A stretch of 64,000 nucleotides of DNA from Allomuricauda sp. F6463D (GTDB taxonomy: Bacteria > Bacteroidota > Bacteroidia > Flavobacteriales > Flavobacteriaceae), in the NCBI RefSeq assembly GCF_023015965.1, contig NZ_JALKAN010000001.1, positions 1,634,160 to 1,698,159 of the forward strand, written 5' to 3'. Below the pieces are notes generated by a model. The model did no database searches, was not told the origin of the DNA, and saw nothing but the letters and a program-made list of their open reading frames with translations. Position numbers and translations under genes: made by a program. Below are positions 1-64,000 of this stretch, one piece after another (position 1 is the stretch's first letter; the number at the start of each line of letters is the position of its first letter).

Positions 1-688
1 TTTCGGAATGCGAAGTATTGTTTTCAGTATCACGGCTTACAATTTTCCAATAGTAAATCGTGCCATTGCCAGAAGAAATGGAAACATTTAGTGAACTCTC
101 GGCAACAGTATTTTCAAAATGGACAGGAGGGGTCACGGTATCAAAATAAACATCAAATTCCATCAAATCGCCATCTAGGTCATTTCCATTCCAGGACAGT
201 GTCAACAAATCGGATGAAGTGTCTATATTGGCCCCGGTTTTGGGATTGATGGCCTCGGCCGGAAAAGGAGCATACGTTTCTGTCCCCTCCCCTGCATTGT
301 AAAATTTCCAAAGGGGACTCCATGCTGTCTCGGATACCCCGTCGGCTTTTGATTCTATCTGCCAGGAATAGGGGGTATTCCTTTGGAGTTTTGCAGTAAT
401 GGAAACACCATTGGTGTTCAATGTTTGTGTCTGTCCAATTATCAAATTTTTAATGTGAAGAGTATAGCTGTCTGTATGGTCAGAAGAATTCCATTCAAAT
501 GTGACCTCACTTTCCAATTCAGAAAGGATGTTGCCCTCAAGGCAGACCTCATTCTCGTAGGGAAATACCAAGGTAGCGGCTTCTGGATTTTCTATGACCG
601 GATCGGGAACTTCACTTTCTCCGTCCCCACCGCTACAGGAAACCAATAAGATAAAAAGGCCAATTAGTAATGTTAGGTATTTGAGCAT
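1..688 (-). CDS. Fibronectin-type surface lipoprotein, C-terminus beyond window
   Basis: Reading the minus strand from ATG at 688 gives an open frame that runs off the left edge. The first residues (MLKYLTLLIGLFILLVSCSG) are a lipoprotein signal with lipobox LVSC followed by an acidic Gly/Ser/Asp stretch, so the product is probably anchored at the outer membrane. The rest reads as two fibronectin type III-like beta domains (W-x-S-x-x-x-D-x-Y-x-L-x-I pattern, then WSPLWKFY and DLDGDLMEFDVYF). It lies only 5 bp after the C10 protease stop and is likely the last known member of that operon. Role unknown; binding to the substrate or to the secreted protease are both possible. The C-terminal part cannot be judged. 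Confidence 0.75.
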   Translation of the reverse strand, partial: MLKYLTLLIGLFILLVSCSGGDGESEVPDPVIENPEAATLVFPYENEVCLEGNILSELESEVTFEWNSSDHTDSYTLHIKNLIIGQTQTLNTNGVSITAKLQRNTPYSWQIESKADGVSETAWSPLWKFYNAGEGTETYAPFPAEAINPKTGANIDTSSDLLTLSWNGNDLDGDLMEFDVYFDTVTPPVHFENTVAESSLNVSISSGNGTIYYWKIVSRDTENNTSHSE

Positions 689-693
689 TGAAA

Positions 694-3546
694 TCAGTTT
701 TTAATGAACTTATGGCTATAAGACTTATTCTTCGCTTTGACGTAAAGGATATAGGTTCCCTTGGCCAATGCGTTTACATTAATATCTACTTGGCCATTTA
801 TTGGCTTGGCACTTAGATACATTACTTGGCTTCCAGAGTACGAGAGCAGACTTACCTCTACTTGTTTATCCAAAAGATTATCCATTACCAAATGAATCAT
901 ACCGTTCGAAACCGGATTGGGATAGACAAGAATATCGCCCCCGATATTGATAACTTCGGAATATTCCCCTTGGCAATTTTTATCAGTAGAAACTTTTAAT
1001 GTGTTTATCCCTTTTGTCAAAGGTAAATCAATGGAACTCTGGGTTGTTGTGTACAAAGTACCGTTCAATTGGATGTAATATATATTTCCACCGGACAGGG
1101 CCAAATTCACTTCCTTTTGCTGCAATCCGGTTTTTGCCTGTACATTTAGTGACTCAGGTTCGGAAACTGTTATATCAAAACATTGGCTGTAGGAAGGAAA
1201 TTCTGTTGGATTTATACAAATTTGATAGTTTCCCGAAGTCAAACCCTTAAAAGAAATTTCATTGGAAAAAACATCTGTTTCGTTCATTCCGTCTCCTGTG
1301 AAGGAAACTTCGTAATCAAGAGTTTCCAATGCCGTAATGCTGACGGAGCCGTTGGCTGAGCCTTCGCAGGATGTTCCTGTTGTCCTAATAGAAAAGTTAT
1401 TGACGGGTAAGTGAAAAGTATCACAGCCATAGATATCCACTGTACTTCCCTCTGGAGTGCCAGGACATTGGTCAAGGTCATCGGGAACACCATCACCATC
1501 CATGTCCCCTGGAGGGGCAACAAAAGTTTCAAAATTCCATTCTGCCTGGCCCGGTTCATTTTTAATGATAACACTAAGGGTATGGGCCTCATCCTTTAAG
1601 CGCACCCTATGAACATCTTGAAAAATAAAGTATGCCAAAGTCTGGTCGTCCACCTCAAAAGGAACGTACTTATTCGGAATAAAACCACTCTGATATCTTC
1701 CTGTTGTTGAAATTCGGAGTTGGTCCATATCCCCAACAAGCCATGAGGAATAGCCACCATGATATTTTTCGGCTATGTTAAGGGCATTGTTGGATGCATT
1801 GAGCTCAAAACCTCCACCTTGATGTTCATCGGCCAATACTCCATTAATGAACAATCGGGTAATATTTTCGGTATTGGACACTGCTATATGTGCCCATGTG
1901 TCAAAAGGAATGGTGATACCTTCTGCAGAGGAAGAAAGTTCATTGCTATCGGAATAGGATTTAAACCTTACGGCATAATCCGAAGCTGATACATTTACAA
2001 CATCAAATGAGAATACATCTTCTTGGTCCAAAATTACATTGCCATCTGTATTGTTTTCCTTTAATCGTATCCAGGCCTCAAATGTATAATCGTTGGAAAA
2101 ATCGAGACTGTTTTCGGGTGTTTGCCTCGCATAGACATATTGATTTCCTCCAAAAGAAACGTACCCTTTATAATTTTGATCTATGGAATGAACCATGATT
2201 TCTGACCAAGAATCATCATAATATTGTCCGTTCACCCTTGCTTTTACCCTAAATTGATACACATGGCCCTGTATATTGGCGATGGTAAAAGATGTAGTAC
2301 CTATATCCGTGGCAGTCTCTTCCCATGCACCATTGTCTATCCTTTGTTCCAAGGTAAAAGCATCCCATTGCAGCCCAGAGCTTACCTCCCATTTTACAGT
2401 CAATTCATTTCCATCCCCGCTTTCTTCTACTTGGGTTATCTCGGGATTGGGCAGTAAATCAAAGACGGCCCCTGTTATGGTATTGTAGCCCGGTGATTCA
2501 GATGTCCATCCTTGGATATTGTACCAACCATTTATATTGTTATCGTTGTACCACCCCCAATTCAGGTGGTAAAACGGTACTCCATCCACTTCTTGATAGC
2601 CATTGACCACAAAGACATGGCCGTCACCTGTGCGACTGGCATCCACAGCTACGGGAACAGGCCTTCCCTGTTGAATATTTTCGTAAAGGAGCGCCCAGAA
2701 TTCCGGCCAATCTACATCTTGGTAATGCCCGGAAAAACGAAAGAAGTTTTTGTAAACAAAAGGCGTGTTCTTAATGTTCGAGGTAGAGCCAGAAGGTTCA
2801 TAGTCCATTTGTAGAGCGACTCCGGTGTGATACATTAAGGTCCCCACTGCTTTTTGCTCTATATCCGTTGATGATTTGCCCATGTATTCATCCAGCATGT
2901 TATCCCAATCATACGTGGTTCCATCAAAAAAAGCTGAATGTCTTCTCAGTTCTCCATTATAGTTGTCGGAATAGGTATTGTTTCCGACACCCGTTTTAGG
3001 CCACTTGTAATGATGCATTATTTGTCCCATGGATATGGCCACACATCCTGGAGAAGCATGGTCTGGCGTATAATAATTGGAGGGATATACCGTATTTCCT
3101 TTATCATCGACACAATTCACCCCTCCCCATACATCGGTTAGGAAAGGTGACATGTTTTTATTGGTGAGTCCTGTTTTGGAAGAAGGTAGATCGATTTTTT
3201 GTGACTGTTGGGAGTGTTTTTCAATTGACCCGTTTATCATCAATGGAATAGGAGCCTTGTTCTTTAAAAGATATTCACCTTTTTCAGAAAAAGCGGTGAT
3301 ACGATTTTGATTTTTGGATGATTCCACTAATACATACCCGCCCTTTTGAAAATTAAAAACATAGGTCTCCACCCTATCATCTCCATTTAGGATATAGAAA
3401 TTTTTAATCTGTTGTTCAGTTCCCATCAACTTGGAATAAAAGATGAATGCTGTGTCTTGTGCATTTCCTTTATCCTGGGAGTAAGCAAAGGATATGTTTA
3501 TAAGAAGGAATAAAACGAATTTCAATATTTTGGCCCTGGTACTCAT
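694..3546 (-). CDS. Secreted C10 (streptopain-like) cysteine protease with LamG module and T9SS sorting tail
   Basis: The open frame extends to 3639, but the ATG at 3546 directly precedes a clear signal peptide (MSTRAKILKFVLFLLINISFAYSQ) and is preferred. Counting from there, a propeptide is followed by the C10 catalytic region: SPGCVAISMGQIMHHY with nucleophile Cys168, and GDGHVFVVNGY with His310, then HLNWGW. After the protease come a fibronectin III domain, a LamG/jelly-roll domain, a thrombospondin-type calcium repeat (DMDGDGVPDDLDQCPGT) and a C-terminal type IX sorting domain beginning VYPNPVSNG. The product should be secreted through the T9SS and attached to or released from the cell surface. 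Its place in a SusCD operon suggests it cleaves protein substrates for uptake. Confidence 0.9.
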   Translation of the reverse strand: MSTRAKILKFVLFLLINISFAYSQDKGNAQDTAFIFYSKLMGTEQQIKNFYILNGDDRVETYVFNFQKGGYVLVESSKNQNRITAFSEKGEYLLKNKAPIPLMINGSIEKHSQQSQKIDLPSSKTGLTNKNMSPFLTDVWGGVNCVDDKGNTVYPSNYYTPDHASPGCVAISMGQIMHHYKWPKTGVGNNTYSDNYNGELRRHSAFFDGTTYDWDNMLDEYMGKSSTDIEQKAVGTLMYHTGVALQMDYEPSGSTSNIKNTPFVYKNFFRFSGHYQDVDWPEFWALLYENIQQGRPVPVAVDASRTGDGHVFVVNGYQEVDGVPFYHLNWGWYNDNNINGWYNIQGWTSESPGYNTITGAVFDLLPNPEITQVEESGDGNELTVKWEVSSGLQWDAFTLEQRIDNGAWEETATDIGTTSFTIANIQGHVYQFRVKARVNGQYYDDSWSEIMVHSIDQNYKGYVSFGGNQYVYARQTPENSLDFSNDYTFEAWIRLKENNTDGNVILDQEDVFSFDVVNVSASDYAVRFKSYSDSNELSSSAEGITIPFDTWAHIAVSNTENITRLFINGVLADEHQGGGFELNASNNALNIAEKYHGGYSSWLVGDMDQLRISTTGRYQSGFIPNKYVPFEVDDQTLAYFIFQDVHRVRLKDEAHTLSVIIKNEPGQAEWNFETFVAPPGDMDGDGVPDDLDQCPGTPEGSTVDIYGCDTFHLPVNNFSIRTTGTSCEGSANGSVSITALETLDYEVSFTGDGMNETDVFSNEISFKGLTSGNYQICINPTEFPSYSQCFDITVSEPESLNVQAKTGLQQKEVNLALSGGNIYYIQLNGTLYTTTQSSIDLPLTKGINTLKVSTDKNCQGEYSEVINIGGDILVYPNPVSNGMIHLVMDNLLDKQVEVSLLSYSGSQVMYLSAKPINGQVDINVNALAKGTYILYVKAKNKSYSHKFIKN

Positions 3547-3631
3547 ATAACCTGTGTTTTTGTTAGCTTGACCGGGGCAACAGAATAACTGAATTGCCCC
3601 TAACCGCAAGCTGTTTTTGAGAACAAATGTA

Positions 3632-4534
3632 TTAATCACCGGTAGGCAGTACAGAATCTTCGCTCGTCCATGTTACTGTGTTGACCACTTGGATGTAATA
3701 AGAGTACACGCCTTTTATATCCACTTTGTCAAAGTTGTTAACAGGATCAAAGGGAGTGAGGTTGTTATCAAGATCCATTTGAAGCAATGTGTTACTGTCT
3801 ACCGCAAAACGCTCATATTGATTCGGGGTAAAGGCTGTTGGATATCGATCCGTGTACGAAACCCTTATGTTATCAAAAGAGCCTTTAAAAAAATTGACCT
3901 CACCACCTCGATACATATAGTTGAAGTCCAGCCAAGTATCGTTGACAGGTTGGATCCATAAATCATCGGTACTTGAGTCCACCAAAACACCGTTGATATA
4001 AAATTTAGAGGTATTGTCCGAGGCGGAGCGGCTTATAGCCACATGAGCCCACTCGTTAAATTTTAGATTAACACTGGACTGATCGGACTGCATGGTACCT
4101 ACTGCTTCGTTATCGCTGTTGAGACGATTGTATTTGATGGCGAAGTCGGCATTTTCATCTTCGATGAGATATAGTTCAAAAATTCGACCTCGCTCCATGA
4201 TACATGCTCCATTGGTATCCTTTCCCGCATTGGCATTTTTATCTCCAATCGAAGCTTCTGGGTCCACCTTGATCCATGTTTCGTAGGTCCATTCTTCACC
4301 GGACAAAGAACTTAAATCATCCGAACTACTCCCACTGAATGCATAAAATCTGTCGTCTCTGGTATTGGAACCGGTAAATGTGGGGTAAGTTATGTTTACA
4401 CCTTTTACGAAAACCGTATCTATTTGAATAATGGTTCCCGGATATACAGGTTCATTGTCCTCTGAGCATGAAATATTCATTTGAGCCATTAGGGCCACTA
4501 TAGTTATTGACAATAGGTATTTAAGAGTCTTCAT
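3632..4534 (-). CDS. LamG-domain surface lipoprotein
   Basis: A 300-residue lipoprotein: signal MKTLKYLLSITIVALMAQMN then lipobox ISC and an acidic tail. One LamG/concanavalin-like domain fills most of the protein (WTYETWIKVDPEA, FNEWAHVAISRSA, FYINGVLVDSS, FDNIRVSYTDRY). The end of this domain closely resembles the one in the next gene, the C10 protease (RYPTAFTPNQYERF here, RYQSGFIPNKYVPF there), so the two probably bind the same type of ligand. It sits directly after SusD, the position usually taken by surface glycan- or substrate-binding lipoproteins in Sus-type operons. Substrate-binding accessory is an inference. Confidence 0.8.
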   Translation of the reverse strand: MKTLKYLLSITIVALMAQMNISCSEDNEPVYPGTIIQIDTVFVKGVNITYPTFTGSNTRDDRFYAFSGSSSDDLSSLSGEEWTYETWIKVDPEASIGDKNANAGKDTNGACIMERGRIFELYLIEDENADFAIKYNRLNSDNEAVGTMQSDQSSVNLKFNEWAHVAISRSASDNTSKFYINGVLVDSSTDDLWIQPVNDTWLDFNYMYRGGEVNFFKGSFDNIRVSYTDRYPTAFTPNQYERFAVDSNTLLQMDLDNNLTPFDPVNNFDKVDIKGVYSYYIQVVNTVTWTSEDSVLPTGD

Positions 4535-4565
4535 TTTGGTTTTTTTATTGGATTATTTTAGTTTT

Positions 4566-6071
4566 TTATGGTCTATACCATCCATCTGTGGCAACATCTT
4601 CATTGGGGGTTCCATACTGGGGGTTTATCCCTCCAAAAGTGTAAAAAGGCTCCTGCATAATCTCTAATTGCTGTGCAGGTATGGGAAAGTGTAAAAGGGA
4701 GCCATCCTGCAGTTGTCCGTTTCGACGCATGTCAAAGTATTGAATGCCCATACCGGTCAAGGGCAATTCTATTGCTCTTTCGTAAGTTATGCTTTCCATA
4801 ATCTCTGTTTCATTTGGTTGAATGGCGGACAATCCTCCTCTCTGGACCCTTGTACCCGCATTGATGGTATTGGCGGCTTCCTGCAGACGACCCAATCGGA
4901 GCAAGGCTTCTGCCTTGAAGAGGTCAATTTCTGCCTTTCGCATCATTACAACAGGTGCAAAGAAATTGGCATTGATATAGCCATCCAAACGTGAATAGCG
5001 ATATGTGGACCATCTATATTTTCCTCTTTCCGATCTATTATTGGATGTGTTGTATTCAAAATCAGTGAGCACCCTAGCGTCATTGGAAATGATTTTTCCT
5101 TCATGGGGAAGATCGCTCACATCACCATCTTCAGGCCAATTTGCAGGAATGGTCTCGTCCATCATGTGTACAATCCTCATATCTACCTTTCCCCAATTTG
5201 GACGGGCCATGTAGTATTTGTACCATGACATCCATTTTCTGTCGCCTCCATTTCCGTCCCCCTCAACGGTAAAATCCTCCAGAATGCCTCTTTCAGCATG
5301 GTATAAAACCTTCTCCCAACTTATTGCATTGCTCTGTTCTTCATTTCGAGGGGCATAGACCAATAAACGAGCGATAAAAGAATGTGCCAATCTGGACATA
5401 TCTTCATTGGAAAAGGAATTTCCATTAATCCAATCATCGGGCAGAGTAAAACTGGTATTGTCGAATATGGTTATGGCCTTTTCCAATTGGCCAATAGCCA
5501 TTTCAATAGATGTCATATACCCAGAGGCCTCTATGCTCTCATAATCGGTATATTCATCCGATGGATAACCTTTGTCAAAAACTAAACCAATATAGCCGTT
5601 GCCAAGACCTTGCATAAAATGGGCCATTCCTTTTACCATCATGGTTTCGCTGCCCCTATCTCCGATTTCGAGTCCATTATCTATGGCTAGGGCCACATCA
5701 TTGGCCGTGGTCACTACACCGTACATATATCTCCAATAATTGCGAATAAATGGATGGTAGGCATACGAACTACTATTATCCAAAAAGACCCTGGGTTCTT
5801 GGCTCATATCCAGCGTCCCATAATTAGCAAAGTTTACCGTACCCCAATCTGCCATGACCCACATGGCAGGGCCAGGTGACCCAAAATTATGTTGCTCTTG
5901 GATAAACCAGGTATTGAAAAGGCCTGCAGCAAGCCCCCTTACCCCATCCGTCTCTGTCAGTACGGATTCTCTATCAGGGTTATTGATGTTTTCCACTTCC
6001 AAATCTTCACACGCCGTAAGTAGTATGAAAAACATAAGAAAGCGTATATTTTTTTGTATTGAATTTTTCAT
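4566..6071 (-). CDS. SusD/RagB-family nutrient-binding lipoprotein
   Basis: 501 residues with a lipoprotein signal (FILLTACEDLEVEN) and the features of SusD-like proteins: an N-terminal helical repeat region (GVRGLAAGLFNTWF), a central insert, and a C-terminal segment with ERAIELPLTGMGIQYFDMRRNG and the proline-rich PIPAQQLEIMQ end. It forms the lid over the SusC channel and captures substrate at the cell surface. It starts 5 bp after the SusC stop, so the two are translated from one message. Confidence 0.93.
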   Translation of the reverse strand: MKNSIQKNIRFLMFFILLTACEDLEVENINNPDRESVLTETDGVRGLAAGLFNTWFIQEQHNFGSPGPAMWVMADWGTVNFANYGTLDMSQEPRVFLDNSSSYAYHPFIRNYWRYMYGVVTTANDVALAIDNGLEIGDRGSETMMVKGMAHFMQGLGNGYIGLVFDKGYPSDEYTDYESIEASGYMTSIEMAIGQLEKAITIFDNTSFTLPDDWINGNSFSNEDMSRLAHSFIARLLVYAPRNEEQSNAISWEKVLYHAERGILEDFTVEGDGNGGDRKWMSWYKYYMARPNWGKVDMRIVHMMDETIPANWPEDGDVSDLPHEGKIISNDARVLTDFEYNTSNNRSERGKYRWSTYRYSRLDGYINANFFAPVVMMRKAEIDLFKAEALLRLGRLQEAANTINAGTRVQRGGLSAIQPNETEIMESITYERAIELPLTGMGIQYFDMRRNGQLQDGSLLHFPIPAQQLEIMQEPFYTFGGINPQYGTPNEDVATDGWYRP

Positions 6072-6076
6072 GGTTC

Positions 6077-9000
6077 TTATAGTTTGAATTCAACGGAAAG
6101 TGTATAGTTTCTAAAATTTGGATACCCGAAATTGTCGAAGAGGAAACCGTCGTATCCAGCCTCTGGATCATAGCCGGAATATTTGGTGAACGTGAGGAGG
6201 TTTCTTCCCAAAGCCCCTATTTTAACATAATCGAACAGATTTCCCGCTTTGCCCAAATCTTCTTTATTGATCTGGAAATAGATCGCGGCTTCCTTTAGTT
6301 TCACGAATGAGGCATCTTCCACCCAGAAGCCGTTGAGTGCCTGCGCATCATACAAAACTTGATAGTAATCCACTGTTTTCTTGTTTTCGGGCGCGGTGTG
6401 CAATTGATCGATCATGGCATGTCGATTGTCCCTTACCAAATACTGGGCGGTCCCGTTATAAAGATCGCCTCCCTGTTTCCATTGCCAGAGCATATAGAGC
6501 GACCATCCTTTGTATCGTAGGTTGGTGTTGAGTCCCAATCTAAAATCAGGGTTGATATCCCCGATCTTCAATTCTTTTTCGGCACCTGTCTCATCCAGGA
6601 TGACATAAGGCTTCTCCTCGGCGGTGCCAATATCGGCGGTTTTCACGACCAGTCCATCTCGGTTGATGCTATATTCACTGATTTCATCCCCTTCAGGCAA
6701 TTGGGTTTGCATCTGCTCTAAACTCCTGACAATATCTACTCCATACATACTTCCGTACGTTTCTCCTTCACGAATCTTAAAAGCATTTCTTGGGCCGGTC
6801 CTATATTCCGGAATGTCGAGTTTGGTGATTTTTTGACGTGTCCTGTCAAAAACAAGATTGATGTCCCAAGAAAAATCATCTGTGGAAAAGATGGTGGAGT
6901 TGAGGGAAGCTTCAAAAGTGTTGGTCTCCAACTCACCTGCATTCACCCATTGATAGGGAAAACCTCCTGCATGTGATGGTAACGGGGACTGTAAGTACTG
7001 ATCTGTCACCTTGGTATTGGAGTAGGTGGCTTCAAATCTAAACCGGTTCAAAAATGAAGTTTCTATCCCGAGTTCAAGTTCATTGGATCGGGAAGGCTTT
7101 AAATTGGCATTTCCCAAAGTACTTTTGGTAAAGGTACCATCGTTCGCATTGAACGTCTCGTACTGAGCTGAAAAGGCTGGACGTAATCCTGAGGTACCGT
7201 ACGCTGCCCTTAACTTGAATTCCTGTATGCCCGGTAGAGTTATATCCTTTGAAAGCCGGTAAGCCCCCGATACACGATAATAGTTTTGCCATCTTTCATT
7301 GGAACCAAAAAGCGAGGAACCATCCCTTCTATATAGTCCATCAACAATATATCTATCCTTATATACAAAGGACGCTATGGCAAAATAGTTTTCAGCTTTG
7401 ATATCGGTATTGGAATCATCGGCATAAATATTGTCACGCGTAAAATAGTTTAAGGAAGGTAGGTCTGGCAAGGTAAATTCGGAACCCTCCGTGGAAACAT
7501 TCTCGAAGTGGTTTTTCTCGTACAAATAGCTCAATTTGCCATTAAAATCCAGCTCTCCCCATGTTTTTTTAAAGTTGATGGTCGCCCTTACGGTTTGGTT
7601 AAAAATGTTCGAGGTATATTTTGTAAGTCCTCCATCGGAATATTGTGGTTCAATAGGGTTACCATAATCTATACTTGTGGGGTCGTTGGGGTCCATCAGG
7701 TTTGGGGAAAGATCTACGATCGTACCTTTGGGAACATAGTCCGTACTTCTATAATCTTGTGATTCTATGGCGTATGCCCCTTTAAAGCTCAACCAATCGG
7801 AAAATTTCCAATCGATTTCATAAGAACCCAAAAACCTTGTTTTTCTGGATTTGCTCTCTTTTTTCCATAAGTCGTACAAAGGATTTGCAAACTGGGTATT
7901 CCAATGGTTGGGATAGAAGTTATATTTCTGGCCGTCCACATTATTGCTTAGTAAATCCACATCCGGATCGCTCATCAATACTTCAAAAAATGCAGCTGTA
8001 CCTCCACCTAAAAAGTCATTTGAAGTTCGGATAAAGTTGTTGCTGGCGGATAGTTTGATGTTGTCCGATATGGCGTGGTCGATATTTGCCCGGATACTGT
8101 TCCTTTTGTATCCCCCGGTCTCTATTACGATACCCTGGTTTTGGTTGTTTTCATAGGACAGGTATAGATTTGTATTGTTTATTCTATGTCCAATCCCTAT
8201 ATAATTGGTGGAATATTGCCCATCGTTGAACATTTGTTCTTGTAGGTTATTGTCCACCCTGTAGGGCATATCTTGGTAGTGGTCTTCCTTTTCCACGCGG
8301 TTGCCTTGGATACGCGGGTCCCATCCGGAAACATAATCGCTGGGATAGTCCACAAAGTAGTATTTTGTGAAAGTTTCTGAGGAGAGCCAATCCGGGGAAA
8401 GCATATAGTGGTGGGAATTGGATAGATCCAAATAATTGGCCACGCGTTGAAAACCAGTTTCACTCCTTACGGTAATGGAAGTTTTGCCATCCGCAATTTT
8501 CTTGCCCCGTTTGGAAGTAATCACGATGACCCCATTTGCAGCCCTTGATCCGTATAAGGAAGATGCAGCGGCACCTTTTACGACTTCCATGGATTCTATA
8601 TCGTCCACATTGATGTCTGCCAACGAACCTTGAAGAATAATTCCGTCCACCAGAATCATAGGACCATTGTTGCCTGTTAGATTTGTGGATCCCCTTAGTA
8701 CAATGTTTGGGCTGGACCCGGGCGAACCACTGAAAGAGGTAACGCTTACCCCGGCAACTTTGGCCTGTAGGGAGGATGATATGGATGCTTGCGGAACTTT
8801 GCTTATCTCATCGGTATTCAATTTTGCTACACTTACCGACATCTTTTTTCGCTCGGTACCGGTCGCCACGCCCGCTACGATTACTTCATCCAGTACGTTG
8901 AACTGTGGAACCAGATTTACATCAAAATAGGTACGGTCACCCACATTCACGATTTTATCCTCATACCCCATATAGGAGAACTCAAGAACGTCCGAGGATG

Positions 9001-9490
9001 CTACATTGATGTTGAACTTTCCATCAAAATCCGTTACCGTTCCTGTGTCGGTTCCTTTAATAATGACACTTACATAGGGCAAGGGATTGTCGTTTTCATC
9101 ATTGACTTTTCCCGATACATTTTTCTTGCCCTGTGCATTTGCTCCTATAGTTTTTTTTCGAATCAGGATGTCGTTTCCTTTAATGGAATATTCCAACGGA
9201 AGCCCGTTCAGTGCTTTGTTGAGGACTTCCTTGACCGTAGCGTTTTCAACTTTTAGGTCTATGACGGTTCCCAGATCTTGTAGACCGCTGTTAAAAAAGA
9301 AATCGTACGATGTTTTATTGGAAATTAAAGTGAAAAGATCCTCTATGGAGACTTTTTGATCAATGCTCAAAGTTTCTTCTTGTAATATAATGCCGGCCGT
9401 GGTCATATTGGTGGGCATTAGGTAAAAAAAGAGCATTAATACCGTGTAGAGAGTTCCTTTTGAGAACTTCTTTAATAAGTATTTGTACAT
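6077..9490 (-). CDS. SusC/RagA-family TonB-dependent outer membrane transporter with STN domain
   Basis: 1137 residues. Order of domains: signal/anchor; STN domain (about 50-112, VSIEDLFTLISNKTSYDFF); a carboxypeptidase-regulatory-like beta domain (about 125-205, SVIIKGTDTGTVTDFDGKF); plug domain (about 210-320, AGVATGTERKKMSVSV then GPMILVDGIIL and SLYGSRAANGVIVITSKRG); 22-stranded barrel ending NFRNYTLSVEFKL. An STN domain usually marks a transporter that also signals to a FecR-type anti-sigma factor, and a FecR gene lies just upstream. Together with the SusD and peptidases it should import peptides or another protease-released substrate. Confidence 0.95.
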   Translation of the reverse strand: MYKYLLKKFSKGTLYTVLMLFFYLMPTNMTTAGIILQEETLSIDQKVSIEDLFTLISNKTSYDFFFNSGLQDLGTVIDLKVENATVKEVLNKALNGLPLEYSIKGNDILIRKKTIGANAQGKKNVSGKVNDENDNPLPYVSVIIKGTDTGTVTDFDGKFNINVASSDVLEFSYMGYEDKIVNVGDRTYFDVNLVPQFNVLDEVIVAGVATGTERKKMSVSVAKLNTDEISKVPQASISSSLQAKVAGVSVTSFSGSPGSSPNIVLRGSTNLTGNNGPMILVDGIILQGSLADINVDDIESMEVVKGAAASSLYGSRAANGVIVITSKRGKKIADGKTSITVRSETGFQRVANYLDLSNSHHYMLSPDWLSSETFTKYYFVDYPSDYVSGWDPRIQGNRVEKEDHYQDMPYRVDNNLQEQMFNDGQYSTNYIGIGHRINNTNLYLSYENNQNQGIVIETGGYKRNSIRANIDHAISDNIKLSASNNFIRTSNDFLGGGTAAFFEVLMSDPDVDLLSNNVDGQKYNFYPNHWNTQFANPLYDLWKKESKSRKTRFLGSYEIDWKFSDWLSFKGAYAIESQDYRSTDYVPKGTIVDLSPNLMDPNDPTSIDYGNPIEPQYSDGGLTKYTSNIFNQTVRATINFKKTWGELDFNGKLSYLYEKNHFENVSTEGSEFTLPDLPSLNYFTRDNIYADDSNTDIKAENYFAIASFVYKDRYIVDGLYRRDGSSLFGSNERWQNYYRVSGAYRLSKDITLPGIQEFKLRAAYGTSGLRPAFSAQYETFNANDGTFTKSTLGNANLKPSRSNELELGIETSFLNRFRFEATYSNTKVTDQYLQSPLPSHAGGFPYQWVNAGELETNTFEASLNSTIFSTDDFSWDINLVFDRTRQKITKLDIPEYRTGPRNAFKIREGETYGSMYGVDIVRSLEQMQTQLPEGDEISEYSINRDGLVVKTADIGTAEEKPYVILDETGAEKELKIGDINPDFRLGLNTNLRYKGWSLYMLWQWKQGGDLYNGTAQYLVRDNRHAMIDQLHTAPENKKTVDYYQVLYDAQALNGFWVEDASFVKLKEAAIYFQINKEDLGKAGNLFDYVKIGALGRNLLTFTKYSGYDPEAGYDGFLFDNFGYPNFRNYTLSVEFKL

Positions 9491-9580
9491 GTTGAGTTAG
9501 TTTTACTTAAAAAAAGTTAGGTTGAATTATTCGAGTATACCTGTAGTTAGTTTATTGATGCTCGCATTGTGTTTTTAAAA

Positions 9581-10801
9581 TTATTGGTTAATAAATAGTT
9601 TTACTTCGTTGTTTGAAATTTCATAGTTGATTCCCTCGGTGTATTTGAGCATCTGTAAAAAATGAGTGAGGTCGTTCTCTTTTTTCAGGGTCCCGGTAAA
9701 ACGGACATTGCTCAGTTCTTCATCGGAAAGGATAAAGTTTACTCCGTACCAACGGTTGAGTTTTGGGATAAGATCCACAAATTTTTCATCGTTGAAGATC
9801 ATTCTTCCAGAAGTCCAGGCCACTACTTCCTGAACATCAACGTTTTTAACTTCAATGTTTTCACTGCCCTTGTACAACCGCGCCTGATTGCCGGGTTTGA
9901 TGACCACACTTTTGTTATAAGCATTGCTGACTTCCACCGAACCTTCGATCAAGGTTGTACTGGTATAGCCATTTTCGGGATAGTTGGATATATTGAACTC
10001 GGTCCCCAACACTTTAACGCTCAAGTCGGATGATTTTACCAAGAACGGAGCATGCTCGTTTCGGGCCACATCAAAAAATGCCTCTCCAATAAGCGCAACA
10101 TTTCTTTTGTTGGATTCTTCGGATAAGCCAAATGTCAATATACTATTTCCATTGAGCTCAATGTTTGTTCCATCCGTAAGGATAACATGATAATGTTTGT
10201 CATTTGGGGTGTAAACTTTAAAGGGTTCGTCGGAACTTCCTTTTGCATTGTCACTGGCCACAAATTTTATTTGTTTATTGGTTACACTTACAAAAATTCC
10301 ATTGTCGGCCAACCAGTTGTTCTTTGTGCTATCATCAATTACAAAAAATTTATGGCCGGGTGTTTCTATAAGAATATCCTTGCTGTTGTATGTCGTGGAA
10401 ATCAAATGGTTTTCGAAGGCACCATCCATTTTTTCGGAGTAATAATAAATGCCAGAAATGGACAATAATAAAACCAAAATGGCAGCATATTTCAAGATTG
10501 TCCGGATTTTTAAGACTTTGGTTTCCGAAGAAATGGTTTTGGAATTGCGTGCTTCGAGCAACTTAATGTACTGCTGTTGTATAAAGTCAGATGTTATGCG
10601 GCTTTCATCTGCATCTGCATATTGTGCCTTAATTTTCTCGATGATCTTTGCGGCTCTTTCAAGCGTTTCGGCAACGTCCTTTGAAAGCTCTTCCTTAATT
10701 CCATTCCAATATTCCGAATGTTGTTCCCTGTCGGAAACGACCCAAGCAATGAAGCTGTCGTTGTTCAAAAGGTTGTCAATGGTAATAATGGAATGTTGCA
10801 T
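9581..10801 (-). CDS. FecR-family anti-sigma factor
   Basis: 406 residues with a cytoplasmic N-terminal part (DSFIAWVVSDREQHSEYWNG), one transmembrane segment near 107-125 (ILKYAAILVLLLSISGIYYY), a periplasmic FecR domain (about 195-290, VYTPNDKHYHVILTDGTNIE and GEAFFDVARNEHAPFLV) and the C-terminal DUF4974-type domain (RMIFNDEKFVDLIPKLNRWY) that meets the STN domain of SusC. It should hold the ECF sigma factor encoded at 13.6-14.2 kb until substrate is sensed. The usual order has fecR right after the sigma gene; here an M14 peptidase gene lies between. Confidence 0.93.
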   Translation of the reverse strand: MQHSIITIDNLLNNDSFIAWVVSDREQHSEYWNGIKEELSKDVAETLERAAKIIEKIKAQYADADESRITSDFIQQQYIKLLEARNSKTISSETKVLKIRTILKYAAILVLLLSISGIYYYSEKMDGAFENHLISTTYNSKDILIETPGHKFFVIDDSTKNNWLADNGIFVSVTNKQIKFVASDNAKGSSDEPFKVYTPNDKHYHVILTDGTNIELNGNSILTFGLSEESNKRNVALIGEAFFDVARNEHAPFLVKSSDLSVKVLGTEFNISNYPENGYTSTTLIEGSVEVSNAYNKSVVIKPGNQARLYKGSENIEVKNVDVQEVVAWTSGRMIFNDEKFVDLIPKLNRWYGVNFILSDEELSNVRFTGTLKKENDLTHFLQMLKYTEGINYEISNNEVKLFINQ

Positions 10802-10905
10802 TGGATGCTTTTTTGTTTAAGAGTAGTATTTTGTGCTTTGTACTATAGAAAAAATGTTAAAATTTCTTAAAACACGATATTTTTACAACATTTCTATATG
10901 ATTCA

Positions 10906-13488
10906 TTAGGGAACATTGATTATAGAACCAAAGAAAATAGCATTGAGAAATAATTTATTGGTGCCATACCATGCTCCTCTAAAATTAGGGTTATCAGCAA
11001 ACATGACGACTCTTCCTTTTTCAATTCCATCAACAAGCAAAGAAGCCGATTTTTTCATATAGTCTTCTATATAGTGTTCCTGTATATACCCATCAATATG
11101 TGGATTTTGGGTGTATTGTGCCACTGTGGAAAATCTATTTTTGCTTGGGGCAATCCAAATACGGTTGTTTTTGTAAACTGGCAATAATCTATTGTGGTAA
11201 CCGTACCCCAAAGGGTGTGTGATATCCAAATCCACTTCAAAAATGGCACCACCTATATATTCTTTCCCTAGATATTCCCTAGCCTCGCCATAGTTCAATC
11301 TTTCTATGGTTTTTTCGTCCTTAGGTTCATCCAGGTCAACAAAATTCTCATTGACCAGGTTTGTTCTGATGGCCCAGGAACTTGCCGTTCTAAGAGTAAT
11401 CAGAGTATTGCCTTGGGCCACCCACGATTTTAACTTGTTGCGGTTTTGCTCGTTCAAGCTGTTGTACCTTCCCGAAACAAGAACAATGGTATTGTACTTG
11501 CTCAAATCTGTTCTGTAAAAAATATCTTCGGGTACTTTGCTAATGGGCATTTGCATACGTTGTTCCAATAAATGCCATACCTCACCTGCTTCATATACCG
11601 AAACCCCTCCTTTTACCAACATCATGGCCTTTGGTTTTTTGAGAGTGACAAAATTAGAGCTCCCAAGGTCTATTCCCGATGTGCTATACCCAGTTTCCAC
11701 CGGATATGCCTGTACTTGGGTTTGTGTGCATATTTGGGTTATGGTTTTAAAAAGAACATTAGGCTCCATCTCTTGTATATTTTGCGGAATGAGTAATGTG
11801 CCTCTGCTGAATGATTTTTTATCTCCATCGAATATAATGCTAAATGGTTGTTGTGCTGTCTTCACGACCACTCCTTTTTTTTGGAGTTGATACAACGCTG
11901 CAGGGGAATAATAATCGTCCCATGGGATGAGATATCCATAAGAACTCTGTTTTAAAGGGGCTAGTTTTATCCTGTTGTTTTCCTTGGTAATTCGTTGCTC
12001 TAACATTGGAAGTTTGGACAATGGACTATATTTCATGTTGTAGAAGTTGACCAAGGACCATGAGGAAGCATCGTAAAATACACTATCCCTATATTTTTTG
12101 TGGGTTTCAAAAAGGGTCTGTACCATTAGATATTGTGGTTGTTCGGAAGGAACTATATAAGAAGTTCCTTTTTTAAAAACCCCTTTTTTGGTTTCAACAT
12201 CATTGCCGGTTGCAAAAACTCTTACCTTATGCTTTAACAATAGATCCAAAAAAGCTTTTGTTCTGTTTTTGTCTTGATAATCCCCAAAGACATAGCCTTT
12301 TGTACTGCTTTTTTTTGCCTTTTCAATCGATGCTTTAAAGAATCTGTTTTGATAGTCATAGAGCAGTTCTTTGTTATTCAAGGCCGCTTTAATGGTGGCC
12401 ATGCTCGTTACATATTGGTTTTTGATGGTAAAAGGAAACGAAAGATTGCCCGTTGGTGTTTCTTGAAGGTGACCACGGGAACTGGCCTGTTCAAATAAAA
12501 TGGCCAAAGAGCCCTGAAGGTCACCATATGTTGACCCATACCCAGGATAAGTAGCATCATATCTTTCTTTGGTGAAATATAAGGAACCGATACTGTCCAG
12601 GTCAGCAGCAAACTGTTTGGCGAAGATCTTGGTCAAAACGGTATAGTTCTCATCGGGTGTAACTGGTTCCAGAGAGGCAGAAGGGGGCTTGGGCTCAAAA
12701 AAGAAGGTGGAATTGGTGCCCATTTCATGAAAATCGGTCACTACATTTGGGTACCATTCGTGAAACCATTCCAAACGGGCGTTGCTTTCGGGTTGTACCG
12801 CCAAAAGTAAGTCTCTGTTGAGATCGAACCAATAATGGTTGGTCCTTCCTTGTGGCCATCCCTCGTTGTGCTCTATATCGAACTTGTCTGCCACCAATGG
12901 GCTTCCTTTAAATGTGTTGACCCAATTGGTATGCCTATCCCTTCCATCAGGATTAATAGTGGGGTCTAAAAAAATGACAGCGTTATTTATGTAATCAACA
13001 ACCTTGGGATTATTGGAGGCTATTAAGGTGTAGGCCGTGAGCAAGGCGGCTTCTGTTCCAGAAGGTTCATTTCCGTGCACATTATAGGCCAAGTTTATAA
13101 ATATAGGGAGGTCACTGTAATCGGTAATGTCCGTGTTATGATCAACAACCTGTAAATGTTTTTTCTTGATATTGGATAGGTTACGATGGTTTTCCGGACT
13201 TGTTATGGTCAAAATAAATAGTTTCCTACCTTCATTAGTCTTTCCATATTCGGTCATTGTGGCCCGGTCCGAAAGTTCGGCAAGTTTGGTCAAATAGGCC
13301 ACTACTTGATCATGTCGGGTATGGGAATCCCCAATAGGATATCCCAAGAACTCTTCTGGAGAAGGAATATTTGTTTTAAACGGTCGGTATTCTTCAAAAA
13401 AGGTGTTTTGAGAAAAAACAAAGAAGTTTTGAAAAAGTAGAAAGGCCATAACAATGGCCGAGTAAAAATTGGTTTTTTTCATCATCAA
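10906..13488 (-). CDS. M14-family zinc carboxypeptidase, exported
   Basis: 860 residues starting with a signal peptide (MMMKKTNFYSAIVMAFLLFQ, FFVFSQ). The M14 zinc site is intact: HGNE with His138 and Glu141, His254 in TDFHEMG, and the likely catalytic Glu333 in LAILFEQASSRG. The region after about 340 is long and beta-rich with a glutamine-amidotransferase-like part near the end (MMLVKGGVSVYEAGEVWHLL, TIVLVSGRYNSL), a layout seen in Bacteroidota M14 peptidases. It probably trims peptides in the periplasm or outside. It sits between the sigma and fecR genes on the same strand, which ties it to the regulatory circuit of the SusCD operon. Confidence 0.88.
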   Translation of the reverse strand: MMMKKTNFYSAIVMAFLLFQNFFVFSQNTFFEEYRPFKTNIPSPEEFLGYPIGDSHTRHDQVVAYLTKLAELSDRATMTEYGKTNEGRKLFILTITSPENHRNLSNIKKKHLQVVDHNTDITDYSDLPIFINLAYNVHGNEPSGTEAALLTAYTLIASNNPKVVDYINNAVIFLDPTINPDGRDRHTNWVNTFKGSPLVADKFDIEHNEGWPQGRTNHYWFDLNRDLLLAVQPESNARLEWFHEWYPNVVTDFHEMGTNSTFFFEPKPPSASLEPVTPDENYTVLTKIFAKQFAADLDSIGSLYFTKERYDATYPGYGSTYGDLQGSLAILFEQASSRGHLQETPTGNLSFPFTIKNQYVTSMATIKAALNNKELLYDYQNRFFKASIEKAKKSSTKGYVFGDYQDKNRTKAFLDLLLKHKVRVFATGNDVETKKGVFKKGTSYIVPSEQPQYLMVQTLFETHKKYRDSVFYDASSWSLVNFYNMKYSPLSKLPMLEQRITKENNRIKLAPLKQSSYGYLIPWDDYYSPAALYQLQKKGVVVKTAQQPFSIIFDGDKKSFSRGTLLIPQNIQEMEPNVLFKTITQICTQTQVQAYPVETGYSTSGIDLGSSNFVTLKKPKAMMLVKGGVSVYEAGEVWHLLEQRMQMPISKVPEDIFYRTDLSKYNTIVLVSGRYNSLNEQNRNKLKSWVAQGNTLITLRTASSWAIRTNLVNENFVDLDEPKDEKTIERLNYGEAREYLGKEYIGGAIFEVDLDITHPLGYGYHNRLLPVYKNNRIWIAPSKNRFSTVAQYTQNPHIDGYIQEHYIEDYMKKSASLLVDGIEKGRVVMFADNPNFRGAWYGTNKLFLNAIFFGSIINVP

Positions 13489-13614
13489 AAAGCGAAGTGT
13501 TTATTACAATTACTTTTTATGAGATGTGTTTTCCAAAATGTACCACGTTATTAATGTTAATTTTTTATACTAAATATCAATATACCGTATAAACTATGGA
13601 AAAAATGAATTGCT

Positions 13615-14196
13615 CTAATTCTTGATCAGCAAGAATAATAAGTGAATGTAATCTTTGCCCAGTGTTCTGAGTTTTTTGATAGCACCGGCCAAAATGTTTC
13701 GCACGGTTTGGTATTTAATGTTCAAGAGATCCGATATTTCATGATTGTTGAAGTTCTGGAAATACTTCAGATATACGATTTCCTTTTCCCTTGGACTCAG
13801 TTGTTCGATCAATTTTTTTACTTCTTTAAGTATAGCTTCATTTTCAACGGGATCGCCATTATCTATATTTATTTCTTTGGTAAGATGGAATTCGACCTGC
13901 TTGCTTTTTTTGGTTTTTAAGAGCTGGTTCCTAAAACTTTTAAACAAGTAGGTCTTGACTTTTTTCACCTCCCCTATATTGTTTCTATAATGGAGTATAT
14001 TCAAAAAGGTATCATGGATGCAATCTTCGACTTCGGTAGGAGGAAGGTATTTTTTCCCAAAATTGTACAGCATTTTATAATGGGTACTGTATAGGGAGCG
14101 AAAAGCGTTCATGTCCCCCTCCAGAAAAAGTTTCCATAAATTTTCTTGCTCAGTGTTTTCGGTAGGGCGTAATTCTCTGGAGGTCAACTTTGCCAT
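13615..14196 (-). CDS. ECF-type RNA polymerase sigma factor
   Basis: 193 residues with the two ECF regions: region 2 (GDMNAFRSLYSTHYKMLYNF, then VEDCIHDTFLNIL) and region 4 (LSPREKEIVYLKYFQNFNNH, EISDLLNIKYQTVRNILAGA). This is the Bacteroidota family that pairs with FecR anti-sigma factors and drives SusCD-type operons. The natural partner is the FecR at 9.6-10.8 kb. The operon probably starts upstream of this gene. Confidence 0.93.
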   Translation of the reverse strand: MAKLTSRELRPTENTEQENLWKLFLEGDMNAFRSLYSTHYKMLYNFGKKYLPPTEVEDCIHDTFLNILHYRNNIGEVKKVKTYLFKSFRNQLLKTKKSKQVEFHLTKEINIDNGDPVENEAILKEVKKLIEQLSPREKEIVYLKYFQNFNNHEISDLLNIKYQTVRNILAGAIKKLRTLGKDYIHLLFLLIKN

Positions 14197-14319
14197 GCCA
14201 TCTTTTCTTCCAAAACTTTCGGAGGGGTGTTTTTTGATTCAGCACAACGAACTTAACTGTTTTTAAACAAAATGTAAAATTACCATTGTGTTTTTGGCAA
14301 ATGTTCCTTCTAAAATGAA

Positions 14320-15252
14320 CTAAAAGATGGAAAGCTCTGTTTCCGTAGTGAACATTTCCAGTGCTTTTATGCCCAAAAGGGAATTTCCTTTTTGGTTTAA
14401 CCCGGGTGACCATGTGGCAATACAGTATTTTTTGGGATGAATCGCTATGATGCCACCTCCCACACCACTTTTAGCAGGTAAGCCCACATTGAAGGCAAAG
14501 CCGCCCACATCATTATAAAAACCACAGGTCAGCATGATGGCGTTCAAACGTTTGGTTTGGGAAGGACTCAAAAACTCTTTCCCAACAATGTTCTTTCCTC
14601 CGTTCATCAAGAAATAAAATGATTTTGACAACTGTTCGCAACTCATACGCAATGAACATTGTAAATAATAAAAATCCAAAACTTGCTCTACATCGTTATG
14701 TAAATTGTTAAGTGATTTCAGCAAACTGGCAGTTGCATGGTTTCTATGACCGTTTGTTTTTTCCGATCCATATACCTTTTTGTCATAATCAATGGAATTG
14801 TCATTGCTCAAGTTTCTGACAAACTCCAAAAAGTCTTTTTCGGGATTTTCCAATTGGGAATATAACATATCACAGATAACCAAAGCACCTGCATTGATAA
14901 AGGGGTTGTTGGGTATGCCATTCCCTTTTTCTGTCAAGGATAAAAAATTAAAAGGTTCATGGGTTGGGTCAACACCGACCCTTTTCCATAGATCGGCGCC
15001 CAATAGTTGCAGTGCGTGGGCTAAACTGAGTACTTTACAAATACTTTGAATGGAAAAGGAGGTGCAAAAATCACCGATACCTATGGAAGAATCATCAATT
15101 GGCCTTAAATGGATACCAAAGTGTTTAGGATTTACATTTTCCAACTCTGGAATGTATGAAGCTACTTGCCCCCGATCAGCTTCCTTGTTCAGCTCAATGT
15201 AAATATGTTTTACGACACTTTCGAAATCAACTTGTTTTTTTGACATGAGCAT
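14320..15252 (-). CDS. glsA: Glutaminase A
   Basis: 310 residues matching serine-dependent glutaminases of the beta-lactamase-like fold, which hydrolyse glutamine to glutamate and ammonia. The nucleophile motif is SIQSICK (Ser70, Lys73), followed by GNGIPNNPFINAGALVICDM, and near the end NVGLPAKSGVGGGIIAI. ATG codons at 15252 and 15246 are both possible. The length is normal for the family. It is on the same strand as the peptide-use operon but 123 bp upstream of the sigma gene, so co-regulation is possible and not shown. Confidence 0.93.
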   Translation of the reverse strand: MLMSKKQVDFESVVKHIYIELNKEADRGQVASYIPELENVNPKHFGIHLRPIDDSSIGIGDFCTSFSIQSICKVLSLAHALQLLGADLWKRVGVDPTHEPFNFLSLTEKGNGIPNNPFINAGALVICDMLYSQLENPEKDFLEFVRNLSNDNSIDYDKKVYGSEKTNGHRNHATASLLKSLNNLHNDVEQVLDFYYLQCSLRMSCEQLSKSFYFLMNGGKNIVGKEFLSPSQTKRLNAIMLTCGFYNDVGGFAFNVGLPAKSGVGGGIIAIHPKKYCIATWSPGLNQKGNSLLGIKALEMFTTETELSIF

Positions 15253-15387
15253 TGGGGTTTAAGTTTTCGAAATAGAATCTGTTTTGATTTAACTTAGAGA
15301 CAAATTCCATGAAATGTACTATGTCATCTATGTTAAATTTAGCTGATACTTGTGATACTATAATCGTATAGTCCCGATTTGAATATC

Positions 15388-15534
15388 TCAGGTGCTTGCC
15401 CAAGCTGTTTTCTTTAGTGCTCTCAACCCATTGCCCGGATAAGTGTTCTTTTGTGGGATTCCTTTCTTGAGGAAAACCAATTCAAGGTCAAAACATTGTT
15501 CCTTGGTACTCACACGTGCATATCCAAAAACCAT
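15388..15534 (-). pseudogene. Remnant of a serine recombinase (resolvase) N-terminus
   Basis: From ATG at 15534 the minus strand reads MVFGYARVSTKEQ, the hallmark start of resolvase/invertase serine recombinases including the catalytic serine, then LELVFLKKGIPQ, where a helix of the catalytic domain would follow. Similarity fades and the frame stops after 48 codons; no catalytic-domain remainder or DNA-binding domain is visible downstream. It marks decayed mobile DNA next to the tra genes. Confidence 0.65.
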
Positions 15535-16155
15535 AGCCTGAAAGTTTACTGAAATGGTGCTTTAAATCCTTTGAATCCAAATAAAGGCATGGCATAAATA
15601 TGCTCATCAATAAAAAACACTTACACGAAACGACAAACCAACAAATTTTCCTTTTTGGCTTAGAATTTTATAATTCAATGTTCAAATTGCGGGTTTTTTT
15701 ATAGCAAAAAACATCATTGTGGGAATACTAAACAGGAACCATTACTATTTCGGCACCCTTTTCTACTGTTTAATTGTCGCATGGTTTGTTTTGACACTAT
15801 TAGGCTTACTACCTTTTGCCTCCTTCTCTGAGGATATGCATTGGCAGCTTGTATCCTAAACCTCTTTTCGTTATTACTTGATAAACTCGGGGAGAAGGGC
15901 ACCAAAATTAATTATGATATTGAAGATTGGAACACTGGGGTGCCAATGGTTGTATCCTAACCATTCCCAAGAAGGTTCATAAATTGGGCAATAGTCCCAG
16001 TGTGGAATGTAAGACGGTAAAGAATGGTATTGAGCATAGTCTTGGGGCCAGTACGTCGACCGATTTCCAAGGAAGTACCATTTATATTAACAGTTGTACC
16101 AACGAGAACAGTATAAAGGTCGTTTTAAGGAAATAGCTTTTAAACATCAAAACCA
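15535..16155. other. Intergenic stretch, probably decayed mobile DNA
   Basis: About 620 bp between the recombinase remnant and traN. It has only short open frames with no recognisable motif (for example a 69-codon frame at 15927-16136, plus strand). traO, traP and traQ would be expected here in an intact conjugation operon and none can be read. I see no RNA gene. Confidence 0.4.
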
Positions 16156-16980
16156 TTATTTAAAAGTCATTACAACTATCCTCGATGTATCTTCTTCAGA
16201 AAGGTTGACCTTAAGTCTTTCCCCTTTGTCCAAGTGAAATTTCGGAAACACATAAACAAACCTGGCCGTTTGGCCATGGTCAATATTCTTCGGGACGTTG
16301 TGTCTGAATAAAGGCAGGAGTTCCAATTCCTGATAGGAGGCATTCCTTTCCTTTTTCCCACTGATTTTGAAAAGTTCCAATTCCCCGAAATCAAACCGGA
16401 CACCGGAATTGTTACTTACTTCAAATTGCATATAAACTTCATCTTCCAAATTATACATATTCTTGATAGCCAAGGAGAGGCCCTGGTCTCTTTTTCTGAT
16501 GTTTTTCCGCTCTGGGAGTTTCAACAGGGCCTCGCAGGATTCTTTATACTTTTCCCTTACCCTTTCAAGAGAGACAGAAGGATCCCAAACCTTTTCGCTA
16601 GGAACCATATTTGGGGTATCCTTCTCCATTCCCTTCCTTTCTCTCCCGATACGTTCTTGCTCAGTGATGAAACGATTGGGGTATTCCAGTTCCTTGGCAT
16701 AGCTGATAATGTAGGAATAGATACTTCCGTCATCTGTGATCACCAACAGGTTACTGTCCTTCCCTGGCACCGCTTTTAGCAGTCCCAAGGTCTGTTGGTT
16801 TTCCCGATCATAGGTAAAGACAAAGTTACCGTTGCCTACAATCCCTTGTTTGATTTCCGAAGGAAAGAAAAGGGCCATGTTCATGTGCTCATTGGCATAA
16901 ATGGTATCCAATGGTTTTGTGCTACTGGCCTGTGCTGCTATGGTCAACAACATGCCCAAAATAATACATACGTTTTTCAT
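16156..16980 (-). CDS. traN: Conjugative transposon protein TraN (DUF4138, VirB9-like)
   Basis: The first good start is ATG at 16980 (MKNVCIILGMLLTIAAQA, a signal peptide). The mature part begins with the TraN pattern LDTIYANEHMNMALFFPSEI, then GIVGNGNFVFTYDRE and LLVITDDGSIYSYIISYA, as in TraN of Bacteroides-type conjugative elements. It is expected in the periplasm/outer membrane as part of the mating channel. It is the last recognisable gene of the tra operon here and follows traM by 23 bp. Confidence 0.9.
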   Translation of the reverse strand: MKNVCIILGMLLTIAAQASSTKPLDTIYANEHMNMALFFPSEIKQGIVGNGNFVFTYDRENQQTLGLLKAVPGKDSNLLVITDDGSIYSYIISYAKELEYPNRFITEQERIGRERKGMEKDTPNMVPSEKVWDPSVSLERVREKYKESCEALLKLPERKNIRKRDQGLSLAIKNMYNLEDEVYMQFEVSNNSGVRFDFGELELFKISGKKERNASYQELELLPLFRHNVPKNIDHGQTARFVYVFPKFHLDKGERLKVNLSEEDTSRIVVMTFK

Positions 16981-17003
16981 GATAGCTCTTTTTTTAATAG
17001 CCA

Positions 17004-17939
17004 CTATGGGCTGGTTTTTAATAAGATTTTATAGTTTTTGTTCACCGTAGCCCTCACCTTTCGGTTGGAGCGTTTAAAGATGTTCTTCAGTCCCTTGATT
17101 TGGGGAACACCTGGCACATTGATATCATCTATGGTACCGTCCACCATCTCCTTATAGGCCTCTGCCCTAAAGGTGTTCCTGATATAAAGCCCTTCCAATC
17201 CATCCCGATAGTCATAGGCTTTTAGTTTAATGGGGATATGGTCTATGTTCTCGATGTCCAGAACAACCCTGTTGGGCTGGAAGGCTACCATACCAAACAC
17301 CACCGTGTTCTTTGGGATGGTCCTACCATCGATAACAACCTCCTTCAGAGTACGGAATTCCAATCTATCGTTGGCCCTAATGGTCTGTGTTCTCTCCACT
17401 ATGGCCGGAATGGCCCTATGGTCATCATTTGAATTATCCGGCAAGGGATCGGAGGCGAAGAACAGTTGCTGTTCCAAGGCCATTTCCTGTAATGTAGGTT
17501 TTATGACCTCCTTTGGTTTTGACACAGTTTCTTGTTCGGTTTTTTTCCCAAGAGCACTGACCCTCACCTCATTTTTCACTACAGGTTTCCGGTATGTCCC
17601 CTGGGTATAATCGATTCTCCCCAATCTGTAGATACTGTCCACAATTTGTGCCTTTTCCCGATAGATAAGGTCCGGGTCAAACAGTCCCGTCGAATCCAAA
17701 AACTTCTCATCATAGATGCTGGGAGCATTGGTAGTCTTCACTTCCTTGAGGTCATTGATGGCCTCCAACTTGGAAGAATATTCCTTTTTTGCCTCCTCCA
17801 ATTGGGGTACCAGGGGTTGGGCAAGTTGCTTGCCATTATCATCCCCATTGGTCAGGAAGGCCATGGAATAGACCACCATAAAAATGATGACCAAACCGAT
17901 GATAATCCCAAAAACGATTTTCTTTTTATCCAATTTCAT
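17004..17939 (-). CDS. traM: Conjugative transposon protein TraM (VirB10-like)
   Basis: 311 residues: short cytoplasmic start, one membrane helix (IVFGIIIGLVIIFMVVYSMA), a long Glu/Lys-rich linker, and a C-terminal domain (FRTLKEVVIDGRTIPKNTVV, FGMVAFQPNRVVLDIENI) typical of TraM. By analogy with VirB10 it spans the envelope and links inner and outer parts of the channel. Position between traK and traN is the standard gene order; traL is absent. Confidence 0.9.
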   Translation of the reverse strand: MKLDKKKIVFGIIIGLVIIFMVVYSMAFLTNGDDNGKQLAQPLVPQLEEAKKEYSSKLEAINDLKEVKTTNAPSIYDEKFLDSTGLFDPDLIYREKAQIVDSIYRLGRIDYTQGTYRKPVVKNEVRVSALGKKTEQETVSKPKEVIKPTLQEMALEQQLFFASDPLPDNSNDDHRAIPAIVERTQTIRANDRLEFRTLKEVVIDGRTIPKNTVVFGMVAFQPNRVVLDIENIDHIPIKLKAYDYRDGLEGLYIRNTFRAEAYKEMVDGTIDDINVPGVPQIKGLKNIFKRSNRKVRATVNKNYKILLKTSP

Positions 17940-17950
17940 GTTGTTATTTT

Positions 17951-18565
17951 TTAATGTTGACCATCGAGCTTTCTCAATGAATTTTCGAAATAATTGCTGA
18001 TCAACAGCCCATGGGCATTGTTGGGAAAATTCCGGTCCACCCGAATGAGGTTCCCGGAAGTCTTAAGTTCATACATATCGGTCACAGTCCCACGGTCGAT
18101 TCCAAAGACCACAACGGTCCTAAACGAACAGATTCCTTCTTGGAGGGTAAGCTCAGCATCCACAGAAATGATCTTCTGTACCAATGAATATTGCAGGAGT
18201 CGGTTATAGACCCCATCGGCCTTTTTCTGTCGATACACATTGTCCACCGAACTGTCCCCGAGCCAAAGGGCCTTTTCAATATTCCTTTCATAATTGCTGG
18301 CATCAATGCCATAGAAATAGTTGTGGAACAGTTCCAAATGGGCCAGGGCCTCTACTTCAAGATTTTCTTTCTGATCGACCCATTTCAAGGGAATCACAGA
18401 CCCATCCGTTCCAATGGCAAACACCCCTTCCTTGGTCTCTCGGTACATCCTGTACGATACCAGACCAGAAATAATCGTGGCAATGGATGATGCGGTGACT
18501 ACGGCCAAGACCACAAAACGGTTGAATCTTAGGATTCCATCTATGTTTTTATACATTGTCTTCAT
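17951..18565 (-). CDS. traK: Conjugative transposon protein TraK (VirB8-like)
   Basis: 204 residues with an N-terminal membrane helix (FNRFVVLAVVTASSIATIIS) and a periplasmic domain (HLELFHNYFYGIDASNYERN, IEKALWLGDSSVDNVY) matching TraK of Bacteroidota conjugation systems. It is expected to nucleate channel assembly at the inner membrane. ATG codons at 18565 and 18556 are both possible starts. Confidence 0.9.
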   Translation of the reverse strand: MKTMYKNIDGILRFNRFVVLAVVTASSIATIISGLVSYRMYRETKEGVFAIGTDGSVIPLKWVDQKENLEVEALAHLELFHNYFYGIDASNYERNIEKALWLGDSSVDNVYRQKKADGVYNRLLQYSLVQKIISVDAELTLQEGICSFRTVVVFGIDRGTVTDMYELKTSGNLIRVDRNFPNNAHGLLISNYFENSLRKLDGQH

Positions 18566-18589
18566 ATCATTTGAGTATTATAGCGTGCT

Positions 18590-19435
18590 TTAGGCACCAA
18601 ACAGTTTGAGTGAAAAGGAGGTCGCCCTTCGGTACAGTTTGAACTTCAAAAAGACGATGAACCCTATGGTACCCAGTTCCACCAAGGGGGCAAAGACCGA
18701 ACTGCCGTAATCCGTTCCAAATAGGTTGACCCAAAAATCCGTGGTCAATTCCGTATAAAGGGCATTGATAAAAATGTTCACTAAGAAAAAGGCCGGCACC
18801 AACATATACACAGCGGCATAGAGCTTAAAAAAGGTATAGGCAAGACTCCTGAACTTCTCAAAGACCGCCAGACTGATGACCAAGGGAAAAAAGGCCCTCA
18901 TGATACCCAGTAGGAAGAATCGTTCCGCTAAAAAAAGTGGATAGATGAACAGGTCCAACAACCACAGGAACACACTGATGATAAAGGCCAAGATGCGCAT
19001 TCCGAACAAAGGACTGACCAGGGCCTCGTACAAAAGGGCCAATCCTTTACTCGCGGCATCCAGAAGACCAGTATCCTCCTCAATGGAAATATCCTGCAAC
19101 TGTAATGGTACAAGATCCGGAGCTGTATTGCGGTATTGGGTCTCTATACTTACCAAAATGTTGTCGAAGACCCCCAAGACCTGATCTGAGAATATGACCA
19201 AAATGACCACGGCGAAGTTCTTGGCCAGTTCTGTTGGGGTCAGTCCCCAAGTATGTCCATCCCGTTCAGCCACTCCCTCATTGTACTTTTTCATGATGTT
19301 GATCAAGAAAAAGAGGATGGCCAGGGCCTTCATGCCCACAATGGTGTACTGGGAAAAGTCACTTCCGGTGATAGTGTCGTACACCGCATCCACATACTCC
19401 AAACCGATGCTCAATACAAAACCCGCCATGATCAA
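18590..19435 (-). CDS. traJ: Conjugative transposon protein TraJ (VirB6-like membrane protein)
   Basis: 281 residues with several membrane helices (ALAILFFLINIMK, FAVVILVIFSDQVLGVFDNI, MRILAFIISVFLWLLDLFIY, MLVPAFFLVNIFINA), as expected of the polytopic TraJ subunit of the mating pore. Its ATG overlaps the stop of the preceding gene by four bases (ATGA), which indicates translational coupling within the operon. Confidence 0.88.
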   Translation of the reverse strand: MIMAGFVLSIGLEYVDAVYDTITGSDFSQYTIVGMKALAILFFLINIMKKYNEGVAERDGHTWGLTPTELAKNFAVVILVIFSDQVLGVFDNILVSIETQYRNTAPDLVPLQLQDISIEEDTGLLDAASKGLALLYEALVSPLFGMRILAFIISVFLWLLDLFIYPLFLAERFFLLGIMRAFFPLVISLAVFEKFRSLAYTFFKLYAAVYMLVPAFFLVNIFINALYTELTTDFWVNLFGTDYGSSVFAPLVELGTIGFIVFLKFKLYRRATSFSLKLFGA

Positions 19436-20013
19436 TACTTTGTTTTACGGTTATTGATGGTAGCCTGCATTTCCCGAAAGGAAATGATGTCCCTGTACCG
19501 TTTGGCCTTGCGTTCAATCTCGCCTACCATTTCCTTGGAGCGCATTTCCTTTTCCTTGAGTACCGTGGCCCTTTCCGCATCGGTCATTTTCAAAAAATCA
19601 CTGGAAAGGATCTGTTCCACAAATTCCAGATCTTCCAATGAACTCTCGATAATGGCATTGAAGGATTCCGAAATGCGTTCTACCTCTTCGGGATGGATAT
19701 GCGGTGAGTTTAGAATTTCCCTGAGGTCGTTCCGTGCCATATCGAAAAGGCGTTGGTTGTTCTTTGCCAGTTCTCGGACGGCCTTCAATTGTTTGATGAC
19801 ATCGCTGACCTTTTCGATGCGCTCCTTTTGTTCCTGTAAAAATTCCACGGTCTTCAAAAGTTCAGAAGTCTGTTTGGCTGATTCAATGATCTGTTTGCCC
19901 AATGTGATGAAGTTGGTGTTGTCATACACCGGCATCCCTTGGCAGGCAGCACCTGCAGGCATTAAAATAGCTAAGGTCAGGGCAATACTTAATGTTGTAA
20001 TCTTGTTTTTCAT
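19432..20013 (-). CDS. Conjugal transfer periplasmic protein (VirB5/TrbJ-like)
   Basis: The preferred start is ATG at 20013 (MKNKITTLSIALTLAILMPA, signal peptide ending near AACQG). The mature protein is nearly all helical and charged (LLKTVEFLQEQKERIEKVSD, KAKRYRDIISFREMQATINN), the pattern of VirB5/TrbJ-type pilus-associated proteins. The start overlaps the traG stop as ATGA. In Bacteroidota elements a protein of this type sits between traG and traJ. Name by position and fold pattern only. Confidence 0.75.
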   Translation of the reverse strand: MKNKITTLSIALTLAILMPAGAACQGMPVYDNTNFITLGKQIIESAKQTSELLKTVEFLQEQKERIEKVSDVIKQLKAVRELAKNNQRLFDMARNDLREILNSPHIHPEEVERISESFNAIIESSLEDLEFVEQILSSDFLKMTDAERATVLKEKEMRSKEMVGEIERKAKRYRDIISFREMQATINNRKTKY

Positions 20014-22427
20014 GATGTTATTGATTTTTGATGAATGAATTTTTTGATGGCCGTTTCCATACAACCGGTTTCCTTGTAGAGTTCCATTATAGCCTTGTTG
20101 TCCGGGCCATCGGTCAGATAGGCAGCATATACTTCCGGGGGAACCTCCAATCTAAAAATGTTGCTTTCCTTCCCGATTTTTATGAAGATTTCGGTGTACT
20201 TGCGCTTTCCCGTGAGATTGTTCCTCATAGATCTCAGTTGGTCCAGGTCATGGGAGGAAAGGTGGAGCCTTTCCTTCAATGCACCATAGCCCTTTTCGTT
20301 CCGAAGACTATAGATGATCTGGGTGTTCTCCAAGATACTGGCCGAGGTCGGGTTCTGGGGCAGTTGATTGATGGACTGGAGGATGATACCTATCGCCCCT
20401 TCCTGTTTTCGGATGGCCTGATAATAAAACTCCACACTCTCCAGTACATTATCGAACTTGAGCTGTTTGGCGAACTCATCAAAGAGGATGATGCCCCGCT
20501 CCTCCCTGTTTATCCATACGGTCCGTTGAATGGCCGTTTTGATGAGCTTGAGCATTACGGAGAGGATTTCCTTATTGTCCTTCACTTCATCAAGTTCGAA
20601 AACGATAAGTCGCTTATCTTCCAATCGATAGGGCCGATCTTCGCTTGCCACAAAAAGAAAGCTGTAGATTCCGTCCCCAACATATTCGGAAAGAATGTGG
20701 AGAAACCCATTAATATTAAAATATTCAGCATGAATCTGCAATCGGGACAACAAGCCCTTTTGATGTCGGCTGACAAATTGGTAAAAACTGTCCAACGTAT
20801 GTAGTGCAGTTTGGTTCTCCTTATAATAGGCCAGTAATATTTTCTTCAAAGCCACCGAGGTTTCTTTTTGGGATTTAGTCCCCTTGCCCATTAACTCGAA
20901 CAGGAAAAGGGAAAGATCCTCCAAGCGTTCTGGGGTTACATCCTCGCTGTTCGATATATAAAAGGGATTGATACCAAGGCTCTTGCCGTTTTCATAGCGA
21001 AGCACGGCGCACTGCTCGGGATAGAGGCTGGCGAACTTGGTATAGGAACCGCCCAGATCGATAATGACCAGTCGGACATCGGACTCAAAGTATTGACGGA
21101 GAATGTTGTTGGCCAAAAAGGACTTCCCCTCCCCAGTTGGGGCAAAAATGGCAAAGTTCCTCGCCTTGATGCGCTTTTTCTGTTCGTCCCAGACATCCTT
21201 CAGCACGGGAATGTTGAACTCCCGATCATTGAACACGATTCCCGTGCTGTCCGTGCTGTAATTGGTGGTATTGATCCAAAGACAAAGTGCGTGTTTTAGA
21301 TCGGCAACATAGAGATCCTCATTGGAGAAATTGGGGGCAAAACAAGGGAAACTGTTCAGGATATAATTTTTACGTTCCTTGCCACACGGGTAATAGGGCA
21401 CCATATCCAGTTCCTTCAGTTCGGCCCTGACCTGTGCGTTGGTACGTTTCAATTGCTCCCCATCCCGGTGCCAATGGATGATATTGAGGTGTCCACGCAC
21501 GATTCGTGCTTGGTCATCCTGGTTGATCTGGTCCAGGATATGTTCGATTTTTTTGAGGGCCACCTTGTTCTGTGTCCCAAAATTGGAACTCTTTTTCAAT
21601 TCCTCGACCTTTTTCTCCAGCTGTCTTCTCCAGTGGTGCCTATCATCCAGATAGACGATCTGGTTGATGATATGGTTTTCCTTGAGGGAAAGGCCAAGAC
21701 CGTCGATGAACCCTTGGTGGAAGGAAAAATCATCCGAGGTAAACCTTTCGTTGATTTTACTGGTCTGTACGCTGTCCCCAAAACAGGATTCACTATTAAT
21801 GGCCAGTACATCAAAGTGATGGTTGCCGATGGCCACTTTGGGGCCGTCCAGAACGATATCGGTGTCACAATCGGGGTTATGGCCATTGAGCTGGTTTTGG
21901 GTCAAAGCCAAAATTTCGCCGTCCACCATGGGCTCCAAGCGAATTTTCTGTCCATTGTTGAGATAATTCACCGCATCGTTGACCGCATCCAAAAACTGTT
22001 TCACGCTATCATCTAACTCCCTGGGCAATGCCTTGGATACCCTTGCAAAGGGATTGACATATTTGGGATTGTTGAAACCCGTCCTCCTGGGACAGGTAAA
22101 GAACAGATAGCTTTGGTGCTCCATATATTCCCTTCCCTTGAAATGATCATGGGTCGCCTTGGACAGAAAGGTATCCTTGCGTAGATAATCCGAGGTGAAG
22201 GAGGATTTCAAGTACATGTCCTGTTTATGGATCACAGTTCCAATGGGAAGGGACTTAAAGGCCTGGGACCAATTGCTGTGCAACCCTTCAAAATCCGTTT
22301 CGGACAGGGAGTGGATCTCAGGGAGCAAAACCTTGTAACAGGCCAACACATTGCCATTGTTGGCAAAGATGATATTATCTTGAATGTCCAAAATGGGATG
22401 ATGTGATGCGATGTTAATTTTCGACAT
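20010..22427 (-). CDS. traG: Conjugation ATPase TraG (VirB4 family)
   Basis: 805 residues. A Walker A motif lies near residue 430 (FAPTGEGKSFLANNILRQY), a Walker B-like segment further on (RGIILFDEFAKQL), and GAIGIILQSINQLPQNP near the end, all typical of the VirB4/TraG mating-channel ATPase. The N-terminal half (ILDIQDNIIFANNGNVLACY) matches the family. Full length, no frameshift seen. The start overlaps the end of traF by 14 bp. Confidence 0.94.
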   Translation of the reverse strand: MSKINIASHHPILDIQDNIIFANNGNVLACYKVLLPEIHSLSETDFEGLHSNWSQAFKSLPIGTVIHKQDMYLKSSFTSDYLRKDTFLSKATHDHFKGREYMEHQSYLFFTCPRRTGFNNPKYVNPFARVSKALPRELDDSVKQFLDAVNDAVNYLNNGQKIRLEPMVDGEILALTQNQLNGHNPDCDTDIVLDGPKVAIGNHHFDVLAINSESCFGDSVQTSKINERFTSDDFSFHQGFIDGLGLSLKENHIINQIVYLDDRHHWRRQLEKKVEELKKSSNFGTQNKVALKKIEHILDQINQDDQARIVRGHLNIIHWHRDGEQLKRTNAQVRAELKELDMVPYYPCGKERKNYILNSFPCFAPNFSNEDLYVADLKHALCLWINTTNYSTDSTGIVFNDREFNIPVLKDVWDEQKKRIKARNFAIFAPTGEGKSFLANNILRQYFESDVRLVIIDLGGSYTKFASLYPEQCAVLRYENGKSLGINPFYISNSEDVTPERLEDLSLFLFELMGKGTKSQKETSVALKKILLAYYKENQTALHTLDSFYQFVSRHQKGLLSRLQIHAEYFNINGFLHILSEYVGDGIYSFLFVASEDRPYRLEDKRLIVFELDEVKDNKEILSVMLKLIKTAIQRTVWINREERGIILFDEFAKQLKFDNVLESVEFYYQAIRKQEGAIGIILQSINQLPQNPTSASILENTQIIYSLRNEKGYGALKERLHLSSHDLDQLRSMRNNLTGKRKYTEIFIKIGKESNIFRLEVPPEVYAAYLTDGPDNKAIMELYKETGCMETAIKKFIHQKSITS

Positions 22428-22698
22428 GGTTCAATAGATTATCGGGTTTATTGCTGATACAGTCTGGAAAGACCTTGTTGAAGTCCAAAAGATTCTTTTT
22501 TGATGCCATCTTAATCAGACCGACATACCAACACAGGTTCCATCCCATGGCCAGAACAATGACCATAAGACTAAAGGAAAAAATGATGATGAGAAGGGAT
22601 GCCAGGATGGAGAGTATCAAAAGGGCAAAAAGGGATATGGGAAGCCCCCATATCCTTGCCCCTTTACGGATGTCCTTATATATTTTGTACTTTCTCAT
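22414..22698 (-). CDS. traF: Conjugative transposon protein TraF (DUF4133, VirB3-like)
   Basis: 94 residues from ATG at 22698 (MRKYKIYKDIRKGARIWGLP). A longer frame exists upstream to 22860, but it only overlaps traE in another frame. Two adjacent membrane helices (LFALLILSILASLLIIIFSF, LMVIVLAMGWNLCWYVGLI) are typical of this small inner-membrane subunit. Confidence 0.87.
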   Translation of the reverse strand: MRKYKIYKDIRKGARIWGLPISLFALLILSILASLLIIIFSFSLMVIVLAMGWNLCWYVGLIKMASKKNLLDFNKVFPDCISNKPDNLLNHVEN

Positions 22699-22720
22699 TG
22701 AAGATGTGATGGATATTACT

Positions 22721-23008
22721 TTAAACCACGATTCCAATGAGATAGGTAAAGATCCCGACAACGGCCCCGGCAATGAGCACGAACACCAATACCCGAGTGA
22801 TGCCTTTTTTGAGATCGGCGTTCTCACCAAAAAAGTGGCCCGCATTGAAAAGGAAGCCAACTAAAAAGATGACTCCCAAAAGCAGGGGGAAAATGGTTCG
22901 GATGGTATCCGAGATGTCGTTGACTGAATCCTCGATGCCCCCGATCTGTGCAAAAGCAGGGATGCCCGTTAGGAGCATTGTCCAAATGAATACAACTGTT
23001 TTTTTCAT
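22721..23008 (-). CDS. traE: Conjugative transposon protein TraE (DUF4134, VirB2-like)
   Basis: 95 residues: a signal peptide (MKKTVVFIWTMLLTGIPAFA) and two hydrophobic segments (TIFPLLLGVIFLVGFLFNAG, VLVFVLIAGAVVGIFTYLIG), the layout of TraE/VirB2 pilin-like subunits. It is the first gene of the visible tra operon; no traA-D or mobilisation gene precedes it. Confidence 0.88.
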   Translation of the reverse strand: MKKTVVFIWTMLLTGIPAFAQIGGIEDSVNDISDTIRTIFPLLLGVIFLVGFLFNAGHFFGENADLKKGITRVLVFVLIAGAVVGIFTYLIGIVV

Positions 23009-23097
23009 GATTTTTCGTTTTACGGCTGATTGAGCCTATTGATGAATAAACTTTTTCGAAAAGTATCGGGAACCCTTGGAAAGGGTATAAAAACCCT

Positions 23098-23127
23098 AAA
23101 AATTAACGGACAAGAGCGTTAAATTTT
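23098..23127. promoter_or_regulatory. Inverted repeat between divergent traE and amidase genes
   Basis: Arms AAAAATTAACG (23098-23108) and CGTTAAATTTT (23117-23127) pair at 10 of 11 positions around an 8-base centre. It lies in the 186-bp divergent gap that must hold both promoters, so an operator is plausible. A hairpin role in one of the leaders is also possible. Confidence 0.4.
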
Positions 23128-23194
23128 GAGGAATCAGGACTTTTTTATGGAAACCGTTAAAGATTGCACAATGAATCTTTAAATATGAAATGAT

Positions 23195-23818
23195 ATGGAA
23201 CAAACAAAGACCATATTCCTGTTGTCCCTATTTTCAGTTTTTATCACGGTATGCGGACAGGAAAAACAAATCATCGTTATAGACCCAGGACATGGAGGAA
23301 CTGATCGTGGGGCAGTTGGAATAAATGGTCTAAGGGAAAAAGACTTGACCTTAAAGATTGCGCAAGCCATTGTACATTATCATAAGATAGTGTTGGACGA
23401 TCGATACGACATTTACTTGACCCGATATGGCGATACATTGATCTCATTGGGACATCGTACAAAACTGGCCAAAATCCTTAATCCCAAAATCTTTGTTTCC
23501 CTACACTGTAACCATGCCAATAACACCAAGGCCATGGGACTTGAAATATATGTGTTCAATGACTCGATCCCAGAACAGAGCCTGTCCATGGCAAAAACAA
23601 TGGATGAGTACTTACAAGAACACTTAGGGTACCGAAGCCGTGGGGTGAAACGGGCCAACTTTCAGGTACTTCGGGACAACAGGGGGGTGTGCCCAACCCT
23701 GTTATTGGAACTGGGCTTTTTGTCCAATTCGGATGAGGCAACACACTTGGAGGAAGACGGCAAAATCAAGGCTCTGGGGTTGGCCATAGTAATGGGAATC
23801 CATAACATACTGAAATGA
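23195..23818 (+). CDS. N-acetylmuramoyl-L-alanine amidase (Amidase_3), probably conjugation-associated
   Basis: 207 residues with an N-terminal export signal (IFLLSLFSVFITVCGQ; the Cys20 could be a lipobox). The zinc amidase site is complete: DPGHGG with His33, Glu48 in LREKD, His104 in SLHCNHA and catalytic Glu172 in LLLELGFLSN. It cleaves the bond between N-acetylmuramate and the peptide stem. It is divergent from the tra operon and short for a cell-division amidase, so local wall opening for the mating channel is a reasonable inference. Confidence 0.9.
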   Translation: MEQTKTIFLLSLFSVFITVCGQEKQIIVIDPGHGGTDRGAVGINGLREKDLTLKIAQAIVHYHKIVLDDRYDIYLTRYGDTLISLGHRTKLAKILNPKIFVSLHCNHANNTKAMGLEIYVFNDSIPEQSLSMAKTMDEYLQEHLGYRSRGVKRANFQVLRDNRGVCPTLLLELGFLSNSDEATHLEEDGKIKALGLAIVMGIHNILK

Positions 23819-23916
23819 AAACACTAGGGATACACTTGTACATCGTAATCCGTAAAATTGTGATTCTATTAGGCAAGGGATTAAGAAAAGCCTTTACAGA
23901 CAGATCCAATACATAA
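23815..23916 (+). CDS. Possible 33-residue peptide coupled to the amidase
   Basis: ATG at 23815 overlaps the amidase stop as ATGA, the same coupling seen between other genes in this region. The product starts MKTLGIHLYIVIRKIVILLG and ends with a basic, polar tail; a short hydrophobic, basic peptide. No family recognised. The overlap is the only support. Confidence 0.25.
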   Translation: MKTLGIHLYIVIRKIVILLGKGLRKAFTDRSNT

Positions 23917-24375
23917 ACCTAACTTATTGGATGTGCCCAAATGACCTGATACATTTTGTTTACCACATGATCTAACCAAACCAAGTGATAGCTATTGTGA
24001 AGCAGCAATAGCAAATATCAAACCCATAACATCAATGGCCTTGTTGTTTTAACAGGGACACACTTTCATTTGATTCTTATGGGTAAAAAACTATGATAAA
24101 AGTCCCTAAAAGTAGGGTTTCATTTATTTCTGTACGCAATTTATAAATCGCCGAAACAATGCATTGTCGGTTTGGCAATTTAAGTCGACTTTAGAAACCG
24201 GAATCGTCTTGTACAATTGCAGTAAAGCAGACAAAAAAGCGTCGTATCAGCCAAGACCTAAATCCAAATAAAATTTGAAGGGCTGTTCCGCAATGATAAA
24301 AAACATCACAACGTATCGGGGAACATATACCTGTAACATAAAAAAAGAAATCACACGCCATCAACTTTAAAGACC
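23917..24375. other. Intergenic stretch with no feature seen
   Basis: About 460 bp, AT-rich, no open frame of note, no tRNA-like fold and no strong terminator hairpin recognised. It presumably holds the promoter of the lipoprotein gene at 24.4 kb. Confidence 0.4.
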
Positions 24376-25635
24376 ATGAAAATGTATAGCAAAAGAAGAA
24401 TCACCTGCTCCCACCTATTCTGTAAAACCCCTTTAGTGTTCCTTTCGAGGAATCCCACCTTTTATGCCATCCCCATACTTTGTCTCCTAATCGCTTCGTG
24501 TTCGAGTGAAGTTGTCATACCTAAAGAGAGCAATGATATGACATCCAATCCACCACTTGATAAAAACTATATTGGGAATGCTAGCATACAAGAACAATTG
24601 AACTACAAGGAACACCATTTAACATCGCTTATGGAACATATACTGGACATCAACCCTGGTTTTGAAAAACTGACGGAATTCAAGGCCAGTAAAAGGGAAA
24701 GACCTGCAGTTTATATGAGCAGTCTATTGGATGGCTTTTACCCATCCGGAAAGGGTGAAGAACATCTTTCACTCGAAGCATTTTCCGATTTAGACGGAGA
24801 AACCTGGTATCCTATTTTGACCAGGATCAAGGAAGGAGAGCTTCATGCCGAAAATGCCTTATATCTTATCAATAGTTTTGACCCAGATACAGAATCAGAG
24901 TATGTGAAGGCCTACCATTTGAATGAAGAAGGAGAATTAATACTGGTGGATGGTGATTTCACAGAAGATGAATTTCTCTCTATGTCGCAGAAAAGTACGT
25001 TGGAAGAGTCTGTTTACATGCTCTCTATTGTATCCTGTGCACCCATTGAAGGAATAAAAAAAATAGCATACACCGATTGCTATTCCGGAGGAGGAACAGG
25101 TTCGGGAGGGTACGCCCCACCAAGCACACTTCGGATAGAAAAAATTGAAATCCATGATAAAAAAGAATCTTGGATAGAGAAAGCTGATATTGAGTTTCAA
25201 GGGGTAAAAGTGAGTTTTGACGGAGACCAGTTTGTACGAGATTACTCCATAAGCTTTTCCAGTAGCTATCTAAATTTGACCGGATCAAGAAAAGCGATCA
25301 CTAAAATCTCCAATAGCGAAATCGGATCATTTCAAACGGTAAACTTTAAAATCGGTTCAGAATCGTCAAATAGCAGCTTTGTATTTACCGTATATGAATA
25401 TGACTCATGGCCTGCACCCAAGAAATATATTCAAACCAGTTTACTTCCCGCAAGTTGTGACTGTGCACGGCCAAACTATAATTTGTTTGGGTATCGCTCC
25501 TACCAAACACCTTATTTTAACCGAGTATATTCCATTAATCGAAATGCTTCCACCGATGGTATTCCCTATGCATTTGGCAGGACCATATCGAATCCAGAGG
25601 ATAATTATTCTGGAAGAATTAAATTTACCAATTAG
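24376..25635 (+). CDS. Unrecognised surface lipoprotein with Gly-rich linker
   Basis: 419 residues with a lipoprotein signal (IPILCLLIASCSSEVVIP). The N-terminal half is acidic and helical; a Gly-rich hinge (YSGGGTGSGGYAPPS) separates it from a beta-rich C-terminal half (LRIEKIEIHDKKESWIEKAD, GVKVSFDGDQFVRDY). No family recognised. It is followed by a small outer-membrane barrel gene, and the same kind of pair recurs at 33.3-35.5 kb, also with a Gly-rich hinge, so the two pairs may have related roles. An earlier export-type start than ATG 24376 is not available. Confidence 0.7.
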   Translation: MKMYSKRRITCSHLFCKTPLVFLSRNPTFYAIPILCLLIASCSSEVVIPKESNDMTSNPPLDKNYIGNASIQEQLNYKEHHLTSLMEHILDINPGFEKLTEFKASKRERPAVYMSSLLDGFYPSGKGEEHLSLEAFSDLDGETWYPILTRIKEGELHAENALYLINSFDPDTESEYVKAYHLNEEGELILVDGDFTEDEFLSMSQKSTLEESVYMLSIVSCAPIEGIKKIAYTDCYSGGGTGSGGYAPPSTLRIEKIEIHDKKESWIEKADIEFQGVKVSFDGDQFVRDYSISFSSSYLNLTGSRKAITKISNSEIGSFQTVNFKIGSESSNSSFVFTVYEYDSWPAPKKYIQTSLLPASCDCARPNYNLFGYRSYQTPYFNRVYSINRNASTDGIPYAFGRTISNPEDNYSGRIKFTN

Positions 25636-25694
25636 TGGATAGTGTTAAAGCAATAGGTAGTATCAGGAAGGCTTACCATTCAAAAGGTCATCAT

Positions 25695-26351
25695 ATGCGA
25701 TTTAAAATAGTTTATCTTGTCATTATTTTTTTGACAACTGCATCCTGTTTTTCTCAGGATATGCGAAAGGGAAATTTGTTTTTTAACGTGGGTCCTGAAT
25801 ACCGTATCACCCCTATTTATAATGCTGGAGTTTCCAGTTTATCAAAGGAAGCAAATTATACCAATATAGACCTACAAAATTCCGGTATGGCACTGAATAT
25901 AGGAGCAGCCTATTTCTTAACCCATAATCTCTCTATCGGATTCAACAATTCCTTTAGGCATGATATCGTTACCACCGGTCAGGGCCCGAACAATACTTTG
26001 TCAAGTACGGACAGAGGATTGCTTATAGGATATCACTTTCGGGCAAACTATATGTTTGAGGTTTTTGGAAAAGGTTCCCTTATCATCAGCTTGGGATATT
26101 CACTATTAAATCGCAACAGTGAATTCAGCGTGCACGAACCATTGTATGACATGAATGGACAAGAAACTGGTGTGCAAACCTATCTAGCCGATTACAAGTT
26201 TGGTTCAAATAGCGTATCGTTGGGATACGGTATAGGAAAATCCAAATTGATGATAGGACTATACCTTGCTGGGAATTCGGTTTATTTTAATGAGCGGACC
26301 ACTTTCATGATTCCTTTTCTAACCTACGGTTATGATTTCGGAAAGTTATAA
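25695..26351 (+). CDS. Small outer-membrane beta-barrel protein
   Basis: The start is placed at ATG 25695 because it opens a signal peptide (MRFKIVYLVIIFLTTASCFS). The mature part alternates hydrophobic and polar residues with aromatic ends (NLFFNVGPEYRITPIYNAGV, HNLSIGFNNSFRH, TYGYDFGKL), typical of 8- to 10-strand porin-like barrels. About 218 residues. Function unknown; it probably works with the lipoprotein encoded 59 bp upstream. Confidence 0.75.
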   Translation: MRFKIVYLVIIFLTTASCFSQDMRKGNLFFNVGPEYRITPIYNAGVSSLSKEANYTNIDLQNSGMALNIGAAYFLTHNLSIGFNNSFRHDIVTTGQGPNNTLSSTDRGLLIGYHFRANYMFEVFGKGSLIISLGYSLLNRNSEFSVHEPLYDMNGQETGVQTYLADYKFGSNSVSLGYGIGKSKLMIGLYLAGNSVYFNERTTFMIPFLTYGYDFGKL

Positions 26352-26434
26352 TGCTGTTCGGACAAAATCCCAGGTATTGCACTAAGACCATTATTCGCTG
26401 AATCGATGGATGTACCAGACTGTTCCCTGGTTGG

Positions 26435-27562
26435 TCACAATCGAATTTGGCTCCACAATAAGGGATGTTCACTTGCTGCATATACCTCATTTTCCACACT
26501 TCCAAAGACATCCCATTTTGGTCGCTTTTTGTAGCATACCCCCTTTCTTACCAAACCACAATTTTCAATAGCGGCAAAAAGATTCTTGGATAGCATTAAA
26601 TAATCCCGCTGTGGAATATTCACGCCCTTTTTGAATGCCCCCATTCTAAAATAATCAGCATCTTGACCTTTATCCAAGGTACACCAAAACCTAGGGTGTT
26701 TTGTAATGTCCGACAATTCAGCGTCCTGTGTCAGTGGGGCTATGCAACTGCTATAGCTGGGAGCATTCAAAGTACCCATGAGCACCATATTGGCTTCGCT
26801 ACTTTTTTGTCTTTGGGCAACAAGTCTTGCAATATGTCCAGCTTGTAATTTTTGCCGTTTACGAAATGGTTCCATTTCATTCCCACTACCGAGGAAATGG
26901 GTACATAAGGCCACAAGATTCAATCCACTATCTGTTCTAAACACATATTCCTGTAAATCCACGTCAAACAAGGGTTTGTTCGCTTCGTCCAGTTCATTGA
27001 CATGGGTCTTGATAGAGATAAGGTTGAATCCAGTTTTTGCCAAAACACCAATACCACGGCCCCATGGATCGTTGGTTCCAAGAAAAACAAGTTCCTTAAA
27101 GGTTGTTTTTCCCTCGGAGGAAATGAAATGGCGGTTGAACTCAAGCAAGGAATGCCTATCCTCTATTTCAGATAAAACCAGAATGTCTGGGTCTATTGCG
27201 TTGATGACCTTAGCCTTATTCCTGACAGCAATTTCATGGATTGGCAAAGAGTCAACTTTGGCCCACCCTTCCCAATCGGTCAAATGGGATGCTTTGGACA
27301 TCTCCCCATCCAAACCTTTTCTGATCCGTAATTGGCCCATGGTGTTCTTTACCGTAAAATAGGGCATCTGTCCTTGGTTATCAAATTCCAATAAACGGGA
27401 AAGCATCCTCATCCTATCATATTGTTTTGGGGTACGTTCAGGCTGGGTCAACAGGGTCTCAAACTCCGCTATCCATCGGGATCTATTTTCGTCACGATAC
27501 CTATCTACTAAATCTATATGACGATGAAAGATGTTTTGTATGTTGTAAAAGGCTATTTTCAT
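26435..27562 (-). CDS. Endonuclease/exonuclease/phosphatase-family protein
   Basis: 375 residues with the DNase I-like fold pattern: MKIAFYNIQNIFHRHI at the start, DILVLSEIEDRHSLLEFN (metal-binding Glu), LNLVALCTHFLGSGNE, MVLMGTLNAPSY (usual N-x-D/N site) and AASEHPLLWSQIRL (closing His). No signal peptide, so cytoplasmic. It could act on DNA, RNA or a phosphoester. Its ATG overlaps the stop of the upstream HTH gene by four bases, so the two are co-expressed. Confidence 0.85.
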   Translation of the reverse strand: MKIAFYNIQNIFHRHIDLVDRYRDENRSRWIAEFETLLTQPERTPKQYDRMRMLSRLLEFDNQGQMPYFTVKNTMGQLRIRKGLDGEMSKASHLTDWEGWAKVDSLPIHEIAVRNKAKVINAIDPDILVLSEIEDRHSLLEFNRHFISSEGKTTFKELVFLGTNDPWGRGIGVLAKTGFNLISIKTHVNELDEANKPLFDVDLQEYVFRTDSGLNLVALCTHFLGSGNEMEPFRKRQKLQAGHIARLVAQRQKSSEANMVLMGTLNAPSYSSCIAPLTQDAELSDITKHPRFWCTLDKGQDADYFRMGAFKKGVNIPQRDYLMLSKNLFAAIENCGLVRKGVCYKKRPKWDVFGSVENEVYAASEHPLLWSQIRL

Positions 27563-27846
27563 GACCGATTCTTTAACATAAAATTCTTGTTATTCTTAAG
27601 GATGTTATGGATTTCCTCCTCATCATAGTATATGATGCCTCCTAATTTGGTATATGGTATGGTTCCATTGATCCGGAAATTCTGAAGTGTCCCCGGACTT
27701 ATCCCCAATTTGCCCATGACACTGTTTGACTTGATCCATCGATCCAAGGTAATACGGTCGTGTTTTAACAACATTTCCCGGATCTCTTCCAAAAGAGATT
27801 TCTTGAATCCCTCCAAATCCTCTTGGGTAACAATATTTGCTGGCAT
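27559..27846 (-). CDS. Small helix-turn-helix protein (excisionase/MerR-like)
   Basis: 95 residues. The second half is a winged helix-turn-helix (WIKSNSVMGKLGISPGTLQN, FRINGTIPYTKLGGIIYYDE) of the kind found in excisionases and small regulators carried by Bacteroidota mobile elements. It is divergent from the C39 exporter gene with 184 bp between them, so it could regulate that gene as well as the nuclease behind it. Confidence 0.8.
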   Translation of the reverse strand: MPANIVTQEDLEGFKKSLLEEIREMLLKHDRITLDRWIKSNSVMGKLGISPGTLQNFRINGTIPYTKLGGIIYYDEEEIHNILKNNKNFMLKNRS

Positions 27847-28030
27847 AATTCTACATTTAGTTTACCATCAAATTTGAGGATCGGGGTAAAAACAAATTCA
27901 CAAGTTGTTCCCAAGTTGGGTCAAATTTTAACATTTGAACTACTTTTATCAGGGAGTATCGTAGGATTAATGTTTACTATATCGCTGTAAATTCTTAATC
28001 CATTATATTTATGCACTATAAACACTAACC

Positions 28031-30226
28031 ATGTTTCGCACCACTTTTCCCAACTATCGGCAATTGGACAAGATGGACTGTGGCCCCACATGCCTCAGGA
28101 TCATCGCAAAATACTATGGCAGGGAGGTGCCCTTAGAGCGTCTTAGACAGGCGGCTTATATTGATAGAGAGGGGGTTTCATTGGCAGGTATCAAGGAAGC
28201 TGCAAAACAAATCGACTTAGAGACTTTCTCGGTCTTGATCACATGGGAAGACCTTATTGAAAAAGCCCCATTGCCATGCATTGTTCATTGGGAAGGCAAT
28301 CATTTTATGGTGGTCTATCGCATAACCCCTACCAAAGTACATATTTCCGATCCAGCCAAGGGGAAATATAGTTTAAGTTCCGATGCGTTCAAAAGAGGGT
28401 GGCTTTCTTCGGAAAAGAAAGGAATTGCCATGTTTTTGGAACCGATGGATGTTTTCATCAAGGGAAAATTGGGCAGGGCAGAAAACAAAAGCCACCTCCT
28501 ACATGCATTAAAATACCTTTTTGATTATAAAAAGTTGGTCGGGCAATTGGCCATAGGGCTTTTGCTCTCGTCCATTATCCAATTGGCCCTGCCCTTCTTT
28601 ACCCAGAGCATAGTTGACTATGGTATCGAGAACCAGGACCTGAATTTTATCCAAATCATTCTGATAGGGCAAGTATTCTTTGTATTGTCAAAAGGGGCCA
28701 TAGCCATTTTAAGGGATTGGATCTTGTTGCATATGTCCATGCGGATAAACATCCGAATGATGAATGATTACCTTACGCGATTGATACAATTGCCTATTTC
28801 GTTCTTTTCAGGTCGGGGCATCGGTGATTTGGTAAGGCGTATCAACGACAACGAGCGGATCGAGGAATTTTTCACCAATGGTTCCTTGACTTTTTTATTC
28901 GATGTATTCAACATTCTGCTTTTCAGTTTTGTGCTGGCCTATTACAACCTCAGGATATTTATGGTCTTTCTGATCGGATCTGGAATGTATTTGCTTTGGT
29001 CATTGGCTTTCATGAAGAAAAAAGCTTTGTTGGACACTGCCTACTTTAAATCCAGTGCAAAAAGTCAATCCAAGATCCTACAGATCATTTACAATATTGA
29101 AGACATCAAGGTCAATGGTTCCGAAGATCGACGGAAGAAAGAGTGGTACGCTACACAATTGGAACTGTTTGGGGTCACATCAAAAAACTTAAGAATCCAT
29201 CAATTACAGACCAATGGAGGACAGCTTATCAATGAACTAAAGAATATAGCCATTATTTTTCTATCGGCCTATGCCGTTATCGAAGGAGTCTTCAGTCTTG
29301 GTGTGATGTTGGCCATCCAGTTCATCATTGGTCAGCTTAATGTTCCCTTGAGCAAGATGATGGATTTTTTATTGGACTACCAAAAAGCGGAATTGGCATT
29401 GAGGCGGCTTTTTGAAGTTTGGAACGAGGAACCAGAGGGTCATGATTTGAACCCAATTGAAAAAAAGGTCCATGAAAACATTGATCTCCGTGAGGTGTCT
29501 TTTAGATATGGTCCTCCGGGGACCAAGGAAGCCCTGTCCCATGTTTCCATAACCATACCTAAAGGAAAGGTAACCGCCATAGTTGGACACAGTGGATCAG
29601 GAAAATCGACCTTGCTCAAGCTTCTATTACAGTTCCATAGCCCCACCGAGGGAAAGATCATTGTTGGAAACACACCATTATCGAGTATAGCACCAAGAAT
29701 TTGGAGAGAAAACTGTGGTGTGGTATTGCAGGAGGGAAGTCTTTTCGAGGATACTATAGAACGCAATATAACCGAATCCAAATCCAAGGTCCCCTTGGAT
29801 AAGGATCGATTTAAGACGGCCTTATCCTATGCCATGTTAAAGAGCTTTGTCGATGATTTGCCACACGGTACCCATACAAAGATCGGGGAAAATGGGATTA
29901 GATTGAGCGGCGGAGAAAAGCAACGGGTATTATTGGCAAGGGCCATATACAAAGACCCGGACTACTTCTTCTTGGATGAGGCCACCAGTTCGCTGGATTC
30001 CATCAATGAGAAGGGAATACTGAACAACTTGGATTCCTTTAACAAAAACAGAACCGTTGTTATTGTGGCGCACCGGTTATCCACTATCCGTAATGCGGAC
30101 AACATTATCGTTCTGGATAACGGAATAGTGAAAGAGCAAGGAACACATCAAGATCTCTTGAGTAAAAAGGGAGTGTATTGGAAATTGGTACAATATCAAA
30201 TGGATTCGGTGGACTATGGAAGATAA
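28031..30226 (+). CDS. Peptidase C39-domain ABC exporter for double-glycine peptides
   Basis: 731 residues. The N-terminal C39 peptidase is complete: QLDKMDCGPTC with Gln11 and Cys17, His91 in NHFMVV and Asp107 in ISDPAKG. Six membrane helices follow (about 160-430), then an ABC domain with Walker A GHSGSGKST, signature LSGGEKQRV and Walker B FFLDEATSSLD. Such proteins cut leader peptides after Gly-Gly and export the core. The gene overlaps the HlyD-type adaptor by 11 bp. A candidate substrate with a Gly-Gly leader lies at 36.5 kb. Confidence 0.95.
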   Translation: MFRTTFPNYRQLDKMDCGPTCLRIIAKYYGREVPLERLRQAAYIDREGVSLAGIKEAAKQIDLETFSVLITWEDLIEKAPLPCIVHWEGNHFMVVYRITPTKVHISDPAKGKYSLSSDAFKRGWLSSEKKGIAMFLEPMDVFIKGKLGRAENKSHLLHALKYLFDYKKLVGQLAIGLLLSSIIQLALPFFTQSIVDYGIENQDLNFIQIILIGQVFFVLSKGAIAILRDWILLHMSMRINIRMMNDYLTRLIQLPISFFSGRGIGDLVRRINDNERIEEFFTNGSLTFLFDVFNILLFSFVLAYYNLRIFMVFLIGSGMYLLWSLAFMKKKALLDTAYFKSSAKSQSKILQIIYNIEDIKVNGSEDRRKKEWYATQLELFGVTSKNLRIHQLQTNGGQLINELKNIAIIFLSAYAVIEGVFSLGVMLAIQFIIGQLNVPLSKMMDFLLDYQKAELALRRLFEVWNEEPEGHDLNPIEKKVHENIDLREVSFRYGPPGTKEALSHVSITIPKGKVTAIVGHSGSGKSTLLKLLLQFHSPTEGKIIVGNTPLSSIAPRIWRENCGVVLQEGSLFEDTIERNITESKSKVPLDKDRFKTALSYAMLKSFVDDLPHGTHTKIGENGIRLSGGEKQRVLLARAIYKDPDYFFLDEATSSLDSINEKGILNNLDSFNKNRTVVIVAHRLSTIRNADNIIVLDNGIVKEQGTHQDLLSKKGVYWKLVQYQMDSVDYGR

Positions 30227-31502
30227 GGTAGTTTTTTCAGAAGACTTTTTGAACCGTCCCCCAAGCTGGATGGTTCGGAGAGGCAACCTGATTTTTTTCG
30301 TTTTCTTTATTTTGTTGGTGCTACTGGCCTACTTTATACAATACAACGAAGTAGTTGAAGCAGATATACTGGTGACCAGTGAAAATCCTCCGGTCGCTCT
30401 TTATAGTAAGCGTCAAGGCCAATTGGTCTATATGAATTTTGGGGCAGGTCGGCAAGTGGACAAGGGAGGAATTCTGGCCATTGTGGAAAACCCTTCAAAA
30501 TGGGAGGATGTATTTTACCTAAGGCAGCAATTGAACGACACCACGTTGATCCATACGCTGGAGGGGCTCTTTCAAAAGTTCCCCAGTGACCTGGAACTCG
30601 AAGTAAATATGCATACGTCCTATCAGAAATATTTAAAAGCATACCAAAACTATCTACTTTATTTGAACCTGGGCCAGGAAGCACTTGAAAGCAAGAACCT
30701 GAACCTAAGGTTGGCAAGGTACAAAAGTCAGATAGCCATCAAGCGGTCGCAATTAAAGACCGCAAGAAGGAACTATTCCCTGGCCAAGCAAAGTTATGAT
30801 AGACAGGAAGCTCTTCTTGAAAAGGGTGTAATCTCACAGCAGCAATTGGATGGTAACGAACAAGAAATGTTGTTCGCACAAAACGAGGTCAATACGATCA
30901 AAGAAGAACTGGAGGCATTACAAGTGGATACATTGAGCCTGAAAAATCTTAGTTTAAAATCATTGAACAGGGATATTATAAATGCGTCATCCTATTTCTC
31001 GGAACTTCAATTGGCAAAACAAGAATTGAAAGGTAAAATGGATGAATGGGAAAACAACTATGCATTAGTAAGCCCGGTCTCTGGAACGGTAACGGTTTTT
31101 GACATTTGGAGTACCCATCAACAGGTATCCCAAGGGGAGCATATCTTAACCGTAGTGCCGAACAAAAAGGCCCGATTAATCGGCAAATGCAAAGTTCCCA
31201 TCAGAAATTCCGCCAAAATCAAAAAAGGCCAAGATGTTATCATCAAATTGGACAACTATCCCTATCGGGAATGGGGTCTATTGGAGGGGGTTGTGTCACA
31301 GATGTCCTTAACGCCAAAAAAAGGGGATGATGTCTATTATTCCGTATATGTTGAGATGCCCCATTTAAAAACTACCTATGGGAAGGAGATCGAGTTCAAA
31401 CAGGAAATGATGGGAACGGCCAAAATAGTGCTTCAGGAAGCTTCCCTGTTAGAGAGGGTTTTCTACCAGTTCAGAGGACTATGGACCGATATATTAAATT
31501 AA
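30216..31502 (+). CDS. HlyD-family adaptor of the C39 exporter
   Basis: 428 residues: cytoplasmic start, one membrane helix (LIFFVFFILLVLLAYFIQYN), lipoyl/barrel-sandwich halves (GQLVYMNFGAGRQVDKGGIL and ALVSPVSGTVTVFDIW) around a coiled coil (about 140-290, LKTARRNYSLAKQSYDRQEA). It should bridge the inner-membrane exporter to an outer-membrane channel; no TolC-like gene is nearby, so that part would come from elsewhere in the genome. Confidence 0.92.
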   Translation: MEDKVVFSEDFLNRPPSWMVRRGNLIFFVFFILLVLLAYFIQYNEVVEADILVTSENPPVALYSKRQGQLVYMNFGAGRQVDKGGILAIVENPSKWEDVFYLRQQLNDTTLIHTLEGLFQKFPSDLELEVNMHTSYQKYLKAYQNYLLYLNLGQEALESKNLNLRLARYKSQIAIKRSQLKTARRNYSLAKQSYDRQEALLEKGVISQQQLDGNEQEMLFAQNEVNTIKEELEALQVDTLSLKNLSLKSLNRDIINASSYFSELQLAKQELKGKMDEWENNYALVSPVSGTVTVFDIWSTHQQVSQGEHILTVVPNKKARLIGKCKVPIRNSAKIKKGQDVIIKLDNYPYREWGLLEGVVSQMSLTPKKGDDVYYSVYVEMPHLKTTYGKEIEFKQEMMGTAKIVLQEASLLERVFYQFRGLWTDILN

Positions 31503-31518
31503 AAAACACAGAGATCTT

Positions 31519-33183
31519 ATGCGGCCTTATCTAGTATTTCTTTTATTGTCAATGATGACCATTCCAGTTTTTTCACAGGAGTTGAACAAAGATCAATTGC
31601 TCCAACTGTCCTTCGATTCCCTTGATCGGATCGAAAATAAACTGGAATATGGCACCTTGTATTCAAAAAAGGTTTTTGATGCACATATCCTCAAAGCCAA
31701 ATACGCAAAGGACACGGGACAACTTGCCGAGGCATATAGAAAACGGGTGTGGGGCGAGGATTTTGCCATGGCCATCAAATATGTGGATTCCGCCATCGCA
31801 ATATCCACAGGTGTCCATGAAAAAAGATTCCCATCCAAAGTGCATTACACCAAAGGAGGTCTGTTGTATGAAGCCGATAGACCTGATGAAGCGGTCAGGG
31901 AATTTGTAACCGCCTATGAATTTGCCAAAAAAGCCAGTGATTATGAACGGATAGTCGACTGTTTCAACGCCATAGCCATCATTAAAGGAGAATATGGCCA
32001 TCAAGAAAGGGCGATATCCCTACTTCGACTTTCTTTGGATTATTTAAATACGTATGAAGAAAAAATCGATAACTATGATTTGACCAAACTCATTACATTG
32101 GATAACATTGCCCGATGTTATCTACAAATCAAAAAAATCGATTCATCACGGCACTATGCCCAACAGGGCCTGGACCTTTCTTCCCAGATGAAGGATCTGG
32201 ACACCTATCGATCTTTAAGTGCGCTCTATGCACAGATAAACTATTATGATGGCAACTATATCAAGTCTAGGGATACGCTGTTAAAATATGTAAAGGGTAC
32301 TGGCGATCTTTCGCATGCGGACCGCCTTTTTTATTTGGGCATGATCGAGGGGAAAATTGGAAATTCAGCAAAAAAAAGGAGATATTTCAAACGAATCGAT
32401 TCCTTACTGAACAAGAATGGTTATCCTTTAATGGACAATGTGAAGGAAATCTTTCAATTCCTTTTAAAAGAGGCCATCTCAAAAGACGAGGAACCCATGG
32501 TAAAGAATTATGCCGATCGATTGGTCTACTATGACAGTATCTTGACTACAGCGGAAAAAGAGATCCGCAGTATCCTGTGGACCGAATTTGACCTTCCAGA
32601 ACAAGAGGCCTCCAAAAAAGTATTGTCGGATGAGATCCAAAAGAAAGAAGGAACGATTCGGAACTACATCCTCTTATCCGTCCTGCTCATTTTCCTTTTG
32701 GCGCTTTACTTCATCAAATACAGCAGGACACAAAAGAAATTGAGGGAAATCATGCATCAAGATGTCGAGCCTTTAAAACGTTACCCTAAAAAGGATGATA
32801 TTGCTCAAATGGATATTGACCCGGAGGTTGTTCAAAGTACACTCAAAGCTTTGGATAAATGGGAAACAGACCTCGGTTACCTTGAGCAAAAAACCAGTCA
32901 AAATTCATTGGCCTCTGACCTAAATACAAACACCTCGTATCTCTCAAAAATCATCAATACCTATAAAGGGCAAACGTTTTCCAATTATTTAAAAGACCTT
33001 CGGGTAACCTATGCCATCAACCATTTAAAGGAAAACCCTCAAATCATCGATACCCATTCTACAATTCAGATTGCAGAAATGTTCGGGTTCAGCTCTTTGG
33101 ATGTCTTTGCCCGGGCCATAAAATCCAAGATCGGGGTGACCCCGGCGGTCTACTTTAGGAAACTAAAGAAAAGCAATTTATAA
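31519..33183 (+). CDS. Membrane-bound TPR sensor with AraC-type DNA-binding domain
   Basis: 554 residues. Signal peptide (LVFLLLSMMTIPVFSQE), a periplasmic run of TPR-like helices (YEADRPDEAVREFVTAYEFA and others), one membrane helix near 375-400 (YILLSVLLIFLLALYFIKYS), then a cytoplasmic AraC/HTH_18 domain (NTSYLSKIINTYKGQTFSNY, EMFGFSSLDVFARAIKSKIG). This one-component layout senses a periplasmic or envelope signal. It follows the HlyD gene by 16 bp and probably controls the exporter or the peptide genes downstream. Confidence 0.88.
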   Translation: MRPYLVFLLLSMMTIPVFSQELNKDQLLQLSFDSLDRIENKLEYGTLYSKKVFDAHILKAKYAKDTGQLAEAYRKRVWGEDFAMAIKYVDSAIAISTGVHEKRFPSKVHYTKGGLLYEADRPDEAVREFVTAYEFAKKASDYERIVDCFNAIAIIKGEYGHQERAISLLRLSLDYLNTYEEKIDNYDLTKLITLDNIARCYLQIKKIDSSRHYAQQGLDLSSQMKDLDTYRSLSALYAQINYYDGNYIKSRDTLLKYVKGTGDLSHADRLFYLGMIEGKIGNSAKKRRYFKRIDSLLNKNGYPLMDNVKEIFQFLLKEAISKDEEPMVKNYADRLVYYDSILTTAEKEIRSILWTEFDLPEQEASKKVLSDEIQKKEGTIRNYILLSVLLIFLLALYFIKYSRTQKKLREIMHQDVEPLKRYPKKDDIAQMDIDPEVVQSTLKALDKWETDLGYLEQKTSQNSLASDLNTNTSYLSKIINTYKGQTFSNYLKDLRVTYAINHLKENPQIIDTHSTIQIAEMFGFSSLDVFARAIKSKIGVTPAVYFRKLKKSNL

Positions 33184-33275
33184 AATGCGCAGAAATTAAA
33201 ATGCCTTGAATTTTATTAACCATTAGTTTCGGCTTGAACAATAACACTACCATAACTATTTAAAAGCTGAACAAC

Positions 33276-34898
33276 ATGATTAAAAAAGCATTTTTAACAC
33301 TATCATTGGCCAGTACAGTCCTATTTTTCCTCAGTTGTGAAAAAGAGGATCAACTCGACCTGAACGAGGAAACGGCAGCAACCCCAGCTGATGCATCTGA
33401 AGTAGCTGTGCATTTGACAGAAGGAGGGTCCCTTGAATTCACCGATAAGGCATCCTTGGCAAAGCTCTTGGAAGAGACGGACAAAACTACGTTCAACGCA
33501 AAGATCCAAGAACTAACGGATAATGGATTTCAATCGCTGAGACCTGTTTTTGATGATTTGGAGTCACCCGAGGTACAAAGTTTTCTTTCTAAAAAATTGG
33601 GAAGGCTACAGAAATCAGGCATCCTGTATTCTTTAAAGGGAGGTCAGGACGATGATGCTATCGACTTGGATGACGAGGTCATCTCCGACCCAAGATTTGC
33701 AGCCCTTTTGGATAGGGACAGAGGCATTATCGTCGGCGATTCCTATTACCGGTATACAACCGACGGACTCTATTTTTGTAAAAGGGAAGACAAGAAAAAA
33801 CTGGAAACGTATTTGAAGGAATTGGGCAATAAAAAAGGTTTTAAACCTAGAGGTTTGACCCATAGGTGTGCGATAAAAAAAGCTGAAATCGAAAGCAGCT
33901 TATCCATTAGTCCCAAACAGGGAACCGTAGTACAGGTCACGGATGCCATTTTGCGCTATGAAATAGATGGCTGCGGTGGCGGTGGTGGCGGATACTCCGG
34001 TGGCGGATCCACTGGTGGATCCTCAGGCGGTACGACCACGGCCACAAATTATCCCATATTAAAACCACAAGGATTCAGGACGTGCGTCTACGATGAGGAC
34101 AGTATCTGGGAAAGTATATTCGGTGATCGTGAAAAATGCAATGAATATCACGATTCGACCCATAGGGTACAGACCCAGTTTTGGAACGAGAATTATTTCT
34201 TATGGGCATCCATTGGGACAAAGGTCAAATATCAAAAAAAGAGACTGATCGGTTGGAGCGAATCCAGTACAGCAGAATATGTGCAATTGGGAATTAACGC
34301 CGTCAAATTCACCTATAACTATGTACTTAAACCTAATGCTCCGATGGTAACCAAACACGTCACTTATAAGTACAAGGGTGTTGTCTATGATGGGGAGACA
34401 GGAAACGTCCTTGTAGGTCAACAACCACCAAGGCCCAAAGACTGGCCGGTTTGGGGCGAAGACGAAAAATTGATCGATCTGGAAATATATGTAGACGACA
34501 TCTTCGGAAAAACCATCAATAAACAAATAGAATTTACCGTGGGAAACCTTAATTCTTCGGTATATAATTTATTGGCTAAGATTACCAAGACCTCACTGAC
34601 TTCCCTAAAAAATGAAATCAACCAGGACAAGGTGGCCGTTAAAATTGTCCGGTTTAGCGATAACAAAATGGAAATGATCGATATGAATCGGATAAAAAGG
34701 GGAAAATCCAATGAAACCCATCGCTTCGACTTCAATTTTCTTTTGACCCTAGGTTATGGTATCGATAGTGGCAATGTAAACTTTGATTTTTTCAAACAGT
34801 TCAAGGCCAAAAAATATGATGTGGCCAAAGTTGACATTTATGGCTTGGCCTTAAGGAACGGGACAATTAAGGGCAGTAAGGTCATTGCTGCAGATTAA
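33276..34898 (+). CDS. Unrecognised large surface lipoprotein with poly-Gly hinge
   Basis: 540 residues with a lipoprotein signal (LASTVLFFLSCEKEDQLD). The N-terminal half includes DPRFAALLDRDRGIIVGDSY, a pattern I have seen in Bacteroidota surface proteins without known role. A very Gly-rich hinge (about residues 232-256, GCGGGGGGYSGGGSTGG) leads to a beta-rich C-terminal half. The following gene is a small barrel protein, as after the lipoprotein at 24.4 kb. Function unknown; ends at a strong terminator. Confidence 0.7.
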   Translation: MIKKAFLTLSLASTVLFFLSCEKEDQLDLNEETAATPADASEVAVHLTEGGSLEFTDKASLAKLLEETDKTTFNAKIQELTDNGFQSLRPVFDDLESPEVQSFLSKKLGRLQKSGILYSLKGGQDDDAIDLDDEVISDPRFAALLDRDRGIIVGDSYYRYTTDGLYFCKREDKKKLETYLKELGNKKGFKPRGLTHRCAIKKAEIESSLSISPKQGTVVQVTDAILRYEIDGCGGGGGGYSGGGSTGGSSGGTTTATNYPILKPQGFRTCVYDEDSIWESIFGDREKCNEYHDSTHRVQTQFWNENYFLWASIGTKVKYQKKRLIGWSESSTAEYVQLGINAVKFTYNYVLKPNAPMVTKHVTYKYKGVVYDGETGNVLVGQQPPRPKDWPVWGEDEKLIDLEIYVDDIFGKTINKQIEFTVGNLNSSVYNLLAKITKTSLTSLKNEINQDKVAVKIVRFSDNKMEMIDMNRIKRGKSNETHRFDFNFLLTLGYGIDSGNVNFDFFKQFKAKKYDVAKVDIYGLALRNGTIKGSKVIAAD

Positions 34899-34919
34899 CT
34901 TGAGAATAAAAGAATTGAC

Positions 34920-34952
34920 TGAAATCAGGCCGTCTGAGATGGCCTGATTTCA
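34920..34952 (+). terminator. Rho-independent-type hairpin after the 33.3-kb lipoprotein gene
   Basis: Arms TGAAATCAGGCC and GGCCTGATTTCA pair perfectly (12 bp) around a nine-base loop. It lies 22 bp after the lipoprotein stop and 28 bp before the barrel gene, so it should end or attenuate the message between them. Confidence 0.8.
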
Positions 34953-34979
34953 TATCTTAGTTACAAACACACCATTGAC

Positions 34980-35534
34980 ATGAAAAAATACAATCTTTTT
35001 ATTATCGCGCTCTTATTCTGCACCTATACTTTCGGACAGAGCGCTGACGGCCTTCAGAAAAGGCTCATCGTCAACATTATCAATCCAGGATTGGATTATG
35101 AGCTTCCTTTGGGCAACAAACCCCTTATTAGCTTTGGACTCGGCATTGGGTACAGTGGAGCTTATGATGAAATAACGGCTATAGAAAACAATGGGTTCAA
35201 CTATGTGATAGCCCCTTTCTTGGATACACAGTTCAAATTTTTGTACAATAGAAGATCAAGGAAGGGCAAAGGAAAGTCAATTATGCACAATGCTGGGAAT
35301 TTTATTTCCCTTAGGGCCATGGGGCGCGGGCCTTCCATAGCGGAAAACGTAACAAGAACGGACGATTTGGATTTCGTTGTCGGACCTACTTGGGGTATCC
35401 AACGTACCTTTGATAAAGTTAGGCTTCTAGTGGACGTAGGGCCTCAATTATATTTTGACACCAAGGGAAACGCTGGTATTTTCCCGGTCATGATACAGGT
35501 CAACCTTGGCTTTATCATGAACAGGGATCAGTGA
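34980..35534 (+). CDS. Small outer-membrane beta-barrel protein
   Basis: 184 residues with a signal peptide (IIALLFCTYTFGQSA) and alternating barrel-like strands (PLISFGLGIGYSGAYDEITA, NFISLRAMGRGPSIAE, VMIQVNLGFIMNRDQ). No family named. It pairs with the lipoprotein gene just upstream as a second copy of the lipoprotein-plus-barrel arrangement. The 3' end overlaps the convergent gene by 7 bp. Confidence 0.7.
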   Translation: MKKYNLFIIALLFCTYTFGQSADGLQKRLIVNIINPGLDYELPLGNKPLISFGLGIGYSGAYDEITAIENNGFNYVIAPFLDTQFKFLYNRRSRKGKGKSIMHNAGNFISLRAMGRGPSIAENVTRTDDLDFVVGPTWGIQRTFDKVRLLVDVGPQLYFDTKGNAGIFPVMIQVNLGFIMNRDQ

Positions 35535-36151
35535 AGTCCATAATGTTCCAATATCTTTTGTAGTGTTTTATGGGCAATCACATCCGGAGTATCCATCAGG
35601 CGCCAGGAATCACCTGGGCTGGAAACATCGTGACTTGTTCCCGTTCCAGTAATTTTTGAAATGAGCTGTTGTTCCTTCAGGTCGTATATGGCAATACCGA
35701 CCGTCACCTCATTATGGAATACGGACGCTCCTTGGCCTATCTCATGTGATGAAATGGAAGATGCTTCTTCTGCCACTGTCAGCGCCTTGCACATGATCAG
35801 ATAATCAAATTCTTTCAAGATTGTCCCAAGCTCCTCCAAACTCCTTCCTGATTGCTCAAAATTTAGTTCTTCCGCCAATAGATGGGTTTGTCTGACCTGG
35901 TTCAGGGTATGCAACGAATCACCAATAAGGGATGTGAACCCTTCCACGTACAAATCTTCAAAATGGTTCCAATTCCTATCATAAATCGGATCGACCAGTA
36001 TCCATTGACCTTTGCCAAAAGTCATTTCATGATGCACTTCTGCATCGATCAACACCTTGGGCGATCTACAGGAATTTAAAAAAAACAGAAAGATCATTCC
36101 CATCAGCTGAACGGTCGATGCCAATTGAAAAGCAGTTGAATTCTTCATCAT
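35528..36151 (-). CDS. Unrecognised lipoprotein
   Basis: The frame is open to 36286, but a tandem ATG at 36151/36148 opens a lipoprotein signal (LASTVQLMGMIFLFFLNSCR) and is preferred. About 207 residues. The mature part resembles periplasmic lipoproteins with a curli-assembly-like or DUF4136-like fold in rhythm (YLIMCKALTVAEEA, NEVTVGIAIYDLKEQQLISK), but I cannot assign a family. It is convergent with the barrel gene. Confidence 0.6.
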   Translation of the reverse strand: MMKNSTAFQLASTVQLMGMIFLFFLNSCRSPKVLIDAEVHHEMTFGKGQWILVDPIYDRNWNHFEDLYVEGFTSLIGDSLHTLNQVRQTHLLAEELNFEQSGRSLEELGTILKEFDYLIMCKALTVAEEASSISSHEIGQGASVFHNEVTVGIAIYDLKEQQLISKITGTGTSHDVSSPGDSWRLMDTPDVIAHKTLQKILEHYGLH

Positions 36152-36463
36152 AATTCTTGGTTTACAGTATAATTGAATCTTGAAGACCTGTTGGTTGCTA
36201 CCCAGAACAAGTGCACCCAAGGTAACATTACTAATATCCGTGTAATCCTTTCCGTATAGTACATGAAGGATAAGGGCGCGATCCAACGCACATCGAATAA
36301 TTCAAAACAATATACACCACAATGACTTCATTGTATCACGTCATGACAATCCGAAAATACGGATAACATGTCAACTCCGACTTCTCGCCTTTCAGTTTGA
36401 ACATCAAAAAAACGGCAATTTATAAAATGAGGATAATTTTTTATTCTAAAAACAGGGATATCC

Positions 36464-36484
36464 ATTAGATTGGACCAGTCTAAT
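36464..36484. promoter_or_regulatory. Palindrome upstream of the double-glycine peptide gene
   Basis: ATTAGATTGG and CCAGTCTAAT (9 of 10 paired) flank a single A, 27 bp before the peptide ATG, directly beside the AT-rich run TAATATATAA. Size, symmetry and position fit an operator for a dimeric regulator. The regulator is not known. Confidence 0.45.
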
Positions 36485-36511
36485 ATATAAACGTAAAAAG
36501 ACCATTACACC

Positions 36512-36634
36512 ATGGAAAAAATCAAAAACATCAAAACAATGTTCAAGGAAAACGAATTGAAACACATCGGAAAAATCAAAGGAGGAGGAGACGATGGTGA
36601 CATCGAAAAAGGAAAAATAAAAAAGGTCGACTAA
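36512..36634 (+). CDS. Double-glycine leader peptide, candidate substrate of the C39 exporter
   Basis: A 40-codon gene starting at ATG 36512. The product begins MEKIKNIKTMFKENELKHIG, continues KIKGGG and ends in an acidic then lysine-rich tail (DDGDIEKGKIKKVD). The leader has the F/L-x-x-x-E-L-x-x-I spacing before Gly-Gly that C39 peptidases recognise in Bacteroidota natural-product precursors. Cleavage after GG or GGG would give a 14-15 residue core without Cys, Ser or Thr. It has its own palindrome upstream and its own terminator 21 bp downstream, so it is a separate, probably highly expressed unit. No modification enzyme of a known class is adjacent. A signalling peptide, bacteriocin or toxin are all possible. 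Confidence 0.65.
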   Translation: MEKIKNIKTMFKENELKHIGKIKGGGDDGDIEKGKIKKVD

Positions 36635-36655
36635 CACTACCATTAATTTTTTTCA

Positions 36656-36688
36656 CTAAAATCCCTATGTACAAATAGGGATTTTTAG
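36656..36688 (+). terminator. Terminator of the double-glycine peptide gene
   Basis: CTAAAATCCCTA and TAGGGATTTTTAG pair almost perfectly (one extra T on the right) around the loop TGTACAAA, with T residues on the exit side. It isolates the 40-codon gene from the peptidase gene that starts 13 bp later. Confidence 0.82.
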
Positions 36689-36701
36689 TATGTTGCCGTA
36701 T

Positions 36702-38852
36702 ATGAAACGATCATTAGTACTTGCCATTCTGACCATTTTCCTTGTATTGGGATGCAAAAAAAACGAACAACATAGGTTTGATTATCCCGAAATCCCTAAT
36801 ACCAGTGTGGTAGAGGAGCATTATGGAATTTCATACACAAATGCGTTCTCCAACCTTGAAAAAATCAACGATTCCTCCATTGTACAATGGTTCAAAGAGC
36901 AGGACTCCATCACGGAATCCTATTTTGATGCGACACCGCAGTACCGGGAAGTTTACGCCTACTACGATTCTTTGGAAAACAAGGAAAAGGATCCGGCACG
37001 CAGGATTTTTTATAATGAATCCGGTGCTACCTTTTATTTATCAAGGGCCAAGGACAAAAGAAACCTGTTATATCGTCAGGAGAAAGGGAGCAGCTCCCAA
37101 TTGCTGTACGACCCCAAAGTCTATAAGGATGGCTCCTATGACATCGCTTATTACAAACCCTCCTATAATGGGAAATATGTGGCCATGGCCATGGAAAAGG
37201 AAGGCCATTTTTTTGACGAACTCCTTATTTTGGATTGCGAGGCCAAAAAAACCATAGGAGAGCCTATAGTAAATACAAAGCCTAAAAAAGCAGGCGGTTA
37301 TGTGTGGGCCCCGGACAACAAGTGCATTTCCTTTATTGCCTATCCGAACTATGGGGAAGACCACAATGATCGAAATAGCTATACGGCATTGTATTGTCTG
37401 GACAACTTGGATGGGACAGCTAAATCCATATTCAAAGATGGTAAAAATGGGGTACATCTAAATCAAGAGTACTATCCGGTACCCATGTTCCGTTCAAGCC
37501 AGAGCAACTTTATGTTCATTTATGCCGGGAATGCATCGGATTTTTGGGATAGTTATTACATTCCAATTGAAGATTATAAAGCGGGGAGGTATTCCTGGAA
37601 GAAACTATACTCCAGTGACGACATGATATTCCATGATTGGGGTACGGAACGCGATGGCAAATATTATTTTAAGCGACTTCATGAGGATAATATAGAATTA
37701 TGCATGGTCGATTTGGAAGATGCCGATTTTGAACATCCAAAGGTGTTGTACTCAGGCAAGGGAGAAGACCAATTGAGTGGATTTAAAGTTACCCGTGACA
37801 ATATATATTATACCGTGAGCACCAACGGTATTGCTTCGGTTTTGTATAGATACATGGAAAATACGGAAGATGTGCCAATAGAGCTACCTGCTGCTGCAGG
37901 TGAAATAACGTTCGACTACCGTTCTCCCTATAAGAATGATCTATGGGTTTCCCTATCGGGGTGGACTTCCAACCCGAAGGATTATTATTTAGATCCGGAG
38001 ACCGGAAAATTTGAGTTTGTGAAATTGGGCATGTGGCCGGATTTCCCCGAGTTTTCGAATATTATAAGTGAAGTCGTGGAAGTGACATCACACGATGGCA
38101 CAAAGATTCCACTGAGCATCGTGAGGAGAAAAGACCACGCATTTGATAAGGAATCCATGGGCATTATCACGGCCTATGGAGCTTATGGCATCTCAGAAAC
38201 CCCGTGGTTCCACTCCCCTATTGCAGATTTTGTCCATCAGGGGAACATCTATGCCTCTGCCCATGTCAGGGGCGGTGGAGAAAAAGGACCTAAATGGCAT
38301 GAAGCGGGCATGAAGTCTTCCAAAGCGAATTCTTGGAAAGATTTGAACGCCTGCAGTCAATTTTTAATCGACAATGGTTACATCCATCCCAAGAGACTTG
38401 GGCTCACAGTTAGCAGTGCCGGGGGGATAACCGGCGGCATGGCCGTTAACGAACGACCGGATCTATATGGAGTCTTTACGGGCTTCGTCCCCAATTTGAA
38501 TGTGATCAGGACCGAATATATGGAAGGCTTTGACGATTCCGATACAGCTTTTGAATTTGGGAGCATCAAAGAAAAGGAAAGTTACCAGGATTTACTTCGA
38601 ATGGATCCAGTCGTGAATCTATCCAAGGACAAGGAATATCCGAGCACACTTATGATCATAGGGTTTAATGATTACTTAATCCCACCATCGGGTCCCGGAA
38701 AATACACAGCCCTTTTACAATCGTATAACATGGCTAACGACAAGCCCTATTTATTGGACGTAAAATTTGATGCCGAGCATGAGATAGATTGGGTCGAAGA
38801 CTATGCTAAAATGTTGTTTTTCACCAAAACCGAACTTGAAAAAAGACATTAG
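36702..38852 (+). CDS. Prolyl-oligopeptidase-like (S9A) lipoprotein
   Basis: About 716 residues from ATG 36702; an ATG at 36690 is nearly inside the preceding terminator and less likely. Lipoprotein signal MKRSLVLAILTIFLVLGCKK. An N-terminal seven-bladed propeller region is followed by the hydrolase domain. The nucleophile region reads LGLTVSSAGGITGG with Ser572, so the usual Gly two residues before the Ser is Val; the acid lies in GFNDYLIPP and the His in DAEHEIDW. S9A enzymes cut short peptides after proline; this one has an altered elbow and could be changed or weak in activity. Being next to the peptide gene suggests action on small peptides outside the cytoplasm. Confidence 0.85.
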   Translation: MKRSLVLAILTIFLVLGCKKNEQHRFDYPEIPNTSVVEEHYGISYTNAFSNLEKINDSSIVQWFKEQDSITESYFDATPQYREVYAYYDSLENKEKDPARRIFYNESGATFYLSRAKDKRNLLYRQEKGSSSQLLYDPKVYKDGSYDIAYYKPSYNGKYVAMAMEKEGHFFDELLILDCEAKKTIGEPIVNTKPKKAGGYVWAPDNKCISFIAYPNYGEDHNDRNSYTALYCLDNLDGTAKSIFKDGKNGVHLNQEYYPVPMFRSSQSNFMFIYAGNASDFWDSYYIPIEDYKAGRYSWKKLYSSDDMIFHDWGTERDGKYYFKRLHEDNIELCMVDLEDADFEHPKVLYSGKGEDQLSGFKVTRDNIYYTVSTNGIASVLYRYMENTEDVPIELPAAAGEITFDYRSPYKNDLWVSLSGWTSNPKDYYLDPETGKFEFVKLGMWPDFPEFSNIISEVVEVTSHDGTKIPLSIVRRKDHAFDKESMGIITAYGAYGISETPWFHSPIADFVHQGNIYASAHVRGGGEKGPKWHEAGMKSSKANSWKDLNACSQFLIDNGYIHPKRLGLTVSSAGGITGGMAVNERPDLYGVFTGFVPNLNVIRTEYMEGFDDSDTAFEFGSIKEKESYQDLLRMDPVVNLSKDKEYPSTLMIIGFNDYLIPPSGPGKYTALLQSYNMANDKPYLLDVKFDAEHEIDWVEDYAKMLFFTKTELEKRH

Positions 38853-39661
38853 GCATCGCTTTTTTCGATATGTTGGGATAACCGATATGACAGTTCATCC
38901 AAGAATTTGGCCCTGTCCTTTTTTCTTGCACATATCCCAATATAGGTGCGATAGCAATCCCCTAAATTGAAATTGAACATATGCTCAAATGCCCTGGCTA
39001 TTTGTTTGATATCCGCTTTCCCATGATTAAAGGCCCGGGATACATAAAGGGCATATACCAATTCGGTCAAGGAAACTTTAGAGGAAGTCCAATACAGATC
39101 ACTCGATTTATTGGAGTTTATAGTACTTGCCAACCGATCTCGGATGTATATCATGGCCTGTTGACCAGCCTGTATCCTTGCCCACAAGCGGTCATGTGAA
39201 GTATTGAATTGGGGATCGAGCATATAAGAAGGCTTATACTTACCAAAGTAATCTACCGTGTACTTTCGGGTAAAGAACTGTGCATCGAAATGGTTCAACT
39301 TCAATTTCATATATTTTATAAAATCCGAGTGCGTTGTGAAAAAGGCATTCCATTTCTTGGATCTGGCCTTGACAAGTTTTCGTAACGCCTCAAGATCCGT
39401 AGCAGGACAATTAAGTTCAAAGTCCAGTACTTCAGTATAATAGATTAGGTTGACCATGGGTATTTGTTTGGTGTATTTAAAAAACTCAATTTCCTCCCGG
39501 TCGTCCGAAAACGCTTGAACGGTAACTTTGTCTCTAAGTTCCCATAAACGGGTACGGCAGAGGGCAATAATCTCCATGGCTGCATCAATGGTACTGGATG
39601 TTGATGATTCGATTTCCGCTATTCTTATTTCAAGTTTGGATTTGTGCAATGTTCTTTTCAT
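38849..39661 (-). CDS. rteC: RteC-like conjugative element regulator
   Basis: The frame is open to 39754; ATG 39661 (MKRTLHKSKLEIRIAEIESS) is the preferred start. 270 residues. The central part (KWNAFFTTHSDFIKYMKLKL, FDAQFFTRKYTVDYF) matches the RteC family, which in Bacteroides elements such as CTnDOT activates excision. Here no rteA/rteB or excision genes are seen beside it. Its stop overlaps the stop of the convergent peptidase gene. Confidence 0.85.
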   Translation of the reverse strand: MKRTLHKSKLEIRIAEIESSTSSTIDAAMEIIALCRTRLWELRDKVTVQAFSDDREEIEFFKYTKQIPMVNLIYYTEVLDFELNCPATDLEALRKLVKARSKKWNAFFTTHSDFIKYMKLKLNHFDAQFFTRKYTVDYFGKYKPSYMLDPQFNTSHDRLWARIQAGQQAMIYIRDRLASTINSNKSSDLYWTSSKVSLTELVYALYVSRAFNHGKADIKQIARAFEHMFNFNLGDCYRTYIGICARKKDRAKFLDELSYRLSQHIEKSDA

Positions 39662-40163
39662 ATTTAAAAGGTTAAGGCACATAAACAGGTCGTTAAAGAT
39701 TGGGGTCTTTCCATCATGATCGATGAACTCTTCAAATATGACCAACCCAATCAAGAAATAAAAAGTAAAATATCAGTAGTTTACAAAACTAGGGATTTTA
39801 ACACGGGCTACATGAGCCCACTAATCAACCAAAAGCCTTACAGTAACTGTATTGAACAAAGAACAGTGCGGTAAATGGAAATGCACCACAGAAACAGGGG
39901 CATTTTATAAATAACACTGTAAAACGTAGCATGGATATGTTCAAAAATAAGCTTGAAAGCACTCTACACTCGACTTTAAGGTTACTGATCCGACAACCTC
40001 TTAAAGAAAAAAACTGCAAATAACCGGATTTTGCCAACCGATTCCCGTGTTTTACCATTTTCTACACCATTGTTATCCAATAGTTTAGCAGTGTAATATC
40101 ATATGTATGATATGCTACAAGTTTCCCCAAAAACAGAGTTCAATTAATTTGACCCATGAATCC
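39662..40163. other. Divergent intergenic region, rteC / MauE-like gene
   Basis: About 500 bp with promoters expected on both strands. It contains two small symmetric sequences: GGGCT/AGCCC at 39805-39819 and TACAGTAACTGTA at 39839-39851. No gene or RNA recognised. It may be the boundary between the mobile region and the next locus. Confidence 0.35.
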
Positions 40164-40598
40164 ATGAAAGTACACGCTGTCCATAAGAAACATCTTATCA
40201 CTGCCATTGTAGTATTGTTCATTTTTTTATTTGTGTATGCTGCAACGAGCAAGCTGATGGATTTTCAACAGTTCACAATCCAATTGAGCCAGTCTCCAGT
40301 ACTTACGGCCTACGCCAATGAGGCGGCATGGGGCATTCCCGTAGTGGAATACTTCTTGGTCATATTATTCGTGTTCAACGAATTCCGATTATGGGCTCTG
40401 TATGGCAGTTTTGCCCTGATGGTCATGTTCACTACCTATATTGCACTGGTAATTAACTTCAGTGATTACATCCCCTGTTCCTGTGGAGGGGTTCTAGAAA
40501 ATATGGGTTGGACCGAACATATTGTATTCAACCTGTTCTTTGTGGCCTTGGCGGTCATCGGTATCCTGAGATTGGAGTCGTCTGATCCAACCCAATAA
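40164..40598 (+). CDS. MauE/DoxX-type redox-associated membrane protein
   Basis: ATG 40164 (MKVHAVHKKHLITAIVVLFI) gives 144 residues with four membrane helices and the motif IPCSCGG, the paired-cysteine signature of MauE-like proteins, which help form disulfides in exported proteins. A small four-cysteine exported protein is encoded two genes downstream and is a natural client. First gene of a three-gene plus-strand unit. Confidence 0.85.
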   Translation: MKVHAVHKKHLITAIVVLFIFLFVYAATSKLMDFQQFTIQLSQSPVLTAYANEAAWGIPVVEYFLVILFVFNEFRLWALYGSFALMVMFTTYIALVINFSDYIPCSCGGVLENMGWTEHIVFNLFFVALAVIGILRLESSDPTQ

Positions 40599-40621
40599 CC
40601 CAAAATCCTAAAACCTTAACC

Positions 40622-41716
40622 ATGGGTATAAACCGCGTCCTTTTCAAACTATTGGGCACTGCCTCTCTAAGTATAGGAGCGGTCATCATCGTCTTTCTCT
40701 TTTCGGAACAGCAGGTTCACCGCAACAATGCTTTTACCCGGAGGTATCCACCCCATCCAGTGGTCAAAACATATAATCTGGACATTGGCTATAATTCCTA
40801 TTATGTAGCAGGATGGGATACAGATTTCCTGTACCTGGGCAATAGCACAGCACCCTGGCATCTGCTCCGTGTGGATTTGGGCACCCGGGATACCGTCCAT
40901 ATCCGCATGGAACCATTAAATAAAGGTCTTCGGTACCGTTCCTTGGAGACCAGGGTACTCCCTCCCTATTTCTATATCATGGACGGAACCATGCCCTTTA
41001 TCCTCCGGGGAACGATTGGGGACTGGAAAGCCGCCCCTTGGATGGAAGAAACGGCCTTTTTCAACCGGGCCATACCCATTGACAGCAACCATTTGTTTAT
41101 CCGTACCATCAGCAGCCAAACCCAACGGTCCGCCTTGGGTATAATTCAACAAACAGATAGTTTTTACATCCGTTTGGACACCACCCTATTGGAGACCCAA
41201 TTGGATGGTATTTTCGATGTGGACGGGATGTTGGTTCAAAGCGGGGACGGCATGTACTTGGGCTATCTATATTTTTACCGTAACATATTCATAGTCCTGG
41301 ATTCCAAGATGGAAAATCCAAAAAACCAACGGACCATAGATACGGTAGAGCAGGGTCAAATTCAAGTAGCTGAAGCCAACAGCCACGACCAAATTCAATT
41401 ACAGGCCCCTCCTTTGATCGTCAATAGATCGGGGGCCATGGACGGGAACCTATTCTTGGTACAATCGGATCGATTGGGCCGAAATGAAAGTAAGTCCATG
41501 TTGGACCAGGCCTCCATCATAGATGTATACAACCACCAAAGAGGCACATACGAGTTCAGTTTTTACCTGTACCATATTCGAAAAAACAAGGTTCGGGAAT
41601 TTGCGATCCGAGGGGCATATGTGATTGCTCTGATCGGTGACCAGTTATCCGTGTACCGCACCGGGAAAGCCTACTTTGACCAAACAACAAACACCGAAGA
41701 AACTACAGGCCTGTAG
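40622..41716 (+). CDS. Membrane-anchored periplasmic protein of unknown function
   Basis: 364 residues. One membrane helix at 8-28 (FKLLGTASLSIGAVIIVFLF) anchors a soluble beta-rich domain (YYVAGWDTDFLYLGNSTAPW, DQASIIDVYNHQRGTYEFSF) whose repeated strand pattern suggests a propeller. No catalytic motif recognised. It lies between the MauE-like gene (23 bp) and the four-cysteine protein gene (59 bp), so these three probably act together. Confidence 0.65.
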   Translation: MGINRVLFKLLGTASLSIGAVIIVFLFSEQQVHRNNAFTRRYPPHPVVKTYNLDIGYNSYYVAGWDTDFLYLGNSTAPWHLLRVDLGTRDTVHIRMEPLNKGLRYRSLETRVLPPYFYIMDGTMPFILRGTIGDWKAAPWMEETAFFNRAIPIDSNHLFIRTISSQTQRSALGIIQQTDSFYIRLDTTLLETQLDGIFDVDGMLVQSGDGMYLGYLYFYRNIFIVLDSKMENPKNQRTIDTVEQGQIQVAEANSHDQIQLQAPPLIVNRSGAMDGNLFLVQSDRLGRNESKSMLDQASIIDVYNHQRGTYEFSFYLYHIRKNKVREFAIRGAYVIALIGDQLSVYRTGKAYFDQTTNTEETTGL

Positions 41717-41775
41717 CTGGGAGAAGATCGAAAACCCATTAATAGAGTAGATCATCATTTTAATATCTATGTATT

Positions 41776-42054
41776 ATGAAAACAAAAGCAATCAAATTTG
41801 TAATGCCGGCCTTGACCATCGTTTTTGCCATTGCCGCAAGTGCCTTTACCGCCGTTGAACTAGAATCGGCCGATGCATCCATGATTACCCAGGGATATAT
41901 TCAACCTGACCCACAGGAATCTTGTGAACAGGTGAACAATCTGGATTGTTCCCTAGCGGGCACTTATTTGTGTACCTCGGACGGGTTCCAGGTTTATCGT
42001 GATGAAAATGGCACCTCCTGTAGCTTTCAATTAAAGAAAACTACGCCCAATTAA
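41776..42054 (+). CDS. Small exported four-cysteine protein (DUF6520-like)
   Basis: 92 residues. Signal peptide (FVMPALTIVFAIAASAFTAV) and a short mature part with four cysteines (QESCEQVNNLDCSLAGTYLC, then GTSCSFQ). It resembles a family of small Bacteroidota proteins found near MauE-like genes (DUF6520, from memory). Two disulfides are likely, with the MauE-like protein as helper. The role could be structural, signalling or toxic. Ends at a strong terminator. Confidence 0.7.
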   Translation: MKTKAIKFVMPALTIVFAIAASAFTAVELESADASMITQGYIQPDPQESCEQVNNLDCSLAGTYLCTSDGFQVYRDENGTSCSFQLKKTTPN

Positions 42055-42060
42055 TCCAGA

Positions 42061-42086
42061 AAAGGAGCCTTGATGAAGGCTCCTTT
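42061..42086. terminator. Bidirectional terminator between converging operons
   Basis: AAAGGAGCCTT and AAGGCTCCTTT pair perfectly (11 bp) around the loop GATG. It lies 6 bp after the four-cysteine gene and 10 bp after the convergent metalloprotease gene and should serve both strands. Confidence 0.88.
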
Positions 42087-42096
42087 CTTATATAAC

Positions 42097-44355
42097 CTAA
42101 TCCGAAGGAACAAATTCCTCCATCAATTGCAGGCACAACAACAGATGGGCCTCGACTATGGCATCTTTATGGGCCTTCAGTGCCTTGTTGACCTGATCCC
42201 AGACCGTATAGATTTCTGATAGCAGCACACTTTTGGCATAATCACTGTACATATTGGCATCGGTTCTTGGAACGGCAAAGAAGTAGTTTTTTCTATGGGA
42301 GATCCATTTGCCGGACTGCACGATATAGGCCCTTTGCAACTCCTGTTGTTGCCTATCCACATTCTTTAAATCGGAGAAAAGTCCGGCACGCAACTGGGAC
42401 ATCATTTTTTTTGATATGCCTTGATGGGATTCCAAACCTTCCATAAATTCCAGTCTTTTCAAACGACGGCCATCCAATACTTCATTCAACAACTTCACTT
42501 GATACTGCAGAAATTGATCTCCATTGGTGGAATATTGTATCTTATCCAAAAACTCAGGATTGGACAACCACGCTTGTTGGGCAAAGGCATGTTTGAGCAA
42601 AAACTGCATAGCTTCCTCTTGTTTTGCCATCGGAATGGGGTCGTACACAGCACCATCCTGAGATCCCATTTTATATTGAATGCCATAGCCCCCTATCATG
42701 GATACGATCTGATACATATAATTGTACCACAGTTTAAGGGTCTTATGATAGAGTCGAACCAATACAGTGTTGTCCCGCTGATCATTGTTCAAACTGGGCA
42801 ACAGATCCATGACCCGTTTCATATTTTTAAGGCTCAAACGTACACTTTCCACGGGGTCATCGTTCCCGACCACCTCATTGACCGTACCTGGCCCCAAAAC
42901 TTCCATCTGACCATTATTGAATCGCAACCATGGAATACTGTCCTGTTTGCTGACCATGGCGTCAAGATAGGGCAATTCATCCTCAGGGGATTGTGTCCCC
43001 GGAAAAAATCGATATCCCCAAGCAATATGGAATTCATCCATAGGCCCCACCCGTTGGATCAATAGTGAAGGTGGTATCCCATCCTCAGGTTGCACCACGG
43101 TATTATGTCTACAATAATTCATAATACTGGGAGTATGTCCCATGGTTTCCAACCAGGATCGATCTCTCATCTTTTCCAAGGGGTAGGCATACTCCCCGAA
43201 ATTGGCATCCTTTATACCCAATATATGTCCCATTTCATGGGCCGTAAGGTATTGGATCAGCGCCCCGTTCAGCTCATCGGAAAAATGATATTCCCATGCC
43301 CTTTCATCCAAGGGGGCACAACGGATTAAATAATCTTCGGACAGTCCAGGAATTAAAGTGGATAAAAGGATATCCCCTTTAAGGATCTCCCCGCTACGCT
43401 GGTCAATGATGGTGATTGCGGAAGACCCGCCACCAGAAACTTCGGGATTCCTCACCTTGGCATGTCTGTTCCAACGGATCATGGAAAAATTGACACTGTT
43501 CCCGATACGTCCATCCAAGTGCTCAGGTAGCTCACGTACCTCGATGGCATTGGAGAACCCTGCTTTTTCAAAGGCTCTGGACCACTCCAATACACCCGCC
43601 CTTAGAAAAGGTTTCCACTTATCAGGAGTTATAGGGTCAAGGTACAATACAATTGGCTTGATAGGGTCCCCTATTTTTTTTGCCCCCTTCTTTTTTTCCA
43701 AGCGCCAACGGGTAATACTGCCTCTTTCGGTACGAAGTTGTTCGCCCAACAAAAAATTTTGATTCTCATATGAATAGGCCATGCGATGATCGTACAATCT
43801 CGGCTGCATGGCCTTGGGCAACCTATAGAGGCTGAAATCCGCCTCCACCGTCCTGCTGGCCCCTCTATAGGGCACTGTCCTTTGGGTCCGTACTATGGTC
43901 TCATTGTCCAAATAGACCACTTCTTCAATATAGGACAGGTTGGACAGTACACTTTCCGGTGGTCCGGGCTGCCATGGGATGTGGGTCTGTAAAAACAAGT
44001 CGGTCGCATCGATATGTACGGTCGGTCCATCACCAAGTATGGGAAAACGGCCGATGACCCTTGATGCAATTGCTTGGTTTCCCAATAGGGGAAGTTCAAT
44101 ATCCAATTCGGATTTGACCCTTGGTATGGTCAAAAGCACATAATCCTCCTCTCTGGTCCACACCACTTGATGGTCCCCGGTACCATGCCGGACAAACAAC
44201 ATGGGAACCCCAAAGACCTCTGGTTCCAATCCAAGTATGAGACGTTCGTCCTTCAATTCTGCGGATACCCCTGAAAAAACCTGCCCCCAGAGGGGACAGG
44301 CGACTAACCAAACAATGCATGAAAACAAAAATTGGCATTTCATGTACTTTGCCAT
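42097..44355 (-). CDS. HExxH zinc metalloprotease, exported
   Basis: Frame open to 44385; ATG 44355 (MAKYMKCQFLFSCIVWLVAC) or 44343 opens the signal peptide. About 752 residues. The zinc motif is TAHEMGHILGIKDANFGEY (His383, Glu384, His387 counted from 44385). In the related DUF5117-type metalloproteases the third ligand is usually His (HExxHxxGxxH); here the position holds Asp393, as in snapalysin-like enzymes. Beta-rich N-terminal half and helical C-terminal part match the family. It starts just after SusD in the same operon and probably processes imported or surface protein substrate. Confidence 0.87.
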   Translation of the reverse strand: MAKYMKCQFLFSCIVWLVACPLWGQVFSGVSAELKDERLILGLEPEVFGVPMLFVRHGTGDHQVVWTREEDYVLLTIPRVKSELDIELPLLGNQAIASRVIGRFPILGDGPTVHIDATDLFLQTHIPWQPGPPESVLSNLSYIEEVVYLDNETIVRTQRTVPYRGASRTVEADFSLYRLPKAMQPRLYDHRMAYSYENQNFLLGEQLRTERGSITRWRLEKKKGAKKIGDPIKPIVLYLDPITPDKWKPFLRAGVLEWSRAFEKAGFSNAIEVRELPEHLDGRIGNSVNFSMIRWNRHAKVRNPEVSGGGSSAITIIDQRSGEILKGDILLSTLIPGLSEDYLIRCAPLDERAWEYHFSDELNGALIQYLTAHEMGHILGIKDANFGEYAYPLEKMRDRSWLETMGHTPSIMNYCRHNTVVQPEDGIPPSLLIQRVGPMDEFHIAWGYRFFPGTQSPEDELPYLDAMVSKQDSIPWLRFNNGQMEVLGPGTVNEVVGNDDPVESVRLSLKNMKRVMDLLPSLNNDQRDNTVLVRLYHKTLKLWYNYMYQIVSMIGGYGIQYKMGSQDGAVYDPIPMAKQEEAMQFLLKHAFAQQAWLSNPEFLDKIQYSTNGDQFLQYQVKLLNEVLDGRRLKRLEFMEGLESHQGISKKMMSQLRAGLFSDLKNVDRQQQELQRAYIVQSGKWISHRKNYFFAVPRTDANMYSDYAKSVLLSEIYTVWDQVNKALKAHKDAIVEAHLLLCLQLMEEFVPSD

Positions 44356-44371
44356 AGGGGTATGATTTTTA

Positions 44372-45769
44372 TTAATATCCTTCATTTTGTGGCTGTAGTT
44401 TAGGGTTCAACAAGAGTTCCGATTCCGGAATGGGCAGTAAGCTATCGGTGCCTTCCCAACCGGGCTTGAAAGCCCCCAACACCGCATCGGCCCTCTTGGT
44501 CCGTTTCAAATCAAAAAATCGGTGTCCCTGTTCCAAAAACAGCTCTACCCTTCGTTCCGCAAGGATCGCCTCCACCAGGGTGGTCTGATCCGTAAAGGGC
44601 AAAGGATCAAGATTGGCCCTACTGCGAAGGGCATTGAGATAGGTCAAGGCCTGTATTGGGTTTCCCAAATAGGCCTGCGACTCCGCAACGATCAAATAGA
44701 GTTCTGCCAAGCGGAACTGCACGGAATACTCCCTAGTCACTGCTGTTGGAGCAAATTCCGTGTATTTATTGTTAAAGTACCACACCTGTTCTCCTTCGGA
44801 TACGGCCCCTACCCATAAAGTACTTCGGGCATCCCCTTCCTCAAAGCTGGCCAACAGCCTTTGGGACAGAGCTGAATTCGGGGGCGGTCCCGATACTATG
44901 ATATAAGTAAATCCTTCATTGGTGTTGTCCCCTGAAAGGTTGGGACCCAATTGCCAAAGGGTCTCCGGACTCTCTTTCAAGAACACCCCATTAAGATCAG
45001 GGGAAAGGGCAAACCCACCATTGGAGATAACATAAGAAGCTTCGGCCAGTGCCTTTTCCCAATCTTCCAAATAGAGATGGACACGCGACAACAGGGCTGC
45101 CGCCGTCCAGTGGTCCGGGCGCAGGCGTTCCATATCCCCATTCGAGGGGGACAACAAGGCTTTGGCCATATTCAGGTCTTCCAAGATGTTTTGGTACACC
45201 AGATCAACTTCGATGCGGGATACCTCACGATTGGCATCATAGTCCGTAGTGTCGACATAGGGTACTGGCCCGAAGAGATTGACCACATAAAAATGTAGCA
45301 ACCCCCTGATGAAATGGGCTTCTCCCTTAAACCGGTCCTTTTCCATTTCCGTCAAAGCATTGGATTCTTCCACACCTTCAAGAATACGGTTGGCGGCATA
45401 GATCAGGTTGTAACTGGAGTTCCAGAGGTTCTGAACGGTATTATCGCTGGGCAATACACTATTTTGTGCCACATTGTCCACATCGGGCAGATTAAGACTA
45501 AAGAGCTCCAGTTCATCCGTATAATGTCCCATGAGGTACCCCAGTCCATTGGATGTCCCGGCCACTGGGGAACTTTCCCGCAGTTCCGCATAGATGTGGG
45601 CCAAGGCGGCATCCACGGTAGCGGCATCCTCGAACACCACGGTTCCCGTCAATTGATCGATCGGTGGGTCTACCTCCAAAAAGTCCTCGCAGGACAACAG
45701 GATGGAAAACAGCAGAGCACCGCACATGAGGTGACCAAACCTATAAAGTTGCATATTTCGCATTTTCAT
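44372..45769 (-). CDS. SusD/RagB-family nutrient-binding lipoprotein
   Basis: 465 residues, lipoprotein signal (CGALLFSILLSCEDFLEVDP), typical SusD start (TVVFEDAATVDAALAHIYAE) and end (ILAERRVELFLEQGHRFFDL, then LLPIPESELLLNPKL). ATG 45754 is an alternative start. Surface lid of the SusC transporter encoded 9 bp upstream. Confidence 0.93.
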   Translation of the reverse strand: MKMRNMQLYRFGHLMCGALLFSILLSCEDFLEVDPPIDQLTGTVVFEDAATVDAALAHIYAELRESSPVAGTSNGLGYLMGHYTDELELFSLNLPDVDNVAQNSVLPSDNTVQNLWNSSYNLIYAANRILEGVEESNALTEMEKDRFKGEAHFIRGLLHFYVVNLFGPVPYVDTTDYDANREVSRIEVDLVYQNILEDLNMAKALLSPSNGDMERLRPDHWTAAALLSRVHLYLEDWEKALAEASYVISNGGFALSPDLNGVFLKESPETLWQLGPNLSGDNTNEGFTYIIVSGPPPNSALSQRLLASFEEGDARSTLWVGAVSEGEQVWYFNNKYTEFAPTAVTREYSVQFRLAELYLIVAESQAYLGNPIQALTYLNALRSRANLDPLPFTDQTTLVEAILAERRVELFLEQGHRFFDLKRTKRADAVLGAFKPGWEGTDSLLPIPESELLLNPKLQPQNEGY

Positions 45770-45778
45770 AATTTCTGT

Positions 45779-48700
45779 TTAAAAAGTTAATTTGGTTCCA
45801 AGGCTCACCATCCGTAAGGGTGGTACGGCCTGATTGCTCTGGGTTTCGGGGTCCAGCCCCTCAAAGCCCGTGATTGTAAAAAGATTCTGTCCCCTGAGGA
45901 ACAGTTCACAGCCAAACCCTTGTACTTTCCTATCGGTCAATCGATAGGATAGGGATACCGTCCGCAAACGAAGGAAAGAGGCATCCGATATAGCGGCATC
46001 ACTCCGCCCATAATTCCTAAAGGCCTGGGTGGTCTGTGATGTGCCCGTGGAAAAGCGCTGCACGGGGGCCATATCCCCTCCTTCCTGCCACCTTTGTAGC
46101 ACCGATTTGGGCTGATTGCCCAACCTGCCCACCAATACACCTCCGGTGGCCCAGAAATTATAGCCTTCCTGTTTGGAAAACTGAAACAACAGGTCCATGG
46201 TGAACTTGCCGATACCCAGGTTACTGGTCAGTCCTCCATAATAGGAGGGATCGAGTTCCTTCACCAATTGGCGGTCATCCGGGCTTGCAATGGCACCATC
46301 GCCATTAAAATCCTCAAATGTATAGAGCCCGGTTTGGGAATCTACCCCGTTCCATTGGTAGACCTTGGCAATGTTCAAGGGTTTGCCGACCACGTACTGA
46401 TTGACATAGGTTGACCCTTCCAAATTGGGAAATTCCAGCAATTCGTTCTTGGGGAAGGTCATGTTCAATCCCATGGTCCAACTAAACTTTTCCTTACGGA
46501 TCAAATGGGCTAAGAGTTCCAGTTCCCAGCCTCTGTTTTCGACCGTTGCGCCCAAATTGGCATTGACCGATGAAAAACCCGTTGTGGCTGGTAGGGGAAT
46601 CCCCACCAATTGATTGGTGGACCGGTTACGGTAGTAGTTTGTGTTCAGCAAGATCCGATCTTGAAACAATCCCAGTTCAAGGGCCAGTTCCAACTTTTTG
46701 TTTTCCTCCCAACTAAAATTGGGATTGAACAATCGCGTAGGATACAGACCAATGGTATTTTGGTACTGCTGGGAACCAAAGGAATAAGTATCGAGGTATT
46801 GGTATTCCCCGATCTTATCGTTCCCGGAAGTCCCATAACTGCCCCTCAGTTTTCCATAACTTACAAAGGGGAGTCCCTCCTTCACAAAGCTTTCGCTCCC
46901 AAAAAGCCAAGCCGCACCGATCGCAGTAAAATTCGCGTAGCGCTTATCCGGTCCGAACCGACTTGAACCGTCTCTTCTTCCGGTCAGGTTCACGAAATAA
47001 CGCTCATGTAAAGACAGGTTGATCCGTCCATAGAATGCCTGATATCGGTATTGCTCCGTAATATCCGCCACGGGATACAGCTCGGAAGCCGCCGATAGGT
47101 TCTCGATCAAACTGTTATTGGTAAACCCAAAGGCAAACTGTGAGCGCCGTTTCGTCTCCTGATTTTGAAAGGTCAGCCCTCCCAACGCAGTAAGTCTCAG
47201 TCCGCCAAAAAATCTTTGGTACTGCAGTTGTGGCTCAATGGTCCAGGAACTGCGTTCCCCTGTATTGTGCACCGCATAGGAAGATTCTGGACCAATCCCG
47301 TACGCGGGGTCATAGATGGTCGAGGGTACGGTGTTCAGTTCACGAAGGTGGTTTTCCGTATACCCGAGATTGGTGGTCAGGGACAGCTCGCCCCAAAGCT
47401 TATAGGTCAATCTGACATTACTAATCAAGGTCGTGCCTTTGGAAACATAGACCCCATTGAGAGCGCCCAAGGGATTTCGCCACGTGGAACCCTCCCAGTT
47501 AAGCTCCCCCTCTTCTGTGTACAGCGCAGGGGCATTGGGTGCCAATTGTAGGGCCTGAAATACCAATAGACCGTCCCCGGGCAGGTCATTGGTATTGGAG
47601 GTAAAACTGGTGGAAAGCTGTACCGAGAAGCGATTGTCCTTTGTCCTATGGCCAAGGTTGCTCAATACCGATACCTTGTTATTACTGAAATTCCCAGGGA
47701 ACACACTGCTCTGGGAATAATAATTGCCACTGACCAAGAACTGTGTCGACGCGTTGCCCCCTGAGATGGAACCCCTTACATCCGTCAAGTACGAGGTACG
47801 GCCAAAAAGGGCCTTTTGCCAATCCGTTTGTCTATTGGGATACCAAGTACCGTTCACATCATAGGCGTTGCTCGGGAAGGGATCTATCCCATCATTGGCA
47901 TAGGCCTCCTTCCGCATCATAAGGTATTCGGCGGTATTCAGTAGGTCCAGCTTCCGAGTTACAGATCCCAATCCCGTCTGCACATGGAGTTCGACCTTAG
48001 TATCCCCGGACGTGCCTTTTTTAGTGGTAATCAGCACTACCCCGTTGGCCCCTCGTGAACCATATATGGCCGTGGCATCGGCATCCTTCAAAATCTCGAT
48101 GCTCTCGATATCAGAGGGATTGATATTGTTCAAGGGACTGATGGCACCTCCCGGCAACGGCAGTGAGGCCTGCTCCTCCCCGAGGCTACCCGATGCAAAG
48201 GGAACGCCATCGATGACATAGAGCGGTTCATTGGCCCCGGGACGGATACTGTTCCTACCCCGTATCTGAATATTGAAATTGGAACCTGGCAATCCAGAGA
48301 ACTGATTGATCTCGACACCGGCCACCCTGCCCTGCAGTGCGGCCAACGGATTGGACAAGGGCTGTTTTTCGATCTCCACGGCACTCACCTTTTCGATAGT
48401 GCCCGTCCCTTCCCGTTCGGAAACCGTATAATAACCCGCATTGAGGACCACCTCACCCAGTACCGTTACATCTTCCTCCAAGGCAACAAAGAGCTCTTCC
48501 CTACCCCCAATGGGCACGGAAAGCGTTTTATAACCCACCATGGAAAAGACCAGGACATCCGAAGAACCTGCATGAATGGAAAAGGAACCATTCAATTCGG
48601 ACATGGCACCAATATTCTTGGACTCCACCACAATATTCACCCCGGCCAGGGGTTTCCCGGACATATCGGTCACGGTGCCGGTAATGGTGGCCTGTGGTGG

Positions 48701-48808
48701 TTCCAAGACAGTGCCCGCCTGCACATTGAATGAAAAAAGTGGTGTTAAAAAGACATAGAGGAGCACGGACAGGAAAAACCTGCGCATGCGTATTGTAGCT
48801 AATTGCAT
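45779..48808 (-). CDS. SusC/RagA-family TonB-dependent transporter
   Basis: Frame open to 48955; ATG 48808 (or 48787) precedes the signal region (FFLSVLLYVFLTPLFSFNVQ). About 1009 residues: carboxypeptidase-regulatory-like domain (TVTDMSGKPLAGVNIVVESK), plug (GRNSIRPGANEPLYVIDGVP, DATAIYGSRGANGVVLITTK), then the barrel. Unlike the first SusC it has no STN domain, so it is not wired to a FecR/sigma pair. First gene of a SusC-SusD-metalloprotease operon. Confidence 0.94.
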   Translation of the reverse strand: MQLATIRMRRFFLSVLLYVFLTPLFSFNVQAGTVLEPPQATITGTVTDMSGKPLAGVNIVVESKNIGAMSELNGSFSIHAGSSDVLVFSMVGYKTLSVPIGGREELFVALEEDVTVLGEVVLNAGYYTVSEREGTGTIEKVSAVEIEKQPLSNPLAALQGRVAGVEINQFSGLPGSNFNIQIRGRNSIRPGANEPLYVIDGVPFASGSLGEEQASLPLPGGAISPLNNINPSDIESIEILKDADATAIYGSRGANGVVLITTKKGTSGDTKVELHVQTGLGSVTRKLDLLNTAEYLMMRKEAYANDGIDPFPSNAYDVNGTWYPNRQTDWQKALFGRTSYLTDVRGSISGGNASTQFLVSGNYYSQSSVFPGNFSNNKVSVLSNLGHRTKDNRFSVQLSTSFTSNTNDLPGDGLLVFQALQLAPNAPALYTEEGELNWEGSTWRNPLGALNGVYVSKGTTLISNVRLTYKLWGELSLTTNLGYTENHLRELNTVPSTIYDPAYGIGPESSYAVHNTGERSSWTIEPQLQYQRFFGGLRLTALGGLTFQNQETKRRSQFAFGFTNNSLIENLSAASELYPVADITEQYRYQAFYGRINLSLHERYFVNLTGRRDGSSRFGPDKRYANFTAIGAAWLFGSESFVKEGLPFVSYGKLRGSYGTSGNDKIGEYQYLDTYSFGSQQYQNTIGLYPTRLFNPNFSWEENKKLELALELGLFQDRILLNTNYYRNRSTNQLVGIPLPATTGFSSVNANLGATVENRGWELELLAHLIRKEKFSWTMGLNMTFPKNELLEFPNLEGSTYVNQYVVGKPLNIAKVYQWNGVDSQTGLYTFEDFNGDGAIASPDDRQLVKELDPSYYGGLTSNLGIGKFTMDLLFQFSKQEGYNFWATGGVLVGRLGNQPKSVLQRWQEGGDMAPVQRFSTGTSQTTQAFRNYGRSDAAISDASFLRLRTVSLSYRLTDRKVQGFGCELFLRGQNLFTITGFEGLDPETQSNQAVPPLRMVSLGTKLTF

Positions 48809-49508
48809 AAATTGAGTTCTTTTGATTAAAGCGTTAGTTATTCTCCACACTGCCCCATAAGTCACGGAAAATCCGTAACTTCCAAAAAGGACATCAAGGT
48901 TCGGACATAGGCCATCCTGTCCGGGTAATAGCATACCCAGAAATAGGATTCCCAAACCAAAAAGACCATGGTTTCGTGATCGGGCCGGTTGCCCAAAAAA
49001 ATGTAGTCATCAGTTATGGGACCAAAGGATATCGTGAACCGGAAAAGTGTGTAACGTGTATCCCATAACTATAGTCCAAGGATTAAACGGGATTCTTTGG
49101 CTTTTTCTTGAACAGGATATCGAACACCGAGTGACAGGCCCCGAAAATGGAACAAAAACACGGTGTGAACCCTACATAAAAAAATTGCCAAATGTTTCCC
49201 ATAACCCAGATGGTTGGGCGATACCCCGAAAGAACTAAAGAAAACAAACGCTTAGAAAAAGTTGCTATGAACCATTTACCCAAAAAAAAGGCGCGGAACT
49301 CAACTTATTGCACTAGGGGCACTGGTATGCCTTGGAAACAATAAGAGAGCCCACGCCCCGGGTCGTGAGCAATCTACTTATTATCTCGTTTCCATAAAAA
49401 TTACCAGTTTTCTAGTACGAGACTCTAAGCGAAAGCTTCAAATATTGTCTAAACGAAGAATCGCAAAAATACTTAATACTAAAACGAATATAGTAAAATT
49501 TTAGAGTT
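48809..49508. other. Long intergenic region upstream of the second SusC
   Basis: About 700 bp without a supported gene, tRNA or rRNA. It should contain the SusC operon promoter. It separates the core-type operon from the cassette array. Short frames here (for example 49047-49238) have no motif. Deletion of an integrase gene from this stretch would be invisible. Confidence 0.4.
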
Positions 49509-49526
49509 ATTGTCAAACTTGACAAT
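49509..49526. promoter_or_regulatory. Perfect palindrome upstream of the small HTH gene
   Basis: ATTGTCAA and TTGACAAT are exact reverse complements separated by AC, 33 bp before the HTH start codon. The two-base centre is too short for a terminator loop, so an operator, perhaps for autoregulation, is more likely. Confidence 0.5.
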
Positions 49527-49558
49527 TTTTTCTCCTAAAAACCATAGACATTGCCTTG

Positions 49559-49795
49559 ATGAAAGATTGGAGGATGGCATATAGAAGAAAATTAGGAGAG
49601 AATCTCTTAAGGTTAATCAATGAACATGATACGGATGTTCAAACAGTTGCCTCCTTGGGTAATATCGAAAGTAAACAAGTCTATCGAATCATTAGTGCCG
49701 AAAACGAACCAAAAGTAACTACCCTGCTTCCAATAGCTAAAGGTTTGGGGGTACACGTTAAAGTTTTATACGATTTTGATTTCGAAATTGAATAA
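49559..49795 (+). CDS. Small XRE-like helix-turn-helix protein
   Basis: 78 residues from ATG 49559 (MKDWRMAYRRKLGENLLRLI). The pattern DVQTVASLGNIESKQVYRII followed by PKVTTLLPIAKGLGVHVKVL fits a lambda-repressor-like HTH. No partner gene. It lies just left of the cassette array and could be a leftover regulator. Confidence 0.7.
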   Translation: MKDWRMAYRRKLGENLLRLINEHDTDVQTVASLGNIESKQVYRIISAENEPKVTTLLPIAKGLGVHVKVLYDFDFEIE

Positions 49796-50010
49796 GAAAA
49801 ATCAATAATTTCTAATTTCATCCAACTTATAGCTTCTTCCTTTTTTAGAATTCCTTACAGAATTCCACATTTTCATTTTATAGAATATTCTTACATTTAA
49901 CTTCATTTTACCCAAAATCTAAATTGAGCATTGCTAAAAAATATGCTTAATAAAATATCTCTTACTTGGGCATAGCCATCACCATTGGAGGTATAAGCTG
50001 ATAAAAGTTG

Positions 50011-50030
50011 GGTATATAAACAAGTTGTAA
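50011..50030 (+). other. Left end of the cassette array, attI-like core site
   Basis: The sequence reads GGTATATAAACAAG/TTGTAA, with the inferred cut between G50024 and T50025. It has the AAACAA(A)G-TT core form of integron attI sites rather than the attC arm, and no matching left arm of an attC can be found in the 130 bp before it. The first nine bases after the cut (TTGTAAGTA) are the reverse complement of TACTTACAA at the end of cassette 1. No integrase gene is visible. attI is an inference; a truncated attC is the alternative. Confidence 0.5.
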
Positions 50031-50056
50031 GTAATGCCGAAAAACCCAGAAACCAA

Positions 50057-50851
50057 GTGAATAAAACAATATTTGAAATTACCAAAATGGATTGTCCTTC
50101 AGAGGAAAATCTTATCCGAATGAAATTGGACGGAATTTCAAGCATTGCGAATTTGGACTTTGATATTCCTAATCGAAAATTGACCGTTTTTCACAGCGGA
50201 GAAATTGACCAAATCGAAAAGTCAGTTATCGAACTGAATTTAGGTGGAAAAAAAATCTCAACGGAACAAACCGACCAAACGGAATTTAAAGAAAACGAAA
50301 ATCAGAAAAAACTACTTTGGTCTGTACTTGCCATAAATTTTGCTTTTTTCATTATTGAAATGACAACAGGAATTATCTCAAAATCTATGGGACTTGTTGC
50401 CGATAGTTTAGATATGCTTGCGGACAGTTTTGTGTACGGGATTAGTTTGTTTGCGGTTGGCGGAACAGTAATAAAGAAAAAACGGATTGCCAAACTTGCT
50501 GGATATTTTCAAATAATACTTGCGATTATTGGATTTGTAGAAGTCTTGAGAAGATTTTTCGGAAACGAGAAACTTCCCGATTTTTCAACAATGATTATAG
50601 TTTCGATTTTTGCACTTATTGCAAACGGAATTTGTCTTTATATTTTGCAAAAGTCAAAGAGCAAAGAAGAAGCACATATGAAAGCGAGTATGATTTTCAC
50701 TTCGAATGACGTGATTATCAATTTGGGAGTAATTATTGCAGGAATTTTAGTGCATTATTTGAGTTCTAATAAACCTGATTTGATTATCGGAACAATTGTT
50801 TTTGCATTGGTAATTCAAGGAGCATTTCGGATTTTGAAATTAAGTAAGTGA
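50057..50851 (+). CDS. Cation diffusion facilitator with N-terminal HMA-like domain (cassette 1)
   Basis: 264 residues from GTG 50057; the first ATG would remove part of the N-terminal HMA-like domain (FEITKMDCPSEENLIRMKLD), so GTG is preferred. The membrane part is a CDF metal exporter: LVADSLDMLADSFVYG with Asp116, Asp119 and Asp123, and the second site FTSNDVIINLGV. It should pump out zinc, cobalt, cadmium or a similar ion. It is the only gene of cassette 1 (50025-50992) and sits next to the metal-resistance cassette 2. AT-rich relative to the genes before 49 kb. Confidence 0.88.
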   Translation: MNKTIFEITKMDCPSEENLIRMKLDGISSIANLDFDIPNRKLTVFHSGEIDQIEKSVIELNLGGKKISTEQTDQTEFKENENQKKLLWSVLAINFAFFIIEMTTGIISKSMGLVADSLDMLADSFVYGISLFAVGGTVIKKKRIAKLAGYFQIILAIIGFVEVLRRFFGNEKLPDFSTMIIVSIFALIANGICLYILQKSKSKEEAHMKASMIFTSNDVIINLGVIIAGILVHYLSSNKPDLIIGTIVFALVIQGAFRILKLSK

Positions 50852-50867
50852 ACTAAAAAAGCACTAC

Positions 50868-50998
50868 TTACAACAACGTGTATAATTAATGGCTGGTTCT
50901 CGCCTACTTACGAAAATCCTCGTGGATTTTCTATTCGGTTTTTATTTGCTAAATTAGGTGCTTAAACACGCCACTAATCATACACAAATCCGTTACCC
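50868..50998 (+). repeat. attC site 1 (end of cassette 1)
   Basis: R'' box TTACAAC 50868-50874, R' box GTTACCC 50992-50998. Arms GTGTATAATTAATGGC (50878-50893) and GCCACTAATCATACAC (50970-50985) pair at 14 of 16 bases. Inside is a second hairpin, GAAAATCC/GGATTTTC. Inferred cut between G50992 and T50993. Confidence 0.85.
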
Positions 50999-51020
50999 AC
51001 AAGCTGTAAACCCACCGCAT

Positions 51021-51086
51021 ATTTTAGCACTTTCGGTTTTTTCCGACACACAAATCCAACGCTGTAAAAACCAAAAGAGCTAAAAT
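51021..51086 (+). repeat. Covarying double-stem element 1 (start of cassette 2)
   Basis: Outer stem ATTTTAGC/GCTAAAAT (51021-51028, 51079-51086) and inner stem GGTTTTT/AAAAACC (51035-51041, 51066-51072), with an AC-TTT junction on the left and AAA-AGA on the right and a C/A-rich loop. Same architecture as the elements at 52.4, 53.8, 58.4, 58.8 and 61.3 kb but different stem sequences. Confidence 0.7.
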
Positions 51087-51110
51087 TTTCCCAACGCTTG
51101 AAAATTATGT

Positions 51111-51150
51111 ATTTAAGTATTTGCTTAAATAAGAAATAAACGTAACTTTG
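51111..51150 (+). promoter_or_regulatory. Promoter and ArsR-type operator of the metal-resistance cassette
   Basis: TTG at 51120-51123 (within TATTTGC) and TAACTTTG at 51143-51150 fit the Bacteroidota -33/-7 promoter with 19 bp between. The -33 part lies in an inverted repeat ATTTAAG-TATTTG-CTTAAAT (51111-51130, perfect arms), a good ArsR/SmtB operator. The -7 box ends four bases before the arsR ATG, so the message would have almost no leader. Confidence 0.7.
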
Positions 51151-51154
51151 TTAT

Positions 51155-51529
51155 ATGGAAAATAATTATTGCATAAGACAACAAGCTGATATTGAACAAA
51201 TAAATCGTTGCAAAGAAACCGTTTCGGAATTAGACGAATCGTTCGACTATTTGGCAAATGGACTTTCATTGGTCGGAAATAGCGTTCGATTGAAAATACT
51301 TTACCTACTCTTTATAGAAAAAAGACTTTGTGTTTGTGATTTAAGCGATATTCTTGGAATGAACATATCCGCTATTTCTCAACATTTAAGGAAAATGAAA
51401 GACCGAAATCTATTAGAAACAGAAAGAGATGCTCAAACAATTTTTTACTCACTTACGGCTGAATACGAAAAATTACTAAATCCGTTTTTTGAGATACTTG
51501 ATAAAAACAAAATTTTAGAAACGATATGA
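51155..51529 (+). CDS. ArsR/SmtB-family metal-responsive repressor
   Basis: 124 residues. Winged HTH (LCVCDLSDILGMNISAISQH) with the metal-binding pair Cys59 and Cys61 at the head of the recognition region as in CadC/ArsR proteins, plus Cys6 and Cys19 near the N-terminus as further ligands. Expected to bind the inverted repeat overlapping its own promoter and to release on metal, inducing merTP. First gene of cassette 2; its stop overlaps the next start by four bases. Confidence 0.9.
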   Translation: MENNYCIRQQADIEQINRCKETVSELDESFDYLANGLSLVGNSVRLKILYLLFIEKRLCVCDLSDILGMNISAISQHLRKMKDRNLLETERDAQTIFYSLTAEYEKLLNPFFEILDKNKILETI

Positions 51530-52125
51530 AAAGTGAAAATAAATTAATTGGTGCAGGTTTGTTAACTGCAATTACAGCTTCCTTGTGTTGTATTACACCA
51601 GTTTTGGCTCTAATCGCAGGAACAAGCGGAATTGCTTCTGCATTTTCTTGGATTGAACCTTTTAGACCTTATTTAATCGGACTGACAATTTTAGTTCTTG
51701 GTTTTGCTTGGTATCAAAAACTAAAACCTCAAAAAGAAATTGACTGCGAATGCGAGACGGACGAAAAACCAAAATTTATTCAATCAAAAAAGTTTTTAGG
51801 AATCGTAACTGTATTTGCAATTGTAATGTTGGTTTTTCCATACTATTCAGGAATATTTTACCCAAATACAGAAAAGCAAATAATCGTAGTTGACAAATCG
51901 GACATTAAAACGACTGAATTTAAAATAAGCGGAATGACTTGTGCGAGTTGCGAAGAACACGTAAATCACGAAGTAAATAAGCTCAACGGAATTGTGAACT
52001 CAAAAGCGTCTTACGAAAATGGAAATGCAATCGTTGAATTTGACAAAACCAAAACCAACGAAACAGAAATCGAGAATGCAATTAACTCAACAGGTTATAA
52101 AGTAACCGACAAAAAAGAAAACTAA
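51526..52125 (+). CDS. merTP: Fused mercuric transport protein MerTP
   Basis: 199 residues. The MerT-like part has membrane helices with the SLCCITPVLALIAG motif (Cys21-Cys22) and a cytoplasmic CEC pair (74, 76); the C-terminal MerP/HMA domain has GMTCASCEEHV (Cys139, Cys142). It brings mercuric ion into the cell, normally for reduction by MerA. No merA is present in this cassette, so either it is encoded elsewhere or another thiol metal is handled. Confidence 0.9.
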   Translation: MKSENKLIGAGLLTAITASLCCITPVLALIAGTSGIASAFSWIEPFRPYLIGLTILVLGFAWYQKLKPQKEIDCECETDEKPKFIQSKKFLGIVTVFAIVMLVFPYYSGIFYPNTEKQIIVVDKSDIKTTEFKISGMTCASCEEHVNHEVNKLNGIVNSKASYENGNAIVEFDKTKTNETEIENAINSTGYKVTDKKEN

Positions 52126-52331
52126 TGGAAGTCCAATTAAAATCAGAAATCACTTGTCCTAATTGCGGACATAAAAAAGTAGAAGATATGCCAACAAACG
52201 CTTGTCAATTTTTCTACGAATGCGAGAATTGTAAAACGGTTTTGAAACCAAAAGAAGGAGATTGCTGTGTTTATTGCTCATACGGAACAGTTGCTTGTCC
52301 ACCAATTCAAGAAAATAAAAGTTGTTGTTAA
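52125..52331 (+). CDS. GDCCVxC-domain cysteine-rich protein
   Basis: 68 residues with eleven cysteines, including two CPxC-type pairs (CPNC 11-14, CENC 33-36) and the motif GDCCVYCSYGTVACPPIQ that names this family, often found beside mer genes. It probably binds or passes on metal in the cytoplasm. Start codon overlaps the merTP stop by one base; last gene of cassette 2. Confidence 0.88.
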   Translation: MEVQLKSEITCPNCGHKKVEDMPTNACQFFYECENCKTVLKPKEGDCCVYCSYGTVACPPIQENKSCC

Positions 52332-52349
52332 AAAGCCAACGCTAAAAGC

Positions 52350-52408
52350 CATACACATTTGCAATTCGCACCAACCAACACACAAGCCAAAAATTGCAAA
52401 AGAGTATG
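52350..52408 (+). repeat. Covarying double-stem element 2 (end of cassette 2)
   Basis: Outer stem CATAC/GTATG (52350-52354, 52404-52408), inner stem TTTGCAATT/AATTGCAAA (52358-52366, 52392-52400), perfect pairing, ACA and AGA junctions, 25-base loop of A and C with few G/T. Followed by TGTCTTATCCAACGCT, shared with element 6. Confidence 0.72.
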
Positions 52409-52452
52409 TCTTATCCAACGCTGAAAACCAAGCTGAACGGAATAAAGCCAGT

Positions 52453-52582
52453 GGGTAACAACGTATATAAAAAATAGCGGTTAAGTGCTAAATCAAAATG
52501 AATTACATAAATTTAAGGTCAGAGTTTACCTGAAAAGTTTGTACTTAAAATCCGCTACTTTTCATATACAAGACCGTTAGGG
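52453..52582 (+). repeat. attC site 2 (end of cassette 2)
   Basis: R'' GGGTAAC 52453-52459, R' GTTAGGG 52576-52582. Arms GTATATAAAAAATAGCGG (52463-52480) and CCGCTACTTTTCATATAC (52552-52569) pair at 16 of 18. R'' with its left neighbours (GTGGGTAA) is the reverse complement of TTACCCAC at the cassette start (50993). Confidence 0.88.
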
Positions 52583-52600
52583 CAAATACGAAAAAAGCAT

Positions 52601-53542
52601 ATGGCAAAGAAAAATTACGGAAAATCATTAGCTCTTCAACATTTCTACAAATCTATTGAAGCGGAAATCCGAAATTATTGGCAAATAAACACCTCATTGA
52701 TTTATTCCGAAAGATGGTGGAATGGAATACCAGAAGCCGATTTGCCTGCAAGAATTACTTTGTTTCCTGGAGATAATAAAACACCTTTTTCAAGTATTGA
52801 CTTACCGCCAAAAACGTATTTAGCAAATCATAATAATGTATTACAGCTTACACGCGAAAATTCAATAGTAAATTTCATTACAGTTTTCGAAGTGTATCTC
52901 TATAACATTGTCAAAAGAATGATGTACTTAAAACCATCTTTAGTTGGAGAATCTGAAATGCCGTTTGAGGCGAAGGATATAGCTGAAGAAATGGAAAATA
53001 ATAGCGTAAGAGAATGGTTTGCGGAAAAAGTTACCCAAAAGTATATTAGAAATAAATCGCATTTAAAAATGTTCAAGCGATTAGAACAAATATTGAAATA
53101 TCAAATAAATGACCCCAAGGACGGACTTGTAGAAGATTGGAACAATTGGACATATGTAAGAAACGCAATAATTCACAATGGAAGAGAAACTTCAGAGGAT
53201 TTAGTTAGAGTTTGGAATTCTAGGTATTCTGCGGTTGGCACACCACTTAATCTAGAAGATGCTGATGTCATTAAAGTTCCTTATATCGCAATGGAACTAG
53301 CTAAAAAAATTGACAAAATAATATTAGAGAAAGCAATCCAAAATGAGGATGCTGGATTGCTAGTTAGAGAATTATTTGTGAGAAATGGAACTGACGAGCC
53401 TCAAGAATTAGCTAAATCAGTTTGGAATATATTAAATAGTCGATTAGGGAAACCATTAGTACAAAAGTATTTGGCATATCAAAAAAGAACAGGAGCTAAA
53501 ATAAAAGGTTGGAGATTTACACACTACAACTTTATGGAATAA
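52601..53542 (+). CDS. HEPN-like protein of unknown function (cassette 3)
   Basis: 313 residues, helical, no signal peptide. The motif VRNAIIHNGRE places Arg187 and His192 as R-x4-H, the catalytic signature of HEPN ribonucleases, after a helix-rich region (NFITVFEVYLYNIVKRMMYL). HEPN proteins often act in phage defence or toxin systems, sometimes with a partner; this one is alone in its cassette. No specific family recognised, so defence is an inference. The stop is 8 bp before the attC. Confidence 0.6.
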   Translation: MAKKNYGKSLALQHFYKSIEAEIRNYWQINTSLIYSERWWNGIPEADLPARITLFPGDNKTPFSSIDLPPKTYLANHNNVLQLTRENSIVNFITVFEVYLYNIVKRMMYLKPSLVGESEMPFEAKDIAEEMENNSVREWFAEKVTQKYIRNKSHLKMFKRLEQILKYQINDPKDGLVEDWNNWTYVRNAIIHNGRETSEDLVRVWNSRYSAVGTPLNLEDADVIKVPYIAMELAKKIDKIILEKAIQNEDAGLLVRELFVRNGTDEPQELAKSVWNILNSRLGKPLVQKYLAYQKRTGAKIKGWRFTHYNFME

Positions 53543-53549
53543 GTACTTG

Positions 53550-53743
53550 CCCTAACAACGTGTATAAAAAATAGCTAATAAGTGCTTAACCAAAGGGCTT
53601 GTATTTATTTGCAAAAACCGCCAAATTTTTAATTTGGCTTTAAAAGTGAAATATTAAAACAAAATATAAAAATTCGGCTCTGTGTTAATCCGAAAAGCTG
53701 GTGTCTTTTTGCCCGCTACGTTTCATACACAAGTCCGTTGTAT
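53550..53743 (+). repeat. attC site 3 (end of cassette 3)
   Basis: R'' CCCTAAC 53550-53556, R' GTTGTAT 53737-53743. Arms GTGTATAAAAAATAGC (53560-53575) and GCTACGTTTCATACAC (53715-53730) pair at 13 of 16. TTGCCCTAA is the reverse complement of TTAGGGCAA at the cassette start (52577). At 194 bp the longest site in the array. Confidence 0.85.
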
Positions 53744-53771
53744 GCCATTGAAAAAAGAAAAGCCAACGCAC

Positions 53772-53832
53772 AAATAGCACATTTGGTTTTGCCAACGCAC
53801 AGGCAATCGCAAAAAAACCAAAAGAGCTATTT
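53772..53832 (+). repeat. Covarying double-stem element 3 (start of cassette 4)
   Basis: Outer stem AAATAGC/GCTATTT (53772-53778, 53826-53832), inner stem TTTGGTTTT/AAAACCAAA (53782-53790, 53814-53822), perfect pairing, ACA and AGA junctions. Lies 30 bp before the Argonaute gene. Confidence 0.72.
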
Positions 53833-53861
53833 TTTCGCCAACGCTTTGTAATAGAAACTGA

Positions 53862-56800
53862 ATGATAAAAATTGACAAAAACACATTTCTAAGAAGTTAT
53901 AAAGTACTTTCAAATCAGTCGTTTGATTTATTTCTTGGAGCAGGTGCGTCAATTTCTTCGGGAATTCCATCAGGTAGCGATTTAGTTTGGCTTTTTAAGA
54001 GAGAACTCCTGAGTACTAGTGGGGAAATTAACGGAAAGAAACTTCTAGATCTTAAAGTTGATGCGAATAAGAAGGTTATTCAAAGCTTTTTCGTTGAAGA
54101 AGATACTCAAACCCTAAACCCTTACTCCCACTATTTTGAAAAGTGTTATCCAGACCCATTAGTAAGAAAAGAGTTCCTTACTAATCTCGTAAGAGACAAA
54201 AAGCCTTCAATTGGGTTTATGTGTCTTTCTGTGCTAGTTGAGAAACAAAAGCTTAATACTGTTTGGACAACTAACTTTGATGACCTAATAGAACGAGCAA
54301 TAAGTAAACTTGACATAACCTGCCAAGTTGTATCACCTGAAAATGCTAATTCTGTTGAGAATTTCAGAAAAGATATTCCAACTGTAGTAAAACTTCATGG
54401 AGATTTCCGCTACGATCCTTTGCAAAACACTGATGAGGAATTGCAACAGCTTGAAGAGAACCTTCATCATTACTTTATAGAGTCTACTAATAAACGAGGG
54501 TTATTAGTCGTGGGTTATTCAGGTAGTGACGAATCTGTCTTAAAGACACTTGAAAAATCATTAGAGGAATCGAATCCCTTTCCAAAAGGCCTGATTTGGT
54601 GTATTCCTAAAGACATAGCTCCAAATGAACGATTAATCAAGATTATAGAAAAAGCCAATAACCAAAACGGACGTTCAGGGTTTATGGTTATAGATAGCTT
54701 CGATTATTTCATTCATGAATTGTACAAAGTTTGTGAATTAAAAAATGAACAGATTGATTCAATTGCTGATGATCGATTTGAACAGAGAAAGTTCTTTCGA
54801 TTGAATCAAAATCAATCTAATACTACGCCTATTCTCTTAAATGCTGTAAAAACAAAGTCTTTTCCAAAAGCAATATTTTCGACAAAAACAACTATCAATG
54901 GTGAAGGGAAATGGAAAAAACTACGTGAAGTATTAGATGGTTCAAGTGTAGTTGCCGCTTTTAGTAAAGGAGAAACTCTTTCACTTTTCGGAAATGAGAA
55001 TGAAATTAAGGAACTCTTCAAGGACTATTTTACTGACGAACTAAGATTGGTTGATATTCCTGAATATCTCTTCCATCAGCCAGATTCATTCTATATTGGT
55101 CTTCTGTATGGATTGATTGAAAAATCATTGATTTCTGATTATGGATTGGCTTTGCACACTAAAGGCAGGCATATCCGAAAGTTTTATTCCACAAGTCATC
55201 CATTAAGTCAAGAAGAAATCAACAGCATTCCTAAATGGCTCAATTTCCGAATACCAAAAGGAATTCAAGTTTTTGAAGCATTTGAGTTTAAAGTAGAATT
55301 TGTCAATAAGGAATTGTTCCTCCTTATTTGCCCAACCATTCATATACAAAATACTACAGGCGAAGAGCCTGATAGGAAAACTGTTCAGGATATCACCAAT
55401 ACAATTGTTTCAAACCGTTGGAATGGAAAATATGGAAAGAAGTTAAGCTTTTGGTTTAAAGAGTTAAAGAACAGGAAATCAGATCTCACTTTTCGACTTG
55501 GTGATTTTGAAATAAAACTTTCGGGGTATTACTCTACAGCAGCAAAAAAAATGGATAGCTTCTTTTGTTTTGATAGTTACTCGAAAGCAAAGGAACCTCT
55601 AATTTACTTTCATCATCAAGACGAAACAAAGCAATCCATACACCCAATAAATGGATTAAAAATTTTGGGACCCCTTGAAGAAAGTTTCGGAGCAAATGGC
55701 AGTACACCTAAGATTCAAATAGCAATAATCTCTCCTGATAAAGGTTTTGAAAGAGTTAAAACACATTTAGAGTCATTATTGAGCCCCGTAACACCAACAA
55801 CAGAAAAGGAGTACTTAAAAGAATACCTAGGCTTTGATGAAGTTTATAAAAAACATTTAGTAATTCCCAATTCTATTCAAAGCGAATATGTGGTTGTAAT
55901 TAACAGTACAGAAGTAAGTCAATATTCCGCAATTCAATTCTATGAATTAATAAAGAACAAAGTTGACAAGCTGTCTTTAAAAAATACAGAGATAGATTGT
56001 GTAGCGGTTTACATACCAGACTATTGGACGAATTTCAGAGAACTTAAGAATGAACAAACCTACTTCGACCTTCATGATTCACTCAAACTTTATGCAATAA
56101 AGAAAGGTTTACGATTGCAGTTCATCGAAGACAAATCAATCAATTATAAGGATCAAGCAAAAGTTAAATGGTGGCTTTCACTTGGCATATATGTAAAATC
56201 TAATGGTACTCCATGGAAAGTCAAAACTGATAATACTGAAACTGCCTTCGTTGGGTTAGGATATGCGGTTCGACAAAACGCAAGTAAAAAAGTAGTCTTA
56301 GGGAGTAGTCAGATTTTTGACGGTAATGGAAACGGTTTAAGGTTTCTACTTCAGCCAATTGAGAAGCCTATTTTTTACAATAAAAACCCATTCATGAGTA
56401 AGGATGATGCATTTCGTTTGATAACCAACATTCGAAATACCTATCATAAAATAGACCCTGTAATTGGACTCAAAAAATTGGTATTACATAAGACCACTCA
56501 TTTTACAAGAGACGAAATGGATGGGATTTGCAATGCCTTAGAAGGCATTGATAACATTGAACTTCTTCAAATTCAACAATTCAGTAATTGGAGAGCATTA
56601 AAGCTCAGAAAGAATCATTCAACAGGCAAACATGAGTATGATGGTTTCCCAATTGATAGAGGAACAATTATACAACTAGATGAATTCAGCTTTTTATTAT
56701 GGACACATGGCATTGTAGAAAGCCCTGAATTAAACGGGAAATATTACCAAGGAAAAAGAGGTATCCCTTCCCCTTTATTGATAAAACGATTTAGAGGAAC

Positions 56801-56978
56801 AGACCCAATTGAAACCGTGGCGAATGACATTTTGAAGTTGACCAAAATGAATTGGAATGGAGCTGAACTATACAAAACAATGCCAGTATCTATCGACTTT
56901 TCAAAACGACTTTCGGTAATGGGGAAGCAATTAGAAGAACTTGGTAATAGAGCTTATGACTTTAGATACTTTATATAG
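53862..56978 (+). CDS. Single-chain SIR2-APAZ-Argonaute defence protein (SPARSA-like, cassette 4)
   Basis: 1038 residues. The N-terminal SIR2 domain has the NAD-binding LFLGAGASISSGIPSG, TTNFDDLIERA (Asn138), VVKLHGDFRYD (His179) and GYSGSDESV, all residues needed for NAD hydrolysis. The middle (about 290-560) is the expected place of an APAZ region. The C-terminal MID domain (TYFDLHDSLKLYAIKKGLRL, KVKWWLSLGIYVKSNGTPW) and PIWI domain (KLVLHKTTHFTRDEMDGI, NDILKLTKMNWNGAELY, ending NRAYDFRYFI) are clear. The first PIWI catalytic position reads FVGLGYAV, with no Asp, so slicing is unlikely. Short-Argonaute systems of this type sense invading nucleic acid by guide and then deplete NAD. Usually SIR2-APAZ and Argonaute are two proteins; here they are one. 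Confidence 0.88.
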   Translation: MIKIDKNTFLRSYKVLSNQSFDLFLGAGASISSGIPSGSDLVWLFKRELLSTSGEINGKKLLDLKVDANKKVIQSFFVEEDTQTLNPYSHYFEKCYPDPLVRKEFLTNLVRDKKPSIGFMCLSVLVEKQKLNTVWTTNFDDLIERAISKLDITCQVVSPENANSVENFRKDIPTVVKLHGDFRYDPLQNTDEELQQLEENLHHYFIESTNKRGLLVVGYSGSDESVLKTLEKSLEESNPFPKGLIWCIPKDIAPNERLIKIIEKANNQNGRSGFMVIDSFDYFIHELYKVCELKNEQIDSIADDRFEQRKFFRLNQNQSNTTPILLNAVKTKSFPKAIFSTKTTINGEGKWKKLREVLDGSSVVAAFSKGETLSLFGNENEIKELFKDYFTDELRLVDIPEYLFHQPDSFYIGLLYGLIEKSLISDYGLALHTKGRHIRKFYSTSHPLSQEEINSIPKWLNFRIPKGIQVFEAFEFKVEFVNKELFLLICPTIHIQNTTGEEPDRKTVQDITNTIVSNRWNGKYGKKLSFWFKELKNRKSDLTFRLGDFEIKLSGYYSTAAKKMDSFFCFDSYSKAKEPLIYFHHQDETKQSIHPINGLKILGPLEESFGANGSTPKIQIAIISPDKGFERVKTHLESLLSPVTPTTEKEYLKEYLGFDEVYKKHLVIPNSIQSEYVVVINSTEVSQYSAIQFYELIKNKVDKLSLKNTEIDCVAVYIPDYWTNFRELKNEQTYFDLHDSLKLYAIKKGLRLQFIEDKSINYKDQAKVKWWLSLGIYVKSNGTPWKVKTDNTETAFVGLGYAVRQNASKKVVLGSSQIFDGNGNGLRFLLQPIEKPIFYNKNPFMSKDDAFRLITNIRNTYHKIDPVIGLKKLVLHKTTHFTRDEMDGICNALEGIDNIELLQIQQFSNWRALKLRKNHSTGKHEYDGFPIDRGTIIQLDEFSFLLWTHGIVESPELNGKYYQGKRGIPSPLLIKRFRGTDPIETVANDILKLTKMNWNGAELYKTMPVSIDFSKRLSVMGKQLEELGNRAYDFRYFI

Positions 56979-57028
56979 CCAAAATAAAAGATGATTCTGA
57001 AACAAAGGCAGCCTAATTTTTATCCTAT

Positions 57029-58324
57029 ATGATATTAAGTAAACTAAAAATGGAAATTGAACCTCTGCTTAAAAATGCAGATGAATCATGGTTTGCTGTT
57101 GCCCTAATAAAAGACAAGACCTTTGAATACATTCAAAACACAATAAATGAGAGCTGTATTCAGCATTACATAGTTGGTATTGACCTTCCAACTCCTCCAT
57201 CTGTTCTACACTCTATGCAAGCCAAACAAGAGAAAAAATCATTTGAGTGTGCTATTTATAAATCAGATTTCAATTTTCACCCGAAAGTATATTTAATAAA
57301 ATCAAATGATGAATACGTTGCATTTGTTGGCTCAGCTAATTTAACAGACGGTGGTTTTGAAAATAATGTTGAATTAAATTATAAGATATCTAATCAAGCA
57401 GACTGTCTTCATATTTTGAATTGGTTTAATTCACTATTTAAGGATGGGTACCCTTTAACAGACGAAAATATTGACGAGTATGAAAGTCAATTGGAGTCAA
57501 TCAAAGAAACTGAGAAAGAACTTAAAAGGAAACGTAAATCAATTGTTCTTAAAAAGACACACTCGACAGTTAATCCGCTTGACGCTATTGATTTTTCTGA
57601 CAGGTTTTTTAAGAAGGAACATCATTGGGCATTTAGACGAGAACTTTGGTATTCTGACAGTGAAGAAGCAGTTGACGAAAGAGAGTTGGCTAGATCAAAA
57701 TGTATAGAGTTACATGAAATTGTTTTTCCTCGATTTAAGGATTATGGAATCCAAATTTTAGAACCTAATCCAATGTCTGATCACCTAATATCAATGATAA
57801 GACTAATAGACCCTTCGAAACCAAGAGCAATCAATGCTATGTGGTTGAGTTATGGAAAAAATGTAAATGAAATTAAAGAGTATCAAAAATTAGTTGGCCC
57901 AGATCAAAAAGCCAAACAGACATTTATTCATCATGCAAGATTGCAAATTAGAATTGATGTCAGAAACATTGGGATTTGGCTACTATTTGCAAAAGAAAAT
58001 GAAGGTGGATTATTCGACAGAGAGTTTTTTAAAGGACAGATGAGAGACAGAACTTTCAGAGACAAATTCTACCAAATGATTAAATCACTGCCTAATGAAT
58101 ATTTTATTTCAGTAGGTGGAGTAAATGAGTTTTGCAACAAGTTTACTTCACCAGAAGTACTTCATAATTTCACTAAAAAGGACAATAATCAAATGTATTT
58201 TATCATAGGAAGAGATTATGAAATCCAGAATGATGAAATGTCCGAGACCAACATGCCAAGTGAAATGCTAACAGTATTTAAACTTCTATTTCCATTTTAT
58301 GAAATGATGAGACACAGAATATGA
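57029..58324 (+). CDS. PLD-family nuclease-like protein (partner gene in cassette 4)
   Basis: 431 residues. One phospholipase D-type site: HPKVYLIKSNDEYVAFVGSA, with His84-x-Lys86 and GSAN at 101-104 followed by Glu115. A single HxK motif suggests a dimeric nuclease as in BfiI or Nuc. The C-terminal 300 residues are not recognised. It starts 50 bp after the Argonaute gene inside the same cassette, so the two probably form one defence system, with this as a second effector or regulator. That link is inference from the shared cassette. Confidence 0.75.
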   Translation: MILSKLKMEIEPLLKNADESWFAVALIKDKTFEYIQNTINESCIQHYIVGIDLPTPPSVLHSMQAKQEKKSFECAIYKSDFNFHPKVYLIKSNDEYVAFVGSANLTDGGFENNVELNYKISNQADCLHILNWFNSLFKDGYPLTDENIDEYESQLESIKETEKELKRKRKSIVLKKTHSTVNPLDAIDFSDRFFKKEHHWAFRRELWYSDSEEAVDERELARSKCIELHEIVFPRFKDYGIQILEPNPMSDHLISMIRLIDPSKPRAINAMWLSYGKNVNEIKEYQKLVGPDQKAKQTFIHHARLQIRIDVRNIGIWLLFAKENEGGLFDREFFKGQMRDRTFRDKFYQMIKSLPNEYFISVGGVNEFCNKFTSPEVLHNFTKKDNNQMYFIIGRDYEIQNDEMSETNMPSEMLTVFKLLFPFYEMMRHRI

Positions 58325-58340
58325 ATAGCCAGCCCAATTT

Positions 58341-58404
58341 TCAAGCACATTTCCAAAGCCGCACAAGCCAATGCTCAATCCAAAGCTTTGCAAAAGAGCT
58401 TGCA
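58341..58404 (+). repeat. Covarying double-stem element 4 (end of cassette 4)
   Basis: Outer stem CAAGC/GCTTG (58342-58346, 58398-58402), inner stem TTTCCAAAGC/GCTTTGCAAA (58350-58359, 58385-58394; 9 of 10), ACA and AGA junctions. Lies 17 bp after the nuclease stop. Confidence 0.7.
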
Positions 58405-58448
58405 AAGCAAACGATTAAGAAGAACGTAATAAATAAAATAAAAACGGC

Positions 58449-58515
58449 ATACAACAAGGTGTATAGTGCATAGCACCCTGCGGGATGCTACGACACCATA
58501 CACAGAACGTTGGGA
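58449..58515 (+). repeat. attC site 4 (end of cassette 4)
   Basis: R'' ATACAAC 58449-58455, R' GTTGGGA 58509-58515. A short site (67 bp) with arms GTGTATAGTGCATAGCA (58459-58475) and TGCTACGACACCATACAC (58486-58503). GGCATACAA before it is the reverse complement of TTGTATGCC at the start of cassette 4 (53738), nearly 4.8 kb away. Confidence 0.87.
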
Positions 58516-58720
58516 CGGAATTTGAAAGCCTCCGGCCTCAACCAAGTAGCTACATTGCTCCGCAATTCCCGCCCCTTGGGCATCCGTCCCAACGCCCTGC
58601 TAAACCAAATTGCCAATGCAGTCGGGACTGTAAGTCCTCGGCTCCACGATTGAAAACACCAAAAACCCGACCCAACATTACCTAAAAGCAATTTGATAAC
58701 GTTCTGGGTTTAGCAGGGCG
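58510..58720 (+). other. Cassette 5, 211 bp, no gene
   Basis: Bounded by TTGGGACGGA at its start and the exact reverse complement TCCGTCCCAA at 58583-58592. Only about 77 bp lie outside its attC, too short for a gene. Overlapping short frames on both strands are dictated by the palindrome. It could supply a promoter or be a degraded cassette. GC-rich compared with its neighbours. Confidence 0.75.
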
Positions 58721-58726
58721 TTGTAC
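58587..58726 (+). repeat. attC site 5 (end of cassette 5), different sequence family
   Basis: R'' TCCCAAC 58587-58593, R' GTTGTAC 58720-58726. Arms GCCCTGCTAAACC (58594-58606) and GGTTTAGCAGGGC (58707-58719) pair perfectly over 13 bp. It lacks the GTGTATAA...AATAGC arm shared by the other sites, so it probably came from another array. Confidence 0.82.
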
Positions 58727-58746
58727 ATAATGCAATCCCACCGCTA

Positions 58747-58807
58747 AAACAGCACATTTATTTTTCCCAAACCCACCATCCCAAGCTGAAAAATAAAAGA
58801 GCTGTTT
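58747..58807 (+). repeat. Covarying double-stem element 5 (start of cassette 6)
   Basis: Outer stem AAACAGC/GCTGTTT (58747-58753, 58801-58807), inner stem TTTATTTTTC/GAAAAATAAA (58757-58766, 58788-58797), perfect pairing, ACA and AGA junctions, 21-base C/A-rich loop. Confidence 0.72.
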
Positions 58808-58905
58808 CTGCCTTTGCGCTCGAAAAACCGTTAACAAGATTGTGAACAAACACGACTGAATATGTTGTGAATTGCTTTCAGAATTTTGTTTCTTTACGCA
58901 TTAGT

Positions 58906-60147
58906 ATGGCCAAGAAATATTCGAAAATAAAAAAAGAGTTACAAATCAAAGTTGACAAAATAGTTGACAACGATTTGGCGTACTTAACGCACTATTTTCA
59001 GAATCACAAAAATGGTGTTTCACAATATTTTAAGCCAACTGCAACTGAATACCTTACAGAACTTCACGAGGAAAATAACATCCTGAAAGAACCTGATTTT
59101 CAATATTATTTACCTATCGAATGGGATATTCCTTTTCCGCCACCGAAAAATCCGACTTTCAAATTTATCGACTTGTTTGCTGGAATTGGAGGAATACGAC
59201 TTGCATATCAGAATAATGGCGGAAAATGTGTTTTCTCAAGTGAATGGGACAAGTTTTCAAAACAAACTTACGAGGCGAATTTTGGCGAAGTCCCCTTTGG
59301 AGACATAACTAAAATTTCAGAAAAAGAAATTCCAGACCACGATATTTTATTGGGTGGTTTTCCTTGCCAACCATTTTCAATTGCTGGCGTTTCAAAGAAA
59401 AAATCGCTTGGAAGACAACACGGTTTTTTGGATAAAACCCAAGGAACATTATTTTTTGACATTGCTCGAATAATAAAACACAAAAAGCCAAAGGCTTTTA
59501 TGCTCGAAAACGTCAAAAATCTTGTTTCTCACGATAAGAAAAAAACATTCAAAATAATTACCGAAACTCTGACCGAATTAGGATATTCCTTGCATTACAA
59601 AGTTTTGGACGGCAAATATTATGTTCCACAACACCGTGAACGAATAATCATTGTTGGTTTCAAAAAATCGGTTTTCAAAGGCAAAGAAACCTTTGAATTT
59701 CCACAGCCCGAAGTTGCAAATTTTGCCATTCGAGAAATTCTTCAACGAAAAGTGGACGATAAATACACGCTTTCAGACAAATTGTGGAATTATCTTCAAG
59801 AATACAAGAAAAAGCACCAAGCAAAAGGTAACGGATTTGGATTTGGATTAACTGACCTCAATGGAATATCGAGGACAATGAGTGCACGGTATTATAAAGA
59901 CGGAGCAGAAATATTAATTCCGCAAAGAGGTAAGAATCCAAGAAGATTGACACCAAGAGAATGTGCAAGGCTTCAAGGGTTTCCAGATAATTTTATAATT
60001 CCTGTTTCAAACAACCAAGCATACAAACAATTTGGCAACTCTGTTGTAATGCCTTTGATACAAGCAGTCGGCAACAACATTGTAAAAGAACTTTCAAAAT
60101 TAAATGAGCATATTAGAGAAAGCAATTCAATCAGCACAGCAGTCTGA
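58906..60147 (+). CDS. C5-cytosine DNA methyltransferase (Dcm/M.EcoRII-like, cassette 6)
   Basis: 413 residues from ATG 58906; a GTG further upstream is possible but less likely. All main motifs are present: FIDLFAGIGG (87-96), GGFPCQPF with catalytic Cys154, ENVKNL (201-206), QHRERIIIVGF, RRLTPRECARLQGFP and FGNSVVMPLIQAV. The roughly 85-residue N-terminal extension resembles that of Dcm and M.EcoRII. With the next gene it forms a type II system, probably for CCWGG. It protects the host from the endonuclease. Confidence 0.93.
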   Translation: MAKKYSKIKKELQIKVDKIVDNDLAYLTHYFQNHKNGVSQYFKPTATEYLTELHEENNILKEPDFQYYLPIEWDIPFPPPKNPTFKFIDLFAGIGGIRLAYQNNGGKCVFSSEWDKFSKQTYEANFGEVPFGDITKISEKEIPDHDILLGGFPCQPFSIAGVSKKKSLGRQHGFLDKTQGTLFFDIARIIKHKKPKAFMLENVKNLVSHDKKKTFKIITETLTELGYSLHYKVLDGKYYVPQHRERIIIVGFKKSVFKGKETFEFPQPEVANFAIREILQRKVDDKYTLSDKLWNYLQEYKKKHQAKGNGFGFGLTDLNGISRTMSARYYKDGAEILIPQRGKNPRRLTPRECARLQGFPDNFIIPVSNNQAYKQFGNSVVMPLIQAVGNNIVKELSKLNEHIRESNSISTAV

Positions 60148-61273
60148 AATAGCATTTAGCAAATTCATTAAGCCTAACGATACAGGTTCAACTGGAGGAC
60201 ATCAAGCTGGTTTTCACTTGCACAAAAGCTCTTGGCCATTATTTTTTGAAACAGAGGGAGAAAAAGGCTCGAACAAAGACCATTTTGCCACGATTAAATG
60301 GCAAGATGATTTTGAAACGACAAGCAGATTTATTTATTACGGAAAAGGCACAAGGAATGAGTATCGCTTAACTCGGTTTGGAAGAGGTTTTCCGTACTTA
60401 ACAGACGATAATGTTGGTGATTTGCTTGTAATTTCCAAAAGGTCGAACGACTACTTTGAGGCATTTGTTTTAAGCACAGATGAAGATATAGAGGACTTTT
60501 TTACTGCTCTAAACATTTCATCTACTGAAACCAATGGAATAATACCTAAGCAATTAGAGCAAACAGCTGAAGAACAATTAATTGGTTGCTTTTTACAATA
60601 TATAAATGCTTTGGCCGTCGATTTTCCACCAACTTTAGAAATAGCAACAAATGCGAGAAATTGTTACATCAATTCCTTTGGTGTAACGCCAAGTCAAATT
60701 AAGGCGAATCCAGATAAACAGATTTTAAAGTGGCTTGAAACGGAATACGACCTGTTCAAAACATTGGAAAATGACAGGTATGCTGAGTTGATTAAAAATC
60801 CTTTTCCCTCTGTTGAAGAATTGGTTATTTCTGCCAACACAATCCTTAATCGCAGAAAAAGTCGTGCAGGAAAATCTCTCGAACACCACTTAGAAGAGAT
60901 ATTTAGGATATCGGAACTTAATTTTCAAACTCAAGTAACCACAGAAAACAATAAAAAACCTGACTTCCTATTTCCAAATATTGAGGCTTACCACAATCCG
61001 AGCTTTAATGAAAATAAATTGATTTTGTTGGCATCAAAAACGACTTGTAAAGACAGGTGGCGACAAATTTTAAATGAAGCTGACAGAATAGAAACAAAAC
61101 ACTTGTTCACTCTTCAACAAGGAATATCGAAAAACCAACTTGCTGAAATGAAACAATACAATGTGCAATTGGTAGTACCCAAAGCATATTTATCAAGTTT
61201 CCCACCAGAACATCGAGCTGATATTATGATATTGGAACAATTTGTTAATCGAGTAAATGAAACGCAGAATTAA
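60104..61273 (+). CDS. EcoRII-like restriction endonuclease
   Basis: 389 residues. N-terminal effector-binding B3-like domain (GSTGGHQAGFHLHKSSWPLF), linker, and C-terminal PD-(D/E)xK nuclease: RRKSRAGKSLEHHLEEIF (250-267), KKPDFLFPNIEAY (Asp287) and LASKTTCKDRWRQILNEADR (Lys312, Lys316), closely matching the EcoRII catalytic region. EcoRII needs two copies of its site (CCWGG) for cutting. Its start lies 44 bp inside the methyltransferase gene in another frame, which couples the two products. Confidence 0.9.
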   Translation: MSILEKAIQSAQQSEIAFSKFIKPNDTGSTGGHQAGFHLHKSSWPLFFETEGEKGSNKDHFATIKWQDDFETTSRFIYYGKGTRNEYRLTRFGRGFPYLTDDNVGDLLVISKRSNDYFEAFVLSTDEDIEDFFTALNISSTETNGIIPKQLEQTAEEQLIGCFLQYINALAVDFPPTLEIATNARNCYINSFGVTPSQIKANPDKQILKWLETEYDLFKTLENDRYAELIKNPFPSVEELVISANTILNRRKSRAGKSLEHHLEEIFRISELNFQTQVTTENNKKPDFLFPNIEAYHNPSFNENKLILLASKTTCKDRWRQILNEADRIETKHLFTLQQGISKNQLAEMKQYNVQLVVPKAYLSSFPPEHRADIMILEQFVNRVNETQN

Positions 61274-61287
61274 CCAATGCTACGAGC

Positions 61288-61343
61288 CACACACATTTAC
61301 AGTCGCAACATCCAGCGCACAACCCAAACTGTAAAAGAGTATG
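61288..61343 (+). repeat. Covarying double-stem element 6 (end of cassette 6)
   Basis: Outer stem CACAC/GTATG (61288-61292, 61339-61343; one mismatch), inner stem TTTACAGT/ACTGTAAA (61296-61303, 61328-61335), ACA and AGA junctions. The flank TGTCTCTGCCAACGCT matches that of element 2. Confidence 0.72.
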
Positions 61344-61381
61344 TCTCTGCCAACGCTACAAACTGAGCGCAAAAGCACTAT

Positions 61382-61512
61382 GTACAACAACGTATAAGCG
61401 CAATAGCGGGAAAAGTGATAAAACCAAAGAAATAGTATAAATTTAAGGTCGTTGTTAAGCCAAAAAGTTAGTGCGTAAAAACCGCTACTGCGCTTATACA
61501 AGACCGTTGGCA
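61382..61512 (+). repeat. attC site 6 (end of cassette 6)
   Basis: R'' GTACAAC 61382-61388, R' GTTGGCA 61506-61512. Arms GTATAAGCGCAATAGCGG (61392-61409) and CCGCTACTGCGCTTATAC (61482-61499) pair at 17 of 18. TATGTACAA is the reverse complement of TTGTACATA at the cassette start (58721). Confidence 0.88.
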
Positions 61513-61551
61513 ACAAGCTAAAAAACCGAACTGAAATCAAACATTTAGGGA

Positions 61552-61929
61552 ATGACAAAAATTATCTCAAGTCCGAATTGTGGAAATTCACCGAAAATGG
61601 AATTTCTAAAAGATTTTAATATTGCTTTTGCAAAAGGAAACATTGAATTTATTGTCGATAGCGTAACAGATGATATTGTTTGGAATATAATTGGCGACAA
61701 AAAAATCGAAGGGAAAGAAAAGTTAACTGTGGAATTGGAAAAAATGAAACCCGAAAAAGTAAGCGAATTAGTTCTTAAGCAAATATTGTCTCATGGAAAG
61801 GAAGGAGCGGCAAGCGGAATCATGAAAATGCAAGACGGGAAAAAATATGCGTTCTCGGACTTCTACAGATTTAAAGGGGCAAGAGGTGTGAAAATAAAAT
61901 CAATAACATCATTCGTAATCGGAATTTAG
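61552..61929 (+). CDS. SnoaL-like / NTF2-fold protein (cassette 7)
   Basis: 125 residues with the NTF2/SnoaL-like pattern: an N-terminal helix pair (EFLKDFNIAFAKGNIEFIVD), SVTDDIVWNIIGDKKIEGKE and a beta sheet ending IKSITSFVIGI. The fold serves small-molecule enzymes and binding proteins of many kinds; no substrate can be named. It shares cassette 7 with the next gene. Confidence 0.78.
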   Translation: MTKIISSPNCGNSPKMEFLKDFNIAFAKGNIEFIVDSVTDDIVWNIIGDKKIEGKEKLTVELEKMKPEKVSELVLKQILSHGKEGAASGIMKMQDGKKYAFSDFYRFKGARGVKIKSITSFVIGI

Positions 61930-61957
61930 CAATAGTTTAAAACCAACTATAAATAAA

Positions 61958-62383
61958 ATGAAATCAAAAAATACTACAATAACTGTCCAAACTACTATAA
62001 AAGCAGACATTAATAAAGTCTGGGATTTCTGGACCAAACCTGAACACATCAAGAATTGGAATTTTGCCACAGATGGATGGTGCTGTCCAAAAGCTGAAAA
62101 TGATTTAAAACCAAATGGTAAATTCTCTTGGAGAATGGAAGCCAAAGATGGTAGTATGGGGTTCGATTTTACTGGAGATTATGAAAAAATAATCGAAAAG
62201 GAATTAATAACATACAAAATGGCCGATGGAAGATTTGTGAAAATTGACTTTTCAGAAAATAGAAATGAAGTGACCATAAGTGAAACTTTCGATGCAGAAG
62301 GAACTAATTCGGACGAAAAACAACGAGCAGGATGGCAAGCTATTTTAGGAAATTTTAAAAAATATGTAGAATCGGAAAAATAA
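61958..62383 (+). CDS. SRPBCC/AHSA1-family protein (cassette 7)
   Basis: 141 residues: VQTTIKADINKVWDFWTKPE, HIKNWNFATDGWCCPKAEND and a final helix RAGWQAILGNFKKYVESEK, the pattern of AHSA1-like SRPBCC proteins with a deep hydrophobic pocket. Probably binds a small hydrophobic ligand. It is a common cassette-borne gene type with no proven role. Confidence 0.85.
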   Translation: MKSKNTTITVQTTIKADINKVWDFWTKPEHIKNWNFATDGWCCPKAENDLKPNGKFSWRMEAKDGSMGFDFTGDYEKIIEKELITYKMADGRFVKIDFSENRNEVTISETFDAEGTNSDEKQRAGWQAILGNFKKYVESEK

Positions 62384-62391
62384 AAGCCAGT

Positions 62392-62520
62392 TGCCAACAA
62401 AGATGGCTATAAGTAATTGCTTGTTCTCGCCTACTTCTGAAAATCCTCGCGGATTTTCAGTTTGGTGTGTACTTGCAAAGTTAAGTGCTAACCCACGCAA
62501 CTACTCATAGACCGTTGCCT
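62392..62520 (+). repeat. attC site 7 (end of cassette 7)
   Basis: R'' TGCCAAC 62392-62398, R' GTTGCCT 62514-62520. Arms CTATAAGTAATTGC (62407-62420) and GCAACTACTCATAG (62497-62510) pair at 12 of 14. The inner hairpin GAAAATCC/GGATTTTC is nearly identical to that of attC 1. GTTGCCAA is the reverse complement of TTGGCAAC at 61507. Confidence 0.87.
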
Positions 62521-62545
62521 GTAATTTGCGAAACCAAGAATCAGA

Positions 62546-63142
62546 ATGAAAGAATTAATAATCCCATTTGCAACTACGGTTGGTTATATGCTGAAAGTTT
62601 TAAAATCCAAAGCGAAAATTGACAAATTCATCCCTGAATTTAAAATGATTAGACACGGAAATTATTTTGAGTTTATCAATTCTGTAAAAGGAGAAGTGCC
62701 TCATACAGTTGTTTATAACAAAGGAAAAATTACATCCGACAACATCGCAAGGAAAGATGACTTTGATTTTTTGGGATTATTTAATGCGAATCCATCTCTT
62801 CAAAAATTTTATCTCGATTGCTATAATGAGTACGGAAAAATAACTGATACTGATATTCCTGATTCAATTTACGGAATAGCAGCATTATTTGAAATTAGCA
62901 TAAGAATGCACGCTAACAATAATAATTTGATTGAACCGAGAGAAAACTTAGTTGAAGTGATTAATAAATTATCTGAATTCAAAGGCCTAACTGAAAACGA
63001 AACAAATAAATTGCATCAAGGAAGAAGGTTTATTAATATGATTAAGCATTTTAAAAATCAGTTCCCAAGTTGGAATGAAGGAATAGATGCTATAACAATC
63101 GCTTACGAATTAATCAAAGAAAAAAAACTAACTATGATATAA
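62546..63142 (+). CDS. Unrecognised protein of cassette 8
   Basis: 198 residues, soluble, mostly helical in the second half (DSIYGIAALFEISIRMHANN, RRFINMIKHFKNQFPSWNEG). The stretch R-FINMIK-H could be an R-x6-H HEPN-type site, but this is weak. No family named. It is the only gene of the last cassette (62515 to the truncated attC), and its start is 30 bp after the cut point. Confidence 0.6.
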   Translation: MKELIIPFATTVGYMLKVLKSKAKIDKFIPEFKMIRHGNYFEFINSVKGEVPHTVVYNKGKITSDNIARKDDFDFLGLFNANPSLQKFYLDCYNEYGKITDTDIPDSIYGIAALFEISIRMHANNNNLIEPRENLVEVINKLSEFKGLTENETNKLHQGRRFINMIKHFKNQFPSWNEGIDAITIAYELIKEKKLTMI

Positions 63143-63148
63143 AAACTA

Positions 63149-63175
63149 CAGGCAACAATGTATCCTATGAAAAGC
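63149..63175 (+). repeat. Left half of attC site 8, truncated
   Basis: R'' AGGCAAC 63149-63155 with TACAGGCAA as the exact reverse complement of TTGCCTGTA at the cassette start (62515). The left arm continues GTATCCTATGAAAAGCC, but no matching right arm or R' box can be found before the IS110 gene, so the array is broken here. Confidence 0.7.
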
Positions 63176-63443
63176 CCTAGTCCAGTTCTCTAAAGTTAAA
63201 TAATATTTTCTTTTTTACTTAAACCACCCTCTTTTCTTTTAATATAACTTGCTCGGCATCCTATATGTGATACACTTCTTTTCAGTGTTCACCAGCATCT
63301 GTATGATTATAAGCTATAATAAGTTTGGTCACTTGCTAACCGATGTGATCTATTCTTCATAGTCACCTACATTGTTCTGTGATCCGAACTTCTCTACTTC
63401 TATTGTGAGCTTTGTTATGTTTCTTCAATCCGTTTAAATTTCC
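63176..63443. other. Junction between array and IS110 element
   Basis: About 270 bp with no gene, attC arm or clear terminal repeat. IS110 elements usually lack inverted repeats, so the exact edge of the element cannot be placed by eye. Confidence 0.4.
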
Positions 63444-64000
63444 TTATTCCACTACCCCTATCTCATAGGGAACGCCCGTCTTTATAACTGCCAATGTCCG
63501 GCTCAAAAGCTTTCGGGCCACTTTGACGATCACCGATTTCACGTTCTTGCCCCGGTGCCTGCGATAGTACCCCTGCATCACCGGGTCCGTCCTGATCGCC
63601 TGCCAGGAGGCCTCGATGAAATAGCTCCTTATCAATCGGTGCGCCCGCATGCTCACCCCCGTGTGCCGCATGGCATCCCCACTTTGGTAGATGCCCGGGG
63701 CCAGCCCCACATAGCCCGCCAACTGCTTGATGTTGTTGAACCTGCGGAGGTCCCCAAGCTCGCTCAAGATGCCACTGGCCACGATGGGGCCTATCCCCGG
63801 TATGCTGCGCAACAACATGTAACCCTTTTTAAAGTGTGCCTTGGTATGGCGTCTCAACAGGGTGGACACGTCCCTGAACTCTTGGTCGACGAACCGAAAT
63901 GTGCGCATACGACTGTGCAATACTTCTTTGCCCGCATCGTATTCAAACTCCAGGCCGTCCAACCAGTCCCTGAAACCGTGGCTCCAATGGTCATTGTCGA
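63444..64000 (-). mobile_element. IS110-family transposase, C-terminal part (runs off the window)
   Basis: The frame is open to the window edge (…DNDHWSHGFRDWLDGLEFEYD). The C-terminal Transposase_20 domain is clear: LLRSIPGIGPIVASGILSEL, FNNIKQLAGYVGLAPGIYQS, then RHTGVSMRAHRLIRSYFIEA and KSVIVKVARKLLSRTLAVIK, with the serine of the IS110 active site expected in this region. The N-terminal RuvC-like DEDD domain lies beyond the window. Much more GC-rich than the cassette array beside it, so a recent arrival from another background. Likely cause of the lost array end. Confidence 0.9.

Follow-up and report, generated by a model that had tools for sequence, protein, structure and literature searches.

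The attC sites of integron gene cassettes, which are the folded single-stranded DNA sites of the integrase IntI, recombine on the bottom strand. Chromosomal integrons of Vibrio carry anti-phage genes as cassette cargo. IS200/IS605 elements end on both sides in similar hairpins that share one orientation. To our knowledge, the route by which a gene gains its attC site is unsettled.

The array that we studied lies in a window of 64,000 nucleotides (the whole stretch of DNA that was analysed) from Allomuricauda sp. F6463D. Its cassettes are like integron gene cassettes in their complementary GTT/AAC core, their attC-like folded site, their mobility as whole units, and their folding on the bottom strand. 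Unlike in those cassettes, two extra inner hairpins frame the cargo, which is an operon of several genes and often has a promoter motif of its own; and the array's recombinase falls below the cutoffs for integron integrases. Unlike the defence cassettes of Vibrio, these hold whole operons in a hairpin-framed slot, and they are found in Bacteroidota. The upstream (L) and downstream (R) hairpins themselves resemble attC sites: they are imperfect, keep their structure over their sequence, have conserved unpaired bases, and fold better on the bottom strand. However, they have symmetric A-A/C-G/A-A interruptions, and their outer stems (CAAGC/GCTTG, CATAC/GTATG, and similar) carry no inverted GTT/AAC core pair at the hairpin foot. 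We know of no strand exchange at such hairpins. In contrast to IS200/IS605, no transposase was seen by eye in the cargo, and the borders of mobility are at attC, not at the hairpins. Since unrelated genes are found between recurring cassette ends and hairpins, the hairpins appear to delimit a slot for exchangeable cargo, often holding anti-phage systems, in many Bacteroidota cassettes.

A covariance-model search of the window located all six hairpins of the preliminary description, each on the + strand. From 5' to 3', the layout is outer stem, ACA, TTT-inner stem, C/A-rich loop, inner stem-AAA, AGA, outer stem, and the stems are mostly A-T. Cassette 2 has copy 1 as its L hairpin (51021..51086, model core 51024-51083, 41.6 bits) and copy 2 as its R hairpin (52350..52408, model core 52350-52408, 44.4 bits). 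The L and R hairpins of cassette 4 are copy 3 (53772..53832, model core 53774-53830, 47.4 bits) and copy 4 (58341..58405, model core 58342-58402, 40.3 bits), and those of cassette 6 are copy 5 (58747..58807, model core 58749-58805, 45 bits) and copy 6 (61288..61345, model core 61288-61343, 40.3 bits). As had been described, exactly two copies flank the genes of each of these cassettes, and copies 2 and 6 share their outer stem and flank. No further match in the window reached E 1, so cassettes 1, 3, 5, 7, and 8 (five of the eight in the array) have no hairpin at that threshold, in agreement with the earlier claim for cassettes 1, 3, 7, and 8. The core pattern CACATTTN{20,50}AAAAGAG matched five times in the window, versus a mean of 0.05 and a maximum of 1 in 100 shuffles; it misses copy 1, a CACTTTC variant that the covariance model finds. 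These shuffles, together with the covariation described below, rule out a chance origin. Rfam gave no match in the window at the gathering score, and a permissive scan of 50800-61600 gave a single sub-threshold match (mir-310, E 0.11), away from the hairpins.

Complementary GTT/AAC ends place the borders of cassettes 2, 4, and 6 at 50993-52576, 53738-58509, and 58721-61506; all features that follow are on the + strand, and the attC-like sites are from our finder. The upstream border of cassette 2 is the attC-like site of cassette 1 (50872..50994, repeat family D3/D5). Downstream of its L hairpin, at 51120..51150, is TTTG-N19-TAACTTTG, read from the sequence and in the -7 motif scan, which we take to be a promoter motif of the Bacteroidota type. 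The cargo (51155..52331) encodes an ArsR-family regulator (51155-51529) and a MerTP fusion (51526-52125), both named by NCBIfam, and a small protein of 68 aa without a Pfam match (52125-52331). The attC-like site of cassette 2 (52457..52578) has GTTACCCAC/GTGGGTAAC ends. The cargo of cassette 4 (53862..58324) consists of genes for a SIR2-Argonaute protein (53862-56978) and a PLD-like protein (57029-58324; PADLOC and Pfam), followed by an attC-like site with GTTGTATGCC/GGCATACAAC ends (58453..58511). Cassette 6 (cargo 58867..61273) encodes a C5-cytosine methyltransferase (58867-60147) and an EcoRII-type restriction enzyme (60104-61273; NCBIfam, PADLOC, and Pfam); its attC-like site (61386..61508) has GTTGTACATAATGC/GCACTATGTACAAC ends.

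The preliminary description had held that structure is kept while sequence changes, and covariation in 104 aligned copies bears this out. Standard pairs make up 97.8% of the paired cells, and double-sided changes number 328 versus 94.9 in shuffles, counts that lean towards structure as the alignment (A4) was fitted to its own covariance model. The covariation score was 0.614, whereas shuffling gave 0.142 and sliding no more than 0.140. Among 1456 cells there were 5 one-sided changes, 6 G-T pairs, and 14 A-C mismatches (the excess of A-C over G-T is not significant alone, p 0.12). The pattern that selected the L matches in L105-L184 fixes the inner stem; this makes them less variable and increases identity on the L side. 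No such selection applied to the R partners.

The hairpins had also been read as a possible signal in single-stranded DNA or in RNA, and the evidence leans moderately towards the former, because G-U pairs are nearly absent and because L, attC, and R are predicted to fold jointly on the bottom strand. Folding of the joined R-attC-L favoured the bottom strand (−53.6, −53.1, and −53.6 versus −44.0, −43.4, and −46.9 kcal/mol). When single copies were folded as DNA on the top strand, the expected full hairpin was the lowest-energy form for four of the six, and copies 4 and 6 took another form; these two fold as hairpins on the bottom strand and not on the gene-sense strand. Copy 4 has a C-C mismatch and copy 6 a C-A mismatch in its outer stem; copy 1 has a C-A mismatch in its inner stem. 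The strand preference of individual hairpins may be explained mostly as a constant effect of mismatches, and by itself the strand evidence is a weak pointer. We rejected an RNA leader, as the promoter motif, where visible, sits downstream of L (17 of 42 pairs). Pairing of the L loop with the R loop was considered only; both loops are C/A-rich.

Searches with the covariance model (58 positions) and with patterns found the hairpin in Bacteroidota and neighbouring phyla. The model searches, which scored 17 candidates per genome, give lower bounds of at least 16 of 395 genomes in the class and at least 6 of 395 in the phylum. The window's own genome had no match in these class- and phylum-wide searches; a model search of that genome alone gave seven matches, including four in this array, yet four good copies escaped it. 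We kept 162 hairpins (one strand per place), leaving out L087 (29.3 bits), L098 4716 (28.6 bits), and some weaker ones. From consecutive matches on the same strand we kept 44 pairs. Six others were dropped: L078 was ambiguous, and L114, L167, L169, window 52350, and window 58342 were R-to-L neighbours. Pairs at L083, L103, and L105 are weak or fit loosely, and at L145 (1 of 44) the downstream hairpin has an L-type stem. The usual arrangement is L and then R, in the same orientation, enclosing 1.3-8.1 kb of cargo. The pairing around cargo that was first seen in this array holds in other genera and phyla as well, and the matches covary and are not scattered singly; at many loci the available sequence ends before the position of a partner. 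Restriction-modification and other defence-type genes predominated, in 20 of the 27 cargos examined with PADLOC, NCBIfam, and Pfam (not a random sample).

The pairs lie in attC-type cassettes, as the preliminary description would have it. Among the 40 pairs with 120 nt of flank on both sides, 29 had complementary GTT../..AAC ends of at least 9 nt (three of these, L071, L072, and L083, scored on an A/T-rich inner repeat and not on the core), versus 77 of 1554 mismatched pairs (5%). An attC-like site followed R in 19 of 30 cases, versus 1 of 132 control windows, and one preceded L in 12 of 36; the finder is home-made and detects six of the seven sites visible by eye in the array. It found none at L377, a locus with an R hairpin. 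In compact cassettes the spacing to the attC core is narrow: in 14 of the 29 pairs GTT is 28-38 nt before L and the AAC end 42-53 nt after R; about half of the 29 lack this spacing. Near-identical cassettes have different neighbours in different genomes, and the copies end at cassette borders, not at hairpins. This indicates that the whole cassette is the mobile unit and moves between genomes.

A XerA/IntI-like recombinase adjoins several attC-like arrays. The one at L045 falls short of a canonical IntI, which carries an IntI-specific insertion (218 of 220 bits for NF040815 and 200.7 of 265 for TIGR02249), and it is about 43 residues shorter than 2a3v between two matched stretches (one protein was aligned). 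Of the ten regions (L367-L376) that surround relatives of the array recombinase, L376 alone had a clear hairpin and L368 a weak one, and no protein linked to the hairpins was found.

Similar ends, that is the attC flank plus the hairpin, enclose unrelated cargo, and identity is at background 15-75 nt inside the hairpins (42 of the 44 pairs had enough flank for this comparison). Conversely, the same cargo is found within different ends. The hairpins stay linked to the sequence on the attC side while the cargo that they enclose is replaced, which points to a reusable attC shell with the hairpin pair as its inner border. We found no empty shell: a narrow L-to-R pattern matched 2 of 395 genomes of the class, and neither match was a shell by eye. 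The earlier suggestion of a nested unit exchanged within cassettes survives in part: the exchange fits this mosaic, but the ends of a free nested transposon do not.

The explanation that we tentatively prefer, which falls a little short of probable, is that the two hairpins delimit, on the inner side, a reusable shell of the integron cassette and provide folded single-stranded DNA sites for joining or swapping cargo. The shell would run from the cassette start (GTT core) through a short linker, the L hairpin, the cargo operon, the R hairpin, and another short linker to attC. The working form of the hairpins would be bottom-strand DNA, single-stranded and folded, and in an excised circle three hairpins (R, attC, and L) would be adjacent. 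Operons in the slot might then be joined or swapped by a protein whose target is the hairpins or the flanking GCCAACGC-like motif, and the shell with its new cargo would travel as an ordinary attC cassette. The XerA/IntI-like recombinase is a candidate for the attC step only. It is doubtful, on our reckoning, that L and R amount to a cargo-loading system whose single-stranded sites insert operons, chiefly anti-phage ones, into a ready-made attC shell and so make new cassettes. If they do, this would be a direct answer, for Bacteroidota, to how genes gain attC sites. A passage in PMC8352920 refers to "cassette genesis" by a native mechanism, which it does not describe. Lasting attC-bearing ends, changing cargo, and a sharp structured border are visible in public genomes. 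The shell may be one route by which defence systems are traded among Bacteroidota, and the 58-position model can serve directly to mark such cassettes.

The main rival is that the hairpins are transcriptional insulators, whose place at the cargo borders follows from their framing of an expression unit: L would block read-through from upstream before the cargo promoter, and R would end the transcript after the last stop. The last stop codon is at most 32 nt from R in 39 of 44 pairs, and the hairpins both point the same way as the genes, on the strand that carries 98.3% of the ORF length. Also, among the 42 pairs with at most 400 nt from L to the start codon (taken as the first possible one), 17 have a -7 promoter motif in between, versus 1.06 in shuffles that keep single bases only. 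However, there is no T-run after either hairpin (T makes up 28% of the 20 nt after L and 18% of the 40 nt after R) and the stems are mostly A-T, unlike the G+C-rich stem and T-run of an intrinsic terminator. G-U pairs are rarer than A-C mismatches, unlike in a selected RNA; the bottom-strand folding of copies 4 and 6 does not fit; and the spacing to attC is left unexplained. We consider insulation somewhat unlikely.

A second alternative, which we judge unlikely, is that the cargo is swapped by ordinary homologous recombination of conserved shells, and that the hairpins serve another purpose, for example within an extended, folded attC region that is recognised once the circle has been excised as a single strand. 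This could yield the mosaic without any hairpin enzyme, and some shell pairs, such as L076/L159, are conserved enough to recombine. In several cassettes attC is surrounded by nested complementary stretches; these, and the three-hairpin fold of the joined ends, would suit an extended attC region. But identity over the short ends of many exchanged shells is only ~70-80%, and in the pairs inspected homology borders just inside the hairpins, not anywhere in the shell.

Finally, transposon-like ends mobilised in trans (folded, for example, as in IS200/IS605) would account for a pair of similar, like-oriented hairpins around diverse cargo, but they are very improbable, given cassette ends outside the hairpins, near-identical copies that stop at those ends, and counted cargo ORF lists in which no transposase was seen by eye (IS-like fragments occur in a weak, uncounted pair, L098 4716-9396).

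With a loose pattern, 37 of 39 relatives had matches, in most genomes at near the reversed-control rate, and six places in five genomes were chosen from these by eye. In viral contigs, by pattern matches alone, the narrow L-to-R pattern matched one stretch, the exact R pattern two, and the loose pattern at least 120.

A conserved attC shell (the attC-side flank plus the hairpins outside the cargo) is separated from an exchangeable operon slot by a structured border of mostly paired hairpins. The preliminary description had reported six copies (from window positions 51021, 52350, 53772, 58341, 58747, and 61288), each with the architecture outer stem, ACA, TTT-inner stem, C/A-rich loop, inner stem-AAA, AGA, outer stem. 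All six are real and lie at those places, by sequence reading, DNA folding, and recovery with a covariance model. The core pattern matches five times in the window versus 0.05 expected. The genome has two more clear copies, which lie 4.8 kb apart in one orientation where this contig begins and frame a type III restriction-modification operon. When public genomes were scanned with a specific pattern for the upstream hairpin of a pair (L; the downstream one is R), at least 117 stretches matched. Among the matches listed (80 loci) are Flavobacteriales, Cytophagales, Sphingobacteriales, Bacteroidales, Chitinophagales, Saprospiraceae, Balneolaceae, Ignavibacteriales, and Calditrichota, and also a few MAGs that carry the label Clostridia, Caldisericales, or Oceanicaulis. 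With the covariance model, copies turned up in at least 16 of 395 genomes of the class (E ≤ 0.01) and at least 6 of 395 of the phylum (E ≤ 0.001). Our searches of open-licence PMC papers listed no title or abstract start with a description of such hairpins, which does not prove that they are undescribed.

Consecutive matches are mostly an L followed by an R, in a single orientation. The inner stem of L is usually TTTGGTTTT (the stem by which our search pattern selected L loci), and R has TTTGCAATT, TTGCCAAG, or others. The model found an R partner for 24 of the 80 pattern loci. Of the 27 loci that had no model-found R but at least 4.5 kb downstream, 5 gained a partner through complementary ends or through a relaxed search for hairpins, with inspection by eye. 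In 44 pairs, the median cargo length is 4.1 kb (range 1.3–8.1 kb), and the strand of the hairpins carries 98.3% of the cargo's ORF length. The first possible start lies within 130 nt downstream of L in 38 pairs, and the last stop codon lies within 32 nt upstream of R in 39. Between L and the start, 17 of 42 pairs have the Bacteroidota-type −7 promoter motif TAnnTTTG (1.06 in shuffles). A GCCRACRC-like motif is repeated around both hairpins of the 44 pairs: it lies in the 30 nt before L in 24, in the L loop in 30, and in the 20 nt after L in 24, and the counts for the same three regions of R are 18, 20, and 22 (at most 3.3 in shuffles). One R hairpin (L129:7833-7891) resembles a chimera of two R subtypes, with a CACAC left arm and a GCTTGCAAAG right arm.

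The pairs sit inside cassette ends. Complementary GTT../..AAC outer ends of at least 9 nt were found for 29 of 40 pairs, compared with 77 of 1554 mismatched pairs. (Three of the 29, loci L071, L072, and L083, score best on an inner repeat rich in A/T; in L071 and L083 core ends can be seen too but score shorter.) The spacing is narrow in 14 of the 29, with GTT 28–38 nt before L and the AAC end 42–53 nt after R, and wider in the others. A home-made finder of attC-like sites saw one in the 200 nt following R for 19 of 30 cases, in the 200 nt preceding L for 12 of 36, and in 1 of 132 control windows from within cargo. Five loci (L071, L072, L075, L101, and L083) have extra complementary stretches of 15–20 nt nested between the attC core and the hairpins on both sides, and these differ in sequence between cassettes. 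Cassette 5 (58510-58720), an attC-like unit flanked in the window by two hairpin cassettes, spans about 0.2 kb and has no gene of 90 or more amino acids.

In an alignment of 104 hairpin copies, 97.8% of 1456 cells are standard pairs. Both sides depart from the commonest pair in 328 cells (94.9 in shuffles), and only 5 cells have one-sided changes. The covariation score is 0.614, versus 0.142 when shuffled and at most 0.140 when slid. Two of the five measures do not set the alignment apart from shuffles: the number of pairs showing a double change (reached in 99 of 500 shuffles) and the number of pair types (79 of 500). ACA/AGA forms the internal loop in 73 of the 82 distinct stems. G-U pairs are normally tolerated in structural RNAs, so their near lack here (6 G-T cells and 14 A-C cells; 11 and 29 in a looser set) points to hairpins that act as DNA rather than RNA. 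The higher count of A-C than of G-T would favour the bottom strand, but in the 104-copy set it is not significant (p 0.12). If the R-attC end is joined to its own start-L, as in an excised circle, cassettes 2, 4, and 6 each form three hairpins on the bottom strand (−53.6, −53.1, and −53.6 kcal/mol; top strand −44.0, −43.4, and −46.9). Of 81 distinct hairpins folded singly, 64 are favoured on the bottom strand by more than 0.5 kcal/mol and 8 on the top; the median strand difference of 0.7 may be largely a constant effect of T-T versus A-A mismatches. For attC by itself, the bottom-strand fold has the lower energy in 17 of 21, and bottom-strand use is a known attC property (PMC2727003).

Shells and cargo are combined as a mosaic. 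Loci L076 and L159 are near-identical from the attC core through L plus about 12 nt; their cargo is unrelated, and agreement resumes just before R and runs up to the attC core. The same pattern joins L045 (from the same genome as the window), L148 (Maribacter ulvicola), and L184 (an uncultured Polaribacter), where agreement runs through the attC site. Among 42 units, 840 of 861 pairs lack nucleotide homology in the cargo, and in 34 of these 840 the outer flanks resemble each other at both ends (selection cut-offs 0.70 and 0.75). In the 34, R hairpin identity is 0.81, and the 60 nt beginning 15 nt inside L or R have 0.62 or 0.61 (background 0.60). Conversely, L107 and L150 share cargo (90% over 1.2 kb, from before the gene) in different shells, as do L138/L172 (80%) and L071/L104 (73%). 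We propose that the border would work as folded single-stranded DNA where cargo is joined. Homologous recombination within the shell could also make the mosaic, and the hairpins themselves may then have some other role. Insulation of transcription would account for their place beside promoter and stop codon, but it leaves both the spacing to attC and the lack of G-U unexplained.

Whole cassettes travel too. The L082 and L180 cassettes, compared core to core, are 92% identical and have different neighbours, and a mercury-resistance cassette (identified by eye) is 97–99% identical over aligned stretches in four genomes (Allomuricauda sediminis, Flavobacterium sp. UBA6721, genome G022, and Chryseobacterium sp. 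SC28, of which the first 2.4 kb were compared). In Allomuricauda sediminis, a 767-nt direct repeat, 99.2% identical, flanks this mercury cassette (L151:556-1322 and 5740-6506, on G011 contig C10). The sequences of L151 and of G011, a genome of the window's genus, are the same, so the window belongs to Allomuricauda.

We scanned the large proteins of 27 units, which are not a random sample. By our own reading of the matches, 20 encode defence-type proteins (restriction-modification, Argonaute, GmrSD, TOTE, HerA, or similar): window cassettes 4 and 6 and loci L045, L099, L043, L042 (R hairpin only), L125, L184, L132, L138, L147, L143, L156, L155, L116, L111, L162, L133, L129, and L145. Other cargo is mercury transport (window cassette 2), peptidase M23 (L106), and HSP70 (L159). 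The tested protein gave no match for L152, L115, L182, or L180; the L182 cargo is partly 67% identical to that of window cassette 6, over 411 nt.

Integrons are listed for phyla including Bacteroidota (PMC8618304). At 5 of 12 loci (L045, L367, L369, L373, and L374), a tyrosine recombinase is followed by at least two attC-like sites that share its direction. In the genome of the window, this gene (L045:8712-9851, contig C11), which has relatives at the other four loci, points as the cassettes do, upstream of the attC-like array. Its product is XerA/IntI-like and scores just below or below IntI cutoffs; compared with 2a3v (IntI4), it lacks about 43 residues between two matched stretches, presumably the IntI-specific insertion. 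At L103, a tyrosine recombinase less than 2 kb from a hairpin pair points away from it. Relatives turned up in all 16 of the hairpin genomes searched (E ≤ 1e-20), a count that includes general Xer relatives, and only 2 of 10 further recombinase regions have a hairpin.

At the end of the window's array, the end of cassette 8 (CAGGCAAC, near 63150) is complementary to its start (GTTGCCTG). The last attC, beside this end, appears cut short, and an IS110-family-like transposase gene, recognized by eye, follows directly (63444-63962, minus strand).
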